61,629 nucleotides of DNA from Thomasclavelia saccharogumia DSM 17460 (GTDB lineage Bacteria > Bacillota_I > Bacilli_A > Erysipelotrichales > Coprobacillaceae). The stretch lies in contig NZ_JMLH01000011.1 of the NCBI RefSeq assembly GCF_000686665.1, positions 1-61,629 of the forward strand. Reading direction: 5' to 3'. Below are positions 1 to 61,629 of this stretch, one piece after another; within the stretch, counting starts at the first letter, position 1, and each line of letters opens with the position of its first letter. Under the pieces are notes generated by a model that did not search any database, had not been told where the DNA came from, and saw nothing but the letters and a program-made list of their open reading frames with translations. Made by a program: the position numbers and the translations under genes.

Positions 1-145
1 ATGTCCAGTAGAACCACAGGTACATTTAAATTTATTAAGATCTAATGATCTTACATCATTATCATAAGAGTTTTGAGAATAACTGTTGAAAGAAAGTGTT
101 TTAAATGTTATCATAATCATGTACAAGACATACATATGTTTTTGG

Positions 146-190
146 AAAAAAGGAAGGTAGGACTGCAATCTAATGATCCTTTCTTTTTTT
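146..190 (+). terminator. Possible weak terminator hairpin
   Basis: Arms 146-157 and 178-189 pair over 12 bases with one G-U pair, around a 20-base loop. The T-run is mostly inside the stem, so this is a weak call. Confidence 0.35.
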
Positions 191-219
191 GTATGCCGAT
201 CTCCTTAAACATAATAATA

Positions 220-276
220 AAACAGCTGAGATAATTTGCATATTAATTTATCAAATTATTTCAGCTGTTTTTTTAT
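220..276 (+). terminator. Bidirectional intrinsic terminator
   Basis: Arms 220-238 and 252-270 pair over 19 bases with one wobble pair and a 13-base loop. A T-run follows on the plus strand and an AT-rich stretch on the minus strand. It also lies just beyond the end of the minus-strand ABC gene fragment. Confidence 0.75.
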
Positions 277-332
277 ATTTATTAATTTAATTTGATTTGT
301 TCCTGTCTTTTTTTGTTTATATAATGTGCTAA

Positions 333-722
333 TCAACAATTTAACTTTTCATACATTCCTAGTTTTTTTGAAAGAGCAGGTATTTTCTGTTGTCGTTTTT
401 CTTCTGATACACTATAAATATCACACATAAAATTCAAATACTGCAATCCCGTTAAGTACGGGTCAAGAATAGGAGTATCTGGAACATACGCCATTAGTTT
501 TTTACATTCTGTTGGAGCAGACTTGATAGAAACACCATTTAAAAGAATATCGCCGGTATCATAGTCGTGAATAGTAAGACACGCTTTTAATGTAGTGGTT
601 TTACCAGCACCATTTTTCCCGATAAAACCGTATAAATCGCCATCTTCAATCGTTATGCTTAAATCAGATACCGCTTTTTTTCCATTTGGATATATTTTAG
701 TTAAGTTTTTTATTTCAAGCAT
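333..722 (-). pseudogene. Truncated ABC transporter ATP-binding protein
   Basis: The first 129 residues of an ABC ATPase of the BcrA/antibiotic-export type. A Walker A motif (GKNGAGKTT) sits near residue 37 and the segment after it fits the family. The frame stops right after EKLNC, before the LSGGQ signature and Walker B, so the product cannot form a complete nucleotide-binding domain; intact relatives are about 230-300 residues. The ATG at 722 is chosen over an upstream start because AAGGGGA lies about 10 bases before it. It is the last gene of the SdpR/SdpI cargo and has a perfect palindrome in front of it. In related loci a permease gene usually follows; none is present here. Confidence 0.85.
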
Positions 723-747
723 ATTACTGAAATTTCCCCTTTCAATC

Positions 748-781
748 ACTTCTCATTTAGAAAATTTTCTAAATGAGAAGT
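748..781. promoter_or_regulatory. 34-bp perfect palindrome, probable SdpR operator
   Basis: Bases 748-781 form a perfect inverted repeat centred between 764 and 765, lying 26 bases upstream of the ABC ATPase start. Its central 22 bases (754-775) match the site at 2042-2063 in front of the regulator gene at 18 of 22 positions. ArsR-type repressors bind such symmetric AT-rich sites, so SdpR binding is the simplest reading. It could also fold as an RNA hairpin. Confidence 0.7.
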
Positions 782-836
782 AAAAAAATAAACTTCCATT
801 CCTCAATCATTACATTTTGTATATTTCTAAGTATCT

Positions 837-1133
837 TTATAATGCCAACACCAATATTACTACTGCCACAATAATAGAAATAACTGGAATTAAATAATAC
901 ATAAATGTTCTTTCTTCGTTCTTTTTCATCAAAGCAAAACCTGAAAAGACATTTAGTATTGCACAAATTGCAGGTGTCCCAAACACAACAGCAGTCTTTG
1001 GAAGCACAGAGTTTACATTTCCATTACTGTCAAAATGAATAGGGACATCACTAGGTAATTTTCCCCAAAATACTAAAAAAATCAATACCGTTGCAACACA
1101 AATCAAACTTCCAATCATAATATGTTTTTTCAT
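837..1133 (-). CDS. DUF1648-family small membrane protein
   Basis: A 98-residue membrane protein with a hydrophobic helix at residues 6-24, a WGKLPSDVPIHFDSNGNVN loop typical of DUF1648, and two further helices near 47-65 and 77-97. DUF1648 often forms the N-terminal part of SdpI-like proteins. In this operon type it stands as a separate gene between sdpI and an ABC transporter. It starts 5 bases after the sdpI stop, with a GAGGAG-like ribosome site inside the end of sdpI. A role in immunity or envelope-stress protection is inferred from the family and neighbours only. Confidence 0.85.
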   Translation of the reverse strand: MKKHIMIGSLICVATVLIFLVFWGKLPSDVPIHFDSNGNVNSVLPKTAVVFGTPAICAILNVFSGFALMKKNEERTFMYYLIPVISIIVAVVILVLAL

Positions 1134-1138
1134 TTCCT

Positions 1139-1750
1139 TTACCTCCTCTTGTTTTTATAAACTAACATTAGGGAATATATAAGTGGTAAAACACCCACTA
1201 ATATAATGACTAATGGAATGGACACAACCTTTAAAGGACTTACAAAAAGTTGAAGAATAAAAATAATTCCTGCTAAAATCCACGTATAACTGGCTAATTT
1301 ATGTGTTTTGTCCCAACTTTCTTCATCATTTAGCAACCACGGAAATTTTAAACCTATATACTTATTTACATGATTTTTAGGAAAATAGTTTCCACTCACA
1401 ATAAATAGCAAGCCAACAAAAACAATCGTTGCAATATTAGAAAATGAGGAATTTGGATAAATGGTGGAATAAATAGAAACAATCACTAAAAAAATTGAAG
1501 TAAAAGGCATAATCCATTTTCCTAATTTAACTAAAAACTTAGCTCCCATTGTTTTGCATACTTTAAAATTCAATACAATATTTAAAACTACATTTATAAC
1601 GATACCACCAACAAAGAGCATATTTGAATATAAATTTTGCTGAACCGTTTTCGGTTCTGGATAAACAGCAGTAAACGATATATAAACAAGCAATGAACAT
1701 AAACATATAAAAGTAGTTATTAAAAGTGTTCTTCTTTCTTTACTCATCAT
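1139..1750 (-). CDS. sdpI: SdpI-family immunity membrane protein
   Basis: A membrane protein of about 203 residues with six hydrophobic segments, the last run ending in a YKNKRR tail. The NYFPKNHVNKYIGLKFPWLL stretch is the SdpI hallmark, followed by a W..TH.L....W region. SdpI in Bacillus subtilis gives immunity to the SDP cannibalism toxin and sequesters SdpR at the membrane. A longer open frame starts at 1852, but the ATG at 1750 (or 1747) has GGAG at the right distance and overlaps the sdpR stop, so translational coupling is likely. No SDP toxin gene is seen nearby. Confidence 0.85.
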   Translation of the reverse strand: MMSKERRTLLITTFICLCSLLVYISFTAVYPEPKTVQQNLYSNMLFVGGIVINVVLNIVLNFKVCKTMGAKFLVKLGKWIMPFTSIFLVIVSIYSTIYPNSSFSNIATIVFVGLLFIVSGNYFPKNHVNKYIGLKFPWLLNDEESWDKTHKLASYTWILAGIIFILQLFVSPLKVVSIPLVIILVGVLPLIYSLMLVYKNKRR

Positions 1751-2024
1751 TTTTACCAGCTCCTTCATTAAATTGCATGCACCAAAGGACAATATCCTCA
1801 AATACGGAAACATTGATTTTGTAATATATATATTTCTGCTGTCTATTTTCAAATATCAAATCAGCTTTTTTTAATAAGGATAAATGATACGAAATAGTTG
1901 CATTAGATAAATCAAATTCGGAAGCTATATCTCCTGCTGACATTTCGCCCTTTTTTTTCAACATCATCAATATATCTCTGCGAATAGGGTCGCTTAATGC
2001 TTTAAATACATTAGGTAGGCTCAT
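1740..2024 (-). CDS. sdpR: SdpR-type ArsR-family autorepressor
   Basis: A 94-residue winged-helix regulator. It starts MSLPNVFKALSDPIRRDIL, which is the SdpR/ArsR N-terminus, then has a helix-turn-helix around residues 31-55 (AGDIASEFDLSNATISYHL) and a wing (ENRQQKYIYYKIN). No metal-binding cysteine motif is present, which fits the SdpR group rather than the metal sensors. The start at 2024 is preferred over 2036 because GGTGAT precedes it. The likely operator is at 2042-2063, 18 bases upstream, so it probably represses its own operon and the ABC gene at 333-722. Confidence 0.9.
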   Translation of the reverse strand: MSLPNVFKALSDPIRRDILMMLKKKGEMSAGDIASEFDLSNATISYHLSLLKKADLIFENRQQKYIYYKINVSVFEDIVLWCMQFNEGAGKNDE

Positions 2025-2041
2025 AATTATCACCACATCTA

Positions 2042-2063
2042 CATTTCGATTTTTTTCTAAATG
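2042..2063. promoter_or_regulatory. Probable SdpR operator at the sdpR promoter
   Basis: This 22-base imperfect palindrome has outer arms CATTT/AAATG and differs from the centre of the palindrome at 748-781 at only four positions. Its place directly upstream of sdpR fits autorepression. Confidence 0.6.
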
Positions 2064-2116
2064 ACTTTTTCTTTATTATATTCCCCAATAATCACAATGT
2101 CAATAGACTTTTAAAA

Positions 2117-2150
2117 TAGTGGTAGTGACTAATTTAATCACTACCACATG
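2117..2150 (-). terminator. Terminator of the conjugation operon
   Basis: Arms 2119-2128 and 2138-2147 are a perfect 10-bp stem with a 9-base loop, followed on the minus strand by TATTTTAAAA. It sits just after the tcpC stop at 2155 and separates the conjugation genes from the sdp cargo. Confidence 0.75.
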
Positions 2151-2154
2151 CTTA

Positions 2155-3057
2155 TCAATCTACAATCTTCCAGTTACTATCTTTATGTAACACAAGCTCA
2201 TACTGCGACACCTGCGTCGCCTTTGTCTGATTATCAAGGAATTTCACGGCAACCTTGACTTTCACATTGTCCCCGTCCTTTGTAAAGATAGGGTTTACCA
2301 ATTCAGAATAAAGATAGTCCCTGCCGATAGGTTCAAGTACATTTCCAGATACATAGTAAGCAAGCTCTTTTTCTGTGGCTGTTGGGTAGAGCTTAAAGAA
2401 TGTTTCCAGAAATGCGGTAGCGTCGTTTACCGTATCAGCGTCTACGCTTGCGTCTGTTTCTGGTGTCTTTGGCTCATAGTCTGATTTTTCGATTGCTGGT
2501 GCAAGGGTAGGGTTCTGAACGATTACCATATCCCCGTCAGCGTCCACATGGACTTTTACCGTATAGGTTGCCTTGACCGCTGTTGTCTGTTCTCCCTCTT
2601 TTATCTGCTGATCTACTTCGTAGGTAGTAGAAAAAGTGTCCGCCCCCGACTGTTCGATACTCCACACAATCACATCTGTAACTGTGGAGCTGGTCGGTAT
2701 ATCGGTTCTAATGGTATCTACATTCAAGTCCTGCAATTCCTTTGTCAGATAACCGCTGATTGCCTGCGTCCTTGCTTCAATCGCTTCTTTGCTGTTGCTC
2801 CATGTATAATAGGACTTCGCAAAGTTCTTCACGAAATTTTCTATCCCGTTGGTGTCCTGCAAGCGAAGCTCTATGATTTCTTTTTCATGGGTGGTGTGCT
2901 GGTCGATAGCCGTAAAATTCTTATACACTCCAAAGCTCACACTTGCGATAAGCACTACCCACAACGCAATCACGGTTTTCTTATGTGTGCCTACCTTAAC
3001 AGTACGCACCTTTTTTTCTTTGACATTTTCTGTCTGTTTCTTATTCTTCTTAAACAT
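2155..3057 (-). CDS. TcpC-family conjugal transfer protein (Tn916 Orf13)
   Basis: About 300 residues: a basic cytoplasmic N-terminus, one membrane helix near residues 30-48, and an extracellular part with two NTF2-like domains, as in TcpC of pCW3 and ConG/Orf13 of ICEBs1/Tn916. TcpC-like proteins are bitopic components of the mating channel, comparable to VirB8. The open frame begins at a TTG (3066), but the ATG at 3057 has AAAGGA at about 10 bases and is the likelier start. It follows the NlpC/P60 gene closely and is the last gene of the transfer operon. Confidence 0.92.
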   Translation of the reverse strand: MFKKNKKQTENVKEKKVRTVKVGTHKKTVIALWVVLIASVSFGVYKNFTAIDQHTTHEKEIIELRLQDTNGIENFVKNFAKSYYTWSNSKEAIEARTQAISGYLTKELQDLNVDTIRTDIPTSSTVTDVIVWSIEQSGADTFSTTYEVDQQIKEGEQTTAVKATYTVKVHVDADGDMVIVQNPTLAPAIEKSDYEPKTPETDASVDADTVNDATAFLETFFKLYPTATEKELAYYVSGNVLEPIGRDYLYSELVNPIFTKDGDNVKVKVAVKFLDNQTKATQVSQYELVLHKDSNWKIVD

Positions 3058-3073
3058 ATTTTTCAAGTCCTTT

Positions 3074-4081
3074 CTATTGTTTTACTCGTCCTGCACCGAT
3101 TAAGTGCTGTTGCCAGTAACTACTGCTTAGGTCTGCATATCCTATCGGGTCGCCTGCGTGGTACATCTGTGTCGGCGAAACAAGAATACCGACGTGTGTT
3201 ACATAACTTCCAGCGTTATAGGTGGAATGGAAAAATACCAAGTCCCCAGCCTTTGCCTGCGAGAGTGGAAGATGTTGGGTAGCGTCATACTGTGCTTGTG
3301 CTGTTCTCGGTAAGGAGATACCAGCTTTTCCATAGCACCATTGCGTTAGTCCCGAACAGTCAAAAGAAGTGTTCGGGTTATTGCCACCATATACATACTT
3401 CCAGCCTTGATATTTCAACGCTTCATTCATAATCGCTTGTGCCGTCGCATTATCAAAGTGTGCCACGGTCAGATATTGATTGACTAATTCCACATAGAAC
3501 ATATTTCCATAGCCATACCGCCAGCCCCCATTCTTCGCAACGGCTATCGGGTTGGTGTAGGTTACTTTCTTTCCACCCGATTTCTCACGGGCGAAGCTCT
3601 CTGCAAGGTTAAAGGTGTGTTTTTTCCCTTTTCCTGCCACATATCCCACATAGCCATCGCCATAGTTATAGGACTGTATCGCTACATTCAAGTCGTCGAT
3701 ACCTTGATTTTTGCATGAAGAAAGCAGGGACGCAAAGTACTTACACCCCTGCTTGATTGAGCTTTCCGTATCTAAAGAGTTGGGCGGTAGTCCCAGACTT
3801 TCCGAACTCTGCATAACATCTTCTGCCGTACCACCACTTTCTACTTGAATGATAGCCAATAGCACATTGACATACTCGGAAATGTCGTATTCTTTGGCAT
3901 ATTTTTCCACCATAGGCTGATGTTTCAAGACTTCTGCGGATAAGTTCATACCCGTAATGCCAGAAGAAAAATTGCTGTTCTCGTCGTCGCTGTCTGCACT
4001 AATGAGGACACCAAAGAAAAGTACCAGAGAAAAGAGGATAGGAAACAGACTGCCAATGAGAGCGATATGTTTCAGTTTCAT
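3074..4081 (-). CDS. Lysozyme-like / NlpC-P60 bifunctional wall hydrolase (Tn916 Orf14)
   Basis: A 335-residue secreted or membrane-tethered peptidoglycan hydrolase. An N-terminal hydrophobic anchor (residues 7-28) is followed by a lysozyme-like transglycosylase domain with LLAIIQVESGG near residue 80. The C-terminal C40 peptidase domain has the catalytic Cys in FDCSGLTQW near residue 240 and His in THVGILV near 300. It opens the cell wall for the conjugation channel. Its start overlaps the upstream gene stop by 4 bases, so the two are translationally coupled. Confidence 0.95.
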   Translation of the reverse strand: MKLKHIALIGSLFPILFSLVLFFGVLISADSDDENSNFSSGITGMNLSAEVLKHQPMVEKYAKEYDISEYVNVLLAIIQVESGGTAEDVMQSSESLGLPPNSLDTESSIKQGCKYFASLLSSCKNQGIDDLNVAIQSYNYGDGYVGYVAGKGKKHTFNLAESFAREKSGGKKVTYTNPIAVAKNGGWRYGYGNMFYVELVNQYLTVAHFDNATAQAIMNEALKYQGWKYVYGGNNPNTSFDCSGLTQWCYGKAGISLPRTAQAQYDATQHLPLSQAKAGDLVFFHSTYNAGSYVTHVGILVSPTQMYHAGDPIGYADLSSSYWQQHLIGAGRVKQ

Positions 4082-6288
4082 TTTTTCTTCTGTCCTTTCT
4101 TCGTTACAAGGTTACGGGTTTTCTCTATGGTCTGCTGGTTCTTCTGGACGTTCTGGGTCTGCTGAACCTTTGTCCTGCGGTCTTTTGTGTAATTCTGGCG
4201 TGTTTCCTGCGATACCACTTTTTCTATATTCTGCCTATGTACTGTCTGTGTAGGCTGGGTCGCTTTTCTATCAGAAGCACCAGAAGATAACGGACGCTCT
4301 TTGATAACAGTTGTCTTGACTGGCTCACTAGCTTTTGAAATGGTCGCTGTGGCAGGGCGTTTGACTTCTTGCGTTTTTTCCGCACTCGACTTTGGAATAG
4401 TTGAAGCTGTGGCTGGTCGCTCATGGGCACGGGTAGCTCCCGTTGTCGCTGATCCGTCAGCCTTTCGCTGTGCCTGCCTTGCTTCTTGTGCCTTTTGAAG
4501 CTCCATACGTTTGTCAGCGATATTTTGTCTATGCTGTTCCTGCTTTTCCAATCGTCCCGTCTGTCTGGACTGCTGTTCCTGAACCATGCCACGCTTGAAG
4601 TCGGACACGCTGGACTTTGCCTTTTCCTTTGCCGAATACACCGCATAAGCGGTCTGTGTCGGCATATCCTTGATATTTTCTTTGACAGCGTTTGCTTTGT
4701 CTTTCACTTTATTTTTTGTATCTAAGACAGCACCCACCTTTGAGCCTGCTCGCTGTCCCATGCTGGAAGTGGTATTGCCCCGATTTTCTTTAGAAGCCGT
4801 ATTTTTTCTTTCGGCTCTCTTGCCAGCAACGGCACTTCCAGCTACCGCACCAGCCACACCACCCGAAATACCGCCAGCACTTACCGCCCTTGCAATACGG
4901 TGTTCCATACGCCTAGCCCTATGTCGCATAAACAGATACGGTCTGCGGAAAATTCTTCGCCCAATGCTTTGACTGTCGCCAGCATTAAGTGAGAACATAC
5001 TCATTAAATCGCCCAGCTTCATGTAGATACCAGCGAAACACACTATCTGTAAGAACGCCACCATGAAAAACGGATAGTCCGTGGAAATGTTGTAAAACAT
5101 ACTGGAAATGCTAAATGCCACCGTTACAATGAGCGTTATTCCTGCCCGTGTCATTATGGTATTAAATACCCTTACGATTGCCTGCTTTGCCATGCTTTCA
5201 TAGCTCGGTATCATGGATAGTAAAAAGCTGATAGGTAAAAACATTGCAAAGATAATAAAAAGTATCTGGCTAAACAACATCATGCCCGTAAGCAAGAATA
5301 CAAATATCGTGATACCTAAGTTGAAGAACAAGAGGAAAAACACCATACCCAAACGATTTACCACCTGCGGTATCGTCAGATTGTTGTTGTCGTTATCCTC
5401 GATTTCTGTTTTCACGACTTCCTCTCTGGTCTTTCCGTCCTCGTCCTCTGGGCTTGCTGATACGAGAGCTTCCACACGGTCTGTCCCGATTTCCTCTGCG
5501 TTACTATTCCCGAATTGCAGAAGTAGCCACGGCTGTTCCACTTGAATAGAAAATAGGCTGTTCCGTATCAATTCCACGCTGTCCTTGCCCTCGCTGTCAG
5601 AATTAGGGAGCATGATTTTTGTTCCCAAGTCAAGCGAAGCGGTACTGATGTCTGATGAAAATTCATTTATCTTCTTGATGTAGTCGGGAGCATAGGCAAT
5701 AAACGAAGCGGACAGCACGAACACCACAACAAAGTTGATAACAGCGTGAAGTGCCTTGCTGGTTTCCCGTTTTATCAGTCCCGTATAGGCAACATAAATA
5801 CCAATGATTAAAATTATCAGTAATAGAGAACCTACATAAAACCCCGTACTCCCAAAGCCATTCTCGGTAACGCCTGCAAGGGTCTGTATGCTTTTTCCGA
5901 TACTGTCTGCCATATCGTTAATAAAATCAAGTTTGTAGGCTTCCTGCACCACATAGCCCGTTGCATTGCTTAAATAAAGGCTTATCGTCCAGACAAAGTT
6001 GGTAATGCAGTAAAGCCCGTACTGTACCGATTTTCCGATACCGTCCAGCCAGTTCCACGGCAACCACGACCAGCTATTATCCACATAAAAATCAAGCTGG
6101 TAGTTGGAAAGGGGATATTTTGAGTAAAGATTTTCTGCGTTTATGGTATCGTCCACCAGTCCCGTCGCATGAGCCACCGTCCCCAGAAGTGAAAGCAGGA
6201 TAAGGGAAAGTGCCACCACGAACAGAGCCATTTTGAGAAAGTGGAAAATCTTCTTTTTTGTGAACGCACCTTTTATCCTTTCTTTCAT
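4078..6288 (-). CDS. Orf15 conjugation channel membrane protein (VirB6-like)
   Basis: About 736 residues. An N-terminal hydrophobic segment (about 17-40) and several more membrane helices between about 85 and 430 form the polytopic part. The last about 260 residues are hydrophilic, rich in Lys, Arg, Gln and Thr, and probably cytoplasmic and partly coiled. This is the layout of Tn916 Orf15/ICEBs1 ConG-associated membrane subunits, the likely inner-membrane channel. The ATG at 6288 shares its A with the stop of the VirB4 gene (TGATG), giving tight coupling. The alanine-rich repeat near residue 480 is variable in the family. Confidence 0.9.
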   Translation of the reverse strand: MKERIKGAFTKKKIFHFLKMALFVVALSLILLSLLGTVAHATGLVDDTINAENLYSKYPLSNYQLDFYVDNSWSWLPWNWLDGIGKSVQYGLYCITNFVWTISLYLSNATGYVVQEAYKLDFINDMADSIGKSIQTLAGVTENGFGSTGFYVGSLLLIILIIGIYVAYTGLIKRETSKALHAVINFVVVFVLSASFIAYAPDYIKKINEFSSDISTASLDLGTKIMLPNSDSEGKDSVELIRNSLFSIQVEQPWLLLQFGNSNAEEIGTDRVEALVSASPEDEDGKTREEVVKTEIEDNDNNNLTIPQVVNRLGMVFFLLFFNLGITIFVFLLTGMMLFSQILFIIFAMFLPISFLLSMIPSYESMAKQAIVRVFNTIMTRAGITLIVTVAFSISSMFYNISTDYPFFMVAFLQIVCFAGIYMKLGDLMSMFSLNAGDSQSIGRRIFRRPYLFMRHRARRMEHRIARAVSAGGISGGVAGAVAGSAVAGKRAERKNTASKENRGNTTSSMGQRAGSKVGAVLDTKNKVKDKANAVKENIKDMPTQTAYAVYSAKEKAKSSVSDFKRGMVQEQQSRQTGRLEKQEQHRQNIADKRMELQKAQEARQAQRKADGSATTGATRAHERPATASTIPKSSAEKTQEVKRPATATISKASEPVKTTVIKERPLSSGASDRKATQPTQTVHRQNIEKVVSQETRQNYTKDRRTKVQQTQNVQKNQQTIEKTRNLVTKKGQKKK

Positions 6289-8738
6289 CACTCCACCTCA
6301 TTTCTCTGTACGGGCGGTCTGGTATCAAAGGCGTGTAGTAATTCTTCAAAGACTGGGTGTATCTGTACTACACCGACACGCCCGTATAAGTCCTGCAATA
6401 AGCATTGTCCGTTCTCCAAATCACGCAAGCGTTTCTGGTTGTTCTCGTCGTCCTTGTCGATACCGAAAAATTCTAAGGTCTGTTTTATCTCGTTGATGTC
6501 AGTAGAACGGAAAGCGAATTTCAAGCCGATATTGTTTTTCAGACTTTCCTTTGACACGTCGCCAGAAGATTGTGTAACAAAATAGACGCCTGCCTGCATA
6601 GCTCGTCCAGCACGAACCAGCTTATTTGATAAGGTTTCGCCTTGTGCCACATTTAAGAACGCCCATGCTTCGTCTAAATCCACAATCTTAAAAATGCTTC
6701 TGTCTGAATGGATAAAATCAAGGGCAAAGGTACTAATCACAATCAGCATAGACACCGACAATAATTCAATGGTCGTGTATTCCTCAAATGTTGTATCCTT
6801 ATCTGGTAATACTAAGTCCGCTACTTGAATGATATTGAGCTGATTATCCAGACTGATTGCATTTTCCACCGTACCGTCTGAAAACAGCAGATGTGCAAAG
6901 TCGTAGTCCGTGAAGCTGTCGATATGTTCTGCGATATTTCTTGATATGGGCGTATCTTCACGGCGTAGCTCGTCTATCACATGGAGCAAGCCCCGACTGT
7001 CGCTCTGGGTTACGGAGCGTACCGCTTTACGAAGCACGGGGAATTTTTCGCCGTCCCTAGAGGAAATACCAGTAAGGAATGTCAAGATGTCGATTGCCAG
7101 ACTTTCAGCGTCTTTTACATTCTTCATAATCACAAATGGGTCAAGAAGCCCTGCATTGTCCTTGTCGCTGGTAAGGTTTACGATATTGATTTCATGGGCG
7201 ATTTCTGGGAGCGTTTCTTTCCAGTTGCCTCTCTCGGCTTTGGGGTCTAAAATGACTGCTTGACCGCCAAACAGCACCGCATAATATACCAGAAGATTGT
7301 TGCAGAACGACTTTCCACCGCCAAGCGAACCGACAAAAGCAGAAGCAAGGGCATTTGTAACTGTGCCTTTTACGCCCTGCGAAGCTAAAGACGGTTGCAG
7401 GTACACATTTCTTCCCGTATCAACGGAATAGCCTATATAGATACCCGTGTTTTCTCCTAACTGCTGGGTCGCACCAAAACCAAGCCCTGCCAAGAAGTCT
7501 GATTTTACATACTGCACATAGTCATTGATATATCGTTTGCTGGCAGGTAAAAATTCAGAATGAAGCCCCAGCATATCGCCAGCAGGACGCACCAGTTTTA
7601 CATTGAGGTCGTCGTAAAAGTCCTTGACTTCATCACAACGGCGTTTCAGCTCGTCAAGATCGGGTGCAGACACCCGTATGACGTAGCTTAACTTATACAT
7701 ACTTTCTTTGCTCTGGTCTAAATCCGTTTCCAGCTCGTCCACGCTGTCTAAAGCGTCCACCACATTTGAGCTTGTTTCACTTCCAGCTTGATAAGCGTGA
7801 TTGTCAAGGTCTTTCAATTCCTTTTTCTTATTTCTTACGGTGCTAAGAGCCTTTCTGTTCTCCACGATTTCTACATTCATAGAAGTATCAACGGGGAACG
7901 TAAACTGCTGTTGCTGGAAATAGAAGATTTCAGAGGACGGAAAATCAAGCTCGCCCACAATCGCATTGACGGTAAAATAGGACACATAGCTTTCCCTGTC
8001 CTCATGCTCCAAGCGTAAATATCGCTGACTTTCTTCAATCATACACCTTGTCGGACGGATAATGTCATAATACTTTATCAGCGTTTCTTTCTTGTATTTC
8101 TTCTTTGGTAGCTGGTACTCATAATCTTCATAGGCGATACCGTCCCTGCCGTAAAGATGTTCCATGAGATACCCAAAATCATGGATTTCCAAGCGACGCA
8201 CCTTAAAGCGACGGGAGATTTTATTTTCCAGTAACTTTTCCATTTTCATGTAACGGTTGATTTCATCATTCGGCATGGAAACAAAGTCATTCATCAGCGT
8301 GTGGTTTACTTCATGGAGAAATTCCTTGAATGTCAGCCACGCCGATTTTTTGATGTTCTTCAGATTAAGCTGTTCTTCTGTAACCATGAGCTTAAAGCCA
8401 AGAAAAAAGCGGTAGTCCACTTGATTGTCCCCAATCATAGATACTAACGCTTCGGTCTGTTCGTCTATCTTCTGGTAGGCAACTTCCTTTAATTTTCCCG
8501 TTACCAGTTTCTTTGACTGCTCCTGCATACTTCGTATGGAGCTTTCTGTGGCAATCTGCAACGCATGAATTTTACCCTCACGGGACTGTGCAATGAGCTG
8601 TCTGAAACTGTCATGCACGATAAATTTCTGCTCTGCGGATAAGAAAGAATAGTTGTACGGTATCAGCTCATAGTAGGCGAATACCTCATTGTCCTTGTTC
8701 CAGACAAGGTTATTGTCAATATATTTTATCGGGAACAT
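6288..8738 (-). CDS. VirB4-like conjugation ATPase (Tn916 Orf16)
   Basis: 816 residues. The N-terminal part matches the VirB4/TcpF family. The C-terminal ATPase domain has Walker A GSLGGGKS at 470-477 and Walker B-like KIVDLDEAW near residue 690, followed by an arginine/glutamine segment (VTQSSGDVSKES). It energises assembly or substrate transfer through the mating channel at the inner face of the membrane. AAGGAG precedes the ATG. The start overlaps the end of the TcpE gene. Confidence 0.96.
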   Translation of the reverse strand: MFPIKYIDNNLVWNKDNEVFAYYELIPYNYSFLSAEQKFIVHDSFRQLIAQSREGKIHALQIATESSIRSMQEQSKKLVTGKLKEVAYQKIDEQTEALVSMIGDNQVDYRFFLGFKLMVTEEQLNLKNIKKSAWLTFKEFLHEVNHTLMNDFVSMPNDEINRYMKMEKLLENKISRRFKVRRLEIHDFGYLMEHLYGRDGIAYEDYEYQLPKKKYKKETLIKYYDIIRPTRCMIEESQRYLRLEHEDRESYVSYFTVNAIVGELDFPSSEIFYFQQQQFTFPVDTSMNVEIVENRKALSTVRNKKKELKDLDNHAYQAGSETSSNVVDALDSVDELETDLDQSKESMYKLSYVIRVSAPDLDELKRRCDEVKDFYDDLNVKLVRPAGDMLGLHSEFLPASKRYINDYVQYVKSDFLAGLGFGATQQLGENTGIYIGYSVDTGRNVYLQPSLASQGVKGTVTNALASAFVGSLGGGKSFCNNLLVYYAVLFGGQAVILDPKAERGNWKETLPEIAHEINIVNLTSDKDNAGLLDPFVIMKNVKDAESLAIDILTFLTGISSRDGEKFPVLRKAVRSVTQSDSRGLLHVIDELRREDTPISRNIAEHIDSFTDYDFAHLLFSDGTVENAISLDNQLNIIQVADLVLPDKDTTFEEYTTIELLSVSMLIVISTFALDFIHSDRSIFKIVDLDEAWAFLNVAQGETLSNKLVRAGRAMQAGVYFVTQSSGDVSKESLKNNIGLKFAFRSTDINEIKQTLEFFGIDKDDENNQKRLRDLENGQCLLQDLYGRVGVVQIHPVFEELLHAFDTRPPVQRNEVE

Positions 8739-9114
8739 AGTTCACACTCCTTACTGCCGTGATTGTTTCATTCAAGGTCTGCTTATGCAGTTTTACGGCT
8801 TTTCCTGCATAAGTGATTTTCGGTCGCAGGGCATAGGTTATCTGTGATTTCAAAAAGCTGTACGGCTTCTTTCCGTCAAAGGTTTTCTGCGACATGAACC
8901 AAGTGAGAGCAACGGGAATACCAAAGTATTTGAGAAATGCTCCCTCAATCATGGAAAGTGGGGGAATATCCCCAAACAGAATGATGATAAATTCCGTAAT
9001 CACAAACCATGTAATCTGTGTAAAGGTAACGGGAAAGGGTAAGTTAAAGTCATTGATTGCATACAAGACTTTTTCCACGTTCCAGATACCCGTATAAGAT
9101 TTAATCTTTTTCAA
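8716..9114 (-). CDS. TcpE-family conjugal transfer membrane protein (Tn916 Orf17)
   Basis: 132 residues with the conserved opening KIKSYTGIWNVEKVLYAIND, two closely spaced membrane helices near residues 33-75, and a basic C-terminal tail. Members are small inner-membrane components of Tn916/ICEBs1-type secretion machines. The start is a TTG at 9114 with AGGAG 10 bases upstream, an unusual but well-supported choice. The gene overlaps virB4 by 23 bases. Confidence 0.92.
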   Translation of the reverse strand: MKKIKSYTGIWNVEKVLYAINDFNLPFPVTFTQITWFVITEFIIILFGDIPPLSMIEGAFLKYFGIPVALTWFMSQKTFDGKKPYSFLKSQITYALRPKITYAGKAVKLHKQTLNETITAVRSVNYVPDKIY

Positions 9115-9230
9115 GTTCTTTCAGCTCCTTTCGTAAGTTTCTAAATGGAAAGGACAGCCATGTTTCAGACTGTCCCTTAAAGAGAAATACGCTGTCAGTA
9201 GCAACCATGCTTGTCGCTGATCTTCCAGCG

Positions 9231-9734
9231 TTAATATGGTATCTCGCACATACCTCGGCTTGTTTCAATAAAGCAACCACCCATATCCAAATCTCGCCCG
9301 TAGGCTTCATAGTCAATGTAGTTCTGTAAGCTGGGTGGAATGTCCCCAAGTGCCTGCAATTCGTCTATGTAGTAGTAGGCAACGTCTGTCATGGTTTCAC
9401 AGTCGGGATAATAATAAATATCGTCCTTGTGTTCCACGACTTCTTCCAGCGTCCCGTAGTGGCTGATAAATTCGTCCAGACACTCTACGATATAGTCAGG
9501 AAGTTCCTCTATGATTTCATACATCTCATTGAGTTCTTCAATGGAAACATACTCGCCAATCGCAATGGGGAAGTTGTCGGTATCATGGATTGCGTATTCC
9601 TCATACTGTTCATTCAAGCCGATTTTTTCTTTCACATCTTCCTCGTCAATAGGAAAAGTGAACCAAGCACCGACTAAATAGCCCTCATTGTATTTGCCAA
9701 GATTAGCAATATAAACCGCCATATCATCAATCAT
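9231..9734 (-). CDS. ardA: Antirestriction protein ArdA (copy 1, canonical)
   Basis: About 167 residues, acidic throughout, with the ArdA opening VYIANLGKYNEGYLVGAWF and a repeated elongated domain ending DYEAYGRDLDMGGCFIET. ArdA proteins mimic B-form DNA and block type I restriction enzymes when the element enters a new host. The ATG at 9734 has GAGG at the right distance; the longer frame uses a GTG at 9743. A second paralogue lies immediately upstream, separated by a few bases. Confidence 0.95.
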   Translation of the reverse strand: MIDDMAVYIANLGKYNEGYLVGAWFTFPIDEEDVKEKIGLNEQYEEYAIHDTDNFPIAIGEYVSIEELNEMYEIIEELPDYIVECLDEFISHYGTLEEVVEHKDDIYYYPDCETMTDVAYYYIDELQALGDIPPSLQNYIDYEAYGRDLDMGGCFIETSRGMCEIPY

Positions 9735-9751
9735 AAGCACCACCTCATTTC

Positions 9752-10255
9752 CTACTCTGGCAGTTCAAAGATACCGTGTTCTGTTACTAAAAATTTCCCG
9801 TGTTCCTGCAAGTGAGAAGCATAGGCTTCAAAGTCAAAGTAATATTCTTGACAGTCCTCGGATAAATGCTTGAATGTCGGGTCATTCATCAGCTTTTGCC
9901 TTGCAACATCTATCATGCTTTTGCAGTCGGGATAAACCGTAATCACGTTTCTGCAAATATAAAGTGCTTCTAAGTTTTCATACACGGTAAGAAGTGCTGT
10001 ATATTCTTCCTGCATATCGCTTGAAAGCTGGCGGTACATAAAATCTAGTTCGTTGAGCTGGTACACGCTTGTATGTTCGTGGACTTCATCAGCAAAGGGC
10101 AGTACCTTTTCGATAATGCGGTAATCTTGACTTTCTGCACCGACACCTAACTTTTCTTCAAACTCTGCAACATCTATCGGCAGGTCGAACCAGTATGATG
10201 TTGTTTCTTTGCCAGTTGTTCCTCTCGTTTCCACCAGCACCCTTGTTTCCTGCAT
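9752..10255 (-). CDS. ArdA-like antirestriction protein (copy 2, divergent)
   Basis: 167 residues, strongly acidic, with the same layout as the neighbour: YWFDLPIDVAEFEEKLG near the start, VYPDCKSMIDVA in the middle (compare YYPDCETMTDVA in copy 1), and DFEAYASHLQEHGKFL at the end (compare DYEAYGRDLDMGGCFI). It therefore arose by ancient duplication. It probably mimics DNA for a different restriction enzyme group, but that is inference. GAGGAACA precedes the ATG. Confidence 0.85.
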   Translation of the reverse strand: MQETRVLVETRGTTGKETTSYWFDLPIDVAEFEEKLGVGAESQDYRIIEKVLPFADEVHEHTSVYQLNELDFMYRQLSSDMQEEYTALLTVYENLEALYICRNVITVYPDCKSMIDVARQKLMNDPTFKHLSEDCQEYYFDFEAYASHLQEHGKFLVTEHGIFELPE

Positions 10256-10470
10256 TGTTCCTCACGTCCTTTCTGTTGTTTCATCACATCTTTTAAGCTC
10301 TGGTACGACATACCAAACACATACTTTGAAAAATCTTCTAACTGTTTTTCTTCATAATCGGCAGGGTTCAACCGTTTCATTTCCTGCCACACCTTACGCT
10401 TGTAAGAGGGCAGGTCGGAAATGTATTCACAGCCGACTTTTGCCTGCATATCCTTAAAAATATCGTTCAT
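10174..10470 (-). CDS. Conserved ICE hypothetical protein
   Basis: 98 residues from the ATG at 10470, which has GGAG about 8 bases upstream; a longer frame starts at 10527 without a ribosome site. The protein is charged, without membrane helices, and contains DLPSYKRKVWQEMKRL. It overlaps the second ardA gene by 82 bases in another frame, so its last about 27 residues (basic, Lys/Arg/Gln-rich) share DNA with the ArdA N-terminus. Similar short proteins lie at this place in Tn916-like elements. Function unknown. Confidence 0.65.
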   Translation of the reverse strand: MNDIFKDMQAKVGCEYISDLPSYKRKVWQEMKRLNPADYEEKQLEDFSKYVFGMSYQSLKDVMKQQKGREEQCRKQGCWWKREEQLAKKQHHTGSTCR

Positions 10471-10501
10471 GTAATCACTCCAATCTGAAATTTTAGGTAA
10501 G

Positions 10502-10534
10502 AAAAAAGCAGTCAATCCTAAGACCAACTGCTTT
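10502..10534 (-). terminator. Intrinsic terminator after the DUF3784 gene (twin of 14110-14142)
   Basis: On the minus strand AAAGCAGT pairs with ACTGCTTT around a 14-16 base loop and is followed by a run of T. The same sequence with a single base change stands at 14110-14142 after the other AT-rich cargo unit. Confidence 0.8.
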
Positions 10535-10557
10535 GCATATAAATATAAATTTGTAAA

Positions 10558-10866
10558 CTAAAATTTTCGGAAGTTTTTTTGTATTTTGTGTAGCCATAGT
10601 CCAGCAATACCAGCTATAATTGCCAAGAAAAAAACTGCGGTAGGAATAGAATGATTTTTTACTATAATCGCAATTACCCCAGATACTAAAATACCAATCC
10701 CTACGAATAAAACAGGTTTTCCTAATTCTTTTGCATATCCTTTTTTGTTATCAGTAGTATCAAATACTTTACCATGAACAAAAGAGTAATTTCCCTTTAA
10801 TAAAGAAATACTCACGAATATAAGGATAGCAGAAACAAACCACATCATTATACTAAATCCTAACAT
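10558..10866 (-). CDS. DUF3784-family membrane protein (ICE cargo)
   Basis: 102 residues with three hydrophobic helices (about 3-20, 50-70, 75-92) and the DUF3784 feature DTTDNKKGYAKELGKP. It has no Tn916 counterpart, is more AT-rich than its neighbours, has its own AGGAAG ribosome site and ends in its own terminator, so it appears to be an insert in the transfer operon. Function unknown. Confidence 0.8.
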   Translation of the reverse strand: MLGFSIMMWFVSAILIFVSISLLKGNYSFVHGKVFDTTDNKKGYAKELGKPVLFVGIGILVSGVIAIIVKNHSIPTAVFFLAIIAGIAGLWLHKIQKNFRKF

Positions 10867-10939
10867 AAAATATCACTTCCTAAAGTTGTATTTTTATATC
10901 CATATTATATCACCCCATTAACAACATCACAATAAAAAT

Positions 10940-11161
10940 TTATGCACCGATAATCTTGTTGAATAGCTCTAACAGTACATCTTTCACACCGCCGGCGTTA
11001 AATACCAAACCGACAGCAATCAAGGCAACTACCAAGAAGCCGATAAGTTTGGAAAACTCACGCTTGAACCCTAAGTAGATACCGATAACCACAATCGCCA
11101 TAAGCACCAAGCTCTGTGCGTTTGATAAAAACCATTGATACAAATTGTTTCCGAAATTCAT
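10940..11161 (-). CDS. TcpD-like conjugation membrane protein (Tn916 Orf19 position)
   Basis: 73 residues: an amphipathic N-terminus, then helices near 17-30 and 37-55, ending LLELFNKIIGA. It matches the small TcpD-type protein found between relaxase and ardA in Tn916-family elements. AGAGGA precedes the ATG, overlapping the end of the DUF3789 gene. It is likely a minor component of the mating channel. Confidence 0.85.
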   Translation of the reverse strand: MNFGNNLYQWFLSNAQSLVLMAIVVIGIYLGFKREFSKLIGFLVVALIAVGLVFNAGGVKDVLLELFNKIIGA

Positions 11162-11162
11162 G

Positions 11163-11297
11163 TTATTTGTCCTCTCTTTCTTCTAATTGTTTCATTTCAC
11201 AGTCAGCTTCTTTGCCGACAGTCAAAATACACATCAAGACTATGCCGATACCCATTCCCAGAGATACCAGCAGGAAGTCTTTTAATAATATCCACAT
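11163..11297 (-). CDS. DUF3789-family micro-protein
   Basis: A 44-residue gene starting MWILLKDFLLVSLGMGIG, with one membrane helix (about 4-26) and a charged tail KEADCEMKQLEERED. This is the DUF3789 pattern seen downstream of mobT in Tn916-like elements. The start is supported by AGGAGTG seven bases before the ATG, and the stop sits just before the TcpD-like start. Role in transfer unknown. Confidence 0.8.
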   Translation of the reverse strand: MWILLKDFLLVSLGMGIGIVLMCILTVGKEADCEMKQLEEREDK

Positions 11298-11309
11298 TTT
11301 TTATCACTC

Positions 11310-12506
11310 CTAACTTTCCACCAAATCTTTTGCAGGGGTCGTCTGCTGTTTGATTATCATTTCATGTTTTTCTGTGAGCTTTGCCTGCTGTTCGATTGTT
11401 TCCATGTAGTCTGTACCGTTTCCCTTATCAATTCTTTTCAGCATTTTCAAGGTCGGTGCTACCTGCCTTTGTACCCAACGCAATGTACGGTCTAAGGTGT
11501 AAGGCTCTGGCTTTGTCGTCAGCTTCAAGCTCTGTCTGTTATCGCCGATAAACCAAGCCCAGCGGTCATTGAGTTTCCAGTCATTTTTCCGCTTGTCTGG
11601 TTCTTCATCAACAAACCGCACATACTGGTTGATGATAGAAAAGGCGGTCTGCTCTGCGTCATAATAGGTCAGCAAATCCCGTACTGCATAATAGGCACGT
11701 TCATTGCGAAGCCGTATCTCAAAACGGTTGATAATATCAGCTTCTTCCAGCGGTGTCCCCAGCTTGACGTACTGCTCATAGTCCTTTTCATAGATACAGA
11801 AATACACATCTGATTTCAGCGAACCAAGATAAAGGGTGCGTCCCATATATTCTCTGTCGTCCTCTCTGTGCTTGATAAGCTCGCCCGACTGGTAAAACTT
11901 ATAACTTCTGGACTTTCCGATATATTCCCGTTTCCTGCATTTTTCCGCAAGCTCTGGAATATCCAAAATGCCCGTATGGTCGTTGATAGCAAGGTCGATA
12001 CGCTTCATCACGCCACCGTCTACCAATGCGTCCATGAGGAAGTCATACCAGCTTCTTTGCTGTGCCAGCAGGTAACTTTCAAACTGCCTGCAACCACGCC
12101 CCTTTAACTCTAAAAGGACACCTTTTTCCTCGTCAGCCGACGTATAGATAAAGATGTCCCCTAAAGAATAATGCTCCGTATAGCTGTAATGTCCGTAATC
12201 TTCATGGAGCATATAATTGATATTCAGTTTTAATATATCTTTGATGATGTGCTGTATATCCAGCGTGGGAAAACGAATTTTCACATAATCAAACAGCATG
12301 GTAAGCGGTGCTTCTGGATTGAACCTTGCCAGTTCTTTATACAGAGTTTCCAGAAGTTCCTTTGACGGCTTCATTTTTCCACTTTCTATCTTGTTGAGAT
12401 ATTCCCTTGTGATACCAGAAGCCACCGCCAGTCTGCCTTGTGAGATACCGTAAGCAATCCGCTTCTCCCGTAATTCTTTTATCCATTGTTCTTCATTCAG
12501 AACCAT
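11310..12506 (-). CDS. MobT-family relaxase (Tn916 Orf20)
   Basis: 398 residues. An N-terminal XRE helix-turn-helix (about 8-62, with ISQGRLAVASGITREYLNKI) is followed by a Rep_trans/MobT catalytic domain with KRIDLAINDHTGIL near residue 170 and a NRFEIRLRNERAYYAVRDLL helix near 265. MobT nicks oriT, starts DNA transfer and in Tn916 also supports rolling-circle replication of the excised circle. It lies next to the predicted oriT at 12600-12700. The ATG at 12506 directly follows GGGGGT, so its ribosome site is unusually close. Confidence 0.95.
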   Translation of the reverse strand: MVLNEEQWIKELREKRIAYGISQGRLAVASGITREYLNKIESGKMKPSKELLETLYKELARFNPEAPLTMLFDYVKIRFPTLDIQHIIKDILKLNINYMLHEDYGHYSYTEHYSLGDIFIYTSADEEKGVLLELKGRGCRQFESYLLAQQRSWYDFLMDALVDGGVMKRIDLAINDHTGILDIPELAEKCRKREYIGKSRSYKFYQSGELIKHREDDREYMGRTLYLGSLKSDVYFCIYEKDYEQYVKLGTPLEEADIINRFEIRLRNERAYYAVRDLLTYYDAEQTAFSIINQYVRFVDEEPDKRKNDWKLNDRWAWFIGDNRQSLKLTTKPEPYTLDRTLRWVQRQVAPTLKMLKRIDKGNGTDYMETIEQQAKLTEKHEMIIKQQTTPAKDLVES

Positions 12507-12599
12507 ACCCCCAATCTGTAAAGTGTGAAGTTTTTTAAGGCGACTTCACAGCCGATTTTTGTTAGAAAATCATGCCAGAAGCCTTATGTTTCCTATGTT

Positions 12600-12700
12600 T
12601 TTTGTCTATTGTCTATTTGCAAACGTACCCCTCTGTTAGATACCGAGGGGTTTTACCTGCTGGCGTGGCTTACGCCACACCAGCAACGGCTAGTCCGTGC
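12600..12700. other. Predicted origin of transfer (oriT)
   Basis: The segment between mobT and the coupling ATPase holds an inverted repeat ACCCCTC/GAGGGGT (12627-12633, 12645-12651). It is followed by a 12-bp hairpin with one mismatch (12658-12669 with 12674-12685, loop TTAC) and the segment AACGGCTAGTCCGTGCCG. Location and hairpins match the oriT region of Tn916, which is bound and nicked by Orf20. The exact nick site cannot be fixed by reading alone. Confidence 0.75.
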
Positions 12701-14084
12701 CGTCGCCTTTCGCTTCGCACGTCGCCGTCCCGTCCTGCCTTGCTTGTGCAAGAGAACCGATAGTCTGCAAAAAATCATGTCCTTTCGAGACTAAGGGCGT
12801 GTAAAATTCGCTTATCACGCTTGTTCCCACATCACAATAGCCACGCCCCTTGATACGCTTCTGAAAAAACTGCTTTTTAACATCTGAACCGAACAGCATA
12901 CCATATCCTAATTCGCTGATACGCCCAAGTCCCACACGGAAATTGAAGTTATCTCTGATACCGTCTGAAAAATACTTTGCGTCTGGACGCTGGCAGGCGA
13001 CGATAAGGAAATAACCTGCTTGTCGCCCTAACATAACGATTTTCTTTAACTGGCTAAGTAAGCTCACGCTTTCTTTTGTCCCCAGCATTTCAAAAAATGC
13101 CACATATTCATCAAAGATAAGAAAGCAGGGTGGCAGTCCCAGATAGGCGTAGTTTTTGCCCGTCTTATAGTTCGGGTGTCGCTTCATTTCCTCACTTCGC
13201 TGTACCATGCCCTCATAAAAGGCATTGACGCAATCTATCATTTCTTCTTTGGTGTGATACACATTTCCCATAACTGTCCCTAAGTCTGCAAGGTCAGCGT
13301 TCTTCGGGTCTAAGATATAAAGGACAGCGTTAGTATGCAGTAAGGCTTCAATGAGCGTCATCAGAAAATAAGTTTTACCACCACCCGTCCCACCAGCAAT
13401 CAGAGCGTGGGGGAGTGCGTCATATTCCCAGACAAGATTTTTCATCAGTCTAAGACAGCCGTTTTCTGCCCGTACTTCATCAATGGTAATGCGATTTGCT
13501 ATCATATCATAAAGCAGGGTATATTCGATATAGCCGTCATGCAGGGTCTTGTCGGTCAGCTCACAATACAAGCCACTTTCCAATTTATCCTCTAACCGTA
13601 AAAGCTGGTCTTGATATTTCCCCAGCGTGATTTCACAGCGGATATGAAGCAGTCCCTTTTCCATTTGATAGTAAATCTTTGGAAACCAGACGATTTTTTC
13701 TCTTGATCTGCTTTGCAGGTCAGTAAAAAAACCGCTGTCTTGTACGGTATCGGCTTCATACCACTTATTTTCCAGTATCATTCTTGCCAGCTTTTGACGG
13801 TGCAGGAGCTTCTTGAAACTATCGTAACAGAAGCGGTAATACAGAAAAGCGACCAATGCACAAACACCAGTCGCTATCAGTATGGTTATGAAGTTGTAAG
13901 GGGAGAGCGTCAAGCCGTTCTCTAACAAGCTGAAATGCTCCCAATCGGTACGCATGAGCTGTTTCGTATTCAGTAGCAAAAGAACCGCTACGAATACAAA
14001 CAGAAGCGTCCCTATGGAAAAGTGATAGACAAGTTGCTTGTCGCTGGCTCTGATACGGTGTCCTTTGTTACAAATCTTACGCAT
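12690..14084 (-). CDS. FtsK/SpoIIIE-type coupling ATPase (Tn916 Orf21, TcpA-like)
   Basis: 464 residues. Two membrane helices near 20-40 and 63-83 anchor the protein. Walker A GGTGGGKT is at 231-238 and Walker B LIFDEY at 322-327, followed by GRQAGYFLIVACQRPDA. It recruits the relaxosome and pumps the DNA strand to the mating channel. GGAGTG precedes the ATG. The gene end runs into the oriT region. Confidence 0.96.
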   Translation of the reverse strand: MRKICNKGHRIRASDKQLVYHFSIGTLLFVFVAVLLLLNTKQLMRTDWEHFSLLENGLTLSPYNFITILIATGVCALVAFLYYRFCYDSFKKLLHRQKLARMILENKWYEADTVQDSGFFTDLQSRSREKIVWFPKIYYQMEKGLLHIRCEITLGKYQDQLLRLEDKLESGLYCELTDKTLHDGYIEYTLLYDMIANRITIDEVRAENGCLRLMKNLVWEYDALPHALIAGGTGGGKTYFLMTLIEALLHTNAVLYILDPKNADLADLGTVMGNVYHTKEEMIDCVNAFYEGMVQRSEEMKRHPNYKTGKNYAYLGLPPCFLIFDEYVAFFEMLGTKESVSLLSQLKKIVMLGRQAGYFLIVACQRPDAKYFSDGIRDNFNFRVGLGRISELGYGMLFGSDVKKQFFQKRIKGRGYCDVGTSVISEFYTPLVSKGHDFLQTIGSLAQARQDGTATCEAKGDGTD

Positions 14085-14109
14085 AAATCAATCACTCCTT
14101 TCTGGATAT

Positions 14110-14142
14110 GAAAAAAGCAGTCAATCCTAAGACTAACTGCTT
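14110..14142 (-). terminator. Intrinsic terminator after the XRE/DUF3796 unit (twin of 10502-10534)
   Basis: A minus-strand hairpin AAAGCAGT/ACTGCTTT followed by T-run, one base different from the copy at 10502-10534. It would stop transcripts from the cargo pair before the coupling ATPase gene. Confidence 0.8.
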
Positions 14143-14152
14143 TAAACTGTCT

Positions 14153-14356
14153 TTATTCAAAAATAAATATATCTTCTATCGGAGCTTTTACAGCTCTTGA
14201 AATATCTATTGCCAATTTAAGTGACGGATTATATTGTGCTTTTTCTAATCTCATAATAGTTTCACGACGAACACCTACAATGTCAGCGAGTTGTTCTTGT
14301 GTTAATTCTTGTGCTACACGATATTTTTTTAAATTACATACAAACTTTGCTTCCAT
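14153..14356 (-). CDS. XRE-family helix-turn-helix regulator
   Basis: 67 residues that are almost all helix-turn-helix: NLKKYRVAQELTQEQLADIV then VRRETIMRLEKAQYNPSLKL, and a short tail EDIFIFE. This is the YozG/HTH_3 type of small repressor. It begins only 3 bases after the DUF3796 stop with AAGGGA inside that gene's end, so the two form a translationally linked pair, a frequent arrangement for membrane protein plus cognate regulator. Target unknown; autoregulation is likely. Confidence 0.9.
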   Translation of the reverse strand: MEAKFVCNLKKYRVAQELTQEQLADIVGVRRETIMRLEKAQYNPSLKLAIDISRAVKAPIEDIFIFE

Positions 14357-14359
14357 AAT

Positions 14360-15001
14360 TTATTCCCTTTTTTCATAACGATATAATAAATAGTTGCTAA
14401 GAAAAAGAACAAGAGCATAGATAAGTGAAACAGAAATCAGCATAAATATTGCACACCACTCAACATTACGGGAAAACATACCTATTGCCATAAGCCAGAT
14501 AACTACAAATAATAGTTTAAAACCTATCTTGTAGGCTTCTAATTGTGCCTTACGTTTATTTTCTTGAAAAAGCTCATCTTCTAAGATATGAGAAAGTTTA
14601 CCTTCAAAGAAAAAACTGAAAAAACCAAAAAATATGAAAAAAGCAAAAGGAAATATTTCTCCAAATTTATAGTATGTCCAAAATCCGCCAAACCCCAGAA
14701 AACCAAACATTCCACAAAATCCCCAGTAAGGAGAAATTGTTCTTGAATATCGTTTTTCCCTGCTGTTTTTTGAAAAGACATTTTTAAAGCAGATAATTAC
14801 TATATAGATAGCATATAGTGCTATTAAAGCTCCAATTACTAACATAGGAATATCCTTGTAAGAAAATACATATTCCGACATATCCATATTTTTGACCCAG
14901 CGTCCATCATTGTATAATAGGGAGTAGATTGTACCAACAATAAGCAATAAAGCACACCCTACCCCCATAAAAATAATTTTTTTAATTTGTTTCTTTGACA
15001 T
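14360..15001 (-). CDS. DUF3796-family membrane protein (ICE cargo)
   Basis: 213 residues from the ATG at 15001, which has a strong AAAGGAGAG site; the longer frame from 15058 lacks one. Membrane helices lie near 7-25, 50-70, 92-130 and 160-205. The central YWGFCGMFGFLGFGGFW block is the DUF3796 hallmark. It is paired with an XRE regulator, is AT-rich and absent from Tn916, so it is cargo inserted between the ydcP genes and the coupling ATPase. Function unknown. Confidence 0.8.
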   Translation of the reverse strand: MSKKQIKKIIFMGVGCALLLIVGTIYSLLYNDGRWVKNMDMSEYVFSYKDIPMLVIGALIALYAIYIVIICFKNVFSKNSREKRYSRTISPYWGFCGMFGFLGFGGFWTYYKFGEIFPFAFFIFFGFFSFFFEGKLSHILEDELFQENKRKAQLEAYKIGFKLLFVVIWLMAIGMFSRNVEWCAIFMLISVSLIYALVLFLSNYLLYRYEKRE

Positions 15002-15103
15002 ATTTATCTCTCCTTTCAAATGAGATGTTTTTGTATCTTTATGAGATAAATATATCACTCCGCATTGTTCGTGTCAATCAAAATTAAGACAAATACATCA
15101 CTT

Positions 15104-15487
15104 TTATTTCTTCGGCTGTCCCTGCGGTGTAGGGTTCTGTGGGCTACCTGCGTTCTGGTTGCCTTTATTCTTCAACACAATATCCTCTGCCTTTACATAC
15201 CAGTCCACATCTGCACCCGTATAGGTTTTTCTTGATACCGTATCGGCTACTGGATTGACAAGCTCCACAACTGCATTGTAAGGAAATTCCCTTAACGGTA
15301 CTTCTGGCGGTACAGACACGGGGATAATTCCACCGTGCAGACTGCACTTCAAATCATAGATACGCTTTTTAAGCTGGGTACTCGGTGTCCCGTCCTCATT
15401 CTGCAAGAACACATCACGTACCGCTGTAAACTTTAATTCTCCAAATGTTTTCTCTTTGTCAATAACAAACCCGTTTGATAATCTCAT
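15104..15487 (-). CDS. YdcP/DUF961 protein (Tn916 Orf22)
   Basis: 127 residues with the DUF961 layout: KTFGELKFTAV, a conserved Leu/Tyr core RIYDLKCSLHGG, PVSVPPEVP and a C-terminal YVKAEDIVL followed by a Pro/Gln-rich tail. Paired DUF961 genes open the transfer operon in Tn916 and in ICEBs1 (YdcO/YdcP). In ICEBs1 the homologues act with the helicase processivity factor region, but the function here is not established. AAAGGAGTG precedes the ATG. Confidence 0.92.
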   Translation of the reverse strand: MRLSNGFVIDKEKTFGELKFTAVRDVFLQNEDGTPSTQLKKRIYDLKCSLHGGIIPVSVPPEVPLREFPYNAVVELVNPVADTVSRKTYTGADVDWYVKAEDIVLKNKGNQNAGSPQNPTPQGQPKK

Positions 15488-15502
15488 AAATTCTTCACTC
15501 CT

Positions 15503-15829
15503 TTACTTTTCTTCAACTGCTACAATATCATCAGCAACTAATACATAATCGGTATGTCCCATATCCCCGATTGCGTAACCTCTGCCGTATAACTTCGGAT
15601 TGACAAGTTTTACTTTCTGTTCATACTTGAAATGCTTTTCGCCAGCCTGCACAGGAATTTCCACCACAACATTTTCGCCTTTCTGTATGTCAGAATAAAG
15701 GTTATAGCTTCGTCTGGCTAAGACCCTGCGGTTATTTTTATCTCTTTCAAAGACTGGCTCGCTTTCGCCTGCAAATTCAAGAGTTCCAAAAGACTGTGTC
15801 ATATCTGGCACGACATATTTCATTTCCAT
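15503..15829 (-). CDS. YdcP/DUF961 protein (Tn916 Orf23)
   Basis: 108 residues, paralogous to the next gene: SFGTLEFAGE matches TFGELKFTAV, and YVLVADDIVAVEE matches its C-terminus. First gene after the structured leader at 15830-16067, with GAGGT eight bases before the ATG. Role presumably in early steps of transfer, by family. Confidence 0.92.
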   Translation of the reverse strand: MEMKYVVPDMTQSFGTLEFAGESEPVFERDKNNRRVLARRSYNLYSDIQKGENVVVEIPVQAGEKHFKYEQKVKLVNPKLYGRGYAIGDMGHTDYVLVADDIVAVEEK

Positions 15830-16067
15830 ATTGTTTTACCTCGTTTCTTTCTATATTTGATAAGTTTTTTAATTGTGATTTCTTATTCTGGCGGTTTGGG
15901 AAGTACCAGCAATCCCCCAGATAGTAAAGGGTAAAATCAATGCTTACGCACCCTTGACTATCCGTGTTCTTGCAGGTTGTAGGCAGACAAGCCAGAATAA
16001 GCAAAAATCTGCCGTTTGACAGCTTCGGCGGAGAGCGTGATTTTTCTTTCCTCATACCGTTACCGCC
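15830..16067 (-). promoter_or_regulatory. Structured leader of the conjugation operon
   Basis: A gene-free 238-base stretch. It has an outer perfect 11-base inverted repeat (15882-15892 with 15991-16001) enclosing an inner 11-base repeat with one mismatch (15922-15932 with 15950-15960). Nested long-range pairing like this suggests a folded 5' leader RNA or a replication/processing signal. A short open frame runs through part of it but has no protein-like character. Confidence 0.5.
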
Positions 16068-19000
16068 TTATGATTTCTTCATTTTACGGCGTTTGTAAAG
16101 ATATGTTCCAGCCAGTCCACCAGCAGACGCAAGCAACATCACGATAAATGCCATTACATTTGTACTGTCGCCCGTTTTGGGACTGTCGCTAGGTCTGCTA
16201 GGCTTTTCTGGTGTCGGTGGTGTTTCGGGTTTCTCTGGTTCTTCTGGCTTTTCCTTAAAGGTAATCGTCTGTCCCTTATCCTCAATATTCTTATGTTCGG
16301 TAACTTTCTTCGGTTCGTCTGGATTGCTTAAATCGTACAATTCCTCAAAAGTTACAAGCTGTTTGCTGTCAAGAGAAGTAGCGTCAAAGGTAAAGGCAAC
16401 TTCCACTTTCATAGCTTCGCTGTCAGCGGTAAAGGTATAATCACTTTCCACACGCTTTCCATTGATAAGAAGTTCTGCATTTTCTTCTTTCAACATCTGC
16501 CAGCCCACAAGTTTGTACTGTGTACCGATTTCTAAGCCCTCTAAGGTTACGGTATCAATGATTGTTACCTCTTTTTCAGCTTCAAGCTCTTTGTTGCCGT
16601 CTTTATCGGTAGCGGTTGTATGTATCTTGATGATACGCTCTGTGATAAGTACGGTCTGCCCGTCGTCCTTAATGTCTTTATGCTCCGCAACTTTTACGGG
16701 TTCGTCTGAATTGCTCAAATCGTATAATTCCTCGAATGTTACCAGATTTTTACCGCCAAGCTCGGACGCATTGAATGTATATGTAATTTCTATTTTCATT
16801 TCCTCATCATCAGCGACAAAGGTATAGTCATTTTCTACACGCTTTCCGTCAATGACAAGCTCGGCGTTTTCTTCCTTTAACATCTGCCAACCTTTGAGCT
16901 GATATTTTGAGCCTTTTGTAAGTCCGTCTAATTTGACCGTATCAACGATTGTTACCTCTTTTCCTGCAAGGATAGTCTTTTCGCCGTCCTTGCTGGTCGC
17001 TGTGGTATGGATAGAGATTTCTTTTTCGTATTCATCAGTCAGCGTCCCTAAATCAATCACAAGGTTATTTCTTGATACCACGATTTCAAAAGGTGGGATA
17101 AGTTCAAAGCCTTTGTTACTATCACAACGCATTTCTTCAATGATGTAGGTATCATAAGGTAATGCACCCTTGCTGTCGTCTGGTTCAGAAGTTCCAAACC
17201 ACACACCGTCCTCGCTGGTCTTTCCTGCGTTGGTATTGTGCTTATGAGAAGCCCATTCAGCAGAAGTGGAGAATTGCCCGTTATCATCAGTTACCACGAC
17301 GTGATTTTCGCCCGTTGTCTTGCTTGTGATCCTAAAAGGAACATCAGCAAGACGCTTGTGTGTGCCTGCACCGATTTTTACACCCTCAATATCTCCACGC
17401 TTAATCTGATTATAGATAGAATGGGCTTTTTCGGTTAAGTCCACGATTTTTCCATTTTCTGTGATTGTAAAATCAATCGGCTTTGCACCGTCAGTTAAGT
17501 AACCGTTGGGAGCTTCACTCTCAACGATACGGAATTTTCCATAAGGTAAGAGGTCAGAAGAAGTAGAAGCGACACCCTCAATATCTGTACGAATTGTCTT
17601 TACCACTTCATTTTTCTTGTATAACTTGCCCTCAACCAATACTGCATTATCATTTAAGGAAATGATGTCAAAGGCAGTATCTTTCAAAGTGGCACTTCCT
17701 TGTGGCTTTGTATCGCCCGTTTCTAAATCTCGTTTCTGAATTTTGACACCGCCACGGATAACCTTGTCTGATACGGAAAACTGGTTACTTCCAGATAATA
17801 CGGCAAGGTCGCCGTCCTCGGTAATCTGTGTTACATATAAGCCTTTTATCTGTTCGGACTTATCGCCAGCCTGCATATATGCACCCTCTAACAAGTAGCC
17901 GTTTGGAGCTTTTGTTTCTTCTACGGTTAGTGTTCCAAGTGGAAGAACCGCCTTGCCGTCCTGCATATAGAAGCTGTCGCCAGATACTTTGTATGTGTCC
18001 GCTAATTTTGTGATGTAATGAGTTGTCCCGTCGCTGTCTGTTTCAGCGATTGTCTTTGTAACCCATGTACGAGTAGCTTCGGCAGGGAGATTGTCTTTAT
18101 TGTAGAAGCCAGCATAATACTTCCATGTAAATTCCGCACCTGCTAAAGAAGCGTTCCCTTGCGGATTGTCTTTCTGTGTTTCCATATCAATCTTGAAAAG
18201 CTCAATCAAAGTGTCCGTTACTTTTGGCGTATCTGATACTTTCAAAATTGCTGTCTTTCCAACTTCAACCTTTAAGGAATATACAGTTTTATCCACTTTA
18301 TATCCTGCTGGTGCGTATAATTCCTTGATATAGACTGTGCCTGCTTTTACCTCTGCAATATCTGTGTTTCCGTTTTCATCAGTCGTAAGGGTGGCAAGCT
18401 GTTTTGTGCAGTCTTTATCAGAAAAGACACCGTATGTTGCACCAGCGATTGAGTAATTCCCGTTACCGTCTGTGATGCTGGCATTACTGGAAACCTTTTG
18501 CAGTTTCGTATTTCCGACATTCAGTTTCGCCCAGAATTGTCCCAATTCCTGCCCCTCGCCAGAGTAGATATAACCGCCACATTCATAGCGTCCTTTATTT
18601 TCTTTGACAAAGGCTTTCGCACCAGAGAAAACTTCGTCCTGCGTAGCCTTTGGAATTTCATCATAAGAAGCTCGCACGTTATCACATTGCCAGCCAAGAT
18701 GTACGCTCAATTTCTGCCAGACAACACATTGTTCCAACAGATAGACTTGTTTATAGTTCAATTCCTTGTGAGCTTCGCCATACTGTTTGACATACTCTAA
18801 GGATAACGCCACATCTGAAATCTGGTCGGCACTCATGCGTGAGCTTGCGTCAGCTCTGGTCTTATAGCCGTTCTTAAAATCTGTATTGATGTCAATACAA
18901 TAGGCAGTTTCGCCCTCGACTTTCATATAGCCCTCATTGAATGTCGAACCAATAGAACCGTCATTCATTACTTTTTCAATGATACCGACACGTTCTGCAC

Positions 19001-19112
19001 TTTCCGTCCAGTATTGCTTGCTTTCTGCATGAACGGGTGTAGTCGGTAAAGCAGTAACGACAGTTGCAAGAGCTAAGAAGCCCGTACACAATCGTTTCCA
19101 TGTCTTTTTCAT
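16068..19112 (-). CDS. VaFE-repeat surface-anchored adhesin with thioester domain
   Basis: About 1014 residues. A signal peptide (1-29) ends in TTPVHA. An N-terminal thioester-type domain follows, with Cys at about 72 (YCIDI) and Gln at about 128 (LEQCVVW). Several SpaA/prealbumin-like domains with ETKAPNGYLL-type strands come next, then two VaFE repeats (about 705-960, each with EEL YDLSN and HKDI-like ends), a Pro-rich linker, the sorting signal SPKTGD at 977-982, a helix and a basic tail. Thioester domains can attach covalently to host or partner surfaces, and such adhesins ride on Tn916-like ICEs in gut bacteria. The start at 19112 has AAAGGAG; the longer frame from 19157 lies in a hairpin. 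Confidence 0.93.
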   Translation of the reverse strand: MKKTWKRLCTGFLALATVVTALPTTPVHAESKQYWTESAERVGIIEKVMNDGSIGSTFNEGYMKVEGETAYCIDINTDFKNGYKTRADASSRMSADQISDVALSLEYVKQYGEAHKELNYKQVYLLEQCVVWQKLSVHLGWQCDNVRASYDEIPKATQDEVFSGAKAFVKENKGRYECGGYIYSGEGQELGQFWAKLNVGNTKLQKVSSNASITDGNGNYSIAGATYGVFSDKDCTKQLATLTTDENGNTDIAEVKAGTVYIKELYAPAGYKVDKTVYSLKVEVGKTAILKVSDTPKVTDTLIELFKIDMETQKDNPQGNASLAGAEFTWKYYAGFYNKDNLPAEATRTWVTKTIAETDSDGTTHYITKLADTYKVSGDSFYMQDGKAVLPLGTLTVEETKAPNGYLLEGAYMQAGDKSEQIKGLYVTQITEDGDLAVLSGSNQFSVSDKVIRGGVKIQKRDLETGDTKPQGSATLKDTAFDIISLNDNAVLVEGKLYKKNEVVKTIRTDIEGVASTSSDLLPYGKFRIVESEAPNGYLTDGAKPIDFTITENGKIVDLTEKAHSIYNQIKRGDIEGVKIGAGTHKRLADVPFRITSKTTGENHVVVTDDNGQFSTSAEWASHKHNTNAGKTSEDGVWFGTSEPDDSKGALPYDTYIIEEMRCDSNKGFELIPPFEIVVSRNNLVIDLGTLTDEYEKEISIHTTATSKDGEKTILAGKEVTIVDTVKLDGLTKGSKYQLKGWQMLKEENAELVIDGKRVENDYTFVADDEEMKIEITYTFNASELGGKNLVTFEELYDLSNSDEPVKVAEHKDIKDDGQTVLITERIIKIHTTATDKDGNKELEAEKEVTIIDTVTLEGLEIGTQYKLVGWQMLKEENAELLINGKRVESDYTFTADSEAMKVEVAFTFDATSLDSKQLVTFEELYDLSNPDEPKKVTEHKNIEDKGQTITFKEKPEEPEKPETPPTPEKPSRPSDSPKTGDSTNVMAFIVMLLASAGGLAGTYLYKRRKMKKS

Positions 19113-19146
19113 AAATCTAATGCTCCTTTCATTTTGGGTATAAAAA

Positions 19147-19170
19147 TAGACGCTCATTTCTGAACGTCTA
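19147..19170 (-). terminator. Hairpin upstream of the adhesin gene
   Basis: Arms 19147-19155 and 19162-19170 pair over 9 bases with one wobble, followed on the minus strand by ATTTTTAT. It stands only 35 bases before the adhesin ATG, so it may act as a terminator or attenuator isolating the ICE from the chromosome. Confidence 0.6.
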
Positions 19171-19265
19171 CATTATTGAAAGGCTTGTCCTCTCACACAT
19201 ATTTTATTTTAATAGGTACAACAGTTGCCTTTCTCCTTGTATTTTCGTTGTTTTCATTACTTGCG

Positions 19266-19418
19266 TTATCTACAACCCCCATGTCCTGGATCTATTACCA
19301 CCGATACCCCTTCTAATGTCAGTTCTTTACTAACAGCTATCGGACTACTTAAATAAAAACATTTAGTAAATATATATATAACGGCAGTTATTGCAATTAT
19401 TAGATATGTTTTTTTCAC
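19266..19418 (-). pseudogene. 5' remnant of an N-acetylmuramoyl-L-alanine amidase gene (CwlD-like)
   Basis: A GTG start (19418) with AGGTGA upstream opens a frame of 50 residues: a signal-anchor helix (KKTYLIIAITAVIYIF) and then VVIDPGHGG, the zinc-binding motif that begins Amidase_3 domains. The frame ends two codons later, so about 85% of the enzyme is missing. The break falls where ICE sequence begins, which suggests that the element inserted into this gene; the remainder would lie beyond the other ICE end, left of this window. Confidence 0.75.
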
Positions 19419-19504
19419 AAAATCACCTATCTAACTATATGCATTAAATCATTAAATAATGTCCAAAACTAACCAAGCACTAATACAATTTAATTTCATC
19501 ATCT

Positions 19505-20857
19505 CTACTTTAACACTTTTTCTACCAGCTTATATAAATACTTTGAATATGGTGGATATAATGAGATAAGGTTTTTTTTTAAATAGCGATGATGAATAGT
19601 CTGTTTATGACTAAAAGCAATAAAACTATCTTTACCATGATACTGTCCCATTCCCGAATAGCGAACACCCCCAAATGGCACCTTAGCTGATATTAAATGA
19701 CTTATACAGTCATTTATGCAACCACCACCAAATGATAATCGTTTTGTTAAATATTGAATGTATTGTTTATCATTAGAAAAAATATATAGGGCTAAGGAAA
19801 ACGGATGACGTTCGATAATTTCTACGATTTCATCACGATCTTTATATGTGATGATTGGTAAAATAGGGCCAAAAATTTCTTCATTCATAAAATTACTGCT
19901 ACCCCCATCAACTAAAGTCGGTTCAATCCACAAATCATTACGATCATAATTACCTCCTGTATATATTCTTTCACCATCAAAAAGATTAACTAAACGATCA
20001 AAATGCCGCTCATTAACTATTCTAGCATAATCATCTTGACTCAAAAATTTATCAATTATAGTTTGCCATATTTGAATAAACTCATCTTTTAATTTTTCAC
20101 TAATTATTAAATAATCAGGAGCAACACAAGTTTGTCCCGCATTCAAAATCTTTCCCCAGGCAACTTTTTCAACAGCATCCTTTAATAAAGCACTGTCTTC
20201 TATTATAACAGGACTCTTTCCACCTAATTCCAAAGTAACCGGTATTAACTGCTCACTAGCTGCTTTCATTATCTTTTTGCCAACTTCAATACTACCTGTA
20301 AAAAAAATATGATCAACCAAACTATGCGTTAACATAATCGTTATTGCTGCATCTCCTAAAATACAGCAAACATATTTATCTATAAATATTTCGTCAATAA
20401 TTCTTTTTACTATTTTTGCTGTGGCAGGAGCGTTTTCTGAGGGCTTAACGATTGCGCAATTTCCAGCGGCAATTGCACCAATCAATGGTTCAATTACGAG
20501 TTGAAAAGGATAATTGAAAGGTCCTATAATCAAACTTATTCCTAAAGGTTGATAAGTAACTGTATCATACGAACCAAATAAATAATATGGTGCTATTTTG
20601 CGGTTTGGCTTCATCCACTTTTTTAAATTCTTCTGCATATATCTAATGCTTTTTAAAACATAACCGATCTCGGTTGAATAAGCTTCAAAAGAGCTTTTCC
20701 GTAAATCTTGATATAAAGCCCGCTCAATATCTTTTTGATATTCTTTTATTTTTTGATAAAGTAATGTCAATTGTTGATTTCTAAAATTAAAATCGTATGT
20801 TTTTAAAGTTTTAAAATATTCATGCTGCTGGTTAACAATTTGTTCGATATTTTTCAT
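19505..20857 (-). CDS. Aldehyde dehydrogenase, ALDH3-like
   Basis: 450 residues, full length for the class 3 family. Catalytic Cys is C244 (GQTCVAPDY), the general base Glu is E210 (LELGGKSP), and the NAD site is in FFTGS near 186 and PFNYPF near 113. It oxidises aliphatic or aromatic aldehydes with NAD(P). The C-terminal KKNLISLYPPYSKYLYKLVEKVLK-like tail is usual in ALDH3 (given here only in outline). There is no ribosome site next to the ATG at 20857; the only AGGAGG is 28 bases upstream, directly before a three-codon ATG-TTG-TTT-TAA frame. Transcribed alone, away from the gene at 21066. Confidence 0.93.
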   Translation of the reverse strand: MKNIEQIVNQQHEYFKTLKTYDFNFRNQQLTLLYQKIKEYQKDIERALYQDLRKSSFEAYSTEIGYVLKSIRYMQKNLKKWMKPNRKIAPYYLFGSYDTVTYQPLGISLIIGPFNYPFQLVIEPLIGAIAAGNCAIVKPSENAPATAKIVKRIIDEIFIDKYVCCILGDAAITIMLTHSLVDHIFFTGSIEVGKKIMKAASEQLIPVTLELGGKSPVIIEDSALLKDAVEKVAWGKILNAGQTCVAPDYLIISEKLKDEFIQIWQTIIDKFLSQDDYARIVNERHFDRLVNLFDGERIYTGGNYDRNDLWIEPTLVDGGSSNFMNEEIFGPILPIITYKDRDEIVEIIERHPFSLALYIFSNDKQYIQYLTKRLSFGGGCINDCISHLISAKVPFGGVRYSGMGQYHGKDSFIAFSHKQTIHHRYLKKNLISLYPPYSKYLYKLVEKVLK

Positions 20858-20972
20858 TTTATATAGTTGAATTAAAACAACATAACCTCCTTATATTTGA
20901 TCTATTAAATAATATACTTATAATTATAAATAAAATTAAACTTTTTTCTATAAATAAGATATTTTAATCTCA

Positions 20973-20991
20973 TTATAGCTAATAGCTATAA
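20973..20991. promoter_or_regulatory. Palindrome in the divergent ALDH/methyltransferase region
   Basis: TTATAGCT and AGCTATAA form a perfect 8-base inverted repeat with a 3-base spacer, between the two divergent genes. It may be an operator; the regulator is unknown. Confidence 0.4.
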
Positions 20992-21012
20992 CAAAGTGCT
21001 GTTTTTCTGTAT

Positions 21013-21041
21013 TTTACAATAATCAAAAGACAAGTTATTAT
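21013..21041 (+). promoter_or_regulatory. Promoter of the MetE-like gene
   Basis: TTTACA (21013-21018) and TATTAT (21036-21041) are separated by 17 bases and lie 24 bases before the ATG. Confidence 0.55.
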
Positions 21042-21065
21042 ATGCAGTGATAGGAGGATAAGTAC

Positions 21066-22169
21066 ATGTTAAATATAAAATATGATATCGTTGGTTCTTT
21101 TTTAAGACCTCAAGAAATTAAAAAAGCACGCGCCCAATATCAAAAAAATGAAATTGATTTAAAACAACTAAGAAAAGTAGAAGATCAAGAAATCACAAAA
21201 CTAGTAGAAAAAGAAGTTGCTCATGGATTAAAATACGTAACAGATGGAGAATTTAGACGTCGCTGGTGGCATTTAGACTGGCTAAAAGAATTTGATGGAT
21301 TTACAACTAAACACCTTGATAAAGAAAGAAACGGTGTTGTAAACCATATTGAATTAGGTTTGATTGAAGGGAAAATATCTTATGATAAAAATAAATCACA
21401 CCCTGAAATTGAAGCCTGGAATTTTCTTTATAACTTAGCTCAAAAATACCCTGGTATTGAAGCTAAAAAATGTATCTCTGGTCCTAATATGATTTTAGTC
21501 GACCATTTCTTACAGTTAGGAATAAAAGATACCCCTTATTATGGCAATGATATCGATGCTATTATCGATGATATTGCTACAGCTTATCAAGATGCTATTT
21601 TAGATCTATATGACCATGGCTGTCGCTATTTGCAAATCGATGACACTTCCTGGACATATCTTATTGACGATGATTTTTTAGCAAAAGTTGATAAATTAGG
21701 ATATCAAAAAAATGAAATCTTGCAGTGGTTTAAAAAAGTTTCTACAAAAGCTTTAGAAAACAAACCTCAAGATATGGTTATTGCAAGTCATTTTTGCAAA
21801 GGAAATTTTAAAGGTTATCCTCTCTTTAAAGGCTTTTATGATTCAGTAGCACCTATCATTTGTCAAATTCCATATGATGGTTTTCTCGTAGAATATGATG
21901 ATGAACGTTCTGGTTCTTTTGATCCATGGGCACAGTTAAAAGGAACAAATACTACTTTTGTAGCTGGTTTGATATCTACTAAAAATCCTGTTTTAGAATC
22001 ACACGATGAAATCAAAACAAGATATCTTGAAGCCAAATCAATCATCGGTGATAATATTGCTTTATCTCCTCAATGTGGTTTTGCCTCTGTAGAAGAAGGA
22101 AACTGCATCGATGAAGATACTCAATGGAAAAAAATAGATCTTCTTGTTTCCTGTCAAGATTTTTTATAA
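21066..22169 (+). CDS. MetE C-terminal-domain methyltransferase (YxjG/YxjH-like)
   Basis: 367 residues, a single barrel like the catalytic half of cobalamin-independent methionine synthase. Probable zinc ligands are H242 and C244 (SHFCKGN), E276 (VEYDDE) and C337 (SPQCGFAS). The N-terminus VGSFLRPQEIKKAR and DGEFRRRWW are typical of the YxjG/YxjH group, which lacks the folate-binding N-terminal half. It probably methylates homocysteine or a related thiol. AGGAGG lies 8 bases before the ATG. Single gene with its own promoter and terminator. Confidence 0.9.
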   Translation: MLNIKYDIVGSFLRPQEIKKARAQYQKNEIDLKQLRKVEDQEITKLVEKEVAHGLKYVTDGEFRRRWWHLDWLKEFDGFTTKHLDKERNGVVNHIELGLIEGKISYDKNKSHPEIEAWNFLYNLAQKYPGIEAKKCISGPNMILVDHFLQLGIKDTPYYGNDIDAIIDDIATAYQDAILDLYDHGCRYLQIDDTSWTYLIDDDFLAKVDKLGYQKNEILQWFKKVSTKALENKPQDMVIASHFCKGNFKGYPLFKGFYDSVAPIICQIPYDGFLVEYDDERSGSFDPWAQLKGTNTTFVAGLISTKNPVLESHDEIKTRYLEAKSIIGDNIALSPQCGFASVEEGNCIDEDTQWKKIDLLVSCQDFL

Positions 22170-22182
22170 AAATACTGATTGA

Positions 22183-22214
22183 AAAAGATTATCCCGCCAA
22201 GGATAATCTTTTTT
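22183..22214. terminator. Bidirectional terminator between convergent genes
   Basis: Arms 22183-22194 and 22201-22212 make a perfect 12-bp stem with loop CGCCAA, a T-run after it and an A-run before it, serving both the MetE-like gene and the convergent DUF4091 gene. Confidence 0.9.
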
Positions 22215-22216
22215 CG

Positions 22217-25200
22217 TTAAAACATCTTATTTTCTTTTCTCTTACACACATATATGATTACAGTACAAGCTATCATGAAATATCCATAAATTAATCCTTC
22301 TGAATAATCTCCAGTCTGTGGTGATTTAGATATATTTGAATCATCTAACTTATCTGGTTCAATTGGTTTTTCAGAATCTTCACCAATTTTAATTAAATTC
22401 TTGATAGCATCAGCTAATGTATTTACCGCCAAATCTACTGTTTCTTGATCAATTGGATCAATTAAAATATTTTCAGCATTTTCTAATGCCATCTTAAACT
22501 CAGATTTCCCTATCTCTTGATATGTGTTCAAATCGATCATTTTAGCATCTTTAATTATTTTTTCAAGTGCACTAAGATCAATAACAGCAGAATCCGCTTT
22601 TACGTTAACGTGAATAGTATCACTATATTCACCAGCAATAACTGTAATATCAGCCATACCTGTTTTACAAGCTGTAATCATACCATCTTCTACTGTAACA
22701 ATTTGGTCATCACTACTTTGCCATATTAATTTTTCATGAATATAAGTTTCAATATAATCTAGCTGCATATTATATCCAGTAGACGCAACATTTTTTGTGC
22801 CGCTACCTTTGATTACTACATGATGATTTTTTAATTCTAAGCGTTCACTTTCATATAAGCGAGAATATACAATTCTTCCTGAACTATAGGCATCTACTGT
22901 TGTTACATATTCACTATCAATAAATACATCAAATTTCCCATTTAAATATTCTAAATTTCCAATAATCGCAAAACTATCTCCATAAAAATCAAATTCATAA
23001 CCATAGTTTTTAGCATCATCTCCATCAACTGGTGAGCACCAGTGATCATCACCATTATAAAACATACTTGGATATCCTTCATCAGTATGCCAGGCTCCAT
23101 TATAAACAACATTTTCATCAAAATCATTTATAATTGCTGTTTGTTTTAAAATCTCTGTTAACAAGTTTTCAGGTGATACTGTGGTCGTTAACTGTTTTGT
23201 TTGATCTGGGTATAACTCAATATCACGCTCGTTAATTGAAATATAAGGAACTACTGATCCATTAGCTGCCTGTTTAGATAATTGATCAATAAGCTTTTGT
23301 GATGAAATAATATCATAACTCAATTTATTAACAACATTTTCAACATCAGCACTTAGCCAGCTGTATGTTTCTTTTAAATAGCGAAGTTTTTCAATATCCC
23401 TTAAACCTTCTATAAGTTTTTCAAACCTTGGTGTAGATTGAGCCTTATAATTTGCATCTCTTAAATCAGGATAAATCAAGTATAAATCACCAGCTGCAAA
23501 CAAATCATGTTGAGAAGTGATAAGCGGTTCGGCATTAAAAGAATCAAAAGCCCAGCGTAATAATCCATCTGTACCATCTTTATAACTTTCATAAATAGAT
23601 GCTACACTCTCGCCAGGATTATTCAACATAGCACTATTTTGTGCTCCACATGTATATATCGTGGTTATTAAACCTTGTTGTGATCTTTGTTTAGTAATTT
23701 CTTTTGCCTTATCTTGAGAACCGATTGATATCGAAAGCGATAGATCATCAATTCTATCAAAAATACTTTCAGTATCATAATTATATACTGCAAGTGAAGT
23801 TTTTAATGACTTACCATCTTTATTTTTTACTGATTCAACTAAATCTAAGACTGGAGTAACTTCACTAAGAGGCCGTTCATCCATTGACATATACGCTATA
23901 TCAAACCAGCCTTTTTCATCCATATGTTCAACATAATCTTGTAAAAAGATCGACCACAATTCATTCCAGCGCTGTGAACCAGTATCTGGTCTTTCAAAAA
24001 CTACCTGATTTGCTGCCTCATCAAAATAAGTAATTCGATTTCCCCAACACGATAATGAAAACGCCTTGATTTGTTTATCAATACCATGTTCCATACATAA
24101 TTCAACCCATTTATCTAAATCAGTATAATCAAAACTAAATGTTCCATCAGCTTTCTTTGTCCATTTTACCATCGAAGGATACGGATCATGAGTTTGACTA
24201 TTCCAAGCATCTTCTACTACCGTAACAGTAATAGCATCCCCACCGATTCTTTTATAAAGTTCTAGTTGACTCTCTAATCCTGCCTGATATTGATCATCTA
24301 AATGAACATAATACAAATCAGTTACATCTGTACCAAAATACTCACTAGATGATTTACCTGAATAATAACGATTTGAACTGTATGGATACATCCATAATTC
24401 AATCTGTGATTGAAATTCTGGTAACACCAGATCCAAGACATCAAGCTGATATGTAAATTCTGTTAAAATTTCACCTTGCGATACTAATGATATCGTTGTA
24501 GTATATGATCCCGCTTGAGCATCTTTTGGTATCGTTATATCCACCCATGCGCTATACATCTGATTTGCTTTTAAATCTCTTTGTGTATCATGAGAGATAA
24601 TATCAAAAATGCTTTGATTAGATGTATGCGCTATTGCCGTATCCATATAAGTTAAATGAATATTCTCTTTACTGATAACATTCCCTTCTTGATCAACTAA
24701 ATCATCAGCTATTAATGATACAGCCGAATATTCTTTTGCTTTTGTAAAAATATCGATTCGACTCGTTACTTCATCATTTTTCCAAACATCTTTATGCCAT
24801 GTTTGTAAAGACGATAAATCTTTATCATAAAGATCATTAACATATGATAAATATTGTTCTGGATAAGCATGCTTATTATTATCGCTGATTATTCCTAGAA
24901 TTTCATTTTTGCAAGGTTTTACGGTTACTTCTACCTGCTTAAAAATATCTGTATTTTCCAGTTTTGCTGTAACTTTCGTAACCCCAGCACCAACTGCTGT
25001 AATTAAACCATTTTGATCAACAGCAGCAACCGCAGAATCTTCACTTGTCCAAATAACATCAGGTATTTGTGTTACATAAGATGGAAGAATCGTATAAGTA
25101 ATTTGTTTTTGCATTCCTTCTTCTAAACTTAATTGTAAATCACTTAACTGGATATCTGTAGCAAAGTACTCCATTTCTTCACTTTCAACTACAGCATAAT

Positions 25201-25702
25201 CAATCGCTGCTTCATAATTATCTCCAGCATCTGCATTTTTGCTACCATTTAATACAACTCGAATCGTATGTAGACCATTTTCTAATAACGAACTTTGATA
25301 CAACATTTCTTTATTCGCTCTACCATTACGATAATAATCGATTTCCCCTACTTTTACATCATCAATATAAACATCTGCTATACATCCATCATTAACACGA
25401 TGACCATATAATGTAACCCTATTTCCTAAAAACTTTAACGAATATGATGGATAATTCTCATTGAAAACCGCTTTAGTTGTCCAATGTTCATCGCCACCTT
25501 CAAATAAGCTAGGATAGCCACCCTCATATACCCAGCCATCGCTAAACGAAAATTGGTTAACATCTTCACCAACATCAGAATCATTAATAATAATTTCTGA
25601 ATAAATTTGATTTGCTTTTACTCCAGGACATCCCACTAAAACCATAAAAACAGTTAAAACAACTATAAATATCTTTTTAATAACTAACAGATTTTTCTTC
25701 AT
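22217..25702 (-). CDS. Wall-anchored DUF4091 glycoside-hydrolase-like protein
   Basis: 1161 residues. After a signal peptide (1-30) come: a beta-sandwich carbohydrate-binding-like domain (about 50-172), a Big_2 Ig-like domain (about 180-262), a long catalytic region (about 270-800) with DUF4091 and a candidate acid pair in YMSMDERP (604-611), a second Big_2 (about 818-1035) that is split by a second copy of the binding domain (about 851-990), a FIVAR-like helical region (about 1040-1105), and a sorting signal SPQTGD (1127-1132) with helix and Lys/Arg tail. DUF4091 enzymes are poorly characterised glycosidases. AAGGAG precedes the ATG. It is monocistronic. Confidence 0.85.
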   Translation of the reverse strand: MKKNLLVIKKIFIVVLTVFMVLVGCPGVKANQIYSEIIINDSDVGEDVNQFSFSDGWVYEGGYPSLFEGGDEHWTTKAVFNENYPSYSLKFLGNRVTLYGHRVNDGCIADVYIDDVKVGEIDYYRNGRANKEMLYQSSLLENGLHTIRVVLNGSKNADAGDNYEAAIDYAVVESEEMEYFATDIQLSDLQLSLEEGMQKQITYTILPSYVTQIPDVIWTSEDSAVAAVDQNGLITAVGAGVTKVTAKLENTDIFKQVEVTVKPCKNEILGIISDNNKHAYPEQYLSYVNDLYDKDLSSLQTWHKDVWKNDEVTSRIDIFTKAKEYSAVSLIADDLVDQEGNVISKENIHLTYMDTAIAHTSNQSIFDIISHDTQRDLKANQMYSAWVDITIPKDAQAGSYTTTISLVSQGEILTEFTYQLDVLDLVLPEFQSQIELWMYPYSSNRYYSGKSSSEYFGTDVTDLYYVHLDDQYQAGLESQLELYKRIGGDAITVTVVEDAWNSQTHDPYPSMVKWTKKADGTFSFDYTDLDKWVELCMEHGIDKQIKAFSLSCWGNRITYFDEAANQVVFERPDTGSQRWNELWSIFLQDYVEHMDEKGWFDIAYMSMDERPLSEVTPVLDLVESVKNKDGKSLKTSLAVYNYDTESIFDRIDDLSLSISIGSQDKAKEITKQRSQQGLITTIYTCGAQNSAMLNNPGESVASIYESYKDGTDGLLRWAFDSFNAEPLITSQHDLFAAGDLYLIYPDLRDANYKAQSTPRFEKLIEGLRDIEKLRYLKETYSWLSADVENVVNKLSYDIISSQKLIDQLSKQAANGSVVPYISINERDIELYPDQTKQLTTTVSPENLLTEILKQTAIINDFDENVVYNGAWHTDEGYPSMFYNGDDHWCSPVDGDDAKNYGYEFDFYGDSFAIIGNLEYLNGKFDVFIDSEYVTTVDAYSSGRIVYSRLYESERLELKNHHVVIKGSGTKNVASTGYNMQLDYIETYIHEKLIWQSSDDQIVTVEDGMITACKTGMADITVIAGEYSDTIHVNVKADSAVIDLSALEKIIKDAKMIDLNTYQEIGKSEFKMALENAENILIDPIDQETVDLAVNTLADAIKNLIKIGEDSEKPIEPDKLDDSNISKSPQTGDYSEGLIYGYFMIACTVIIYVCKRKENKMF

Positions 25703-26017
25703 TTTCTCACACTCCTTTTTATCAGTTAGTTTTTATATCGATAACATCTTTCTCTATAAAATCACTTCCCCTGATAATAATTTTATAAGTGATGATTCGA
25801 CCTCATATATTTATACTTTATCGTAAAAAACGTATCTTTTAAATTATAAAATTTACCTATTATTATATAAAATCAATTAAATATTTAATGTAAAAATACT
25901 CCTTATTAAATATATTATACATTCAATTTATCCCAATTAATATACATCCCGCTTACACTTTTTAACTAACAAATTGCATTTTTTAATATCCCAATAATCT
26001 AAGTTTTAGTCTTGATC
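25703..26017. other. Gene-free AT-rich stretch
   Basis: No gene, RNA gene or convincing terminator was seen. It holds the 5' region of the DUF4091 gene and the 3' region of the aldolase operon. No copy of the AAACCGGTTT operator is present, so the DUF4091 gene does not visibly belong to that regulon. Confidence 0.6.
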
Positions 26018-26698
26018 CTATAAATCACAAATTCCTTTACCTTTACCATAAACATCATACCAGTCATTATTAAAATCATTTACCGCTTTTTCAATATTTG
26101 GATTTGCAAATATTTGTTTTAATACGACTACTGGCGCTGTTACACTCTGGGCTCCTGCATTAAAGGCATCGCGTATTTGCTGGAGACCTTTAAAACTCGC
26201 TGCTAAAATCTTACATTCATAATTATCTATAACGATCCGCTTTGATAACTCATTGATCAATTCATATGGATCACTTCCTAAATTCCCAATGCGATTTACA
26301 TATGGCGCAATATAATCTGCTTTTGCCGCTAACGCCATGTATGCCTGCATTAAATCATACACAGCTGTTGCCGTGACATTATGACCTTCCGCTTTTAAAA
26401 TTTTGATTGCCTTGATTCCTTCATACGATACTGGTACTTTAATATATACCTGATCATCGATTTCTTCTAAGATACGATGACCTTCATTGACTATTTCATC
26501 GCAGTCTTTAGAAATAACCTGGACATGGAGACTTCTATCTTTACCAATGATCTTTCTTACTTCTTTCATATGCTCAAAGAAGTTTTTCGGACTTGTTGCT
26601 TTAACGATCGAAGGATTGCTGGTTACTCCGGTAATTGGCATATGTTCTATCGCATCCTTGATTTCTTCTAAATCTACTGTATCAATAATAAATTCCAT
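26018..26698 (-). CDS. Fructose-6-phosphate aldolase / transaldolase-like (Fsa/TalC)
   Basis: 226 residues. The Schiff-base lysine is K87 (VYIKVPVSYEG), with D6 in FIIDTVDL, TSNPS at 26-30 and TATAVYD in the usual places. Length and the short N-terminus are those of the FSA/TalC subfamily rather than of full transaldolases. FSA enzymes split fructose-6-phosphate or 1-deoxy-fructose-6-phosphate into glyceraldehyde-3-phosphate and a ketone. It is 15 bases downstream of the glycyl radical enzyme, with GGAGA before the ATG, so the two are co-transcribed. Confidence 0.92.
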   Translation of the reverse strand: MEFIIDTVDLEEIKDAIEHMPITGVTSNPSIVKATSPKNFFEHMKEVRKIIGKDRSLHVQVISKDCDEIVNEGHRILEEIDDQVYIKVPVSYEGIKAIKILKAEGHNVTATAVYDLMQAYMALAAKADYIAPYVNRIGNLGSDPYELINELSKRIVIDNYECKILAASFKGLQQIRDAFNAGAQSVTAPVVVLKQIFANPNIEKAVNDFNNDWYDVYGKGKGICDL

Positions 26699-26713
26699 CT
26701 CTTTTTTCTCCTG

Positions 26714-29125
26714 CTATAATATTTGTTCAGTTCTACCAATAATATCATCTTGAGTAGCTTTAGATAATACATTGAAAAATGCTGAATATCCTGCTACACG
26801 TACAATTAAATCTTTATGTTTTTCAGGATGCTTTTGAGCATCAATCAATGTATCACGCGAAACGACATTATATTGGACATGATAACCATCTAATCGATTA
26901 AAAAATGTTTTGATCATCATTTCTAATTTTTCTTTATTTTCTTCTTTAGCTAACATCTGTGGGGTTACTTTTTGATTCAATAATACCCCACCTGTTATTT
27001 CATGGGTCGGTAATTTAGAAACAGATTTAAAGACTGCTGTTGGACTGCTTTTATCCATCGAATGAGCCGGCGAACATCCTTCAGCAAGCGGTGTATGCGC
27101 TTTTCTTCCATCAGGAGTTGCCATTGTTCCATATCCTTGACCAACATTTGCTGAAATACTTGAAGTTCCTGCATAACGAATACCACCAATTGGGCCTTTA
27201 CCATATCTAGTATTAGGGTATTTTTTTATTTCATCAATATACGAATTATAAACTTCAACAACTAATTGATCCACATAATCATCATCATTTCCATATTTTG
27301 GAGCATCGTTAATTAACATATTTTGAATTCTTTGGTTTTCAACACTTGTAAAATCGTCAGCTAAAGCTGCCATTAATTGTACAGGGGTTATTTTCTTTTC
27401 TTCAAAAACAAGTTTTTTAATTGCCGCTAGACTATCCGCCATATTGGCAATACCAACTTGTAATCCTGAAATAAAATCATAAACTGCCCCACCTTCTTTG
27501 ATTGTCTTACCACGACCAATACAATCTTCTGTCAATGCTGAACACAAAACATCTGGTACATCTCTTTCTAATGCTAAATCAATAGCATTTTCAACAATAA
27601 CACTCATCCGCGTTAATTCTCTAAGAACATGATCAATCGCTTTCATCAATTCATCAAATGATTTCATGTCCTCAAAACGTCCCCGACCTTTGACAAAACG
27701 TTTACCTGATGTTGGATCGATTCCATCATTCATAGTAATAAGTAAGATTCTAGGAAAGTTCATATAACTCATTCCGGTACATCGATATCCCCATTTACCA
27801 GGAACTGCTGTTTCAACACAGCCGATTGCACTATAATTATAAGCATCTTCTTCTTTAACACCTTTTTCGATGAAAGAAGGAATAATAACTTCATCTGAAT
27901 TGAAAGCCGGCATTCCTGTACCTAACTTCATAACTTCGATAGCTTCATCCAAAAATGCTTTTGGCATATTCCGATGATAACGTACTGTTAAATTTGGCTG
28001 TGGTAATCTTGTTTGAGCTACTGACTTTAAAACTAGATATGATAATGCATTAGTAGCATCTTTTTTATCTGGTGTTTGCCCGCCGATTGTTACATTTTGA
28101 TACATTGGACTTCCGGCACTGCTGAATGTATGTGCCTGGCTTCTGACTTTATTGATCGTTAAAGTTTTGATCCACAGATTTGTTAACATTTCTACCACCT
28201 GGTCATCATTAATAAGTCCATGATCAATATCATGCTGGTAATATGGATAAATATACTGATCAAAACGCCCATATGATAAAGAGTGCCCATTAGATTCAAT
28301 TTGCAAAATCAATTGAATAAACCATGTTGATTGAACTGCTTCATGAAAAGTTTGAGCTGGCTCATAGGGGACTTTAGCACAAATACGGCTAATTTCTAAT
28401 AATTCTGCTTTTCTTTTTTCATCAGCTTTCACGGCTAATTCTTTAGCTAATTTTGAAAATCGTAATGCATATGTTTTTACCGCTTCAATAACAATCAACA
28501 CTGCTTTATAAAACTGATACTTATCTATATTTTCAACAACACATAGATCCAATCCATCTTTTAATTGTCGTACTCTTTCTTCATATCCTTTTAATCCCGT
28601 TTTTAATACTTGTTGATAATCCACAGCTAAATGGGCATCTCCAGAATTTAATTTCCCTTCCATTCCAAAAAAACCTGTTTCCATATAAACTTTTACTTCA
28701 TCAGGAAGTAAAGCGCCACCTTTTGATCTTAAATTATTATTTTCCCAAAACGGTGCAATTGAACGCAGATCTTCTTTTGTTTTTTCAGTAATATAAAAAA
28801 CATCACCATCTCGCTTTTCAAACAGATCTAATTCATCTAAAACAAATTCTAGTGTATATTCAGGAAAAATTGGCGCATCTTTATTAGAAGCTGCTTGATT
28901 CCCTACGATAAGGGTTTCATCTTCAATATAAATAGACATCTTTTCTAAAATATTTTTTAACATCAAAGCCCGTTTCATGATAGCTGGCTGATTTTGATTT
29001 AGTTTGTATGCTTCTGTTGCAAGTAGTGCGCGTTGAGCACAAATATAGGGTTTTTTATCTAAAACTTTTTCTCTAAATTCATTCATTCTTGGAGTTAAAT
29101 CTCCAAAATGGGCAACATTTTTCAT
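26714..29125 (-). CDS. Glycyl radical enzyme, YbiW/PflD-like
   Basis: 803 residues. The thiyl radical Cys is C436 in GCVET with E438 as the adjacent acid, followed by VPGKWGYRCTGMSYMNF. The glycyl radical is at about G779 in RVAGYSAFF. GCVE marks the dehydratase/C-O lyase branch, not pyruvate formate-lyase (which has two adjacent Cys). With an Fsa-type aldolase next to it, the closest described model is E. coli YbiW/PflD, reported to open 1,5-anhydrohexitol-6-phosphates to 1-deoxy-fructose-6-phosphate. That substrate is inference. AGGAGG precedes the ATG. Destroyed by oxygen when active, so the host is an anaerobe. Confidence 0.9.
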   Translation of the reverse strand: MKNVAHFGDLTPRMNEFREKVLDKKPYICAQRALLATEAYKLNQNQPAIMKRALMLKNILEKMSIYIEDETLIVGNQAASNKDAPIFPEYTLEFVLDELDLFEKRDGDVFYITEKTKEDLRSIAPFWENNNLRSKGGALLPDEVKVYMETGFFGMEGKLNSGDAHLAVDYQQVLKTGLKGYEERVRQLKDGLDLCVVENIDKYQFYKAVLIVIEAVKTYALRFSKLAKELAVKADEKRKAELLEISRICAKVPYEPAQTFHEAVQSTWFIQLILQIESNGHSLSYGRFDQYIYPYYQHDIDHGLINDDQVVEMLTNLWIKTLTINKVRSQAHTFSSAGSPMYQNVTIGGQTPDKKDATNALSYLVLKSVAQTRLPQPNLTVRYHRNMPKAFLDEAIEVMKLGTGMPAFNSDEVIIPSFIEKGVKEEDAYNYSAIGCVETAVPGKWGYRCTGMSYMNFPRILLITMNDGIDPTSGKRFVKGRGRFEDMKSFDELMKAIDHVLRELTRMSVIVENAIDLALERDVPDVLCSALTEDCIGRGKTIKEGGAVYDFISGLQVGIANMADSLAAIKKLVFEEKKITPVQLMAALADDFTSVENQRIQNMLINDAPKYGNDDDYVDQLVVEVYNSYIDEIKKYPNTRYGKGPIGGIRYAGTSSISANVGQGYGTMATPDGRKAHTPLAEGCSPAHSMDKSSPTAVFKSVSKLPTHEITGGVLLNQKVTPQMLAKEENKEKLEMMIKTFFNRLDGYHVQYNVVSRDTLIDAQKHPEKHKDLIVRVAGYSAFFNVLSKATQDDIIGRTEQIL

Positions 29126-29177
29126 TTTTATCCTCCTTATTTCATTTGAAATTAATTATATTTTCATTGATAAATAT

Positions 29178-29205
29178 ATTTTATCATAAGCAGAATTAAT
29201 GTAAA
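29178..29205 (-). promoter_or_regulatory. Promoter of the glycyl radical enzyme operon
   Basis: On the minus strand TTTACA (29205-29200) and TAAAAT (29183-29178) with a 16-base spacer, 53 bases before the gene. Confidence 0.55.
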
Positions 29206-29251
29206 TATATTTTTTAATTAAAAGTTATTATACTTTCATTCGTAATTATTG

Positions 29252-29280
29252 TTTACATTTAAAATAATGAATGTTATCAT
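29252..29280 (+). promoter_or_regulatory. Promoter of the activase gene
   Basis: TTTACA (29252-29257) and TATCAT (29275-29280) with a 17-base spacer. The -35 regions of this and the divergent promoter are mirror copies (AATGTAAA 29198-29205, TTTACATT 29252-29259), possibly half-sites for a shared regulator such as the DeoR protein at 30218-30967. Confidence 0.5.
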
Positions 29281-29307
29281 TATAAATATGAAAAGGAGAC
29301 GATATTG

Positions 29308-30201
29308 ATGGACGGGATAATATTTAATATTCAAAAATTTAGTCTTCATGATGGTCCTGGTATTCGTACAACCATCTTTTTTAAAGGTTGTCCTTTAAAA
29401 TGCGGCTGGTGTTCAAATCCTGAATCACAACTTGAAAAAATCCAAATCTTATATGATCAAAAAAAATGTATTCATTGTCAATCTTGTATCAATGCCTGTC
29501 AACATAAAGCAATTCAAATGATCAACGATAAAATCATAATTGATCACCAAAAATGTACTGGTTGTTTATCATGTGTTGATAGTTGTTTTCAAAACGCTTT
29601 AGATTATGAAGGTGAAAATAAGAAAATAACCGAAATTGTAAAGATTTGTTTACAAGATAAAGATTTTTACGAAGAATCTAACGGCGGGATTACTATTTCT
29701 GGAGGCGAAGGAATGAGTCAACCCACCTTTTTAAAAGAATTAGTTAAAGAATTAAAAAAACACGATTTACATCTGGCAATCGAAACGACTGGTTATGTTC
29801 AACCTAATATTTTTAAAGAATTAGCCCCTATGTTTGATTTAATATTATTTGATATTAAACACTATGATTCTTATCAACATTTTCTTGGTACAAACGTCCA
29901 TAACGAATTAATTATTCAAAACTTGAAATGGGCAGTTAAGCAAAAGATTGAAATCTTGCCAAGAATTCCAGTCATTCCTGACTTTAATGCATCATTGGAT
30001 GATGCTAAAGGTATCGCTAAGCTTTTAACAGAAGTTCAATTATCAAAAGTACAACTTTTGCCATTTCACCAATTTGGTGAAAAAAAATATGAATTATTGA
30101 ATCGTGAATATCGTTTTAAAAATAAAAAAGCCCTTTATCCTGAAGATTTACAAGAATACCAGCAAATCTTTTTAGATAAAGGAATCGATTGTTTTTTTTA
30201 G
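29308..30201 (+). CDS. Glycyl-radical-enzyme activating protein (radical SAM)
   Basis: 297 residues. The radical SAM cluster motif is CPLKCGWC (C-x3-C-x2-C) near residue 28. Two ferredoxin-like inserts follow (CIHCQSCINAC and CTGCLSCVDSC, about 50-90), as in activases of GRE dehydratases rather than PflA. GGITISGGEG near 130 is the SAM-binding segment. It installs the glycyl radical on the enzyme encoded divergently. The frame is open from a TTG at 29305, but the ATG at 29308 fits the AAGGAG site better. Confidence 0.95.
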   Translation: MDGIIFNIQKFSLHDGPGIRTTIFFKGCPLKCGWCSNPESQLEKIQILYDQKKCIHCQSCINACQHKAIQMINDKIIIDHQKCTGCLSCVDSCFQNALDYEGENKKITEIVKICLQDKDFYEESNGGITISGGEGMSQPTFLKELVKELKKHDLHLAIETTGYVQPNIFKELAPMFDLILFDIKHYDSYQHFLGTNVHNELIIQNLKWAVKQKIEILPRIPVIPDFNASLDDAKGIAKLLTEVQLSKVQLLPFHQFGEKKYELLNREYRFKNKKALYPEDLQEYQQIFLDKGIDCFF

Positions 30202-30222
30202 GAGTGATACTCCTTTTTTATT
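30196..30222 (+). terminator. Terminator at the end of the activase gene
   Basis: AGGAGT/ACTCCT hairpin with a 3-base loop followed by a T-run, overlapping the activase stop codon. Confidence 0.75.
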
Positions 30223-30967
30223 CAGTTTTAAAAATCTCTATATTCTGTTTATGTAAATAATCTTCTACTTCTTTAGGTATATTTGCATCAGTATATAGAT
30301 AATCAATATCATAGATATCAACCAGATTGACAACACCCTTTTGATGGAATTTTACTGAATCAGTTACAATAATAACATGTTCCGCCTGCTTAGCCATATC
30401 ACGTACCGCCTCACTTCGCATATAATCATTACCAGTAAAACCACTTTTTTCACTAAACCCATCAGTCCCGATAAATAATTTATCAACAAAAAAAGTTTCA
30501 GCACATTTTTTCATGATCGGCCCGACCATTACTTGAGACTCATTTTGATATTCTCCACCTAATAAAATAATTTTTACAGTCCCCGTCTTTCTTATATAAT
30601 CAGCAATAAACGCAGAATTCGTAATAATTGTCACATCTTTTTTAGTACGAGCTATTTCTAAAGCAACAAGAGCACAGCAAGACCCTGATTCAATCATTAC
30701 TGTTTCCCCATTTTCAATAGTTTCTACAGCAAGTTTAGCAATTTTTTGTTTACTATCATAATGATACGCTAAGCGATTATTAATATCATCACTATCATTT
30801 AAAGTTGCATAGCCATGCTCCCTAAGCAAAACCCCACTATTTTCTAATACAGCTAAATCTTTTCTGATCGTCACTTGAGATACTCCTAGTATTTGTGAAA
30901 GCTTGCTAACTTCTATTTTTTTTCTTTCAGTTAATAGTTCTAATATTTGAGTATGTCTTTTATTCAT
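30218..30967 (-). CDS. DeoR/GlpR-family transcriptional regulator
   Basis: 249 residues. The N-terminal helix-turn-helix (about 3-55, with VSQVTIRKDLAVLENSG) is followed by a sugar-phosphate-sensing domain with the IESGSCCALVA, TNSAFIADYI, LLGGEY and GTDGFSEKSGFT segments of DeoR proteins. Convergent with the activase gene and next to the GRE module, so it most likely controls that module in response to a phosphorylated sugar. AAAGGA lies about 12 bases before the ATG. Confidence 0.92.
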   Translation of the reverse strand: MNKRHTQILELLTERKKIEVSKLSQILGVSQVTIRKDLAVLENSGVLLREHGYATLNDSDDINNRLAYHYDSKQKIAKLAVETIENGETVMIESGSCCALVALEIARTKKDVTIITNSAFIADYIRKTGTVKIILLGGEYQNESQVMVGPIMKKCAETFFVDKLFIGTDGFSEKSGFTGNDYMRSEAVRDMAKQAEHVIIVTDSVKFHQKGVVNLVDIYDIDYLYTDANIPKEVEDYLHKQNIEIFKTE

Positions 30968-31400
30968 AATAACTTTATATCCTTTCTACCTGTCGATTCA
31001 AAGCTTATTTAATTATGAATAAATGCTTGTTTCTGAAGGTAATCTTTTTTTATTGATCTATAAAAAAATAAACTGTAAGCTTTATTACTTTACAAAACTA
31101 TACTTTTCTTTACTTGTTAAAGCAACAAAACTTATAATTCACTTTAAATATTACAAGATTTTCTTTTATCATCTTTTCTATATAAGAATATCATATTAAA
31201 ATTTCGTTTACAATAAAAAAGGATTTCATGATATCGTGATGAAATTTCAAAAAACATTAATTTTTTAGCACTCAGGTGTTGACAGTGCTAAAATAAGTGT
31301 TATAATATAAGTGTAGTTAAGAAAAGGACCTTAACGAGGTAAATAATTTTATATCCCAGCGTAAAACTACTGAGATAAAGAAAGAAAGAGGCGATGTTTT
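30968..31400. other. Intergenic region with the heat-shock promoter and leader
   Basis: The left part shows nothing recognisable beyond the 5' region of the deoR gene. The right part carries the CIRCE/promoter at 31265-31306 and a leader with a small hairpin (31316-31321 with 31330-31335) close to the expected RNA 5' end. Confidence 0.6.
31265..31306 (+). promoter_or_regulatory. CIRCE operator overlapping the hsp20 promoter
   Basis: TTAGCACTC, 9 bases, then CAGTGCTAA (31265-31291) is a CIRCE element with a single mismatch to TTAGCACTC-N9-GAGTGCTAA. The -35 box TTGACA (31279-31284) lies inside it and TATAAT (31301-31306) follows after 16 bases. HrcA binding would block the polymerase directly. 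Confidence 0.93.
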
Positions 31401-31808
31401 ATGAAATTTTTACCTATTATGAATGATGTATTTGATGATTTATTTTATGATTCTTTTAAAAATTATTCTAACGTGAATGCGATGCGCACAGATATTTGTG
31501 AACAAAATGATCAATATTTATTAAACATGGAACTTCCTGGATTTAAAAAAGAAGATATTCAAATGGAATTAAAAGATGGTTATCTATTAGTTAATGCTAC
31601 TAAAAATGCAGATACTGAAGAAAAAGATGATCAAGGGCATGTAATTAGACGTGAACGTTATAGTGGAAGTTGTAGTCGTAGCTTCTATGTCGGAGATATT
31701 AGACAAGAAGATATTAAAGCTTCATTTGATAACGGTGAATTAAAAATCACGATTCCTAAAGACAATGTTAAACAAGTTGAAGAAAAGAAATATATATCTA
31801 TTGATTAA
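31401..31808 (+). CDS. hsp20: Small heat-shock protein (Hsp20/alpha-crystallin)
   Basis: 135 residues: a short N-terminal part, the alpha-crystallin domain from about 30 to 125 with LNMELPGFKKEDIQMELKDG, a mid-domain RRERYSGSCSRSFYV, and the ending DNGELKITIPKD. It is an ATP-independent holdase chaperone. GAGG precedes the ATG. Control by HrcA through CIRCE is shown by the upstream site; no groE or dnaK genes are adjacent. Confidence 0.95.
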   Translation: MKFLPIMNDVFDDLFYDSFKNYSNVNAMRTDICEQNDQYLLNMELPGFKKEDIQMELKDGYLLVNATKNADTEEKDDQGHVIRRERYSGSCSRSFYVGDIRQEDIKASFDNGELKITIPKDNVKQVEEKKYISID

Positions 31809-31834
31809 AGCCAATGCAAATTGGCTTTTTTTAT
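31807..31834 (+). terminator. Terminator of hsp20
   Basis: AAGCCAAT/ATTGGCTT stem with a 4-base loop and a run of seven T. Confidence 0.85.
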
Positions 31835-31849
31835 TTATAATAAAATAAA

Positions 31850-31880
31850 AAAAGTTTGATTTTATTAACCAAACTTTTAT
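31850..31880 (-). terminator. Terminator of the lacI-type gene
   Basis: Perfect 9-bp stem (31850-31858 with 31870-31878) followed on the minus strand by a T-run; it includes the stop codon of the regulator gene. Confidence 0.8.
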
Positions 31881-32884
31881 AACGTTGATTCATTCCAATT
31901 AACATAACAATCTAAGATTTGTTGCCCTGCTACTTCATTTTTTCCCTCGATTTGATCAATCACTATTTTTGCTGCTTCAAGCCCTTCTTCAAAAGCCGGC
32001 TGTACAATTGTAGTTATAGTTGGAGAAGAAAAATTGACCCATTCCATGTTATCAAAGCCCATTAATCCAATTTTAGGCATACGTTTGCAATGATGTTTCA
32101 TTGCAATAAAAACAGTTGGTAAAGCCCAGCAATTAGGTACAAATACTAATGTTTTTTTATTTAAATCAATTCGATTATCAATAAAATCTGCAATAACTTC
32201 AGGCTTAACTTGATCATTTTCAATAATAAAGGTTTCATGATGTAAATCATGATCAACCAAAGCATCAATAAAACCACTCGCCCGCTCAAGACGCGTACTT
32301 ATCAATTGTGGATCAGCTGTTAATAAGAAAAATTCTTCATAGCCTTTTTCTATACACTTAGTCGTCGCTTCGTAAGTTGCTTCATAATTATTAGTTTTAA
32401 CCCATTTAGTTTTTAAATCATATAATTTACTATCAAAAAAGACCATTGGTTTTTTTAATCCCTCAATCTTTTTTGATAACTTACGAAATTGTGCCGTTGG
32501 CTGAATAATAAAACCATCTACCCCCATTGAAAGCATTCTTTCCACATAATTTTCTTCTCGCTTATGATTATAATCACTATTTCCAACAATAATTTGGTAC
32601 CCATCTTTACTAGCAGCTGATTCAATTCCTTTAACAATCTGATTTGAAAATGTATTGGTAATATCCCCAATCAACACTCCAATCAATTTACTATTTTTAG
32701 AATTAAGTGAACGAGCTACAATACTGGGACGATAATTTGTTTTTTCAATAACTTTGGCAATCTTTGCCTTTGTTTCTTCTGACATCTTTTCAGTCTTCCC
32801 ATTTAAATAAAAAGAAACAGTAGTCTTTGATGTCCCAGCCATTTCTGCAATATCTTTAATTGTTATTTTACGTTCATTATCCAT
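31877..32884 (-). CDS. LacI-family repressor of the polysaccharide locus
   Basis: 335 residues. The LacI helix-turn-helix (about 6-52) contains ITIKDIAEMAGTSKTTVSFY and the hinge YRPSIVARSLNSK. A periplasmic-binding-like ligand domain follows (IGVLIGDITNTFSNQIVKGI). Its own promoter overlaps a 24-base palindrome at 32931-32954, and related palindromes occur at the lyase and PTS/uronate promoters. It is therefore the probable repressor of the whole locus, and of itself. The inducer is unknown, presumably an unsaturated uronate oligosaccharide or its product. Confidence 0.92.
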   Translation of the reverse strand: MDNERKITIKDIAEMAGTSKTTVSFYLNGKTEKMSEETKAKIAKVIEKTNYRPSIVARSLNSKNSKLIGVLIGDITNTFSNQIVKGIESAASKDGYQIIVGNSDYNHKREENYVERMLSMGVDGFIIQPTAQFRKLSKKIEGLKKPMVFFDSKLYDLKTKWVKTNNYEATYEATTKCIEKGYEEFFLLTADPQLISTRLERASGFIDALVDHDLHHETFIIENDQVKPEVIADFIDNRIDLNKKTLVFVPNCWALPTVFIAMKHHCKRMPKIGLMGFDNMEWVNFSSPTITTIVQPAFEEGLEAAKIVIDQIEGKNEVAGQQILDCYVNWNESTL

Positions 32885-32930
32885 ATTTCATCGCACCTCA
32901 CGTCTATGTTAATCTTAGCACAAAAGCTGT

Positions 32931-32954
32931 TTTTAGTAAACCCGTTTACTAAAA
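32931..32954. promoter_or_regulatory. LacI-type operator at the lacI promoter
   Basis: Perfect 11-base arms around a CC centre (arms TTTTAGTAAAC and GTTTACTAAAA). On the minus strand a -35 box TTTACT overlaps it, with TAAGAT 17 bases further, so autorepression is likely. Confidence 0.85.
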
Positions 32955-33024
32955 TATTCAATAATTTAAAATTATTAAACAACAATCAAATATTTTTTAT
33001 AATAAAATCATCTTATGAATCAAC

Positions 33025-33057
33025 TAAAAAAAGATTTCTAGAAATCACTAGAAATCT
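33025..33057 (-). terminator. Terminator of the lyase operon
   Basis: Arms 33032-33041 and 33048-33057 form a perfect 10-bp stem (AGATTTCTAG/CTAGAAATCT) with a 6-base loop and a T-run on the minus strand; it overlaps the lyase stop codon. Confidence 0.85.
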
Positions 33058-35647
33058 AATCATTTTTTTCAATAAAATACTTTTTTGTCAAAAGAATAGC
33101 AATCAATCCAGTTACGAAAAATAATAACATTACTTCACTACAGCTTATCTCATCCCCTGTTTTAATACTATTTTGTTTACTAACATCATCTGATTGATTA
33201 CCAGTATCAGCTTTTTTATTTACAATGATGTGACATTTAGCTTGATATTCAGTACCTTCAATAGCAGCAATAACATCTGCCTCTCCAACAGCTAAAGCTT
33301 TAAGCTCGCCATCTTTTACATCTACGATTTCTTGATTTGAAGTTGACCAAACAATCTTAGTATCTTCAGATACCCCTAAAACATTCAATTTAGCTCTATC
33401 ACCTACTAACATAGTAATTTGACTTTGATCTAACGTAATCACCGGCACTTTATATGATAATGTTATATCTTTAGTTACCGAAGCATTTTTAACAGTTGAA
33501 ATAGTAATATCTCCACTAATATCTTTAGCTGGATCTTGAATTAAACTAATACTCAAAGTACCATTTTCATTTTCTTGAATTGTTATATATGGTTTTAATT
33601 CTTCACTAATTGTTGTTCTTAAAGATCTTATCTTAGAATCAGTAGTTAAAATTGGAGTTAAAGTAATGGTATCGCCAACCTTTGTAAAAGTAGTTTTATC
33701 AGCTCTTACATCCAAATCAACGGCAGTCTTTGCTTCTGTAAAAATCATAGCTCCATAATACATAGCATTTGTTTTCGCTTCGTTTTTTGTACCCCCGGTT
33801 CTAAGTCTTTGTTCAGCAGCTTTAGTCAAAATTGAAACATCTTGATTTTCATCCACCTGGTTAAGATAATGATTACTAACAATTTCAAATACCATTGATG
33901 AAATATCAGAATTTAAACGATTTTTATCAGATACAAATGTTTTTGAATCGACATTATCCCCAAGTAAATAAGCTGCATTATATTTTGCCCCTACTAATAA
34001 ACGATCATTATATGCACTATATAAATTTATCCCTTGATTCCAAGCTACTTCAGCTTGGTAAGCTAATCCTGAGATCCCCATACGAGAATGTGTTGCATCA
34101 CGACTTGTTTCCTGTGATTCACCTGTAGCATATACATAATTTGGCAAAGACCCCATTGATGCTGTATTACCACCTTGAAGATTACCTAAATACATTTGTC
34201 TCAAAGCATCATTAAATAAATCAACATCCTCCAGATATACAGCAGCAGCCATATTAAAACCACCGATCAAGGCATCCCAATTACCATTTGCCTGTGGATA
34301 ATATTCGCTTGTTTTAGCTAATAATTTTTGAATGAAAGTTTCAAATTTTGCCATATCAGCAGTTTGCCACTTATCTTCACTAGCAATATTTGGATCATTA
34401 TTATATATATGTTTTAAAATTTCAGCAGCATTTAAATAATCTGGACCCACAATTGAAAACCTCAATTTCAAATCATTACCATCAGCCACAGTCTCTAAAG
34501 TCGTAGCCCAGCCATTTAATATTTCAATAGCTTTTTTAGCATTAGCCAAATCACCATCTAAATACCACATCAATGCATTATAGTATGCCGCACATCCATC
34601 ATTTGTATATTGAGTCCCACCATAATTAGGGTTATTATACGGACCTACATCCATTAATGATTGTGGTGCAGGAACATAATCAGCTTTTGCATATTTTGAA
34701 GCTTTCATTTCTTGATACCCTTTACCATAAACAGTATCTAAATCATCTTTATTAGCTTTTATTGTTTCTAGATCATCCATCGTAAAATAAATTCCTGGAT
34801 GCTCAAATTTAAAATCATCATCAATATATGGAATTTCATCAGTAGAAACATACTCATCTCCAACATAACTAACATCAAAATAATCTAAGTTCGGGCCATC
34901 ATAAACACCTTGTCCAGGAGGAGCTTGAATCCCTAATGTTACAGTATTTTCTCCTTCATCCAAATATATGTTCATAAAATTATCATTCCACTTTGTATTA
35001 CCGATAACATTTGCGTAGTTATTATCAGTTTGTGGTGTTAATGAAGTATTAGTATTAGCATCATATTGATCATTATAGCCAGAAATATTGAAAATCATCC
35101 AGCCTGCCCACTTATTGCTGTCAGTATAAAATTCTTCAGTGTTCCCTTCACTAACTGGCGTATTGATCATAATCCGGCAATTTCTTTCATCTCGATCATT
35201 ACGATACCCTTTCACTCGTGTTGCTGGATTGTTATATTTAAAACTAAATCGATAAAATCCTGATTGGGGCACTGTTACCTTCCAAGTAGCTGTATCATTT
35301 TTAATTGATTCAACAGGTTCCCCACCATTTTTATCAACTAATTGATAATCTTCTCCATACATATTATTACTAGCAAATTTAGTAATTGGATCACTAAAAT
35401 CAAGGTATTTCCCTCCATCTGCACCACTTAGAACTAGTTCAGCACCAATTACTGGTGAATCAACAGGAATTTTATCACCATCATTTCTAACATAAATATT
35501 CCCTGTACTTGAAATAAAATCTTCAGCTTGATAACGTTGATTAAACTTTTCAGAACTTTCTTGACCATGAATATTCATCATTGTTGTAAAACTTAGTGTT
35601 AAAGATATTCCTAGACTTATTGCTAAAACCTTTTTTACTTTTTTCAT
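33056..35647 (-). CDS. Wall-anchored alginate-lyase-superfamily polysaccharide lyase (short form)
   Basis: 863 residues. Signal peptide (1-28); CBM6/35-like N-terminal domain beginning RYQAEDF (about 38-262); alginate-lyase alpha-barrel (about 284-565) with the N-G-N-W-D motif at 454-458 and R-D-x-x-H at 516-520 as likely catalytic elements; a beta-rich part to about 735; a Big_2 domain (about 736-810); and a sorting-like signal IKTGD (828-832), helix and charged tail. It would cut a uronate polymer at the cell surface by beta-elimination. Second gene of a two-gene operon, 10 bases after the larger lyase. Substrate unknown. Confidence 0.85.
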   Translation of the reverse strand: MKKVKKVLAISLGISLTLSFTTMMNIHGQESSEKFNQRYQAEDFISSTGNIYVRNDGDKIPVDSPVIGAELVLSGADGGKYLDFSDPITKFASNNMYGEDYQLVDKNGGEPVESIKNDTATWKVTVPQSGFYRFSFKYNNPATRVKGYRNDRDERNCRIMINTPVSEGNTEEFYTDSNKWAGWMIFNISGYNDQYDANTNTSLTPQTDNNYANVIGNTKWNDNFMNIYLDEGENTVTLGIQAPPGQGVYDGPNLDYFDVSYVGDEYVSTDEIPYIDDDFKFEHPGIYFTMDDLETIKANKDDLDTVYGKGYQEMKASKYAKADYVPAPQSLMDVGPYNNPNYGGTQYTNDGCAAYYNALMWYLDGDLANAKKAIEILNGWATTLETVADGNDLKLRFSIVGPDYLNAAEILKHIYNNDPNIASEDKWQTADMAKFETFIQKLLAKTSEYYPQANGNWDALIGGFNMAAAVYLEDVDLFNDALRQMYLGNLQGGNTASMGSLPNYVYATGESQETSRDATHSRMGISGLAYQAEVAWNQGINLYSAYNDRLLVGAKYNAAYLLGDNVDSKTFVSDKNRLNSDISSMVFEIVSNHYLNQVDENQDVSILTKAAEQRLRTGGTKNEAKTNAMYYGAMIFTEAKTAVDLDVRADKTTFTKVGDTITLTPILTTDSKIRSLRTTISEELKPYITIQENENGTLSISLIQDPAKDISGDITISTVKNASVTKDITLSYKVPVITLDQSQITMLVGDRAKLNVLGVSEDTKIVWSTSNQEIVDVKDGELKALAVGEADVIAAIEGTEYQAKCHIIVNKKADTGNQSDDVSKQNSIKTGDEISCSEVMLLFFVTGLIAILLTKKYFIEKND

Positions 35648-35657
35648 TTTATTCCCC

Positions 35658-38600
35658 TTAATACTCTTTTTTCTTTAATTTTAAAACTATTCCTAAACTA
35701 ATTACAACTATACCGATCATTAGATAAATCGCTGATTCATCTCCGGTATTAACTCCTCCTTTAAATTCTCTAACTATTTCTTCAACTTTAGCATCATTAT
35801 TTATTTCTAAATCAGGCTTTTTATCCTCATTTTGAAGCAATACTAAATTATTCAAAGCCTCATTCAATAATTGATAAAGTTCAGTAACTTGATGATCATT
35901 AATTCTACCATATTTAGCATCAATGATTCCTTGCTCAGCTTTTTCAAGTGCAGTTATTAAATCTTGAAAACTAACTTGAGTATATTTATTTTCATCATTA
36001 GTTATTTCATTTGCTTTAGCAACTAAAACTTCTAAATCTGTAGTATCAGCCAAATCAATATTTTTTAATGCCTCTTGGCTAGTATTGTAGACTAAAATTA
36101 ATTTTTCATTATTTGAAATATCAGCACTATGCTTTGTAATTTTATTTCCTAACCGCATTGTTAAAATAGCATTTTGCGGATCACTAGCATTCTCTACATC
36201 AATATAAACAATTCGATTATCATATGCAGGTGAAACTAGATAATAAAAACCAGCACCTGTACATTTAAGAACAAATTTTTCTTTCTCACTAATATTTTTA
36301 GCATCAGCTTTAATAATATTTTCTTCACCAATTTGTTCATCTTTGACAGATAAATATGTGTTAGTCGTAATGCATCTAATTGCATAAGTACCATCTTGAT
36401 TATTTTCAATTTGATAATATGGTGCATCGGCTTTTTTACTTGAAGCTGTCAATTCTCCAGAATTTGTAACAGTGAAATATGAATTTAATGTTTCTGGAAT
36501 ATTATCAATTAATTCACCATATTTTTTAGCATCATTCCATGTTCTTTGATACCATGGCTCTAATCTTGTTCTTATTTGAAAAAATGGTTCACATACTTCA
36601 GTTGCTTCACCGCTATATGATGTTAAAGTGCCAAAATTCAAATTATCGTTATGAACATAGCCTTGAGCCCGCATTGCTTCAGCTGCTTTAGCCATCCAAG
36701 TTACATCAACACTAGAAACTTTAGAATAGTAAGCTAAAGGTAATTCATATACTGGTCTTAATTCACCCCGGTTAATTTTTTCACTATCAACTATTTTCCA
36801 TTTAGTATTACCAAACACATCAGTTAATGGCTCCATTTTTAATCCATTAGTATCGTACAGATTATATTGTGCTGCCCAATTAAAAGCTTTAGCCAGACGA
36901 TTATCATATAGATCAAATAAATTTTTATCTTGATTTAGAGCAACCTGGCAAATTTCCGCCATATATCCAATTCCTAACTGAGCATGCGCTTGATCTCTAA
37001 AACTTTCAACTGACTGTCCCCAGTCACTTACATAATTAACGATCGATCCATTAACATGGATATCTTGATATAAACTTACAGCACGATTATAAATTTCTGG
37101 ATTATCACAAACAACACCTATTGAAATCATCGAAATCATCGCTGCGGTATCCCAATTTCCATTAGCTAACATTGGTGCTCCCAAATCTTCAATAGCTGGA
37201 TAAATTACATTTTCCATAACTGTTTGAAACTTTTTAAAATCACTATCACTATACCCTTTATATCCACCATGATAATATTTAATAATTTCAGCCGCATTTA
37301 TATAACGATAACTATTGATTCCAGCACCTAAGATACGATCTCGACCATCTACCATTTTAAGAGTATTGGACCAGGCATTTAAAACATTAACAACGCATTG
37401 AGCATATCTATCTTCACCTGTTATTACCCATTGTAATGCATTAAAATAAGCAGCATTACCACCTTGTTCATAATTAACAATATTATGACCAGCTGGAGTA
37501 TTATCACCACGTCCTACTGCTTCTAAAGCTTGTGGTTGATAATCACTAGATGCCATATCATCAGGGACCATTGTTTGTAATTTCTGATAATCAGAATACC
37601 AAGGCTCTTCTTTATTTATGATGTGTTCTTTCATAGCATCTAGTTCTTCAGGTGAATGAGTTATTCCAGGATGATTGAAAATCTGAGTTTGTACAGTTAC
37701 ACTTTGAGAATCTTTCCCATTATATTCAACTACGATCTGATGCTCACCAGCTGACAAACCGTTTACTTGAGCAATAAATTTATCACCTTCTAAAGTAATA
37801 TTTCCTTTTGACACTTTATAATGACTAATATCTTGATCATCATTAACTGGATACCAGCTTAATTTTACATTTGTTCCTTCAACAGTTTGCCTTACTTCTA
37901 ACTGATCATGATTTATTACATCACAAAATTCAAATTTGTATGGTTCATTATTTTTAGTAGTGCTATATAATCGCTCATCCATTCGAATCATAGTTGTTGC
38001 ATAGTCTGCATTATCTCTAAGTTTAGTTAGATGACTTGTAATTATATAACGATCTGATTCTTGATAATAAGCTAGTTCAAAACGTTCATTCCAATTTACC
38101 GTAACAGCACCTGCTTTGATTTCATAACCATCATTAATACGATTATAATAACTTTTATCAGTATCCTGCTCATTAAAATAATTTTGAATCGTTAAATATT
38201 TATTATTGTCAAGACACTTTATAGCATAAGATTTTTTAGCATAATTTATTTCATCTTCAGCATACTGATAATCACGATAATCAAATATATATAAATTGAA
38301 TATAGCAGCTTCATTTTCATTAGCCGTTGTTTCAAAACTTTCATCATCTTTTAATTTTAGATACTCACCATCTTCATCCTTAATCAAAAAAGTCTTTTGC
38401 GCAATTGAACCATTATCTAAATAATTCCCTTCATTATTAATTGATTCAATACTAACAGGTTTTTCTGCATTGGCATAATCGATTTTTAAAGATAGCGGTG
38501 TCGTTGAACGTGATGAAAAAATTTCACTAGCAGCGGTTATTCCATCATCAACTTTATCAGTCGTAATATGTAAAGTAATTACTGATTTTCCGTCATTAAT

Positions 38601-39050
38601 AGCATCTAATAATAATTCTGTTATATCTAAACTTAGATTTTTATTTCCATTAGCAACTTCATATTGTTTTACTGGTGAATCACTTATATCACTAGGTCGT
38701 TTATTATAAGTAAGATTATTTTCATCCCATTTAGTAATACCATCTACCAAAAACTCATTGCTCTGACAAATAATAAAAGTATTTGCCCCATTTTTCTTTG
38801 AACCTTCTAAACTGATCATTTCAACATTATCTTTATCTATTGATGATAAATCAAAACGAATATATGCATGTCTTCCTTTACCAACGATCAATGTTTGTGA
38901 ATCATTAAAATTCTTATCACTCTGACCATTGAAATTGGAAACCATACCATCATTTAAAATATAATTATTTTCAACTGCATTTACAATCGTCAAAGGAGTT
39001 ATCATCACTAAACATAAAAATATTGATATAATATATTTTATTTTTTTCAT
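35658..39050 (-). CDS. Wall-anchored alginate-lyase-superfamily polysaccharide lyase (long form)
   Basis: 1130 residues. Signal peptide (1-26); a DNRLRE/CBM96-like domain (about 30-190, with GRHAYIRFDLSS); a trefoil/fascin-like region (about 205-375); an Ig-like domain (about 380-455); the lyase domain (about 460-735) with ANGNWD at 629-634 and RDQAH at 685-689; a further trefoil-like domain (about 855-985); FIVAR-type helices (about 1000-1072); and VNTGD (1100-1104), helix and KLKKK tail. It shares the catalytic motifs but not the accessory domains of the neighbour, suggesting different attack modes on one polymer. AAAGGGGA precedes the ATG. Confidence 0.85.
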   Translation of the reverse strand: MKKIKYIISIFLCLVMITPLTIVNAVENNYILNDGMVSNFNGQSDKNFNDSQTLIVGKGRHAYIRFDLSSIDKDNVEMISLEGSKKNGANTFIICQSNEFLVDGITKWDENNLTYNKRPSDISDSPVKQYEVANGNKNLSLDITELLLDAINDGKSVITLHITTDKVDDGITAASEIFSSRSTTPLSLKIDYANAEKPVSIESINNEGNYLDNGSIAQKTFLIKDEDGEYLKLKDDESFETTANENEAAIFNLYIFDYRDYQYAEDEINYAKKSYAIKCLDNNKYLTIQNYFNEQDTDKSYYNRINDGYEIKAGAVTVNWNERFELAYYQESDRYIITSHLTKLRDNADYATTMIRMDERLYSTTKNNEPYKFEFCDVINHDQLEVRQTVEGTNVKLSWYPVNDDQDISHYKVSKGNITLEGDKFIAQVNGLSAGEHQIVVEYNGKDSQSVTVQTQIFNHPGITHSPEELDAMKEHIINKEEPWYSDYQKLQTMVPDDMASSDYQPQALEAVGRGDNTPAGHNIVNYEQGGNAAYFNALQWVITGEDRYAQCVVNVLNAWSNTLKMVDGRDRILGAGINSYRYINAAEIIKYYHGGYKGYSDSDFKKFQTVMENVIYPAIEDLGAPMLANGNWDTAAMISMISIGVVCDNPEIYNRAVSLYQDIHVNGSIVNYVSDWGQSVESFRDQAHAQLGIGYMAEICQVALNQDKNLFDLYDNRLAKAFNWAAQYNLYDTNGLKMEPLTDVFGNTKWKIVDSEKINRGELRPVYELPLAYYSKVSSVDVTWMAKAAEAMRAQGYVHNDNLNFGTLTSYSGEATEVCEPFFQIRTRLEPWYQRTWNDAKKYGELIDNIPETLNSYFTVTNSGELTASSKKADAPYYQIENNQDGTYAIRCITTNTYLSVKDEQIGEENIIKADAKNISEKEKFVLKCTGAGFYYLVSPAYDNRIVYIDVENASDPQNAILTMRLGNKITKHSADISNNEKLILVYNTSQEALKNIDLADTTDLEVLVAKANEITNDENKYTQVSFQDLITALEKAEQGIIDAKYGRINDHQVTELYQLLNEALNNLVLLQNEDKKPDLEINNDAKVEEIVREFKGGVNTGDESAIYLMIGIVVISLGIVLKLKKKEY

Positions 39051-39131
39051 TTTTTATTCCCCTTTTTATTATTTAAATAATTTAAACTATAAACTTTAGT
39101 TCTCTTTTATTCACCTCAGCTCTCACTAATT

Positions 39132-39182
39132 ACTAAACCGGTTTACTATAAATAGTATAACTTTAATTGAAAGCGGTGTCAA
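39132..39182 (-). promoter_or_regulatory. Lyase operon promoter with LacI operator and cre site
   Basis: On the minus strand TTGACA (39182-39177) and TATACT (39159-39154) have a 17-base spacer. A consensus cre site, TGAAAGCGGTGTCA (39168-39181), covers the -35 box. A palindrome with core TAAACCGGTTTA (39134-39145) lies just after the -10 box. CcpA and the LacI-type repressor should both act here. Confidence 0.85.
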
Positions 39183-39244
39183 TAATTAAACTTATAAAAT
39201 TAAATATTATGTTAAAATCAAGAAAAAAACAGCCACCAATATTT

Positions 39245-39260
39245 GTGAACCGGTTTTATT
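39245..39260. promoter_or_regulatory. Second LacI-type operator upstream of the lyase promoter
   Basis: GTGAACCGGTTTTATT has the same AACCGGTT centre and lies about 112 bp (centre to centre) from the operator at 39132-39147. The pair could support DNA looping. Confidence 0.6.
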
Positions 39261-39299
39261 AAATGGCTATTTATAAACAAACTTTAAAATCAACAATTT

Positions 39300-40097
39300 T
39301 TATTTCTGTTTTATCTTTCGTCCCATCACCATAATTTGACTAAGTGCAGGAAACTGTGATTCTTCATCCGACATTTGCAAATTTGATAACATCAGCCAAG
39401 TGATTTTTTTTGTCGCAAAAGCAATTACTTGTCGACTTCCTGTTTTAGAAAGTTTAATTTCCTGTATCGTACCATCAGAAAAACTAATTTTTGCTTGATG
39501 CCACCAATTATCATGAGGAAAATCAGCTCGTAAATAAAGATATATTTTATCAATTTCTACCATAGTTCCAAAATCAACTTTTAACCAGGCATTACTTTGC
39601 TGATTAATTCCCCATGAACTATGAGGCCAGCTGCCATGGTTACTAGTTTCAAAGATACCATCGATAGCATTTCGCGCATAAAACTGTGGATTGGTTGTTT
39701 TCACATTAGTTGTAACGTGTGGATATAAGACTTGATTATAATTCGTATCAAAACTATTCTTAGCCACATTATGATAATTCATAAATTCTGCTTCACTAAT
39801 AATACTTGCATATGCAAAATGACGTTCTTGACTAAACGCACCAGCTCCATAAGGCTTACGTTCCTGGGCAAAAGGAATTGTAAAAGTATATTGATAGTCA
39901 GTTAAATATACCCAGCTCTCTTCCAAACTATCATCTAAGCGTAATTTTAAATATAACCCTTTTGTATCACTAACAATACATATTTTATCACCCGGCTGAT
40001 AATAACCACGATAAGCCATCGTGACTTCTGTTTCATTTTGTTTACTAAAAATTTCTTCATTATAACTATTTAAAACCATTAATTTTAAAAGTGCCAT
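39300..40097 (-). CDS. Cytoplasmic carbohydrate-binding-like protein (F5/8 type C-like)
   Basis: 265 residues, no signal peptide. The N-terminal half is beta-rich. The C-terminal half (about 130-262) resembles discoidin/F5-8C-type binding domains: NAIDGIFETSNHGSWPHSSWG, LKVDFGTMVEIDKIYLYLR and a terminal strand SQIMVMGRK. Such domains are normally extracellular, so an apparently cytoplasmic copy inside an oligosaccharide operon is odd. It is the last gene of the long PTS operon, overlapping the nucleoside-hydrolase-like gene by 13 bases. An enzymatic function cannot be excluded. Confidence 0.7.
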   Translation of the reverse strand: MALLKLMVLNSYNEEIFSKQNETEVTMAYRGYYQPGDKICIVSDTKGLYLKLRLDDSLEESWVYLTDYQYTFTIPFAQERKPYGAGAFSQERHFAYASIISEAEFMNYHNVAKNSFDTNYNQVLYPHVTTNVKTTNPQFYARNAIDGIFETSNHGSWPHSSWGINQQSNAWLKVDFGTMVEIDKIYLYLRADFPHDNWWHQAKISFSDGTIQEIKLSKTGSRQVIAFATKKITWLMLSNLQMSDEESQFPALSQIMVMGRKIKQK

Positions 40098-40972
40098 CGT
40101 TTCTCCTTCCTTGCAAATAATTCAATCTTACTGAGCATATCTTCTATAACAAAATAGTTATTTAATTGTTGATAAACACGAATCTTACGATTTTTTTGAT
40201 TATAGATATAATGATGCTCTTCATCAAAAATTGGTGCGATTATCTCTTGATAATAACTTTTTTGTTCCTCTAGTAAAACCCCTATAGCTCCAGAATCTCC
40301 CATGACCCAACATTCAGGATTGATCCAGTTTTTTTCTTTGGCATTAGTTTTCATAAACGTAATTAACTGCTCATATAAATATTTTCCTAATTTCCCCATT
40401 GGAGCTACTCTTAATTTTAACTGTGCCAAAGAAACTAAAGTAGTTTTATATACATTACTGGGAATTTGCCATAATGGTAACTCACTAGCAAATACATAAT
40501 TTGCTGCTATTAAATCATTTCCTAAATTACACTCTTTGCTTCCTTTAGGATAACGGCCGCCACCAACCCAAATTGCCGTCATTTTAGAAGTAATCCTTGG
40601 TTCCTCAAGCAGTGCAGCCGCTAAATCTGTCAAAGCACCTATATTCAAAACATATAAAGGTAATGAATCCTCTTTTAATGCTTCTTCAATAATTAATCTA
40701 GTTCCCGCACTTACTTCATATTCTTTAATATTCACAAGCTTTTGATCAGCACCTAAAACAATTGGATATTCACCATAAGTATTTGTAAGTTTTGCTAATT
40801 TAACCATTTCAGCATATGATAAATGATTCGTCCCATGATCACGAAAATGTCCTGCCACTAGCCCCTTGATTATAAATTTATTAGTCAGCATAGCATGTAC
40901 TAATGCATATTGGTCATCAGCCTCATTTTTAGCATCACTGCAAATAATTATCCTTATCTTATTTATTAACAT
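40085..40972 (-). CDS. Nucleoside-hydrolase-like protein
   Basis: About 295 residues from the ATG at 40972, which has GGAGG 5 bases upstream; a longer frame from 41002 lacks one. The N-terminus IRIIICSDAKNEADDQYALV has the paired Asp residues that bind calcium in IunH/DUF1593 proteins, and YVLNIGALTDLAAAL near 110 is another family feature. In glycan loci such proteins may cleave glycosidic bonds other than nucleosides; this is inference. It overlaps the upstream GH36 gene by 14 bases. Confidence 0.75.
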   Translation of the reverse strand: MLINKIRIIICSDAKNEADDQYALVHAMLTNKFIIKGLVAGHFRDHGTNHLSYAEMVKLAKLTNTYGEYPIVLGADQKLVNIKEYEVSAGTRLIIEEALKEDSLPLYVLNIGALTDLAAALLEEPRITSKMTAIWVGGGRYPKGSKECNLGNDLIAANYVFASELPLWQIPSNVYKTTLVSLAQLKLRVAPMGKLGKYLYEQLITFMKTNAKEKNWINPECWVMGDSGAIGVLLEEQKSYYQEIIAPIFDEEHHYIYNQKNRKIRVYQQLNNYFVIEDMLSKIELFARKEKRWHF

Positions 40973-43064
40973 TTTTCCTCCGTAAATAAACTGCCATTCC
41001 ATCGAATTTATTTAATCCTCTTAAAACTAATCGTTGTTTTTCAATAACCGCTTTTTTCAAACCATAAATTTTAATTATTTCATAGTTGTCTAAATCCACT
41101 TGAACATGAGCAGGACCATTTGCAAAAGTATGGAGTACAACTAATGCCTCATCGAGGTATTTACGGATAACTACTTGATATCCTGTCGGTTCTTTATAAC
41201 TTAATCCGCCTTGGTAATCAATAGTCGAAAATCCTAAATCAATAATATGACTAACACAGCGATAAAAAGTAATCCCTTCTTCTATCACCTGCCATTGTTG
41301 TGTAGATAAATCTTTAATATTTCCTGATAAACATAACCGTCCTAACAACCCACTGCTAATTTTATAATAAAGCAACGCTATTGTTTGGTCTGGCTGTACT
41401 ACTGCCCAAATTTGGCTTTGACGAGGTAAGATCATTCGTTGTAAATTAGCGCCGATAATTGGAATACATAGCGATTCATGGGCATCAGAAAACGAAGACA
41501 TATCTGTTATCTTTAAAAATGGTTCAACTAAACGGTGCCCTCCCGCACTACAATTTTCAATTATTAAATTAGGTAGAACATGCTTTATTTTTCTTATATA
41601 TTCTTGAGTAGCTTTTATCCCGCGATAAAGTTGTTCCCCTAATGAATCACCACCATCCATTCCAATTCCCAGATTATCATTATAATCAATTTTTAAATAA
41701 TCAAATTCATTATCTTCTAAAAATTTAAGCACATGTTCATCTAAGTAGTTAATCACACTTTGATCCAATAAATTTAAGAAGCGTCGATTTCCTGAAGTAA
41801 TGGGATAACCATCACGCTGATATAAAAAATCTTGATGCTTAAATAATTCAGCCTCACGACCGCAGCTTTCAAACTCAAACCAAATACCGGCTTTCATTCC
41901 CCTTTGATGAATATAATCAACAACTTCCTTAATTCCTTGAGGAAACAATTTGCGATTATAATTCCAATCACCATGTTGAATATTCCAAGAATCATTATGA
42001 TCAACAGCGTGTTTATACCATCCGCAGTCAATAACAAAATATTTGATTCCCTTATTCACCAATAAATCAATTGTCCTTTTAATCTCACTAGCCTGAGGAT
42101 TGCCCCAAGTAGTACAAAATTCATTAAAAATGATTGGAAGTTCTTTTTCATCATCTTTGATATCCAGCTGAATATCTCTAACGATTCGCTGTGACAACTC
42201 ATCAATATTACCCTGAACTACCGAAATCATTGCTTTAGGAGTTTGGAATTCTTGATTAGGTTTTAAGATTTTCAACCAATGTCCCTTTTCTCGATCAGCA
42301 ATTCCTCCTGAAAGGCATAACGCATTATCTTTTCGATATACTTCTAACTGCCAAGAACTTGCAATTGCTAACTGAATTCCCCAAAGGACATTAACGTTTT
42401 TATCTTCAATCGCTATAAAAGGAAAATATTCACGATTTGGCATACTGCCAACTTGACCAAATCTAATACTGTTTGCTCCAGAAGGTTTCCATGATGGTTC
42501 TAACATTGATTCTTCAATTGGACGAGTAACTAAACGCCCTTCATAAGCCCAAGTACTTTTAATTTGATGCATCAATAGACTTTCCTTAGCTAACCCTTTA
42601 GTAAATGGAGTAATTGAACCTAAAGTAAAACTTGATATCATTTCAATTTTTATATTTTTATTAGTTCTATTGATCACTTTAGTAAAGGTGTTTATAGCTT
42701 TGCTACCAATATCAAACGATAAGTGATGTTGATAATCAATCCCTCTATCATCATATAAATGAGTAATAATTGTATAATGCGTGTCTTTAATTATTTTTTC
42801 TTGGAACTGATATTTTAATTTAAAAGTTGTTTCACTATTGCGCATTGTCCTACCTTGAGAATAATTGAACGGATAATCATCACCAACTAACTTCACTTGA
42901 ATCAACGGTTCAATATCATCGTTTTCATCAATAATCTGATCAATCATTGAAATAGGTATAATTCTTAATCCTACAACCTCATGCCCTTTACGATCCACTC
43001 CGCGTAAATAACAAATCTGCATATCCTGACTATTATATGTCGCTAATATCTTATTCATCTTCAT
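40959..43064 (-). CDS. GH36-like alpha-galactosidase/N-acetylgalactosaminidase (copy 2)
   Basis: 701 residues, no signal peptide. Melibiase-type barrel with the probable nucleophile D460 in YLKIDYND and the acid/base near D527 in SSFSDAHE; ENCSAGGHR lies between. It belongs to clan GH-D but differs from the neighbouring GH36 in the nucleophile segment (KIDYN rather than KWDMNR), so its leaving group or linkage probably differs. It overlaps the end of copy 1 by 14 bases, so they are translationally coupled. Confidence 0.88.
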   Translation of the reverse strand: MKMNKILATYNSQDMQICYLRGVDRKGHEVVGLRIIPISMIDQIIDENDDIEPLIQVKLVGDDYPFNYSQGRTMRNSETTFKLKYQFQEKIIKDTHYTIITHLYDDRGIDYQHHLSFDIGSKAINTFTKVINRTNKNIKIEMISSFTLGSITPFTKGLAKESLLMHQIKSTWAYEGRLVTRPIEESMLEPSWKPSGANSIRFGQVGSMPNREYFPFIAIEDKNVNVLWGIQLAIASSWQLEVYRKDNALCLSGGIADREKGHWLKILKPNQEFQTPKAMISVVQGNIDELSQRIVRDIQLDIKDDEKELPIIFNEFCTTWGNPQASEIKRTIDLLVNKGIKYFVIDCGWYKHAVDHNDSWNIQHGDWNYNRKLFPQGIKEVVDYIHQRGMKAGIWFEFESCGREAELFKHQDFLYQRDGYPITSGNRRFLNLLDQSVINYLDEHVLKFLEDNEFDYLKIDYNDNLGIGMDGGDSLGEQLYRGIKATQEYIRKIKHVLPNLIIENCSAGGHRLVEPFLKITDMSSFSDAHESLCIPIIGANLQRMILPRQSQIWAVVQPDQTIALLYYKISSGLLGRLCLSGNIKDLSTQQWQVIEEGITFYRCVSHIIDLGFSTIDYQGGLSYKEPTGYQVVIRKYLDEALVVLHTFANGPAHVQVDLDNYEIIKIYGLKKAVIEKQRLVLRGLNKFDGMAVYLRRKNVNK

Positions 43065-45225
43065 TTATCTCTTTTAAATACCATTGTTTACTATAAAAAT
43101 CCTCTTTAACTTTTTCTAGAGGTAAACCAACATTCATCAAAACACTCCCATCATAAACTTGATTATCTTCTAATAAACAATATTTAGTATTTACTTTTAA
43201 TCCTTTCAATTTTAATCGTTTCGGTACCGTATTTGGCTTAGCCAAGATCTGAACATAGCTCACTAATACCTGCTTTTGATAGAGATACATCCAAGCCTGT
43301 TCATTATCATTGTCTTTCAAACGATATAAATCACCAAATTGAATAATTGGACGAAGTTTTTTATACTTAGTTATTTGATTTTTAATCACAGCTAGTTCAA
43401 GATCACTAAGTTTTGTTAAATCTAACTCATATCCCAAAGTTCCTTGCATTGCGACAACAAAACGAGTCTCAATACCTGTAATCCGACCAACTTGATGATT
43501 AGGTGAAGCCGAAACATGAGCCCCCATACTAATTGCTGGATAAACCATTGAAGTGCCTTTTTGAATCGTTAAACGTTCAATCGCATCACTATCATCACTA
43601 GCCCAAATTTGCGGCATATAATAAAGCATCCCTGGATCAAAGCGTCCACCCCCACCAGCACATCCTTCAAACAAAACTTGGGGATATTTACTCACTAGAA
43701 CATCAAGAATATGATATAGGCCTAACATATAGCGGTGTAAGACTTCTTTTTGTAAATGCACTGGTAAATAATTAGAGCCAATATCGGTAATATTACGATT
43801 CATATCCCATTTGATATACTCAATATTAGCACTATCTAAAATATTACTAACAGCTTTGATTATATAATTTTGAACTTCTGGATTACATAAATCTAAAACT
43901 AATTGGCAACGGGAAGTCTGTGGTTGATAATCTTGCACACGAATCACCCAATCAGGATGCTTTCTATATAAATCACTATTCGGATTGACCATTTCTGGCT
44001 CCAGCCATAGACCAAACTTCATTTTTAAAGCATTGATCTGCTTAACTAATTTGTCTAATGGACCACCAATTTTTCTTTCGTTAACATACCAGTCTCCAAG
44101 CGAACTGGTATCATCATTACGTTTGGCAAACCAGCCATCATCTAAAACAAATAATTCAATTCCTAATTTACTAGCTTGTTTGGCCAAAGAAAGTAATTTT
44201 TCTTGATTAAAATCAAAATAAGTAGCTTCCCAATTATTAATTAAAATAGGGCGAAGCCTTTTAGCAAAATGACTTATCATTAGACATTCACGATACAAAT
44301 GATGATATTTACGACTCATTTCCCCAAGCCCTTTTGAACTATAGATCATTATAACTTCCGGGCTATAAAAACATTCTCGCGGGGCCAAATCCCAACTAAA
44401 ATCAAAAGAATTTATTCCCATCATCATTCGTGTATTTTGATGCATATCAACTTCAATATTTGCCTCAAAATTACCACTATAAACTAAATTCATACTATAA
44501 ATATTTCCATGATCTTCATTTGCATCATGATCCAGCAAAGCAATAAATGGATTTTGTCCATGACCACTTGCTCCACGTTTACTATCAACGATAAAATTCC
44601 CTTGTCTGAGTGCTTGACGATTTAAATGACATTCACGTCCCCAAGCTCCATTTAATGATAAACAATCAAACTGGTCATCTAAGAAACTAAAATTAGCACT
44701 CATAATTTTTTCAATGACAATATCTTGGTTATTATGATTAATTACTCTAACACTTTGACTAATTGCATCTTGATCAAAAAATATTGAAAAACTTAAAACT
44801 ATTTCTAATTGTTTAATTTGATCAACCATACTAAATTCTATAGTTTGCGCTTTATCACTTAAAACTGTTGGTAATCCACAAATTTTCTTTTTACCCTCAA
44901 TAATTTTATATTTAGTGAACTCAAAACTAGAAATTCTTGAGCCATCTTGATATCTAAACATAAATGCCGGTATCCGCATATCAGGATTACCATAAGCTGG
45001 GTATAATAGTGGCATCTGTTCTAATTTAAAATTTCTATTTCCATCTAAATCACTTAAATAACTAGCCCGTTTGATTTCTTTAATAAGATAACTAAACGTT
45101 TGATCATAAACTCGTTTTCCCCAATATAAACAAACAAGGTGCCCTGAATCGAGCACACTAAAAATCATTGATGTTTTATTTGTTTGGAGATGAAATGTTT
45201 TTTCATGCTCTAAAATCTCAATCAT
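43051..45225 (-). CDS. GH36 alpha-galactosidase (copy 1, canonical)
   Basis: 724 residues, the usual length of bacterial GH36 AgaA-type enzymes, without signal peptide. The nucleophile is D474 (YIKWDMNRNITD) and the acid/base lies in WASDDSDAIER (541-551). LEPEMVNPNSDLYRKHPDW (about 409-427) and GCAGGGGRFDPGMLYY are family landmarks. It removes terminal alpha-galactose from imported oligosaccharides in the cytoplasm. AGAGGA precedes the ATG. Confidence 0.95.
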   Translation of the reverse strand: MIEILEHEKTFHLQTNKTSMIFSVLDSGHLVCLYWGKRVYDQTFSYLIKEIKRASYLSDLDGNRNFKLEQMPLLYPAYGNPDMRIPAFMFRYQDGSRISSFEFTKYKIIEGKKKICGLPTVLSDKAQTIEFSMVDQIKQLEIVLSFSIFFDQDAISQSVRVINHNNQDIVIEKIMSANFSFLDDQFDCLSLNGAWGRECHLNRQALRQGNFIVDSKRGASGHGQNPFIALLDHDANEDHGNIYSMNLVYSGNFEANIEVDMHQNTRMMMGINSFDFSWDLAPRECFYSPEVIMIYSSKGLGEMSRKYHHLYRECLMISHFAKRLRPILINNWEATYFDFNQEKLLSLAKQASKLGIELFVLDDGWFAKRNDDTSSLGDWYVNERKIGGPLDKLVKQINALKMKFGLWLEPEMVNPNSDLYRKHPDWVIRVQDYQPQTSRCQLVLDLCNPEVQNYIIKAVSNILDSANIEYIKWDMNRNITDIGSNYLPVHLQKEVLHRYMLGLYHILDVLVSKYPQVLFEGCAGGGGRFDPGMLYYMPQIWASDDSDAIERLTIQKGTSMVYPAISMGAHVSASPNHQVGRITGIETRFVVAMQGTLGYELDLTKLSDLELAVIKNQITKYKKLRPIIQFGDLYRLKDNDNEQAWMYLYQKQVLVSYVQILAKPNTVPKRLKLKGLKVNTKYCLLEDNQVYDGSVLMNVGLPLEKVKEDFYSKQWYLKEINEDE

Positions 45226-45236
45226 TTTAATTCCTC

Positions 45237-46802
45237 TTAATCATTATTCTCTTGGTAGAATTCACTAAAAACAGCTTTAGTATCTTTATTAAAATTATCA
45301 ACTGCACTAATTGCGATGACCGCCCCAGTATAAGCCCATCCAGAAACATGCTCATCACTTAAAATAGATGCATCCAGCACCGGACCAACTACCTCAAACT
45401 TAGAATCATCACAAGCATAATAAAACTGAATCTTATCCTGTTTAACCATTACTTTTAAAGATATTCTTTTTACATCATCATTTACATATTTATAATTACC
45501 TTCCAAAGGCTCATTAAAATTAAAATTATCATTTGTCAAAATATTAATAATTCTTTGTTTCTTTACTTCATCATAGCCAACATATAGATAGTGAAATGCT
45601 TTAGTATTATAAAAACAACTCAACCCAGCTGTTTGATTATAGTGATATGGCTTAAAACACAACGTAGTTCCTGCAACAAAGTCAAAACTAGTCCACCTTC
45701 TCGCAATCAATGATTGATCAAACAACGAGGTTAATGAATCATTTCCCTTTAATTCTAATCCAGCATCAACTAAATTCACTTTATCTTCAAATTTTGTCCT
45801 TAAACTTAACCAGCCCTCATTAACAAAATCAATATTTTTAAAGTTTGTATAATATTTATTTTCTAGACCCTGGTTAACTGTTTCACCTGGAGCTTCAACT
45901 TCTACCAAAGGTGTGCAGTCACCTTGAACCATTCTCGGCCAATCATTGATCCATTCAATTTTTTGCAATGATGTCTCACGTCCTAATACCGAAACCTCCT
46001 GTTCATTTAAATACCGTGCACATAAATGGACTAAATACCAGCCATCATCTGTTTCCACAAAATTACCATGACCAGATTTTTTTAAGATCGTATCTTTTTG
46101 CCAAGCCGTAATAAGTGGATGATATGGTGAAATTTCATAAGGTCCCCAAATATTCTTAGAACGAGCCACACAAATCGAATGATGTCTTCCTGTTCCTCCT
46201 TCAGCAGCAATAATATAATAAAAATCACCTTTTTTCATCAAATGCGGTCCCTCTGTTCCACCTGTCGCACTACCTTTGAACACTACTTTTGCTTCTCCAA
46301 TCATTCCCTTTTCAAAATCAAATTCTTGTAAGAGTAAGCCATTAAACTTTTTATGTCCATTCAAAGGACGGGGATCCCATTGTGGATTTAATACATAATG
46401 TTTACCATCATCATGAAACATTGAAGGATCAAAACCAGAAGCATTAATAAAAAGTGGCTCACTCCATGGACCATCAATTGTCGGGGCAGTAATAACATAA
46501 TTTTCAACATCTTTGAAATAACCATCAATTTGTTTAGAAATAGTATAAATTAGATAAAAAGTATCTTCATAATAAGTTAAGGCTGGTGCCCAAACTCCAG
46601 CCGAATCCGGAATTCCCCGCAAATCAAGATTACTTAAAATTGCTCCATGGCGTCTCCAATTAACCATATCATCAGATTCATAAACGCTTACTCCCGGCAG
46701 CCATTCAAAAGTTGAAGTGATAATATAATACTTATTCTTAGCTTTACAAATACAAGGATCAGGATTAAACCCTCGTAAAATTGGATTAATAATTTTAGTC
46801 AT
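45237..46802 (-). CDS. GH43 glycosidase (beta-xylosidase / arabinofuranosidase type)
   Basis: About 521 residues, cytoplasmic. The five-bladed propeller domain opens with NPILRGFNPDPCIC (catalytic base Asp), then SGFDPSMFHDDGKHYV (pKa-modulating Asp) and GGTEGPHLMKKG (acid Glu). The C-terminal beta-sandwich (about 320-520) is of the GH43_C2 type found in xylosidases. Exact substrate, xylose or arabinose, is not decided. The ATG at 46802 has GAGGAG in the end of the upstream gene and overlaps its stop; a longer frame from 46817 has none. Confidence 0.92.
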   Translation of the reverse strand: MTKIINPILRGFNPDPCICKAKNKYYIITSTFEWLPGVSVYESDDMVNWRRHGAILSNLDLRGIPDSAGVWAPALTYYEDTFYLIYTISKQIDGYFKDVENYVITAPTIDGPWSEPLFINASGFDPSMFHDDGKHYVLNPQWDPRPLNGHKKFNGLLLQEFDFEKGMIGEAKVVFKGSATGGTEGPHLMKKGDFYYIIAAEGGTGRHHSICVARSKNIWGPYEISPYHPLITAWQKDTILKKSGHGNFVETDDGWYLVHLCARYLNEQEVSVLGRETSLQKIEWINDWPRMVQGDCTPLVEVEAPGETVNQGLENKYYTNFKNIDFVNEGWLSLRTKFEDKVNLVDAGLELKGNDSLTSLFDQSLIARRWTSFDFVAGTTLCFKPYHYNQTAGLSCFYNTKAFHYLYVGYDEVKKQRIINILTNDNFNFNEPLEGNYKYVNDDVKRISLKVMVKQDKIQFYYACDDSKFEVVGPVLDASILSDEHVSGWAYTGAVIAISAVDNFNKDTKAVFSEFYQENND

Positions 46803-48015
46803 TTTGTATCTCCTCAATAAGTTTTAAATTTTTGCAATTAGTTATTTTAACTAAACTATTTTTGTTTATTTTAAGCATTGTAGTTTTATTAAAAATCACA
46901 TTATCCATAATCAATTCAATACTTTCATCAATTACTAAAAAAGCATCTTGATTGCAGTAATCAATAAAAGCGTCTTTAATTACTAATTGACATCTTTCAC
47001 CATTGCCTTTAAATAATGATGATTGTTTTAAATTAACCAGCTTAACATTCTCAAAAACTATTTTTCTAAGCGGCAAATTATTTTGTAGCATCTTTTCATT
47101 CCCTTGATCATAAACTAATAATTTTGTAACATCTTCAAATTCACTATTTTTAATGATAATATCATCACCATCTTCGCGAATCTTATCACAGCAAATCGCA
47201 TAATATTTAAAAACTGCATGAGTATTATAACTATTTGTAGAACGATGCGGATAATGTCCTGGACCAACAAATTTACAATGATCAAAAATAAGCTTATTTC
47301 CACCAATTCTAAGTACGTTACATGCGGTATTAAAATAGCAGTCTCTAACTAATAAATTTCTAATATCATAACCTGCAACACAATCATCACCAGTTTCTAG
47401 ATGACAATCACTAATTTGAATATCACTACAATGATGAAGATTGAAACCATCATGTCCTGCTTTAATATTTACATTATTAATAATTATATTTTGACAGCTG
47501 TCTAACTGATGCGACCAGTTAGCACTATTAACAAATGTATAACCTAGCAAAGTAATATCCTCACATTGACTAAAGATGATTCCCATCGGTCCTCGAAATT
47601 TTTCTTCACCATTTTCATCATAACAATCTTGACCGTTAATTACCAAGCCACATTTGCCAATGATTTTAATATCTTGAACTTGAAAAGCACAAATTATCCC
47701 ATATATATAATATTCAGGTAAATTCCATAATTTAATATAATCTTCATTTTGTAAATAACCTAATGTACTGGGTATTTTAAAATCATGATAATCTTGATAA
47801 TTATTACTACCATATAACCTGGCATTTTCTTCTAATAACAAAGTCATGTGTGAATATAATCTTAAACTGCCAACATAATATTTACCTTCAGGGACAATGA
47901 GCGTACCTCCCCCCTGTTTTAAACAAGCATCAATAGCGCTCTGAAATGCTTGCGTCTGCAATTCTTGGCAATCTTGTTTAACTCCATAATCTAAAACATT
48001 GAAATAATTATCCAT
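46795..48015 (-). CDS. GH28-like right-handed beta-helix protein
   Basis: 406 residues, no signal peptide. It begins FNVLDYGVKQD and has a pectate-lyase-like beta helix. AGHDGFNLHHC and TGDDCVAGYDI resemble the two Asp-bearing motifs of GH28 polygalacturonases, but the usual G-H-G and R-I-K motifs are not apparent (RIGGNK stands near the latter place). It may act on a sugar other than galacturonate, or belong to a related helix family. GGGGGA precedes the ATG; AT-rich C-terminal third. Confidence 0.78.
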   Translation of the reverse strand: MDNYFNVLDYGVKQDCQELQTQAFQSAIDACLKQGGGTLIVPEGKYYVGSLRLYSHMTLLLEENARLYGSNNYQDYHDFKIPSTLGYLQNEDYIKLWNLPEYYIYGIICAFQVQDIKIIGKCGLVINGQDCYDENGEEKFRGPMGIIFSQCEDITLLGYTFVNSANWSHQLDSCQNIIINNVNIKAGHDGFNLHHCSDIQISDCHLETGDDCVAGYDIRNLLVRDCYFNTACNVLRIGGNKLIFDHCKFVGPGHYPHRSTNSYNTHAVFKYYAICCDKIREDGDDIIIKNSEFEDVTKLLVYDQGNEKMLQNNLPLRKIVFENVKLVNLKQSSLFKGNGERCQLVIKDAFIDYCNQDAFLVIDESIELIMDNVIFNKTTMLKINKNSLVKITNCKNLKLIEEIQND

Positions 48016-48026
48016 AATTTCCCCCG

Positions 48027-48842
48027 CTATAAAATATATTTTTCAATCACATCAGCAACACCATGATGATTATTATCAAAATCACTGATCACATCAGCTT
48101 TTTCTCTAATTGCTTTCGTAGCATTCTTCATCGCTACTGCCAATCCAGCTGCTTCCAGCATTTCTAAATCATTTTCATTATCGCCGATACAAATAACTTC
48201 ATTTACATCAATTGATAAATATTTTGCTAATTCCTTTACAGCGGACCCTTTAGTAACTTGTTTATCGGTTATATCAACATAATCAATGTCCGACATCGCT
48301 ACTGCATAAAGATTCAGCTCTTCAAACTCATTTCTGATTTTCTGATATTTATTCTTATCTCTTTCTAAAATAGAAATTTTTACAATATCTTGGGCATGTT
48401 CAAAAATTAAATTTTGATAATCTTCTGGATCTTTAGCAATAATGAAGTCAGCTTTTAAGCTGCCTTTTTCTAATTGTTTTTTCCAAGAATTTGAAACATC
48501 ATTATTTCGAATTGAAAATTGTGGGGTGCTAAATGCTGCATATGTTTTATTTTCAACAATAACTTGATAAGCTTTTTCCAATTGTTCCTTAGTCAAAGTA
48601 TGCTTTAAAACCGCTTTGCCATCATCTTCGAGATAAGCACCATTTAAACAAATCAATAATGGACTAACCCCAATTTGTTTAAAAATCTCATTTAAAGAAT
48701 TAGGTGTCCGTCCTGAAGCAATTGCAATTCTTATACCTGCCTTATCAGCTTTTTTTAAAGCCTCAATATTTTGCCTGGATATTGATTTATCGTCGCTAGC
48801 TAAAGTACCATCAACATCAATGCATAGTAATTTATATTTCAT
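48027..48842 (-). CDS. Cof-type HAD-superfamily phosphatase
   Basis: About 271 residues. Motif I is CIDVDGTLASD, motif II IASGRTP, the lysine is in KQVTKGSAV, and motif IV is IGDNENDLEMLEAAG: a complete type IIB HAD hydrolase. In PTS operons such enzymes may dephosphorylate sugar phosphates that accumulate; the substrate is unknown. The ATG at 48842 is preferred to the TTG at 48854 and lies 3 bases after the GH88 stop. Confidence 0.92.
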   Translation of the reverse strand: MKYKLLCIDVDGTLASDDKSISRQNIEALKKADKAGIRIAIASGRTPNSLNEIFKQIGVSPLLICLNGAYLEDDGKAVLKHTLTKEQLEKAYQVIVENKTYAAFSTPQFSIRNNDVSNSWKKQLEKGSLKADFIIAKDPEDYQNLIFEHAQDIVKISILERDKNKYQKIRNEFEELNLYAVAMSDIDYVDITDKQVTKGSAVKELAKYLSIDVNEVICIGDNENDLEMLEAAGLAVAMKNATKAIREKADVISDFDNNHHGVADVIEKYIL

Positions 48843-48847
48843 TTTAC

Positions 48848-49984
48848 TTACCAAATTAAAATATCCTTATCTAATAATCTTAAAACTGCTTCGATGAAGA
48901 AATAATCACCATAAATAATTGGTACATGTTTATCATGTTCAGTAAAATATGAGCCTGAACCCATTTGGACGATTGAATCATAGTTAATATCCCAATTACA
49001 GAATTTTTTATCAGTAGCTTTTAATATTTTAATAGCTGCATTAATATAGAAATCTTTTTCTAATGCAGGAACATGATTAGCAATTTCAAGCAATCCACAA
49101 GCTGCGCAGACACCTGCAGTTGAATCCCAGTATACTGGTTCTTTAGGAGCTCTAAAATCTAATAAAGCAACTCCGTCAGTTAAATCAATTTGTGATATAA
49201 AATAATGAGCAACCTTTTTAGCTGTATCTAAATATTCTTTTTTATCAGTATGCAAATAACTTAAAGCAAAACCATAAATTGCCCAAGCTTGTCCCCGTGA
49301 CCATGAAGAACCACTAGCATATCCTTGCCCTCCTGGTGTTTCCAATAATTCACCATTAGTCGGATCTAATACAATAATATGATTGCAAGAGCCATCTTGG
49401 CGGACAGTATTATTCATAACTGTATCAACATGATCCATTGCTATATATTTAAAACGTGGATCATCAATAACATCTTGTGCCCAATATAATAATGGAACAT
49501 TCATCATACTATCAACAATGACCCAGCCAGCTCGATCACGATTCCATGAACGAATAAACTTTCCACGGGGATTATAACGACCTGCCAATAAATGCGCAGC
49601 ATGCAATCCTCGCGCTAAAGAACGTTCATTTCCTGTAATACGGTAATTTGCAACTGCACTATGAAGCCACATAAATCCAACATCATGGTGTAACCCTGTA
49701 TATTTGTCAAAAGCTTGATCCAACTTATCTTCAACTCCATTAGCTGCTACCTTATATTTTTCTTCACCGGTAGCATGATACATTTGCCAAAGCATCCCCG
49801 GCCAAAAGCCATTAGTCCACCAAACTATGTCTGTTTTGGCTTTATCTTCCCGATATACTCCATCTTCGGCAATATAAGGAATTTTATCACCGATCCGATC
49901 ACATTGTGCTGACATCTTTGCCATTATTTTTTCATATATTTTATCTAACCATTTTTGATTATTTTCATCTAAATTATATTTCAT
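48848..49984 (-). CDS. GH88 unsaturated glucuronyl hydrolase
   Basis: About 378 residues, cytoplasmic. Catalytic aspartates are D101 (HHDVGFMW) and D158 (IVDSMMNVPLLYW); GYASGSSWSRGQAWAIYGFA is another fingerprint. The enzyme hydrates the 4,5-double bond left by polysaccharide lyases and releases 4-deoxy-5-ketouronate. It is the key link between the surface lyases and the DhuI/DhuD/KdgK/KdgA genes at 55493-58736. The ATG at 49984 has AGGAG at 6 bases; the ATG two codons earlier is too close to that site. Confidence 0.96.
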   Translation of the reverse strand: MKYNLDENNQKWLDKIYEKIMAKMSAQCDRIGDKIPYIAEDGVYREDKAKTDIVWWTNGFWPGMLWQMYHATGEEKYKVAANGVEDKLDQAFDKYTGLHHDVGFMWLHSAVANYRITGNERSLARGLHAAHLLAGRYNPRGKFIRSWNRDRAGWVIVDSMMNVPLLYWAQDVIDDPRFKYIAMDHVDTVMNNTVRQDGSCNHIIVLDPTNGELLETPGGQGYASGSSWSRGQAWAIYGFALSYLHTDKKEYLDTAKKVAHYFISQIDLTDGVALLDFRAPKEPVYWDSTAGVCAACGLLEIANHVPALEKDFYINAAIKILKATDKKFCNWDINYDSIVQMGSGSYFTEHDKHVPIIYGDYFFIEAVLRLLDKDILIW

Positions 49985-49993
49985 AGTCATCTC

Positions 49994-51781
49994 CTAGAAT
50001 TCTTCTAAATATATTTTTTTATTTTTAAACTCAAGCAACTGATGCTCGAATTTTAACGGTATCATCATATTTGGGCAATTACCTTGAAGATCACCGTAAA
50101 CTAAACTTCCTAAAAGTGTTTGACCCTTGTTTATTACGCCATACAAACATGCTACACCATTTGTTTCACAATCATAAATATTAGTATTAGGATTTTGCTT
50201 TATCGCCACTGGTATTCGATTTTTAAAAAGATCTCTAATTCCGCTGCAAACCCCATTATTTTCTAAAATAATAATTTTATCCTTAACAATCGGCTGATTA
50301 AATTTATAATGCCATCCCCAAACAGGAAAAGCTCCTTCATATGCATGTAGCTCCATATCAGTAACTATTCGATGAATTCGTAAATGATAATCCTCATCAA
50401 TTGGAACAAGCCAAGTTTCTATATCTGCTACCACACCATAATTCCACTTACTATACAAATAATCCTTATGAACTACACACTTTTGAATTTCACCACGGCT
50501 GACATACTGATCCGTTCCCTTTACTGATAGCGCCAAGGCATTATCAATTGCATAGTTTTCTATCCCCTGAACATCACGACTTAGATTCCAACCAAATCCA
50601 GTTGAGTAACAAAACTTTCCGTACTTAGCATGATGCTGTAAAACATGTCCTTTACTATACTGAAAACCAGATAAAGCATAATGATGTTTAATCCCTGCAA
50701 TAATTAAAAAACCAGGTTCAACTTGACAACTCAAAGTATTCAAATCAATTCTTTTCTTAGCCTCAATCTGCCAAAAAGAATGACTGCCGGGTAACGTCAA
50801 TAATACAAATGTCTTTAAAGCCCATGCTGGTGAGCCTGGTGCATTATAATCTTCTGATAACAATAAATTAGGATAACCACAACCCACAGTAATCATATTA
50901 TTTTGAGTAATAGGAAAATCATGCCAGTAGTTCAAATTTCTAAAAATTATTTCTTTAACTTCACTAAGTTCATAATTATAGCTCTCACTTACTACTTGTC
51001 CTACCCAAAATGCCACATGACCAAATCGATAACTTAAACTTCGTCCAAATTGAAGGGTTCTACCTTGTTGATCAATCCAATATTTGAAATCCTCTTGGAA
51101 TTTCCAGCAACGCTCTTTAACAGTTTCATGATCAAATTCATCCGTATATTTACTTAAAATCATACTATAAAAGTGAAAACCAAAAGCAATATAGTAATCT
51201 CTTTGACTTGCTACCCCGTCTTGATACCAGCCATTACCTACATACAAATTATTAATTTTTGCTTTAGCCTCATCTATTTTAGCTTGACTATATCGCAAAT
51301 TGTTTTTTTTCAATCCACAATTCACGATCAATAAAAATAACAACCAATTATTTTGTGGAAATTCAATTTCATTGATAGAATTTAACCATGTCTCTAAGTA
51401 TTCAATTTCTTCATTACTAAAATAGTTCAACAGTTTATCTTGGCAACAGAGAAGGCCATAACCATATACAGCCATTTCCACAGCTATTTGGCGAGTTTTT
51501 GTAGTAGGTTTTAAAAATACTGTTTTTGTTTTCAGGTTCAACTCATATTTTATTCTTTCAATATATGGTAATACTAGCATCTCATCATAATCACCACTTG
51601 CAATCAAAGAAAAGATTGCCCAAAGTGGTCTTGATACATATTCTAATTCTCTAATCTCCTGCTGATATGTTGAACCGGTTACTCCTTGATAATCCCAGGG
51701 ATCAGGTAACATTGTTTTAAGCCAGTCAACTAAATCAGCTCTGCTACATAACTTGGAGTGTTCTTTCAAATTCTTGGACAT
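49994..51781 (-). CDS. DUF2264-family protein
   Basis: 595 residues, no signal peptide. The N-terminal half is an alpha-barrel (NGWYQDGVASQRDYYIAFG near residue 195; GRTLQFGRSLSYRF near 240), and the C-terminal part (about 370-590) is beta-rich. This layout resembles heparinase II/III-type lyases and the DUF2264 family, found in plant-cell-wall and uronate loci. A lyase or hydrolase on imported oligosaccharide is plausible, but no activity is assigned. Its start lies inside the end of the upstream gene (38-base overlap). Confidence 0.75.
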   Translation of the reverse strand: MSKNLKEHSKLCSRADLVDWLKTMLPDPWDYQGVTGSTYQQEIRELEYVSRPLWAIFSLIASGDYDEMLVLPYIERIKYELNLKTKTVFLKPTTKTRQIAVEMAVYGYGLLCCQDKLLNYFSNEEIEYLETWLNSINEIEFPQNNWLLFLLIVNCGLKKNNLRYSQAKIDEAKAKINNLYVGNGWYQDGVASQRDYYIAFGFHFYSMILSKYTDEFDHETVKERCWKFQEDFKYWIDQQGRTLQFGRSLSYRFGHVAFWVGQVVSESYNYELSEVKEIIFRNLNYWHDFPITQNNMITVGCGYPNLLLSEDYNAPGSPAWALKTFVLLTLPGSHSFWQIEAKKRIDLNTLSCQVEPGFLIIAGIKHHYALSGFQYSKGHVLQHHAKYGKFCYSTGFGWNLSRDVQGIENYAIDNALALSVKGTDQYVSRGEIQKCVVHKDYLYSKWNYGVVADIETWLVPIDEDYHLRIHRIVTDMELHAYEGAFPVWGWHYKFNQPIVKDKIIILENNGVCSGIRDLFKNRIPVAIKQNPNTNIYDCETNGVACLYGVINKGQTLLGSLVYGDLQGNCPNMMIPLKFEHQLLEFKNKKIYLEEF

Positions 51782-52367
51782 TTGTCTGATAATCCTCCAT
51801 TGCTCTAGTTAAATATTTTAAATAATCTTTCTGATTATTCTTTGTTTGATAAGATTTTGCTAAAAGATACTCCAAATATCCTTTTTTCTTACCTCGATGT
51901 TTTTCTAATTCATTTTCTAATTCATTGATATATTTGGTTGAACCATTCATTAAAATGTCATAGTGGCGCTGATATTTTTTTAACTCCCTTTCATCAAAAA
52001 CTTCAGCCATTTTACTGACAATCTTTTTACATCTATTAATTTGGTCATGATTACAATAATAGTTAAAACCACGTACTAAAATATCACTAAGCTGATAAGT
52101 TGTTAGATTCATTTTCATCATTTGATTGAATTGATTCGTAACACCCTGATCTGTTTCAGTCTTTATATAGGCACTAAGTTTTAATATCTCTCGCGTATAG
52201 ATTGGCATCATCGCTCTTGCTAATCGACTATCAACATATTTAAAAAAGCTATCATAATCTTCAGTATTTAAACTATTATAAACTTTCATAAAAATATTTT
52301 TCTTTATTATTGCCATTATAATTGATGAAATAATTAAAATTATTATAATAATTAAAACTCCACTCAT
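51744..52367 (-). CDS. Hypothetical membrane-anchored helical protein in the PTS operon
   Basis: 207 residues. One N-terminal membrane helix (about 4-24), then an almost wholly alpha-helical, charged cytoplasmic part with spaced Tyr/Leu patterns suggestive of TPR-like repeats (for example LEYLLAKSYQTKNNQKDYLK near 170). No family recognised. It sits between the PTS genes and the hydrolase genes, with GGAGG before the ATG. It could scaffold enzymes at the membrane next to the transporter, but this is speculation. Confidence 0.75.
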   Translation of the reverse strand: MSGVLIIIIILIISSIIMAIIKKNIFMKVYNSLNTEDYDSFFKYVDSRLARAMMPIYTREILKLSAYIKTETDQGVTNQFNQMMKMNLTTYQLSDILVRGFNYYCNHDQINRCKKIVSKMAEVFDERELKKYQRHYDILMNGSTKYINELENELEKHRGKKKGYLEYLLAKSYQTKNNQKDYLKYLTRAMEDYQTNVQEFERTLQVM

Positions 52368-52393
52368 ATTTTACCTCCAAATATAACAAACAA

Positions 52394-52423
52394 AGGGCTA
52401 ACAAGCTCTTCCCTGTTAACCCT
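52394..52423 (-). terminator. Intercistronic stem-loop after the PTS genes
   Basis: AGGGTTAACA pairs with TGTTAGCCCT (one wobble) on the minus strand, followed by TTTGTTTGTTAT. It may be a partial terminator or an RNA-stabilising hairpin, giving more transcript of the PTS genes than of the hydrolases. Confidence 0.6.
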
Positions 52424-52434
52424 AAATAACCTTT

Positions 52435-53292
52435 TTATCCGCCACAGACTCCTAATACAGTTAGAAGCACTGATGCAGCAAACATTACTAATAATACGGT
52501 AATTGGTTTATTTTTCTTACGTAAGTAGAAGAAAGAGGCCATTGTAATTCCTAGTGGTAATAAACCAGGCATAATTTGATCTAAGACATTTTGTAAATTA
52601 AACACTGTTCCCCCAAAGTCGGCAACGAATGTTGTTTTAAAACTTACATATTGGGCAGTCATTGCCCCAGTCATAATCAAACCTAAAACCGCAAAACCTT
52701 TAGTAAAAGCCTTGATTTGACCTGAAGCAAGAGCTTTTGAAATATACGTACTACCTAATTTTAAACCAAATGTAGCTCCAAAATATCTAATTAAAATATT
52801 AGGAATATTATAAACTAATGCAAATAAGATCGGCCCTAACCAAGATCCACTTTGAGAGAAACCTAAAGCAATCCCAGTTGCAATAATTCTTAAAGCCCCA
52901 GAATAAATAGAATCACCAATTCCTGCAAACGGTCCCATTAAGGCAACTTTAATTGCTTCAATTGAAGCATCATCAAAATCTTTACCAGCGTCTAAACAAG
53001 CTTTTCTTTCTTGCTCCATAGAAATAACTAATGAAAAGATAAATGGTGACATTCCTGGTGTTGTATTAAAGAAATCTTGATGACGTGACATTGCATCATA
53101 AAATTCATCCGTTTCCTTACCATAGATGTCCTCTAAATAAGGTATCATTGTCCAACCAAATGTTGTTCCTTGTTGTTTTGTATATGACGTACAGAACATT
53201 AACCACATTGATCTCCAAAATACTGATCTTACTAGTTTCTTTTGTTCTGACGTAAGTTTTGTCTTCATTGAAGGTGCTGCTGTATTAGTCAT
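52435..53292 (-). CDS. PTS mannose-family IID component
   Basis: About 285 residues. It has the IID landmarks VFWRSMWLMFCTSYTKQQGTT-like start, MGPFAGIGDSIYSGALRII near 135 and several membrane helices in the C-terminal half. IIC and IID together form the translocation channel of mannose/sorbose-type PTS. The ATG at 53292 overlaps the IIC stop and has GAGG nine bases upstream. Confidence 0.96.
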   Translation of the reverse strand: MTNTAAPSMKTKLTSEQKKLVRSVFWRSMWLMFCTSYTKQQGTTFGWTMIPYLEDIYGKETDEFYDAMSRHQDFFNTTPGMSPFIFSLVISMEQERKACLDAGKDFDDASIEAIKVALMGPFAGIGDSIYSGALRIIATGIALGFSQSGSWLGPILFALVYNIPNILIRYFGATFGLKLGSTYISKALASGQIKAFTKGFAVLGLIMTGAMTAQYVSFKTTFVADFGGTVFNLQNVLDQIMPGLLPLGITMASFFYLRKKNKPITVLLVMFAASVLLTVLGVCGG

Positions 53293-54148
53293 TGAAGAAG
53301 TCCTCGCTTTCATCAAGTGTTGTTGTCATTACTTGTCTTTTTTCATCATCTTTAATTTTTCTTAACTCATTGAAAATAATAATTGCGGCTACACACCCTC
53401 CAATAAATGAAATTTGTACTAAAGACAAGATTTTAGTAGAAGCACTAGTTAATTTGACTGCACCATCTACAAGAGAAGCCCCAGTAACATTATTATAGAA
53501 GAAGAAAGCACCAAGACCAAAACCTAAGAAATAATATGGACAGATTTCTTTATTCCATAATGATTTTAATAATAAAGCCATACCTAATGCAGGCAACATT
53601 GTTGAAGCAACAGTCATAGACTTTTGAACCCAGTCTGGAATGGCATTGACAAAGGCACTAACTGCATCTGTACCTACATAAATACAGACAAATCCTAAAA
53701 CAAAATAAGCTAAATGAAAACCAATAAATTGAAGGATCCATAATCTCTTAAACCCTTTAATATTATGTTTTTTAATTAAATCTTCAAATTTTGGAACTAA
53801 TGAAGTTACTACAACCTTCATTGATGAATATAATAAAGTTCCAAGAGCAGCAAGCGGTAATGCTAAAGTAACCGCAGTTGCTAAATCCTTATCTAACAAT
53901 AATGCAAAAGCTGCTCCAAAAATTGAACCTAAAGTAAAGTCACTTGGCATAACACCACCTAAGCTAACATTACCCAAAAATACTAACTCTAGCTCAGCAG
54001 CTAAAATAATTCCCTCAGTTGGATGTCCTAATAACGCTCCTAAAATTGCAACACAGAAGATTGGTCTTTGGAACATTGTATTTCCATACCAGTCAAAAAA
54101 CTTAGTTGCTGCTAAGACAACCCCAACAATCAATGCGTTTGTTAACAT
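53285..54148 (-). CDS. PTS mannose-family IIC component
   Basis: 287 residues with about eight hydrophobic segments and the family block GNVSLGGVMPSDFTLGSIFG near residue 60. Membrane channel subunit with IID. The basic, acidic C-terminus (KKDEKRQ..., ESEDFFND) is cytoplasmic. It starts 3 bases after the IIB stop. Confidence 0.96.
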   Translation of the reverse strand: MLTNALIVGVVLAATKFFDWYGNTMFQRPIFCVAILGALLGHPTEGIILAAELELVFLGNVSLGGVMPSDFTLGSIFGAAFALLLDKDLATAVTLALPLAALGTLLYSSMKVVVTSLVPKFEDLIKKHNIKGFKRLWILQFIGFHLAYFVLGFVCIYVGTDAVSAFVNAIPDWVQKSMTVASTMLPALGMALLLKSLWNKEICPYYFLGFGLGAFFFYNNVTGASLVDGAVKLTSASTKILSLVQISFIGGCVAAIIIFNELRKIKDDEKRQVMTTTLDESEDFFND

Positions 54149-54151
54149 ATT

Positions 54152-54643
54152 CTACTTTCCCCCTAATAATTTCATAAAATTCTGTTTTTCATCACTTGGT
54201 AAAGGTTGATGAATCATTTCAATTCCTAACCCTTCAAGTTCCTTAAACACTTCTTTGTCATGTTCAGTTACATATACAGATTCAGATATCTTTACTTTCT
54301 TTGATAAACCTCCACCAATGCGCCCATAATTAGCCACATTTAACACCGGCTTTTCACTTACACCTTTAACAACTGCCAATAAATCATCTGGATTATTAGA
54401 AATTACTAAAATTTTCATTGCCTCGCTACGAGGATCTGATAAAATCCCAATAGTTTTGTTGATTGGCAAAATTGCAGCTTTTACTCCAGCAGGCGCCGCC
54501 ATTTTTAAAGCGCTTACTTGAATTTCATTGCTAGCAATAGTATCACTAGCAACAATAATTCGATTAATACCTAATTCTTTAGACCACATCACGGCAACTT
54601 GACCATGAATTAATCGATCATCAATTCGCATCATTGAAATCAT
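54152..54643 (-). CDS. PTS mannose-family IIB component
   Basis: 163 residues. The phosphorylated His is H13 in RIDDRLIHGQV. It takes phosphate from IIA and passes it to the sugar during uptake. The N-terminal MRIDDRLIHGQVAVMW is typical of AgaV/SorB-like IIB proteins, which occur in glycosaminoglycan and uronate loci. AAAGGGGA precedes the ATG. Confidence 0.96.
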   Translation of the reverse strand: MISMMRIDDRLIHGQVAVMWSKELGINRIIVASDTIASNEIQVSALKMAAPAGVKAAILPINKTIGILSDPRSEAMKILVISNNPDDLLAVVKGVSEKPVLNVANYGRIGGGLSKKVKISESVYVTEHDKEVFKELEGLGIEMIHQPLPSDEKQNFMKLLGGK

Positions 54644-54676
54644 GATTTTATTTCCCCTTTCTGTCTGTTAAATTCA

Positions 54677-55105
54677 TTAAAAAAAATCATCTTCATTTGA
54701 TATGTTTTGCTTTTCTAGATATTTAGTAGATATATGAACAATACCTTCTTTACAAGCTTCTATCTTCGCTTGAATATCTTCATCACTCATTGGTGCTGGT
54801 GCAAATAATAATTCAATTACTAATCCCATATTTAACCCACTAACTAATTTGACATTCTCCTCTTGAATCAATGTCATGCAGCCATTACAAACACTCCCAC
54901 CTAATAAATCAGCAACTACAATAAATTGCGTATCAGGATTTTCTTTAGCCATCTTTGCCACCTGATCACTAACAATTGAATAATGCTCTCCCGGCATCAT
55001 TCCTAAACATGATAGTGCCTCATTTTCTCCAACGATCATTTGCACAGAATGCAACATTCCTGCTGATAGTTTTCCATGAGAGACTAAAATAATTTTCTTA
55101 TCCAC
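54677..55105 (-). CDS. PTS mannose-family IIA component
   Basis: 142 residues with the active-site H10 in VSHGKLSAGM and ADLLGGSVCN near 66. It is a separate IIA domain of the AgaF type, as in streptococcal hyaluronan/chondroitin loci. The start is a GTG at 55105 with GAGGA upstream. First gene of the operon driven from the promoter at 55168-55196. Confidence 0.95.
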   Translation of the reverse strand: MDKKIILVSHGKLSAGMLHSVQMIVGENEALSCLGMMPGEHYSIVSDQVAKMAKENPDTQFIVVADLLGGSVCNGCMTLIQEENVKLVSGLNMGLVIELLFAPAPMSDEDIQAKIEACKEGIVHISTKYLEKQNISNEDDFF

Positions 55106-55142
55106 TAAACTTCCTCGCTTTCTAATAAATTACCACTAATTC

Positions 55143-55196
55143 GGTAAACTGGTTTACTTACACTTTCATTTTATACCACTATGAAAGCGTTGTCAA
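55143..55196 (-). promoter_or_regulatory. PTS operon promoter with LacI operator and cre site
   Basis: On the minus strand TTGACA (55196-55191) and TAAAAT (55173-55168), 17 bases apart. TGAAAGCGTTGTCA (55182-55195) fits the cre consensus at every defined position and covers the -35 box. GTAAAC-TG-GTTTAC (55144-55157) lies just downstream of the -10 box. This is the same layout as the lyase promoter at 39132-39182. Confidence 0.88.
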
Positions 55197-55335
55197 CATT
55201 TTTTACGAGAATATTTTACGATAAAAAAGTACATATATAAGGATACAAGTAGCAAAAAAAATCATTTATTTTTTATTTTTTTGTCAAAATATTAATAAAA
55301 AAAATAAATTTTTTTCATTTTTTTGCATTTACCCA

Positions 55336-55364
55336 TTGACAAAACCGGTTTACTAAATTATGCT
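55336..55364 (+). promoter_or_regulatory. Promoter of the uronate operon with LacI operator in the spacer
   Basis: TTGACA (55336-55341) and TATGCT (55359-55364) with a 17-base spacer. The spacer contains AAAACCGGTTTACT (55341-55354), so repressor binding would exclude polymerase. Confidence 0.85.
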
Positions 55365-55396
55365 TTAGTTGTAACTAATAGTTACATCCTTTCAAA

Positions 55397-55462
55397 TATT
55401 CCAGTAAGTCCATGTAAAATTAATATTTCTGGTTTACTTCAATTCAATTTCTTACTGGAATA
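55397..55462 (+). promoter_or_regulatory. Long-range inverted repeat in the uronate operon leader
   Basis: TATTCCAGTAAG (55397-55408) and CTTACTGGAATA (55451-55462) are perfect 12-base complements around 42 bases, in the 5' leader between promoter and the first gene. The loop holds CTGGTTTACTT, identical to the right half of the operator at 55143-55158. Confidence 0.55.
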
Positions 55463-55492
55463 ATTATTTAGTTAAGAAATGGAGAAGATTAT

Positions 55493-56299
55493 ATGACTTT
55501 TAATATGAATAAATTTTCCTTAACAGGTAAAGTTGCTCTCATAACCGGTGCCTCTTATGGAATTGGTTTTGCAATTGCCAGCGGATATGCCAGCGCTGGG
55601 GCTACGATTGTTTTTAATGATATTAATCAAGATTTAGTAAATAAAGGTTTAACTGCTTATCAAGCAGCAGGAATAACAGCTCATGGATATGTCTGTGATG
55701 TCACTGATGAAAACGCTGTTAATGAAATGGTTAAAAAAATTGAACAAGAAGTTGGAGCAATTGATATTTTAGTAAATAATGCAGGAATTATTAAACGAAT
55801 TCCAATGTGTGAGATGAGCGCCAACGATTTTAGAAAAGTAATTGATGTAGACTTAAACGCTCCATTTATTGTTTCTAAAGCTGTTATCCCTTCAATGATC
55901 AAAAATGGTCATGGAAAAATCATTAATATTTGCTCAATGATGTCAGAATTAGGAAGAGAGACTGTAAGTGCTTATGCGGCAGCTAAAGGCGGCTTAAAAA
56001 TGTTAACACGTAATATTGCTTCAGAATATGGCGAATTTAATATTCAATGCAATGGAATTGGTCCAGGATATATTGCTACTCCACAAACCGCTCCACTTAG
56101 AGAATTACAAGCTGATGGCAGTCGTCATCCGTTTGATCAATTTATTATTTCTAAAACTCCAGCAGCACGTTGGGGAAAACCTGATGATTTGATAGGACCT
56201 GCGATTTTTTTAGCAAGTGATGCTAGTGATTTTGTAAATGGTCATATTTTATATGTTGATGGTGGCATCTTAGCCTATATTGGTAAACAACCACAATAA
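55493..56299 (+). CDS. dhuD: SDR-family uronate reductase (KduD/DhuD type, gluconate 5-dehydrogenase-like)
   Basis: 268 residues. The cofactor motif is TGASYGIG (18-25), NNAG is at 95-98 and the catalytic Y161-x3-K165 (SAYAAAKGG). In streptococcal glycosaminoglycan loci the equivalent enzyme reduces 3-deoxy-D-glycero-2,5-hexodiulosonate to 2-keto-3-deoxygluconate with NADH. First gene of the plus-strand operon; GGAG lies 8 bases before the ATG. E. coli-type KduD would give the same step. Confidence 0.88.
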   Translation: MTFNMNKFSLTGKVALITGASYGIGFAIASGYASAGATIVFNDINQDLVNKGLTAYQAAGITAHGYVCDVTDENAVNEMVKKIEQEVGAIDILVNNAGIIKRIPMCEMSANDFRKVIDVDLNAPFIVSKAVIPSMIKNGHGKIINICSMMSELGRETVSAYAAAKGGLKMLTRNIASEYGEFNIQCNGIGPGYIATPQTAPLRELQADGSRHPFDQFIISKTPAARWGKPDDLIGPAIFLASDASDFVNGHILYVDGGILAYIGKQPQ

Positions 56300-56315
56300 C
56301 GAAAAGGAGAATCGT

Positions 56316-56951
56316 ATGAAAATTGCTTTAATTAACGAAAACAGCCAAGCGGCTAAAAATGAAATTATTTATAAAACTTTAAAAGAAGTAGCTGATCAAA
56401 AAGGCTACGAGGTATATAACTATGGCATGTATGGTAAAGAAAACGAGAGCCAGTTAACATATGTTCAAAATGGTTTATTAGCAGCCATTTTGTTAAACTC
56501 AAAAGCTGCCGATTTTGTTATTACAGGATGTGGTACAGGTAGTGGGGCTATGCTAGCATTAAACAGTTTCCCAAATGTTACATGTGGATTAGCAGTAGAA
56601 CCAACAGATGCTTATTTATTTTCTCAAATTAACGGAGGTAATGCTCTATCAATTCCTTATGCTAAAGGATTTGGCTGGGGAGCTGAATTAAATTTAAAAT
56701 TAATTTTTGAAAGATTATTTGCAGAAACTGCTGGTGGCGGATATCCAAAAGAACGCGTAGTTCCAGAACAGCGAAACGCTCGTATTTTAAATAAAGTGAA
56801 ACAAATTACACATACTGATATGATGACAATTTTAAAACAAATCGATCAAGATTTCTTAAAAGAAACAATTGCTGGTGAAAAATTTCAAGAGTATTTCTTT
56901 GCAAACTGCCAAGTTGAAGAAATTGCTGATTATATTAAATCAGTTTTATAA
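56316..56951 (+). CDS. dhuI: RpiB/LacA/LacB-family uronate isomerase (DhuI type)
   Basis: 211 residues from the ATG at 56316 (AAAAGGAG upstream); a longer frame begins at 56280 inside the previous gene. The RpiB-family core GCGTGSGAMLALN has the active-site C72. A C-terminal extension beyond the 150 residues of ordinary RpiB matches the DhuI proteins of streptococci, which convert 4-deoxy-L-threo-5-hexosulose-uronate to 3-deoxy-D-glycero-2,5-hexodiulosonate, replacing KduI. No KduI gene is seen, so this assignment completes the pathway. Confidence 0.85.
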   Translation: MKIALINENSQAAKNEIIYKTLKEVADQKGYEVYNYGMYGKENESQLTYVQNGLLAAILLNSKAADFVITGCGTGSGAMLALNSFPNVTCGLAVEPTDAYLFSQINGGNALSIPYAKGFGWGAELNLKLIFERLFAETAGGGYPKERVVPEQRNARILNKVKQITHTDMMTILKQIDQDFLKETIAGEKFQEYFFANCQVEEIADYIKSVL

Positions 56952-57046
56952 TAGTGCTGTTACATGTATATTAGCTGTCCCATTACCTTTTATTTCCTCT
57001 CTCCTTATAAATATAATAATTGCTGATTATACATTGTAATATATTT

Positions 57047-57071
57047 TGCCATCATTTGATGGCATTTTTTT
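57047..57071 (+). terminator. Terminator-like hairpin just before kdgK
   Basis: TGCCATC/GATGGCA stem with a 4-base loop and seven T, ending only 16 bases before the kdgK start. It would limit read-through from dhuI or act as an attenuator. Confidence 0.75.
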
Positions 57072-57086
57072 GAAAGGAAAATAGAA

Positions 57087-58088
57087 ATGAAAAAAATATT
57101 ATTTTTTGGTGAACCATTGATTAGATTCACCCCTCTTAATAATGAGAAAATTAGCGATAATGCATTAACTTCTATGCATTACGGCGGTAGTGAAATTAAC
57201 ATTGCTAGAACATTATCTGGGCTAGGAATTGCCACTAAAGTATTTACAGGATTACCTGCTAATCCTGTTGGTAAAAGTTTTGTTAATTTCATGAATCAAA
57301 ATAAGATTGATACTAGCAGTATTTGTTTTAAAGGAGAACGCGTAGGCTTATATTATCTTGAAAATGGCTACGGCATTAGAGCAAGCGATGTTTATTATGA
57401 TCGTAAAAATACTAGTATCAATGATATTGATATCTTGAATATTAAAATGGATGCATTATTTCAGGGTATTACCCATTTTCATTTTAGCGGTATTACTGTT
57501 GCTATCTCACCAGAAGTAAGAACTACTCTTCATGTTCTTCTTCGAGAAGCTAAGGAACGAAACATTACTATTTCAATGGATTTAAATTTGCGAACTAAAA
57601 TGATTTCTATCGAAGACGCTAAAAAACAATTCAGTATTTTTGCTAAATATGCAGATTATTGTTTTGGAATTGAACCATTAATGATAAATAGCGATGATAT
57701 TAATATGTTTGATCGCAATACTGCTACAATTCAAATGATTCAAGAAAGAATGCAAGTATTAAAAGATGTTTTTAATTTTAAAGCCATTTTTCATACAATT
57801 AGAAATATTGATGAAAATCAGGTAAACAGCTATCAATGTTATTTACTTGCAGATCAGTTCTATACTTCAATTAATTTAAAAACATCATTATTAGAGCGCG
57901 TTGGCAGCGGTGATGCCTTTGTTGCTGGAGCGCTATATAAATTAATAAATGGAGCACCTTTACAAGAAGTAATTGATTTTGCAGTAGCTGCCGGAACTTT
58001 AAAATGCACAATCAAAGGTGACAGTATGTTTGAATCAGTTGATAAAATAAATAATTTATTAAAAATAAATCACGAAATATCAAGATAG
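57087..58088 (+). CDS. kdgK: 2-keto-3-deoxygluconate kinase (PfkB family)
   Basis: 333 residues. PfkB signatures are YGGSEINIARTLSGLG near 30-46 and the catalytic GSGDAFVAG at 273-281, with D276 as base. It phosphorylates KDG to KDPG with ATP. AAAGGA precedes the ATG. It is followed at 9 bases by the KDPG aldolase, with which it forms the last two steps of uronate breakdown. Confidence 0.93.
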   Translation: MKKILFFGEPLIRFTPLNNEKISDNALTSMHYGGSEINIARTLSGLGIATKVFTGLPANPVGKSFVNFMNQNKIDTSSICFKGERVGLYYLENGYGIRASDVYYDRKNTSINDIDILNIKMDALFQGITHFHFSGITVAISPEVRTTLHVLLREAKERNITISMDLNLRTKMISIEDAKKQFSIFAKYADYCFGIEPLMINSDDINMFDRNTATIQMIQERMQVLKDVFNFKAIFHTIRNIDENQVNSYQCYLLADQFYTSINLKTSLLERVGSGDAFVAGALYKLINGAPLQEVIDFAVAAGTLKCTIKGDSMFESVDKINNLLKINHEISR

Positions 58089-58097
58089 GAGAAAATT

Positions 58098-58736
58098 ATG
58101 ACTAAATCAAATATAATTATTGAATTAAAAAAACAAGGTGTGGTTGCAGTAATCAGAGGTACAAGTTATGAAGAAGGTTACCAAACAGCCATCGCTTGTA
58201 TTAAAGGAAATTTAAAAGCTATTGAGATTGCTTATACCAACAATAATGCTGATATGATTATTAAACAATTATCAAGTAATTATCAAAATGATAATACTGT
58301 TTTAATTGGTGCTGGAACTGTTTTAGATGCACCAACTGCAAAAAATGCTATTATGGCTGGGGCTAAATATATAGTATCACCAGCTTTTAATCAAGAAACC
58401 GCCATCATTTGTAACCGCTATGGTATTCCATATATTCCTGGCTGTATGACAATTAAAGAAATTATTACAGCCATGGGGGCTGGTTGTGAAATCATTAAGT
58501 TATTTCCAGGAAGTGCTTTTAGTCCTAATTATATCAATGCAATCAAAGGTCCTTTACCACATACTTCATTAATGGTTACTGGTGGAGTTAACTTAAATAA
58601 TGCAACTGAATGGTTTCATGCCGGAGTTGATGCAATTGGTATTGGTGGTGAGATAAACAAATTAGCCGCCAAAGGACAGTTTGATATGATTAAAGAAATT
58701 GCACAAAAATACGTAAACACAAAAGTTAAAAGATAA
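58098..58736 (+). CDS. kdgA: KDPG/KHG aldolase
   Basis: 212 residues. The Schiff-base lysine is K134 in EIIKLFPGS, the catalytic Glu is E43 in AIEIAYTN, and GAGTVLD is at 71-77. It splits KDPG into pyruvate and glyceraldehyde-3-phosphate. AGGAGA precedes the ATG. Last gene of the uronate operon. Confidence 0.95.
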   Translation: MTKSNIIIELKKQGVVAVIRGTSYEEGYQTAIACIKGNLKAIEIAYTNNNADMIIKQLSSNYQNDNTVLIGAGTVLDAPTAKNAIMAGAKYIVSPAFNQETAIICNRYGIPYIPGCMTIKEIITAMGAGCEIIKLFPGSAFSPNYINAIKGPLPHTSLMVTGGVNLNNATEWFHAGVDAIGIGGEINKLAAKGQFDMIKEIAQKYVNTKVKR

Positions 58737-59965
58737 TCTAATATTATTAAATCAATCTCATTTATAAAAATTTCAATTATTAAAAAAGTGTTTAGATAAA
58801 TAATATTTTAAAATTATTGATACAAAAAGCCATATACTATCGTTCTTTAAAATATTTTATATCAGTTTTTAGTAACGTTGCATTAGCATATTCAATGATT
58901 GTTTGATAATATATTAACTTCTGTCTTACATGGTTTAAAGTATAATTGCTATTACTGTTTTAGGATACGAAGTAAAACAAACGTTCTGTTAGTATTTTAC
59001 TAACATACAATAAATTATAAAATATCATACTAATAAACCTTAATTAAATAAAAATAATGAAACCATTACAATTATATACGTTTGTCCAAAATCGTATTCA
59101 ACAATCATTTTATCAAAGTTCCCATCAACAAAGATAGGAACTTTATTTTATAAATAAAACTGTATTTTCTTTCACAAATACTTGCATATTCAACTTATTT
59201 AACAACAGCATCTTTAAGCAGTCATCTTTTAAGAAAAACACAAGCTGTCAAAATACTAATGATAAGATTTATTTCAATTCGTTATAACACTTATTACATT
59301 AATCTCTTTAATTATAAAGATTTCCAAAAGAAAATAACCATCCAACGCTAATTGTAATGGTTATTTCTTTTAAATAACTTTCACTTAAGGACAACCGTTT
59401 ATCGATATTCCTTTTTTCATTTATAATATACTATAAAATATCAAAAACATTAATAATATTAACATTTCTTACTTTATCCGCTTATAGTTGATATCATTTT
59501 GCATTTTACTTGAGAATTATTTTCTACTTTATTGTTATTCAGCATAACTTAAAAGTTCTTATATTAATAAGTACTTAAAAATCTAGAATAATCTTGTATC
59601 TTCCTTAGTGTTTATTTTAATTAACGTTTTGCTAATTCCTAATTGTAATAAAATCAACACTTTTTGAGGTTTTGCATCTTACTTGCATATTTACCAAACC
59701 ACATACAACTGTTATATACAAGAAAAGATAATATAAGTATATTTCTATTAATAGGATAATTATTTTCTGTATTGCATATAACACAAGACACACCAACTAC
59801 TAATATAATTTTCATTGTTCCTAATGCTAATTCTTTCTATATTTTTCTAATCTATCTTCTTTTGAACTAATTTTAAATTACTCTGAAAAACTGACTTGCA
59901 AAACTTTTAATTCTCTTTTCATATCACCTATCATTATTTTCCAAATCTTTTGAGTTTTGTTGTAA
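58737..59965. other. Gene-free degraded region with hairpins
   Basis: No open frame looks like a gene. Two terminator-like hairpins stand out: 59115-59144 (AAAGTTCC/GGAACTTT, then ATTTTAT) and about 59326-59373 (ATAACCAT/ATGGTTAT arms extended by A/T runs). An ACGTTTGT/ACAAACGT pair at about 58978 and 59077 hints at a vanished insertion sequence, but is too imperfect to call. Confidence 0.55.
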
Positions 59966-60770
59966 CTAAAAAATTGTTCTTTGAGTTTCTATCTCATTTC
60001 TTAATTCTTCTGTTGGTAAATATAATTTATATTTACTTGCAAACAATTGTTCATTTCCCTTAAGAATTGAATATCGTACTATATCTTCATCTGTATCTGC
60101 ACAAAGAATAATTCCAATGATTAGATTATCTCCTTCTGTTCGTTTTAATTTATCACAAATTTTAACATATAAATCCATTTGTCCTACATCTTGATGACTT
60201 ATTTTTTCTGTTTTAAGATCAATTAAAACAAAGCTTTTTAAATAATAATTATAGAATACAAAATCAATATAGTAATCTTGTTTTTCAGCATGAATGTGCT
60301 GTTATCTTGAAACAAAAACATAAACTTTCCTTATTCACATTAGAAATTTTATAAACGAGTTATAATACTTATTTTTAATTTAGTTAATTTGTTCATTTCA
60401 TTAATAACAGGTTGTTTAATTTGTGATTTTAACAAATGATAATAATATTGAGAGATATTTCGTTGTAATGTTCTAACACTCCAAGTTTAACCTTTTACCC
60501 CTTTCTCATACCATTCTCTAGCAATACTATCTTTTACTTACGTTAAAATTTAATGGCAAGACCAAAACAAAAAAGCTATTGAGGATTTTCCAAACATTGT
60601 CTGGAAAATATTTAAATATGTTGTATAAAACTATATAGATGTAACTTTATAATTTTTTCTCAATCGATGAGTTACATATTCAGATAGCCTTTTAAATATT
60701 GCTTTACTATATTTATCCCTATCTTTTATATTTTGTTCTTTTTCAAAAATCATTTTTTCTATTTCAAAAC
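59966..60770 (-). pseudogene. YhcG/DUF1016 PDDEXK-nuclease-domain protein, decayed
   Basis: Reading the minus strand from about 60770 down, consecutive fragments follow the order of the YhcG family. These are KAIFKRLSEYVTHRL, YLNIFQTMF, VKDSIAREWYEKGVK, WSVRTLQRNIS, then FVSR-stop-QHIHAEKQDYYIDFVFYN, VLIDLKTEKISHQDVGQM, and an intact last part (59966-60178) ending YKLYLPTEELRNEI. Stops interrupt it at several places (for example the TAA at 60302-60304), with frame changes. The PDDEXK core (YYIDFVFYN...VLIDLKTEK) is still readable. It once encoded a putative nuclease often carried by mobile DNA; now inactive. Confidence 0.85.
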
Positions 60771-61339
60771 ATATATACTATTTATAGATTGACAGTAGCA
60801 TTTACATTATTTCTTGCATTTTTCTAATGAATCCCTTTAGTTAAATTTATTCTATAGCCAGCAATAATAATGTCTAAATTATAATAATTAGTAGAGTTGC
60901 ATTTTTTACAACTGAACTAATTTCATCTAATTCCCTTCTTTAAAAATATTAGATATATGTATAGAAATAGTTAATTTATTTTTATCAAACAATTCACTCA
61001 TTATTTTGAATCATATCAACCATAATATCACTTTCCCATTTAAAATTTTATTAATTAGTCTATTATAACACTAATTTTTCTTTATTTCATTAAAAAGCAC
61101 AAAAAATCCAAGATAATCTTGAATTTTTTTATAGTAATTTTGTCACATTGCCAAAACAACTTAATTCCACTTATTACATAAAATATTTAAATTATAGAAA
61201 TCATTAATACACAAATTGTGCTTAATAGCGTCCCCAACAAATAGTACTCTGCAAACTCTTTATTTTCTGATATTTTATTGTACTAAAACGCTACGCGTTA
61301 GCTCAATTCTTTCTTTATGTTTTCTATATTTTTTTGTTT
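60771..61339. other. Gene-free AT-rich stretch before the integrase
   Basis: Probably more decayed DNA. A hairpin at about 61099-61130 (AATCCAAGAT/ATCTTGAATT-like arms with T-run) is the only clear structure. A GC-richer patch near 61285-61305 contains ACGCTACGCGTTAGC, a partial palindrome that may be near the end of a mobile element. Confidence 0.4.
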
Positions 61340-61367
61340 GCCATCTTTCTTATGATGGCTTTTTTTA
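61340..61367 (+). terminator. Intrinsic terminator upstream of the integrase gene
   Basis: GCCATC/GATGGC stem with an 8-base loop followed by eight T. Confidence 0.75.
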
Positions 61368-61412
61368 TTTATAATTTAGTTGTCATTTTATAACAGAAAG
61401 GACTGATTAATT

Positions 61413-61629
61413 ATGAATACTAAATCTATAAATGACAAAATCAAACAATTTCCTATCCTTAATGATGTTAGGATCGCTCTCGATTTAAAAAACCTTGCCG
61501 ATAAAACTATTATCAATTATATGGACGGTATCGCTCGTTTTCTTGATTTCATTAATTATGACAATCTTTTTGATATTAACGAAGACCACTTCAGAGATTA
61601 TCTCCTCTATCTTCATTCTACTCCTTTAT
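61413..61629 (+). CDS. Tyrosine recombinase/integrase, N-terminal part (runs off window)
   Basis: The first 72 residues of a gene that leaves the window. The sequence has the SAM-like core-binding fold pattern of phage-type integrases: LADKTIINYMDGIARFLDF then FDINEDHFRDYLLYL. AAAGGA stands 10 bases before the ATG. The catalytic domain is outside the window. The orientation and distance make it unlikely to be the integrase of the Tn916-type element at the other end. Confidence 0.7.
   Translation, partial: MNTKSINDKIKQFPILNDVRIALDLKNLADKTIINYMDGIARFLDFINYDNLFDINEDHFRDYLLYLHSTPL

Follow-up and report, generated by a model that had tools for sequence, protein, structure and literature searches.

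A nucleoside-hydrolase-like protein in a glycan operon of Thomasclavelia saccharogumia as a candidate furanosidase, separate from its discoidin-type neighbour

Two overlapping genes at the end of a phosphotransferase (PTS) operon in Thomasclavelia saccharogumia DSM 17460 raise the question of whether their products, a nucleoside-hydrolase-like (NH-like) protein and a discoidin-type protein, act together or apart, and on which sugar. An earlier note on this DNA had suggested that they may form a two-part glycosidase. We analysed the whole stretch of 61,629 nucleotides, here called the window, and Table 1 lists its features. The operon occupies the minus strand from ~55105 to 39300 and runs in the following order: mannose-family PTS components EIIA, EIIB, EIIC and EIID, a 207-aa ORF for which no convincing family match was found, DUF2264, GH88, a Cof-type HAD protein, GH28, GH43, two GH36 proteins, the NH-like protein and the discoidin-type protein. 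A 210-aa ORF stands in the same gap between EIID and DUF2264 in a second Thomasclavelia genome (locus L013, genome G008). No nucleoside gene was found in the PTS operon, in agreement with the earlier note.

A LacI-operator-like palindrome, TAAACCGGTTTA, occurs at 7 sites with at most one mismatch, compared to 1.98 ± 1.50 sites in shuffled sequences. Near-copies lie at 39246, 55145, 55341 and 32937. The copy at 55145 precedes the PTS operon, the one at 55341 the divergent uronate genes and the one at 32937 the LacI gene, while those at 39134 and 39246 precede the alginate-lyase-type gene. As the palindromes stand at the starts of several units, the PTS operon, the uronate genes, the lyase-type genes and the LacI gene probably form one LacI regulon. 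The palindromes are centred on AACCGGTT, and one further copy, at 51671, is internal to the PTS operon.

Table 1. Features of the window discussed in the text
Feature	Position	Strand	Basis or remark
LacI-family regulator	31877..32884	-	
Two large proteins that carry alginate-lyase-type domains, immediately past the gene pair	33056..39050	-	
LacI-operator-like palindrome	39134..39145	not assigned	
Discoidin-type gene (265 aa, two-domain, predicted cytoplasmic)	39300..40097	-	Pfam, AF2
Overlap of NH-like and discoidin-type genes (13 bp)	40085..40097	-	
NH-like gene (295 aa, predicted cytoplasmic Ca-dependent furanosidase)	40085..40972	-	Pfam, AF2, PDB match
Asp cluster D13..E17..D19-D20, equivalent of DxDPGxDD plus two extra residues	40913..40936	-	PDB nucleoside-hydrolase alignment
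GH36/Melibiase-like protein	40959..43064	-	Pfam
GH36, all three domains	43051..45225	-	Pfam
GH43 with GH43_C2	45237..46817	-	Pfam
GH28-like	46795..48015	-	Pfam; weak rhamnogalacturonidase match (NCBIfam)
Cof-type HAD phosphatase	48027..48854	-	
GH88/GH105-like unsaturated uronyl hydrolase	48848..49990	-	
DUF2264 protein	49994..51781	-	Pfam
207-aa ORF	51744-52367		between EIID and DUF2264
Mannose-family PTS EIIA, EIIB, EIIC, EIID	52435..55105	-	
Divergent unsaturated-uronate genes: SDR (KduD-like), RpiB-like, PfkB kinase, KDPG-aldolase-like	55493..58736	+	

Both ORFs of the pair are real, and they do overlap at the end of the PTS operon as the earlier note had stated. The NH-like gene has an alternative, longer ATG at 41002; the start at 40972 is favoured because GGAGGAAAA stands before it. 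AAGGAG precedes the ATG of the downstream discoidin-type gene, and each of the two genes thus has a good ribosome-binding sequence. Read directly from the sequence, neither N-terminus resembles a signal peptide, so both proteins would lack an export signal, as the note had held for the discoidin-type one. Overlaps run throughout the operon (GH36/GH36 14 bp, GH36/NH 14, GH43/GH28 23, HAD/GH88 7 and EIIC/EIID 32, all computed from the first start codons listed), and we therefore rejected overlap as a sign of coupling.

Relatives of both proteins were collected. For the NH-like protein a single scan across species genomes gave 348 matching relatives, and the best 80 of these, the window and three loci from a separate genome search make up 84 NH loci. 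The alignment has 83 rows, as L088, whose ORF is extended to 460 aa, was left out. Some NH rows are not independent: L021 and L065 overlap on one contig, L023 and L028 come from one genome, and L011 and L087 are identical. Of 299 genomes from one clostridial family, 49 carry discoidin relatives, at 54 places. From the 49 genomes we fetched 39 regions; 36 have a clear ORF, and L159, L170 and L171 were left out as they showed no discoidin ORF at E 1e-15.

The discoidin-type domain reported in the earlier note is recovered by Pfam, with matches to DUF7402 (E 8e-10, 39.3 against a cut-off of 27) and to a NedA-like discoidin domain (E 1.5e-6, 29.2 against 27.8); the F5/8 type C model falls just below its cut-off (27.9 against 28.2 bits). 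In the AlphaFold2 model (pLDDT 88) the C-terminal part resembles 7wdt (Z 14.1 over 140 residues) and other galactose-binding-like domains (Z ~13). Stand-alone binding proteins of the CBM32 type exist, for example the polygalacturonate-binding protein of Yersinia. Like these, the window protein has a discoidin-type domain and no catalytic module, but it differs from them by an extra N-terminal domain of ~105 residues, the lack of a leader and its Kdu neighbours. We scored six kinds of unsaturated-uronate genes (KduI, KduD-like SDR, RpiB-like, KDG kinase, KDPG aldolase and GH88/105-like). They occur near 20 of the 36 discoidin relatives compared to only 7 of the 84 NH loci (Fisher 7e-8, ignoring kinship). 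Five of the six kinds are present in the window, where the SDR and RpiB-like proteins are 84% and 59% identical to reference copies. We read the discoidin protein as most likely serving the catabolism of lyase products, i.e. unsaturated uronates, on its own, either as an accessory or as an enzyme. Whether it goes beyond passive binding and takes part in unsaturated-uronate metabolism as an enzyme or as a ligand sensor is a tentative matter, and we rate this narrower version as possible but not the likelier case. There are 31 invariant positions across the 36 rows, many of them polar (including N110, N114, D117, H127, N131, H154, R190, D192, H195 and D196), and the KduI, KduD-like, RpiB-like, GH88/105-like and KDG kinase neighbours point the same way; however, the galactose-binding-like fold of the C-terminal half is typical of binding modules and 16 of the 36 loci have none of those uronate genes nearby. 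A second discoidin-domain copy in the window genome (G000:C11:47127-47768, L010) lies inside a 667-aa open frame, and in genomes of the same genus the second copy is found inside frames of 1073-1619 aa.

The NH-like protein matches IU_nuc_hydro (PF01156; E 7e-16, 59.1 bits against a cut-off of 34.2) and, with its N-terminal part, Sde182_NH-like (PF07632; E 4e-10, 40.3 against 26.8). Its AlphaFold2 model, based on the 83 rows, has a pLDDT of 96.2 and matches nucleoside hydrolases in the PDB with Z 26-31 (~31 for 1mas/4kpn; 31.1 over 271 residues for 1mas). For RihA, PMC2898832 describes a calcium ion bound by Asp10, Asp15, Asp241 and Thr124 O that takes the 2' and 3' hydroxyls, and the RihA counterparts of the conserved residues given below bind the calcium and the nucleophilic water; Asn158 and Glu164 bind O5', while a proton for the base can come from His240. 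The Asp-rich, calcium-type site that the earlier note had recognised is real and conserved over the 83 rows. Judged from the alignment, all calcium ligands of RihA are kept (D13 in 82 of 83 rows; D20, D226 and T115 in 83), and E17, D19, E147, N149 and D153 are likewise found in 83 of 83, with E147 taking the place of Glu164. With RihA and CfNH (both PF01156) the protein thus shares the fold, the calcium ligands including the main-chain ligand Thr, and the E-x-N motif. Unlike these known nucleosidases it has an Asp-cluster loop that is two residues longer (profile aligned to PDB sequences) and a loop before E147 of the E-x-N motif that is about four residues shorter, and it stands in a glycan operon, not in a nucleoside context. 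It also lacks two nucleoside-handling residues: Asn158 aligns, by sequence alignment and not by superposition, to S145, a position at which 3 of 83 rows have Asn; His240 aligns to G225, which is Gly in 80 of 83 rows and His in none. Apiofuranose has a 2,3-diol and carries no hydroxymethyl group on C4. The residue pattern, in particular the missing 5'-OH-binding Asn, therefore fits apiose, without singling it out.

To see the company that the family keeps we assigned 98 operonic neighbours from 67 NH loci to Pfam families. Among the 25 commonest of the 72 families, sugar ABC transport, GH78, GH43, FGGY kinases, solute-binding proteins, Melibiase (GH36), PF13204 apiosidase-like proteins and GH3 stand out, and no nucleoside family occurs among these 25. 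Given the glycoside hydrolase, sugar kinase and sugar transporter neighbours and the two absent residues, ordinary nucleosidase activity is improbable for the NH-like protein, as the earlier note had suspected. A cassette of four genes recurs, consisting of an L-fucose/L-arabinose-isomerase-family protein, a transketolase split over two genes, and an FGGY kinase that is glycerol-kinase-like. Three or all four of its genes were observed in 18 of the 84 NH loci (the best 80 of 348 relatives plus four); the other 66 have fewer than three in the DNA fetched, and 59 of them none. For at least 18 of the 84 loci to lie within 10 kb of a cassette by chance, P is ~4e-20, a value that assumes 3-Mb genomes with one cassette and is computed over loci that are not independent. 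The cassette-bearing loci lie on scattered branches (Spirochaetota, Lachnospiraceae, Bacillaceae, Oscillospiraceae and Paenibacillaceae). On the NH tree the cassette label clusters no better than in shuffles (72 of 500 as low), which fits a scattered association and does not bear on the place of origin. Two or more cassette genes were found in none of the 39 discoidin regions.

The identity of the cassette links these loci to D-apiose. E. coli SE15 carries the D-apiose cluster that served as query in PMC13001218, and according to that paper cluster-bearing E. coli grew on D-apiose. A Klebsiella plasmid cluster resembles the SE15 cluster closely (transketolases 78.5 and 77%, kinase 70% identity), and all four cassette parts are homologous to this Klebsiella cluster, with 25-29% identity between the isomerases. 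Both the Klebsiella and the cassette isomerases hit the sulfoquinovose isomerase model of NCBIfam at a similar low score, and no PDB sequence relatives of the cassette isomerase were found at E 0.001. A Paenibacillus cassette shows 48, 38 and 39% identity to SE15 AptA, AptB and kinase. Cassette transketolase copies reach 43-49% identity to SE15 AptA and other split transketolases of the same genomes 36-43%, and transketolase similarity alone would be weak evidence for apiose. In one case the cassette kinase exceeds the cut-off for glycerol kinase. The cassette at 18 of the 84 NH loci is thus homologous to the SE15 pathway, its isomerase by way of the Klebsiella cluster, but the identities are only 25-49% and the window genome yielded no such cassette. 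PF13204 or DUF5060 proteins are encoded within the cassettes of Listeria and Monoglobus. In one Listeria monocytogenes record (L135:5296-13086) the isomerase, the split transketolase, the glycerol-kinase-like gene, a beta-glucoside PTS and a full PF13204 protein stand in a row, and the 'glycerol kinase' there may be the kinase for the isomerised sugar.

We then reversed the comparison and started from the cassette. The isomerase is present in 40 of 104 Paenibacillus-family genomes, and 40 cassette regions were fetched; two come from one genome, the query genome was left out and L229 is a 4-kb contig. An NH gene was observed in 5 of the 40, where it follows the kinase immediately and in the same orientation, a Sde182-type NH gene in 4 and a DUF5060/apiosidase-type gene in 17. 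No region carries two of the three (P 0.003 for the exclusion of 9 versus 17, P 0.051 for NH alone, both ignoring kinship). For 14 of the 40 regions none of the three glycosidase-type genes lies within the DNA fetched, and NH is absent from 35. Most simply, the three kinds of gene would encode alternative glycosidases that act on the same sugar. Sde182-type NH-like genes (PF07632) stand beside an apiose-type cassette at L042:11960-13480 and in L209, L212, L229 and L238. The Sde182 family was named for cellulose binding, and the literature found raises no apiosidase role for it. The open-access literature searched names Sde182 but not DUF1593, and it yielded no text naming both apiose and nucleoside hydrolase, none joining nucleoside hydrolase to polysaccharide utilization, and no joint mention of apiose with apulose or with GH140.

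In the pectic domain rhamnogalacturonan II (RG-II) and in many plant glycosides apiose is a key sugar, and to our knowledge few apiose-releasing enzymes have been described. The explanation that we prefer, with modest confidence, is that the NH-like protein is a lone calcium-dependent furanosidase for O-glycosides, the likeliest substrates being beta-D-apiofuranosides, and that the discoidin protein is a separate helper for lyase products. The calcium, bound by D13, D20, D226 and the main chain of T115, would hold O2 and O3 of the furanose, and a water ligand of the calcium, close to D13 and N149, would by analogy with RihA serve as the nucleophile towards C1. Unlike nucleosidases, the protein has neither a His that could protonate a nucleobase nor an Asn where the 5'-OH would bind. 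In the window the substrate would be a PTS-imported oligosaccharide on which the GH28, GH43, GH36 and GH88 enzymes act alongside, and cleavage would take place in the cytoplasm by the NH-like protein alone. RG-II would be a possible target of the operon: breakdown of one RG-II fragment requires an alpha-galacturonidase, an alpha-arabinofuranosidase and a beta-apiosidase, and BT1012 is a beta-apiosidase (PMC7939467). The window protein would resemble apiosidases of that type in its predicted reaction and operon neighbourhood, but it belongs to an unrelated family and has no match to PF13204 at E up to 0.1. BT1012 itself is classed in GH140. A wider proposal, which we hold somewhat less firmly, is that this widespread branch of the NH fold (348 relatives matched, 80 kept) consists of apiofuranoside O-glycosidases that replace the GH140 type found in related operons, with Sde182 as the extracellular counterpart. 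The window protein is linked to Sde182 by its N-terminal match and by the 4 of 40 cassettes with Sde182-type genes; it differs in having no leader and no Pfam match to Sde0182_C (PF21027). If true, many gut, soil and plant-associated genomes carry inosine-uridine nucleoside hydrolase labels on apioside cutters, and the calcium-dependent furanosidase mechanism extends from nucleosides to plant glycans.

The apiofuranoside assignment is less certain for the window's own clade than for the family. This clade comprises 7 rows with full support (the window, Thomasclavelia, Clostridium HBUAS56010, Hungatella UBA7603, Vagococcus and two lactobacilli) on a long stem (1.03), and it is sister to L033, L058 and L077. 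No match to the cassette isomerase was found in the window genome, which has a full-length transketolase only, so any apiose released would be without a known route in this organism. Within the clade a close isomerase was found only in the Hungatella and Vagococcus genomes, at sites other than NH; in the remaining genomes no isomerase of close identity was found. The residue two positions before D13 is C or V in the window clade and D or N in the others, which together with the long stem suggests that the substrate may have shifted. It is conceivable, if unlikely, that the NH-like protein cuts another furanoside (e.g. arabinofuranosyl or ribofuranosyl O-glycosides of a lyase-derived oligosaccharide) and that apiose is the substrate only in related clades. 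The stem, the changed residue 11, the missing isomerase and the clade neighbours (PTS, DUF2264, GH88, HAD, GH43 and GH36 types in varying subsets) would all accord with this. On the other hand, the calcium and 2,3-diol pocket residues are unchanged, the clade nests beside the cassette-bearing L033, and two of its genomes do have the close isomerase elsewhere.

We regard it as improbable that the protein is a nucleoside hydrolase or ribosidase that frees ribose within a sugar operon. Fold and Pfam family would suggest as much, and among the distant relatives L003 (38%) adjoins a ribokinase-like gene and L012 (28-29%) lies by eye beside HD-domain and small phosphatase-like genes, for which there was no family match. 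Against this stand the residue pattern and the neighbour survey described above, and the NCBIfam nucleosidase models, whose best score of 31.8 misses the equivalog cut-off of 382. That the two proteins form a single two-part glycosidase is highly improbable: despite the 13-bp overlap, the common operon and the adjacency seen also in L013 and the Vagococcus locus L016, a discoidin relative adjoins NH in only 3 of 84 NH loci (these two and the window), the gene order in L016 is reversed with discoidin upstream of NH across a 40-bp gap, overlaps are frequent in the operon, and none of the 36 discoidin relatives has an NH-like ORF within ~7 kb. At E 1e-8 such an ORF was absent from all 39 discoidin regions. 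Since most NH relatives lack a discoidin partner, the NH-like protein can do without it. The two genes are therefore best read as co-transcribed neighbours encoding separate proteins that presumably do not interact. What stands of the earlier reading is the doubt about ordinary nucleosidase activity; the coupling to the discoidin protein does not.

Elsewhere in the window we noticed a block at 26018-30967 with a glycyl-radical PFL-like enzyme, a radical-SAM protein, a transaldolase-like protein and a DeoR regulator. A large protein at 22217-25702 combines a GH123 catalytic domain with a bacterial Ig-like domain. At 11310-14084 and 16068-19157 lie Rep_trans and FtsK-like genes of the sort seen in integrative elements, and a SpaA/TQ-domain surface protein is encoded near them.
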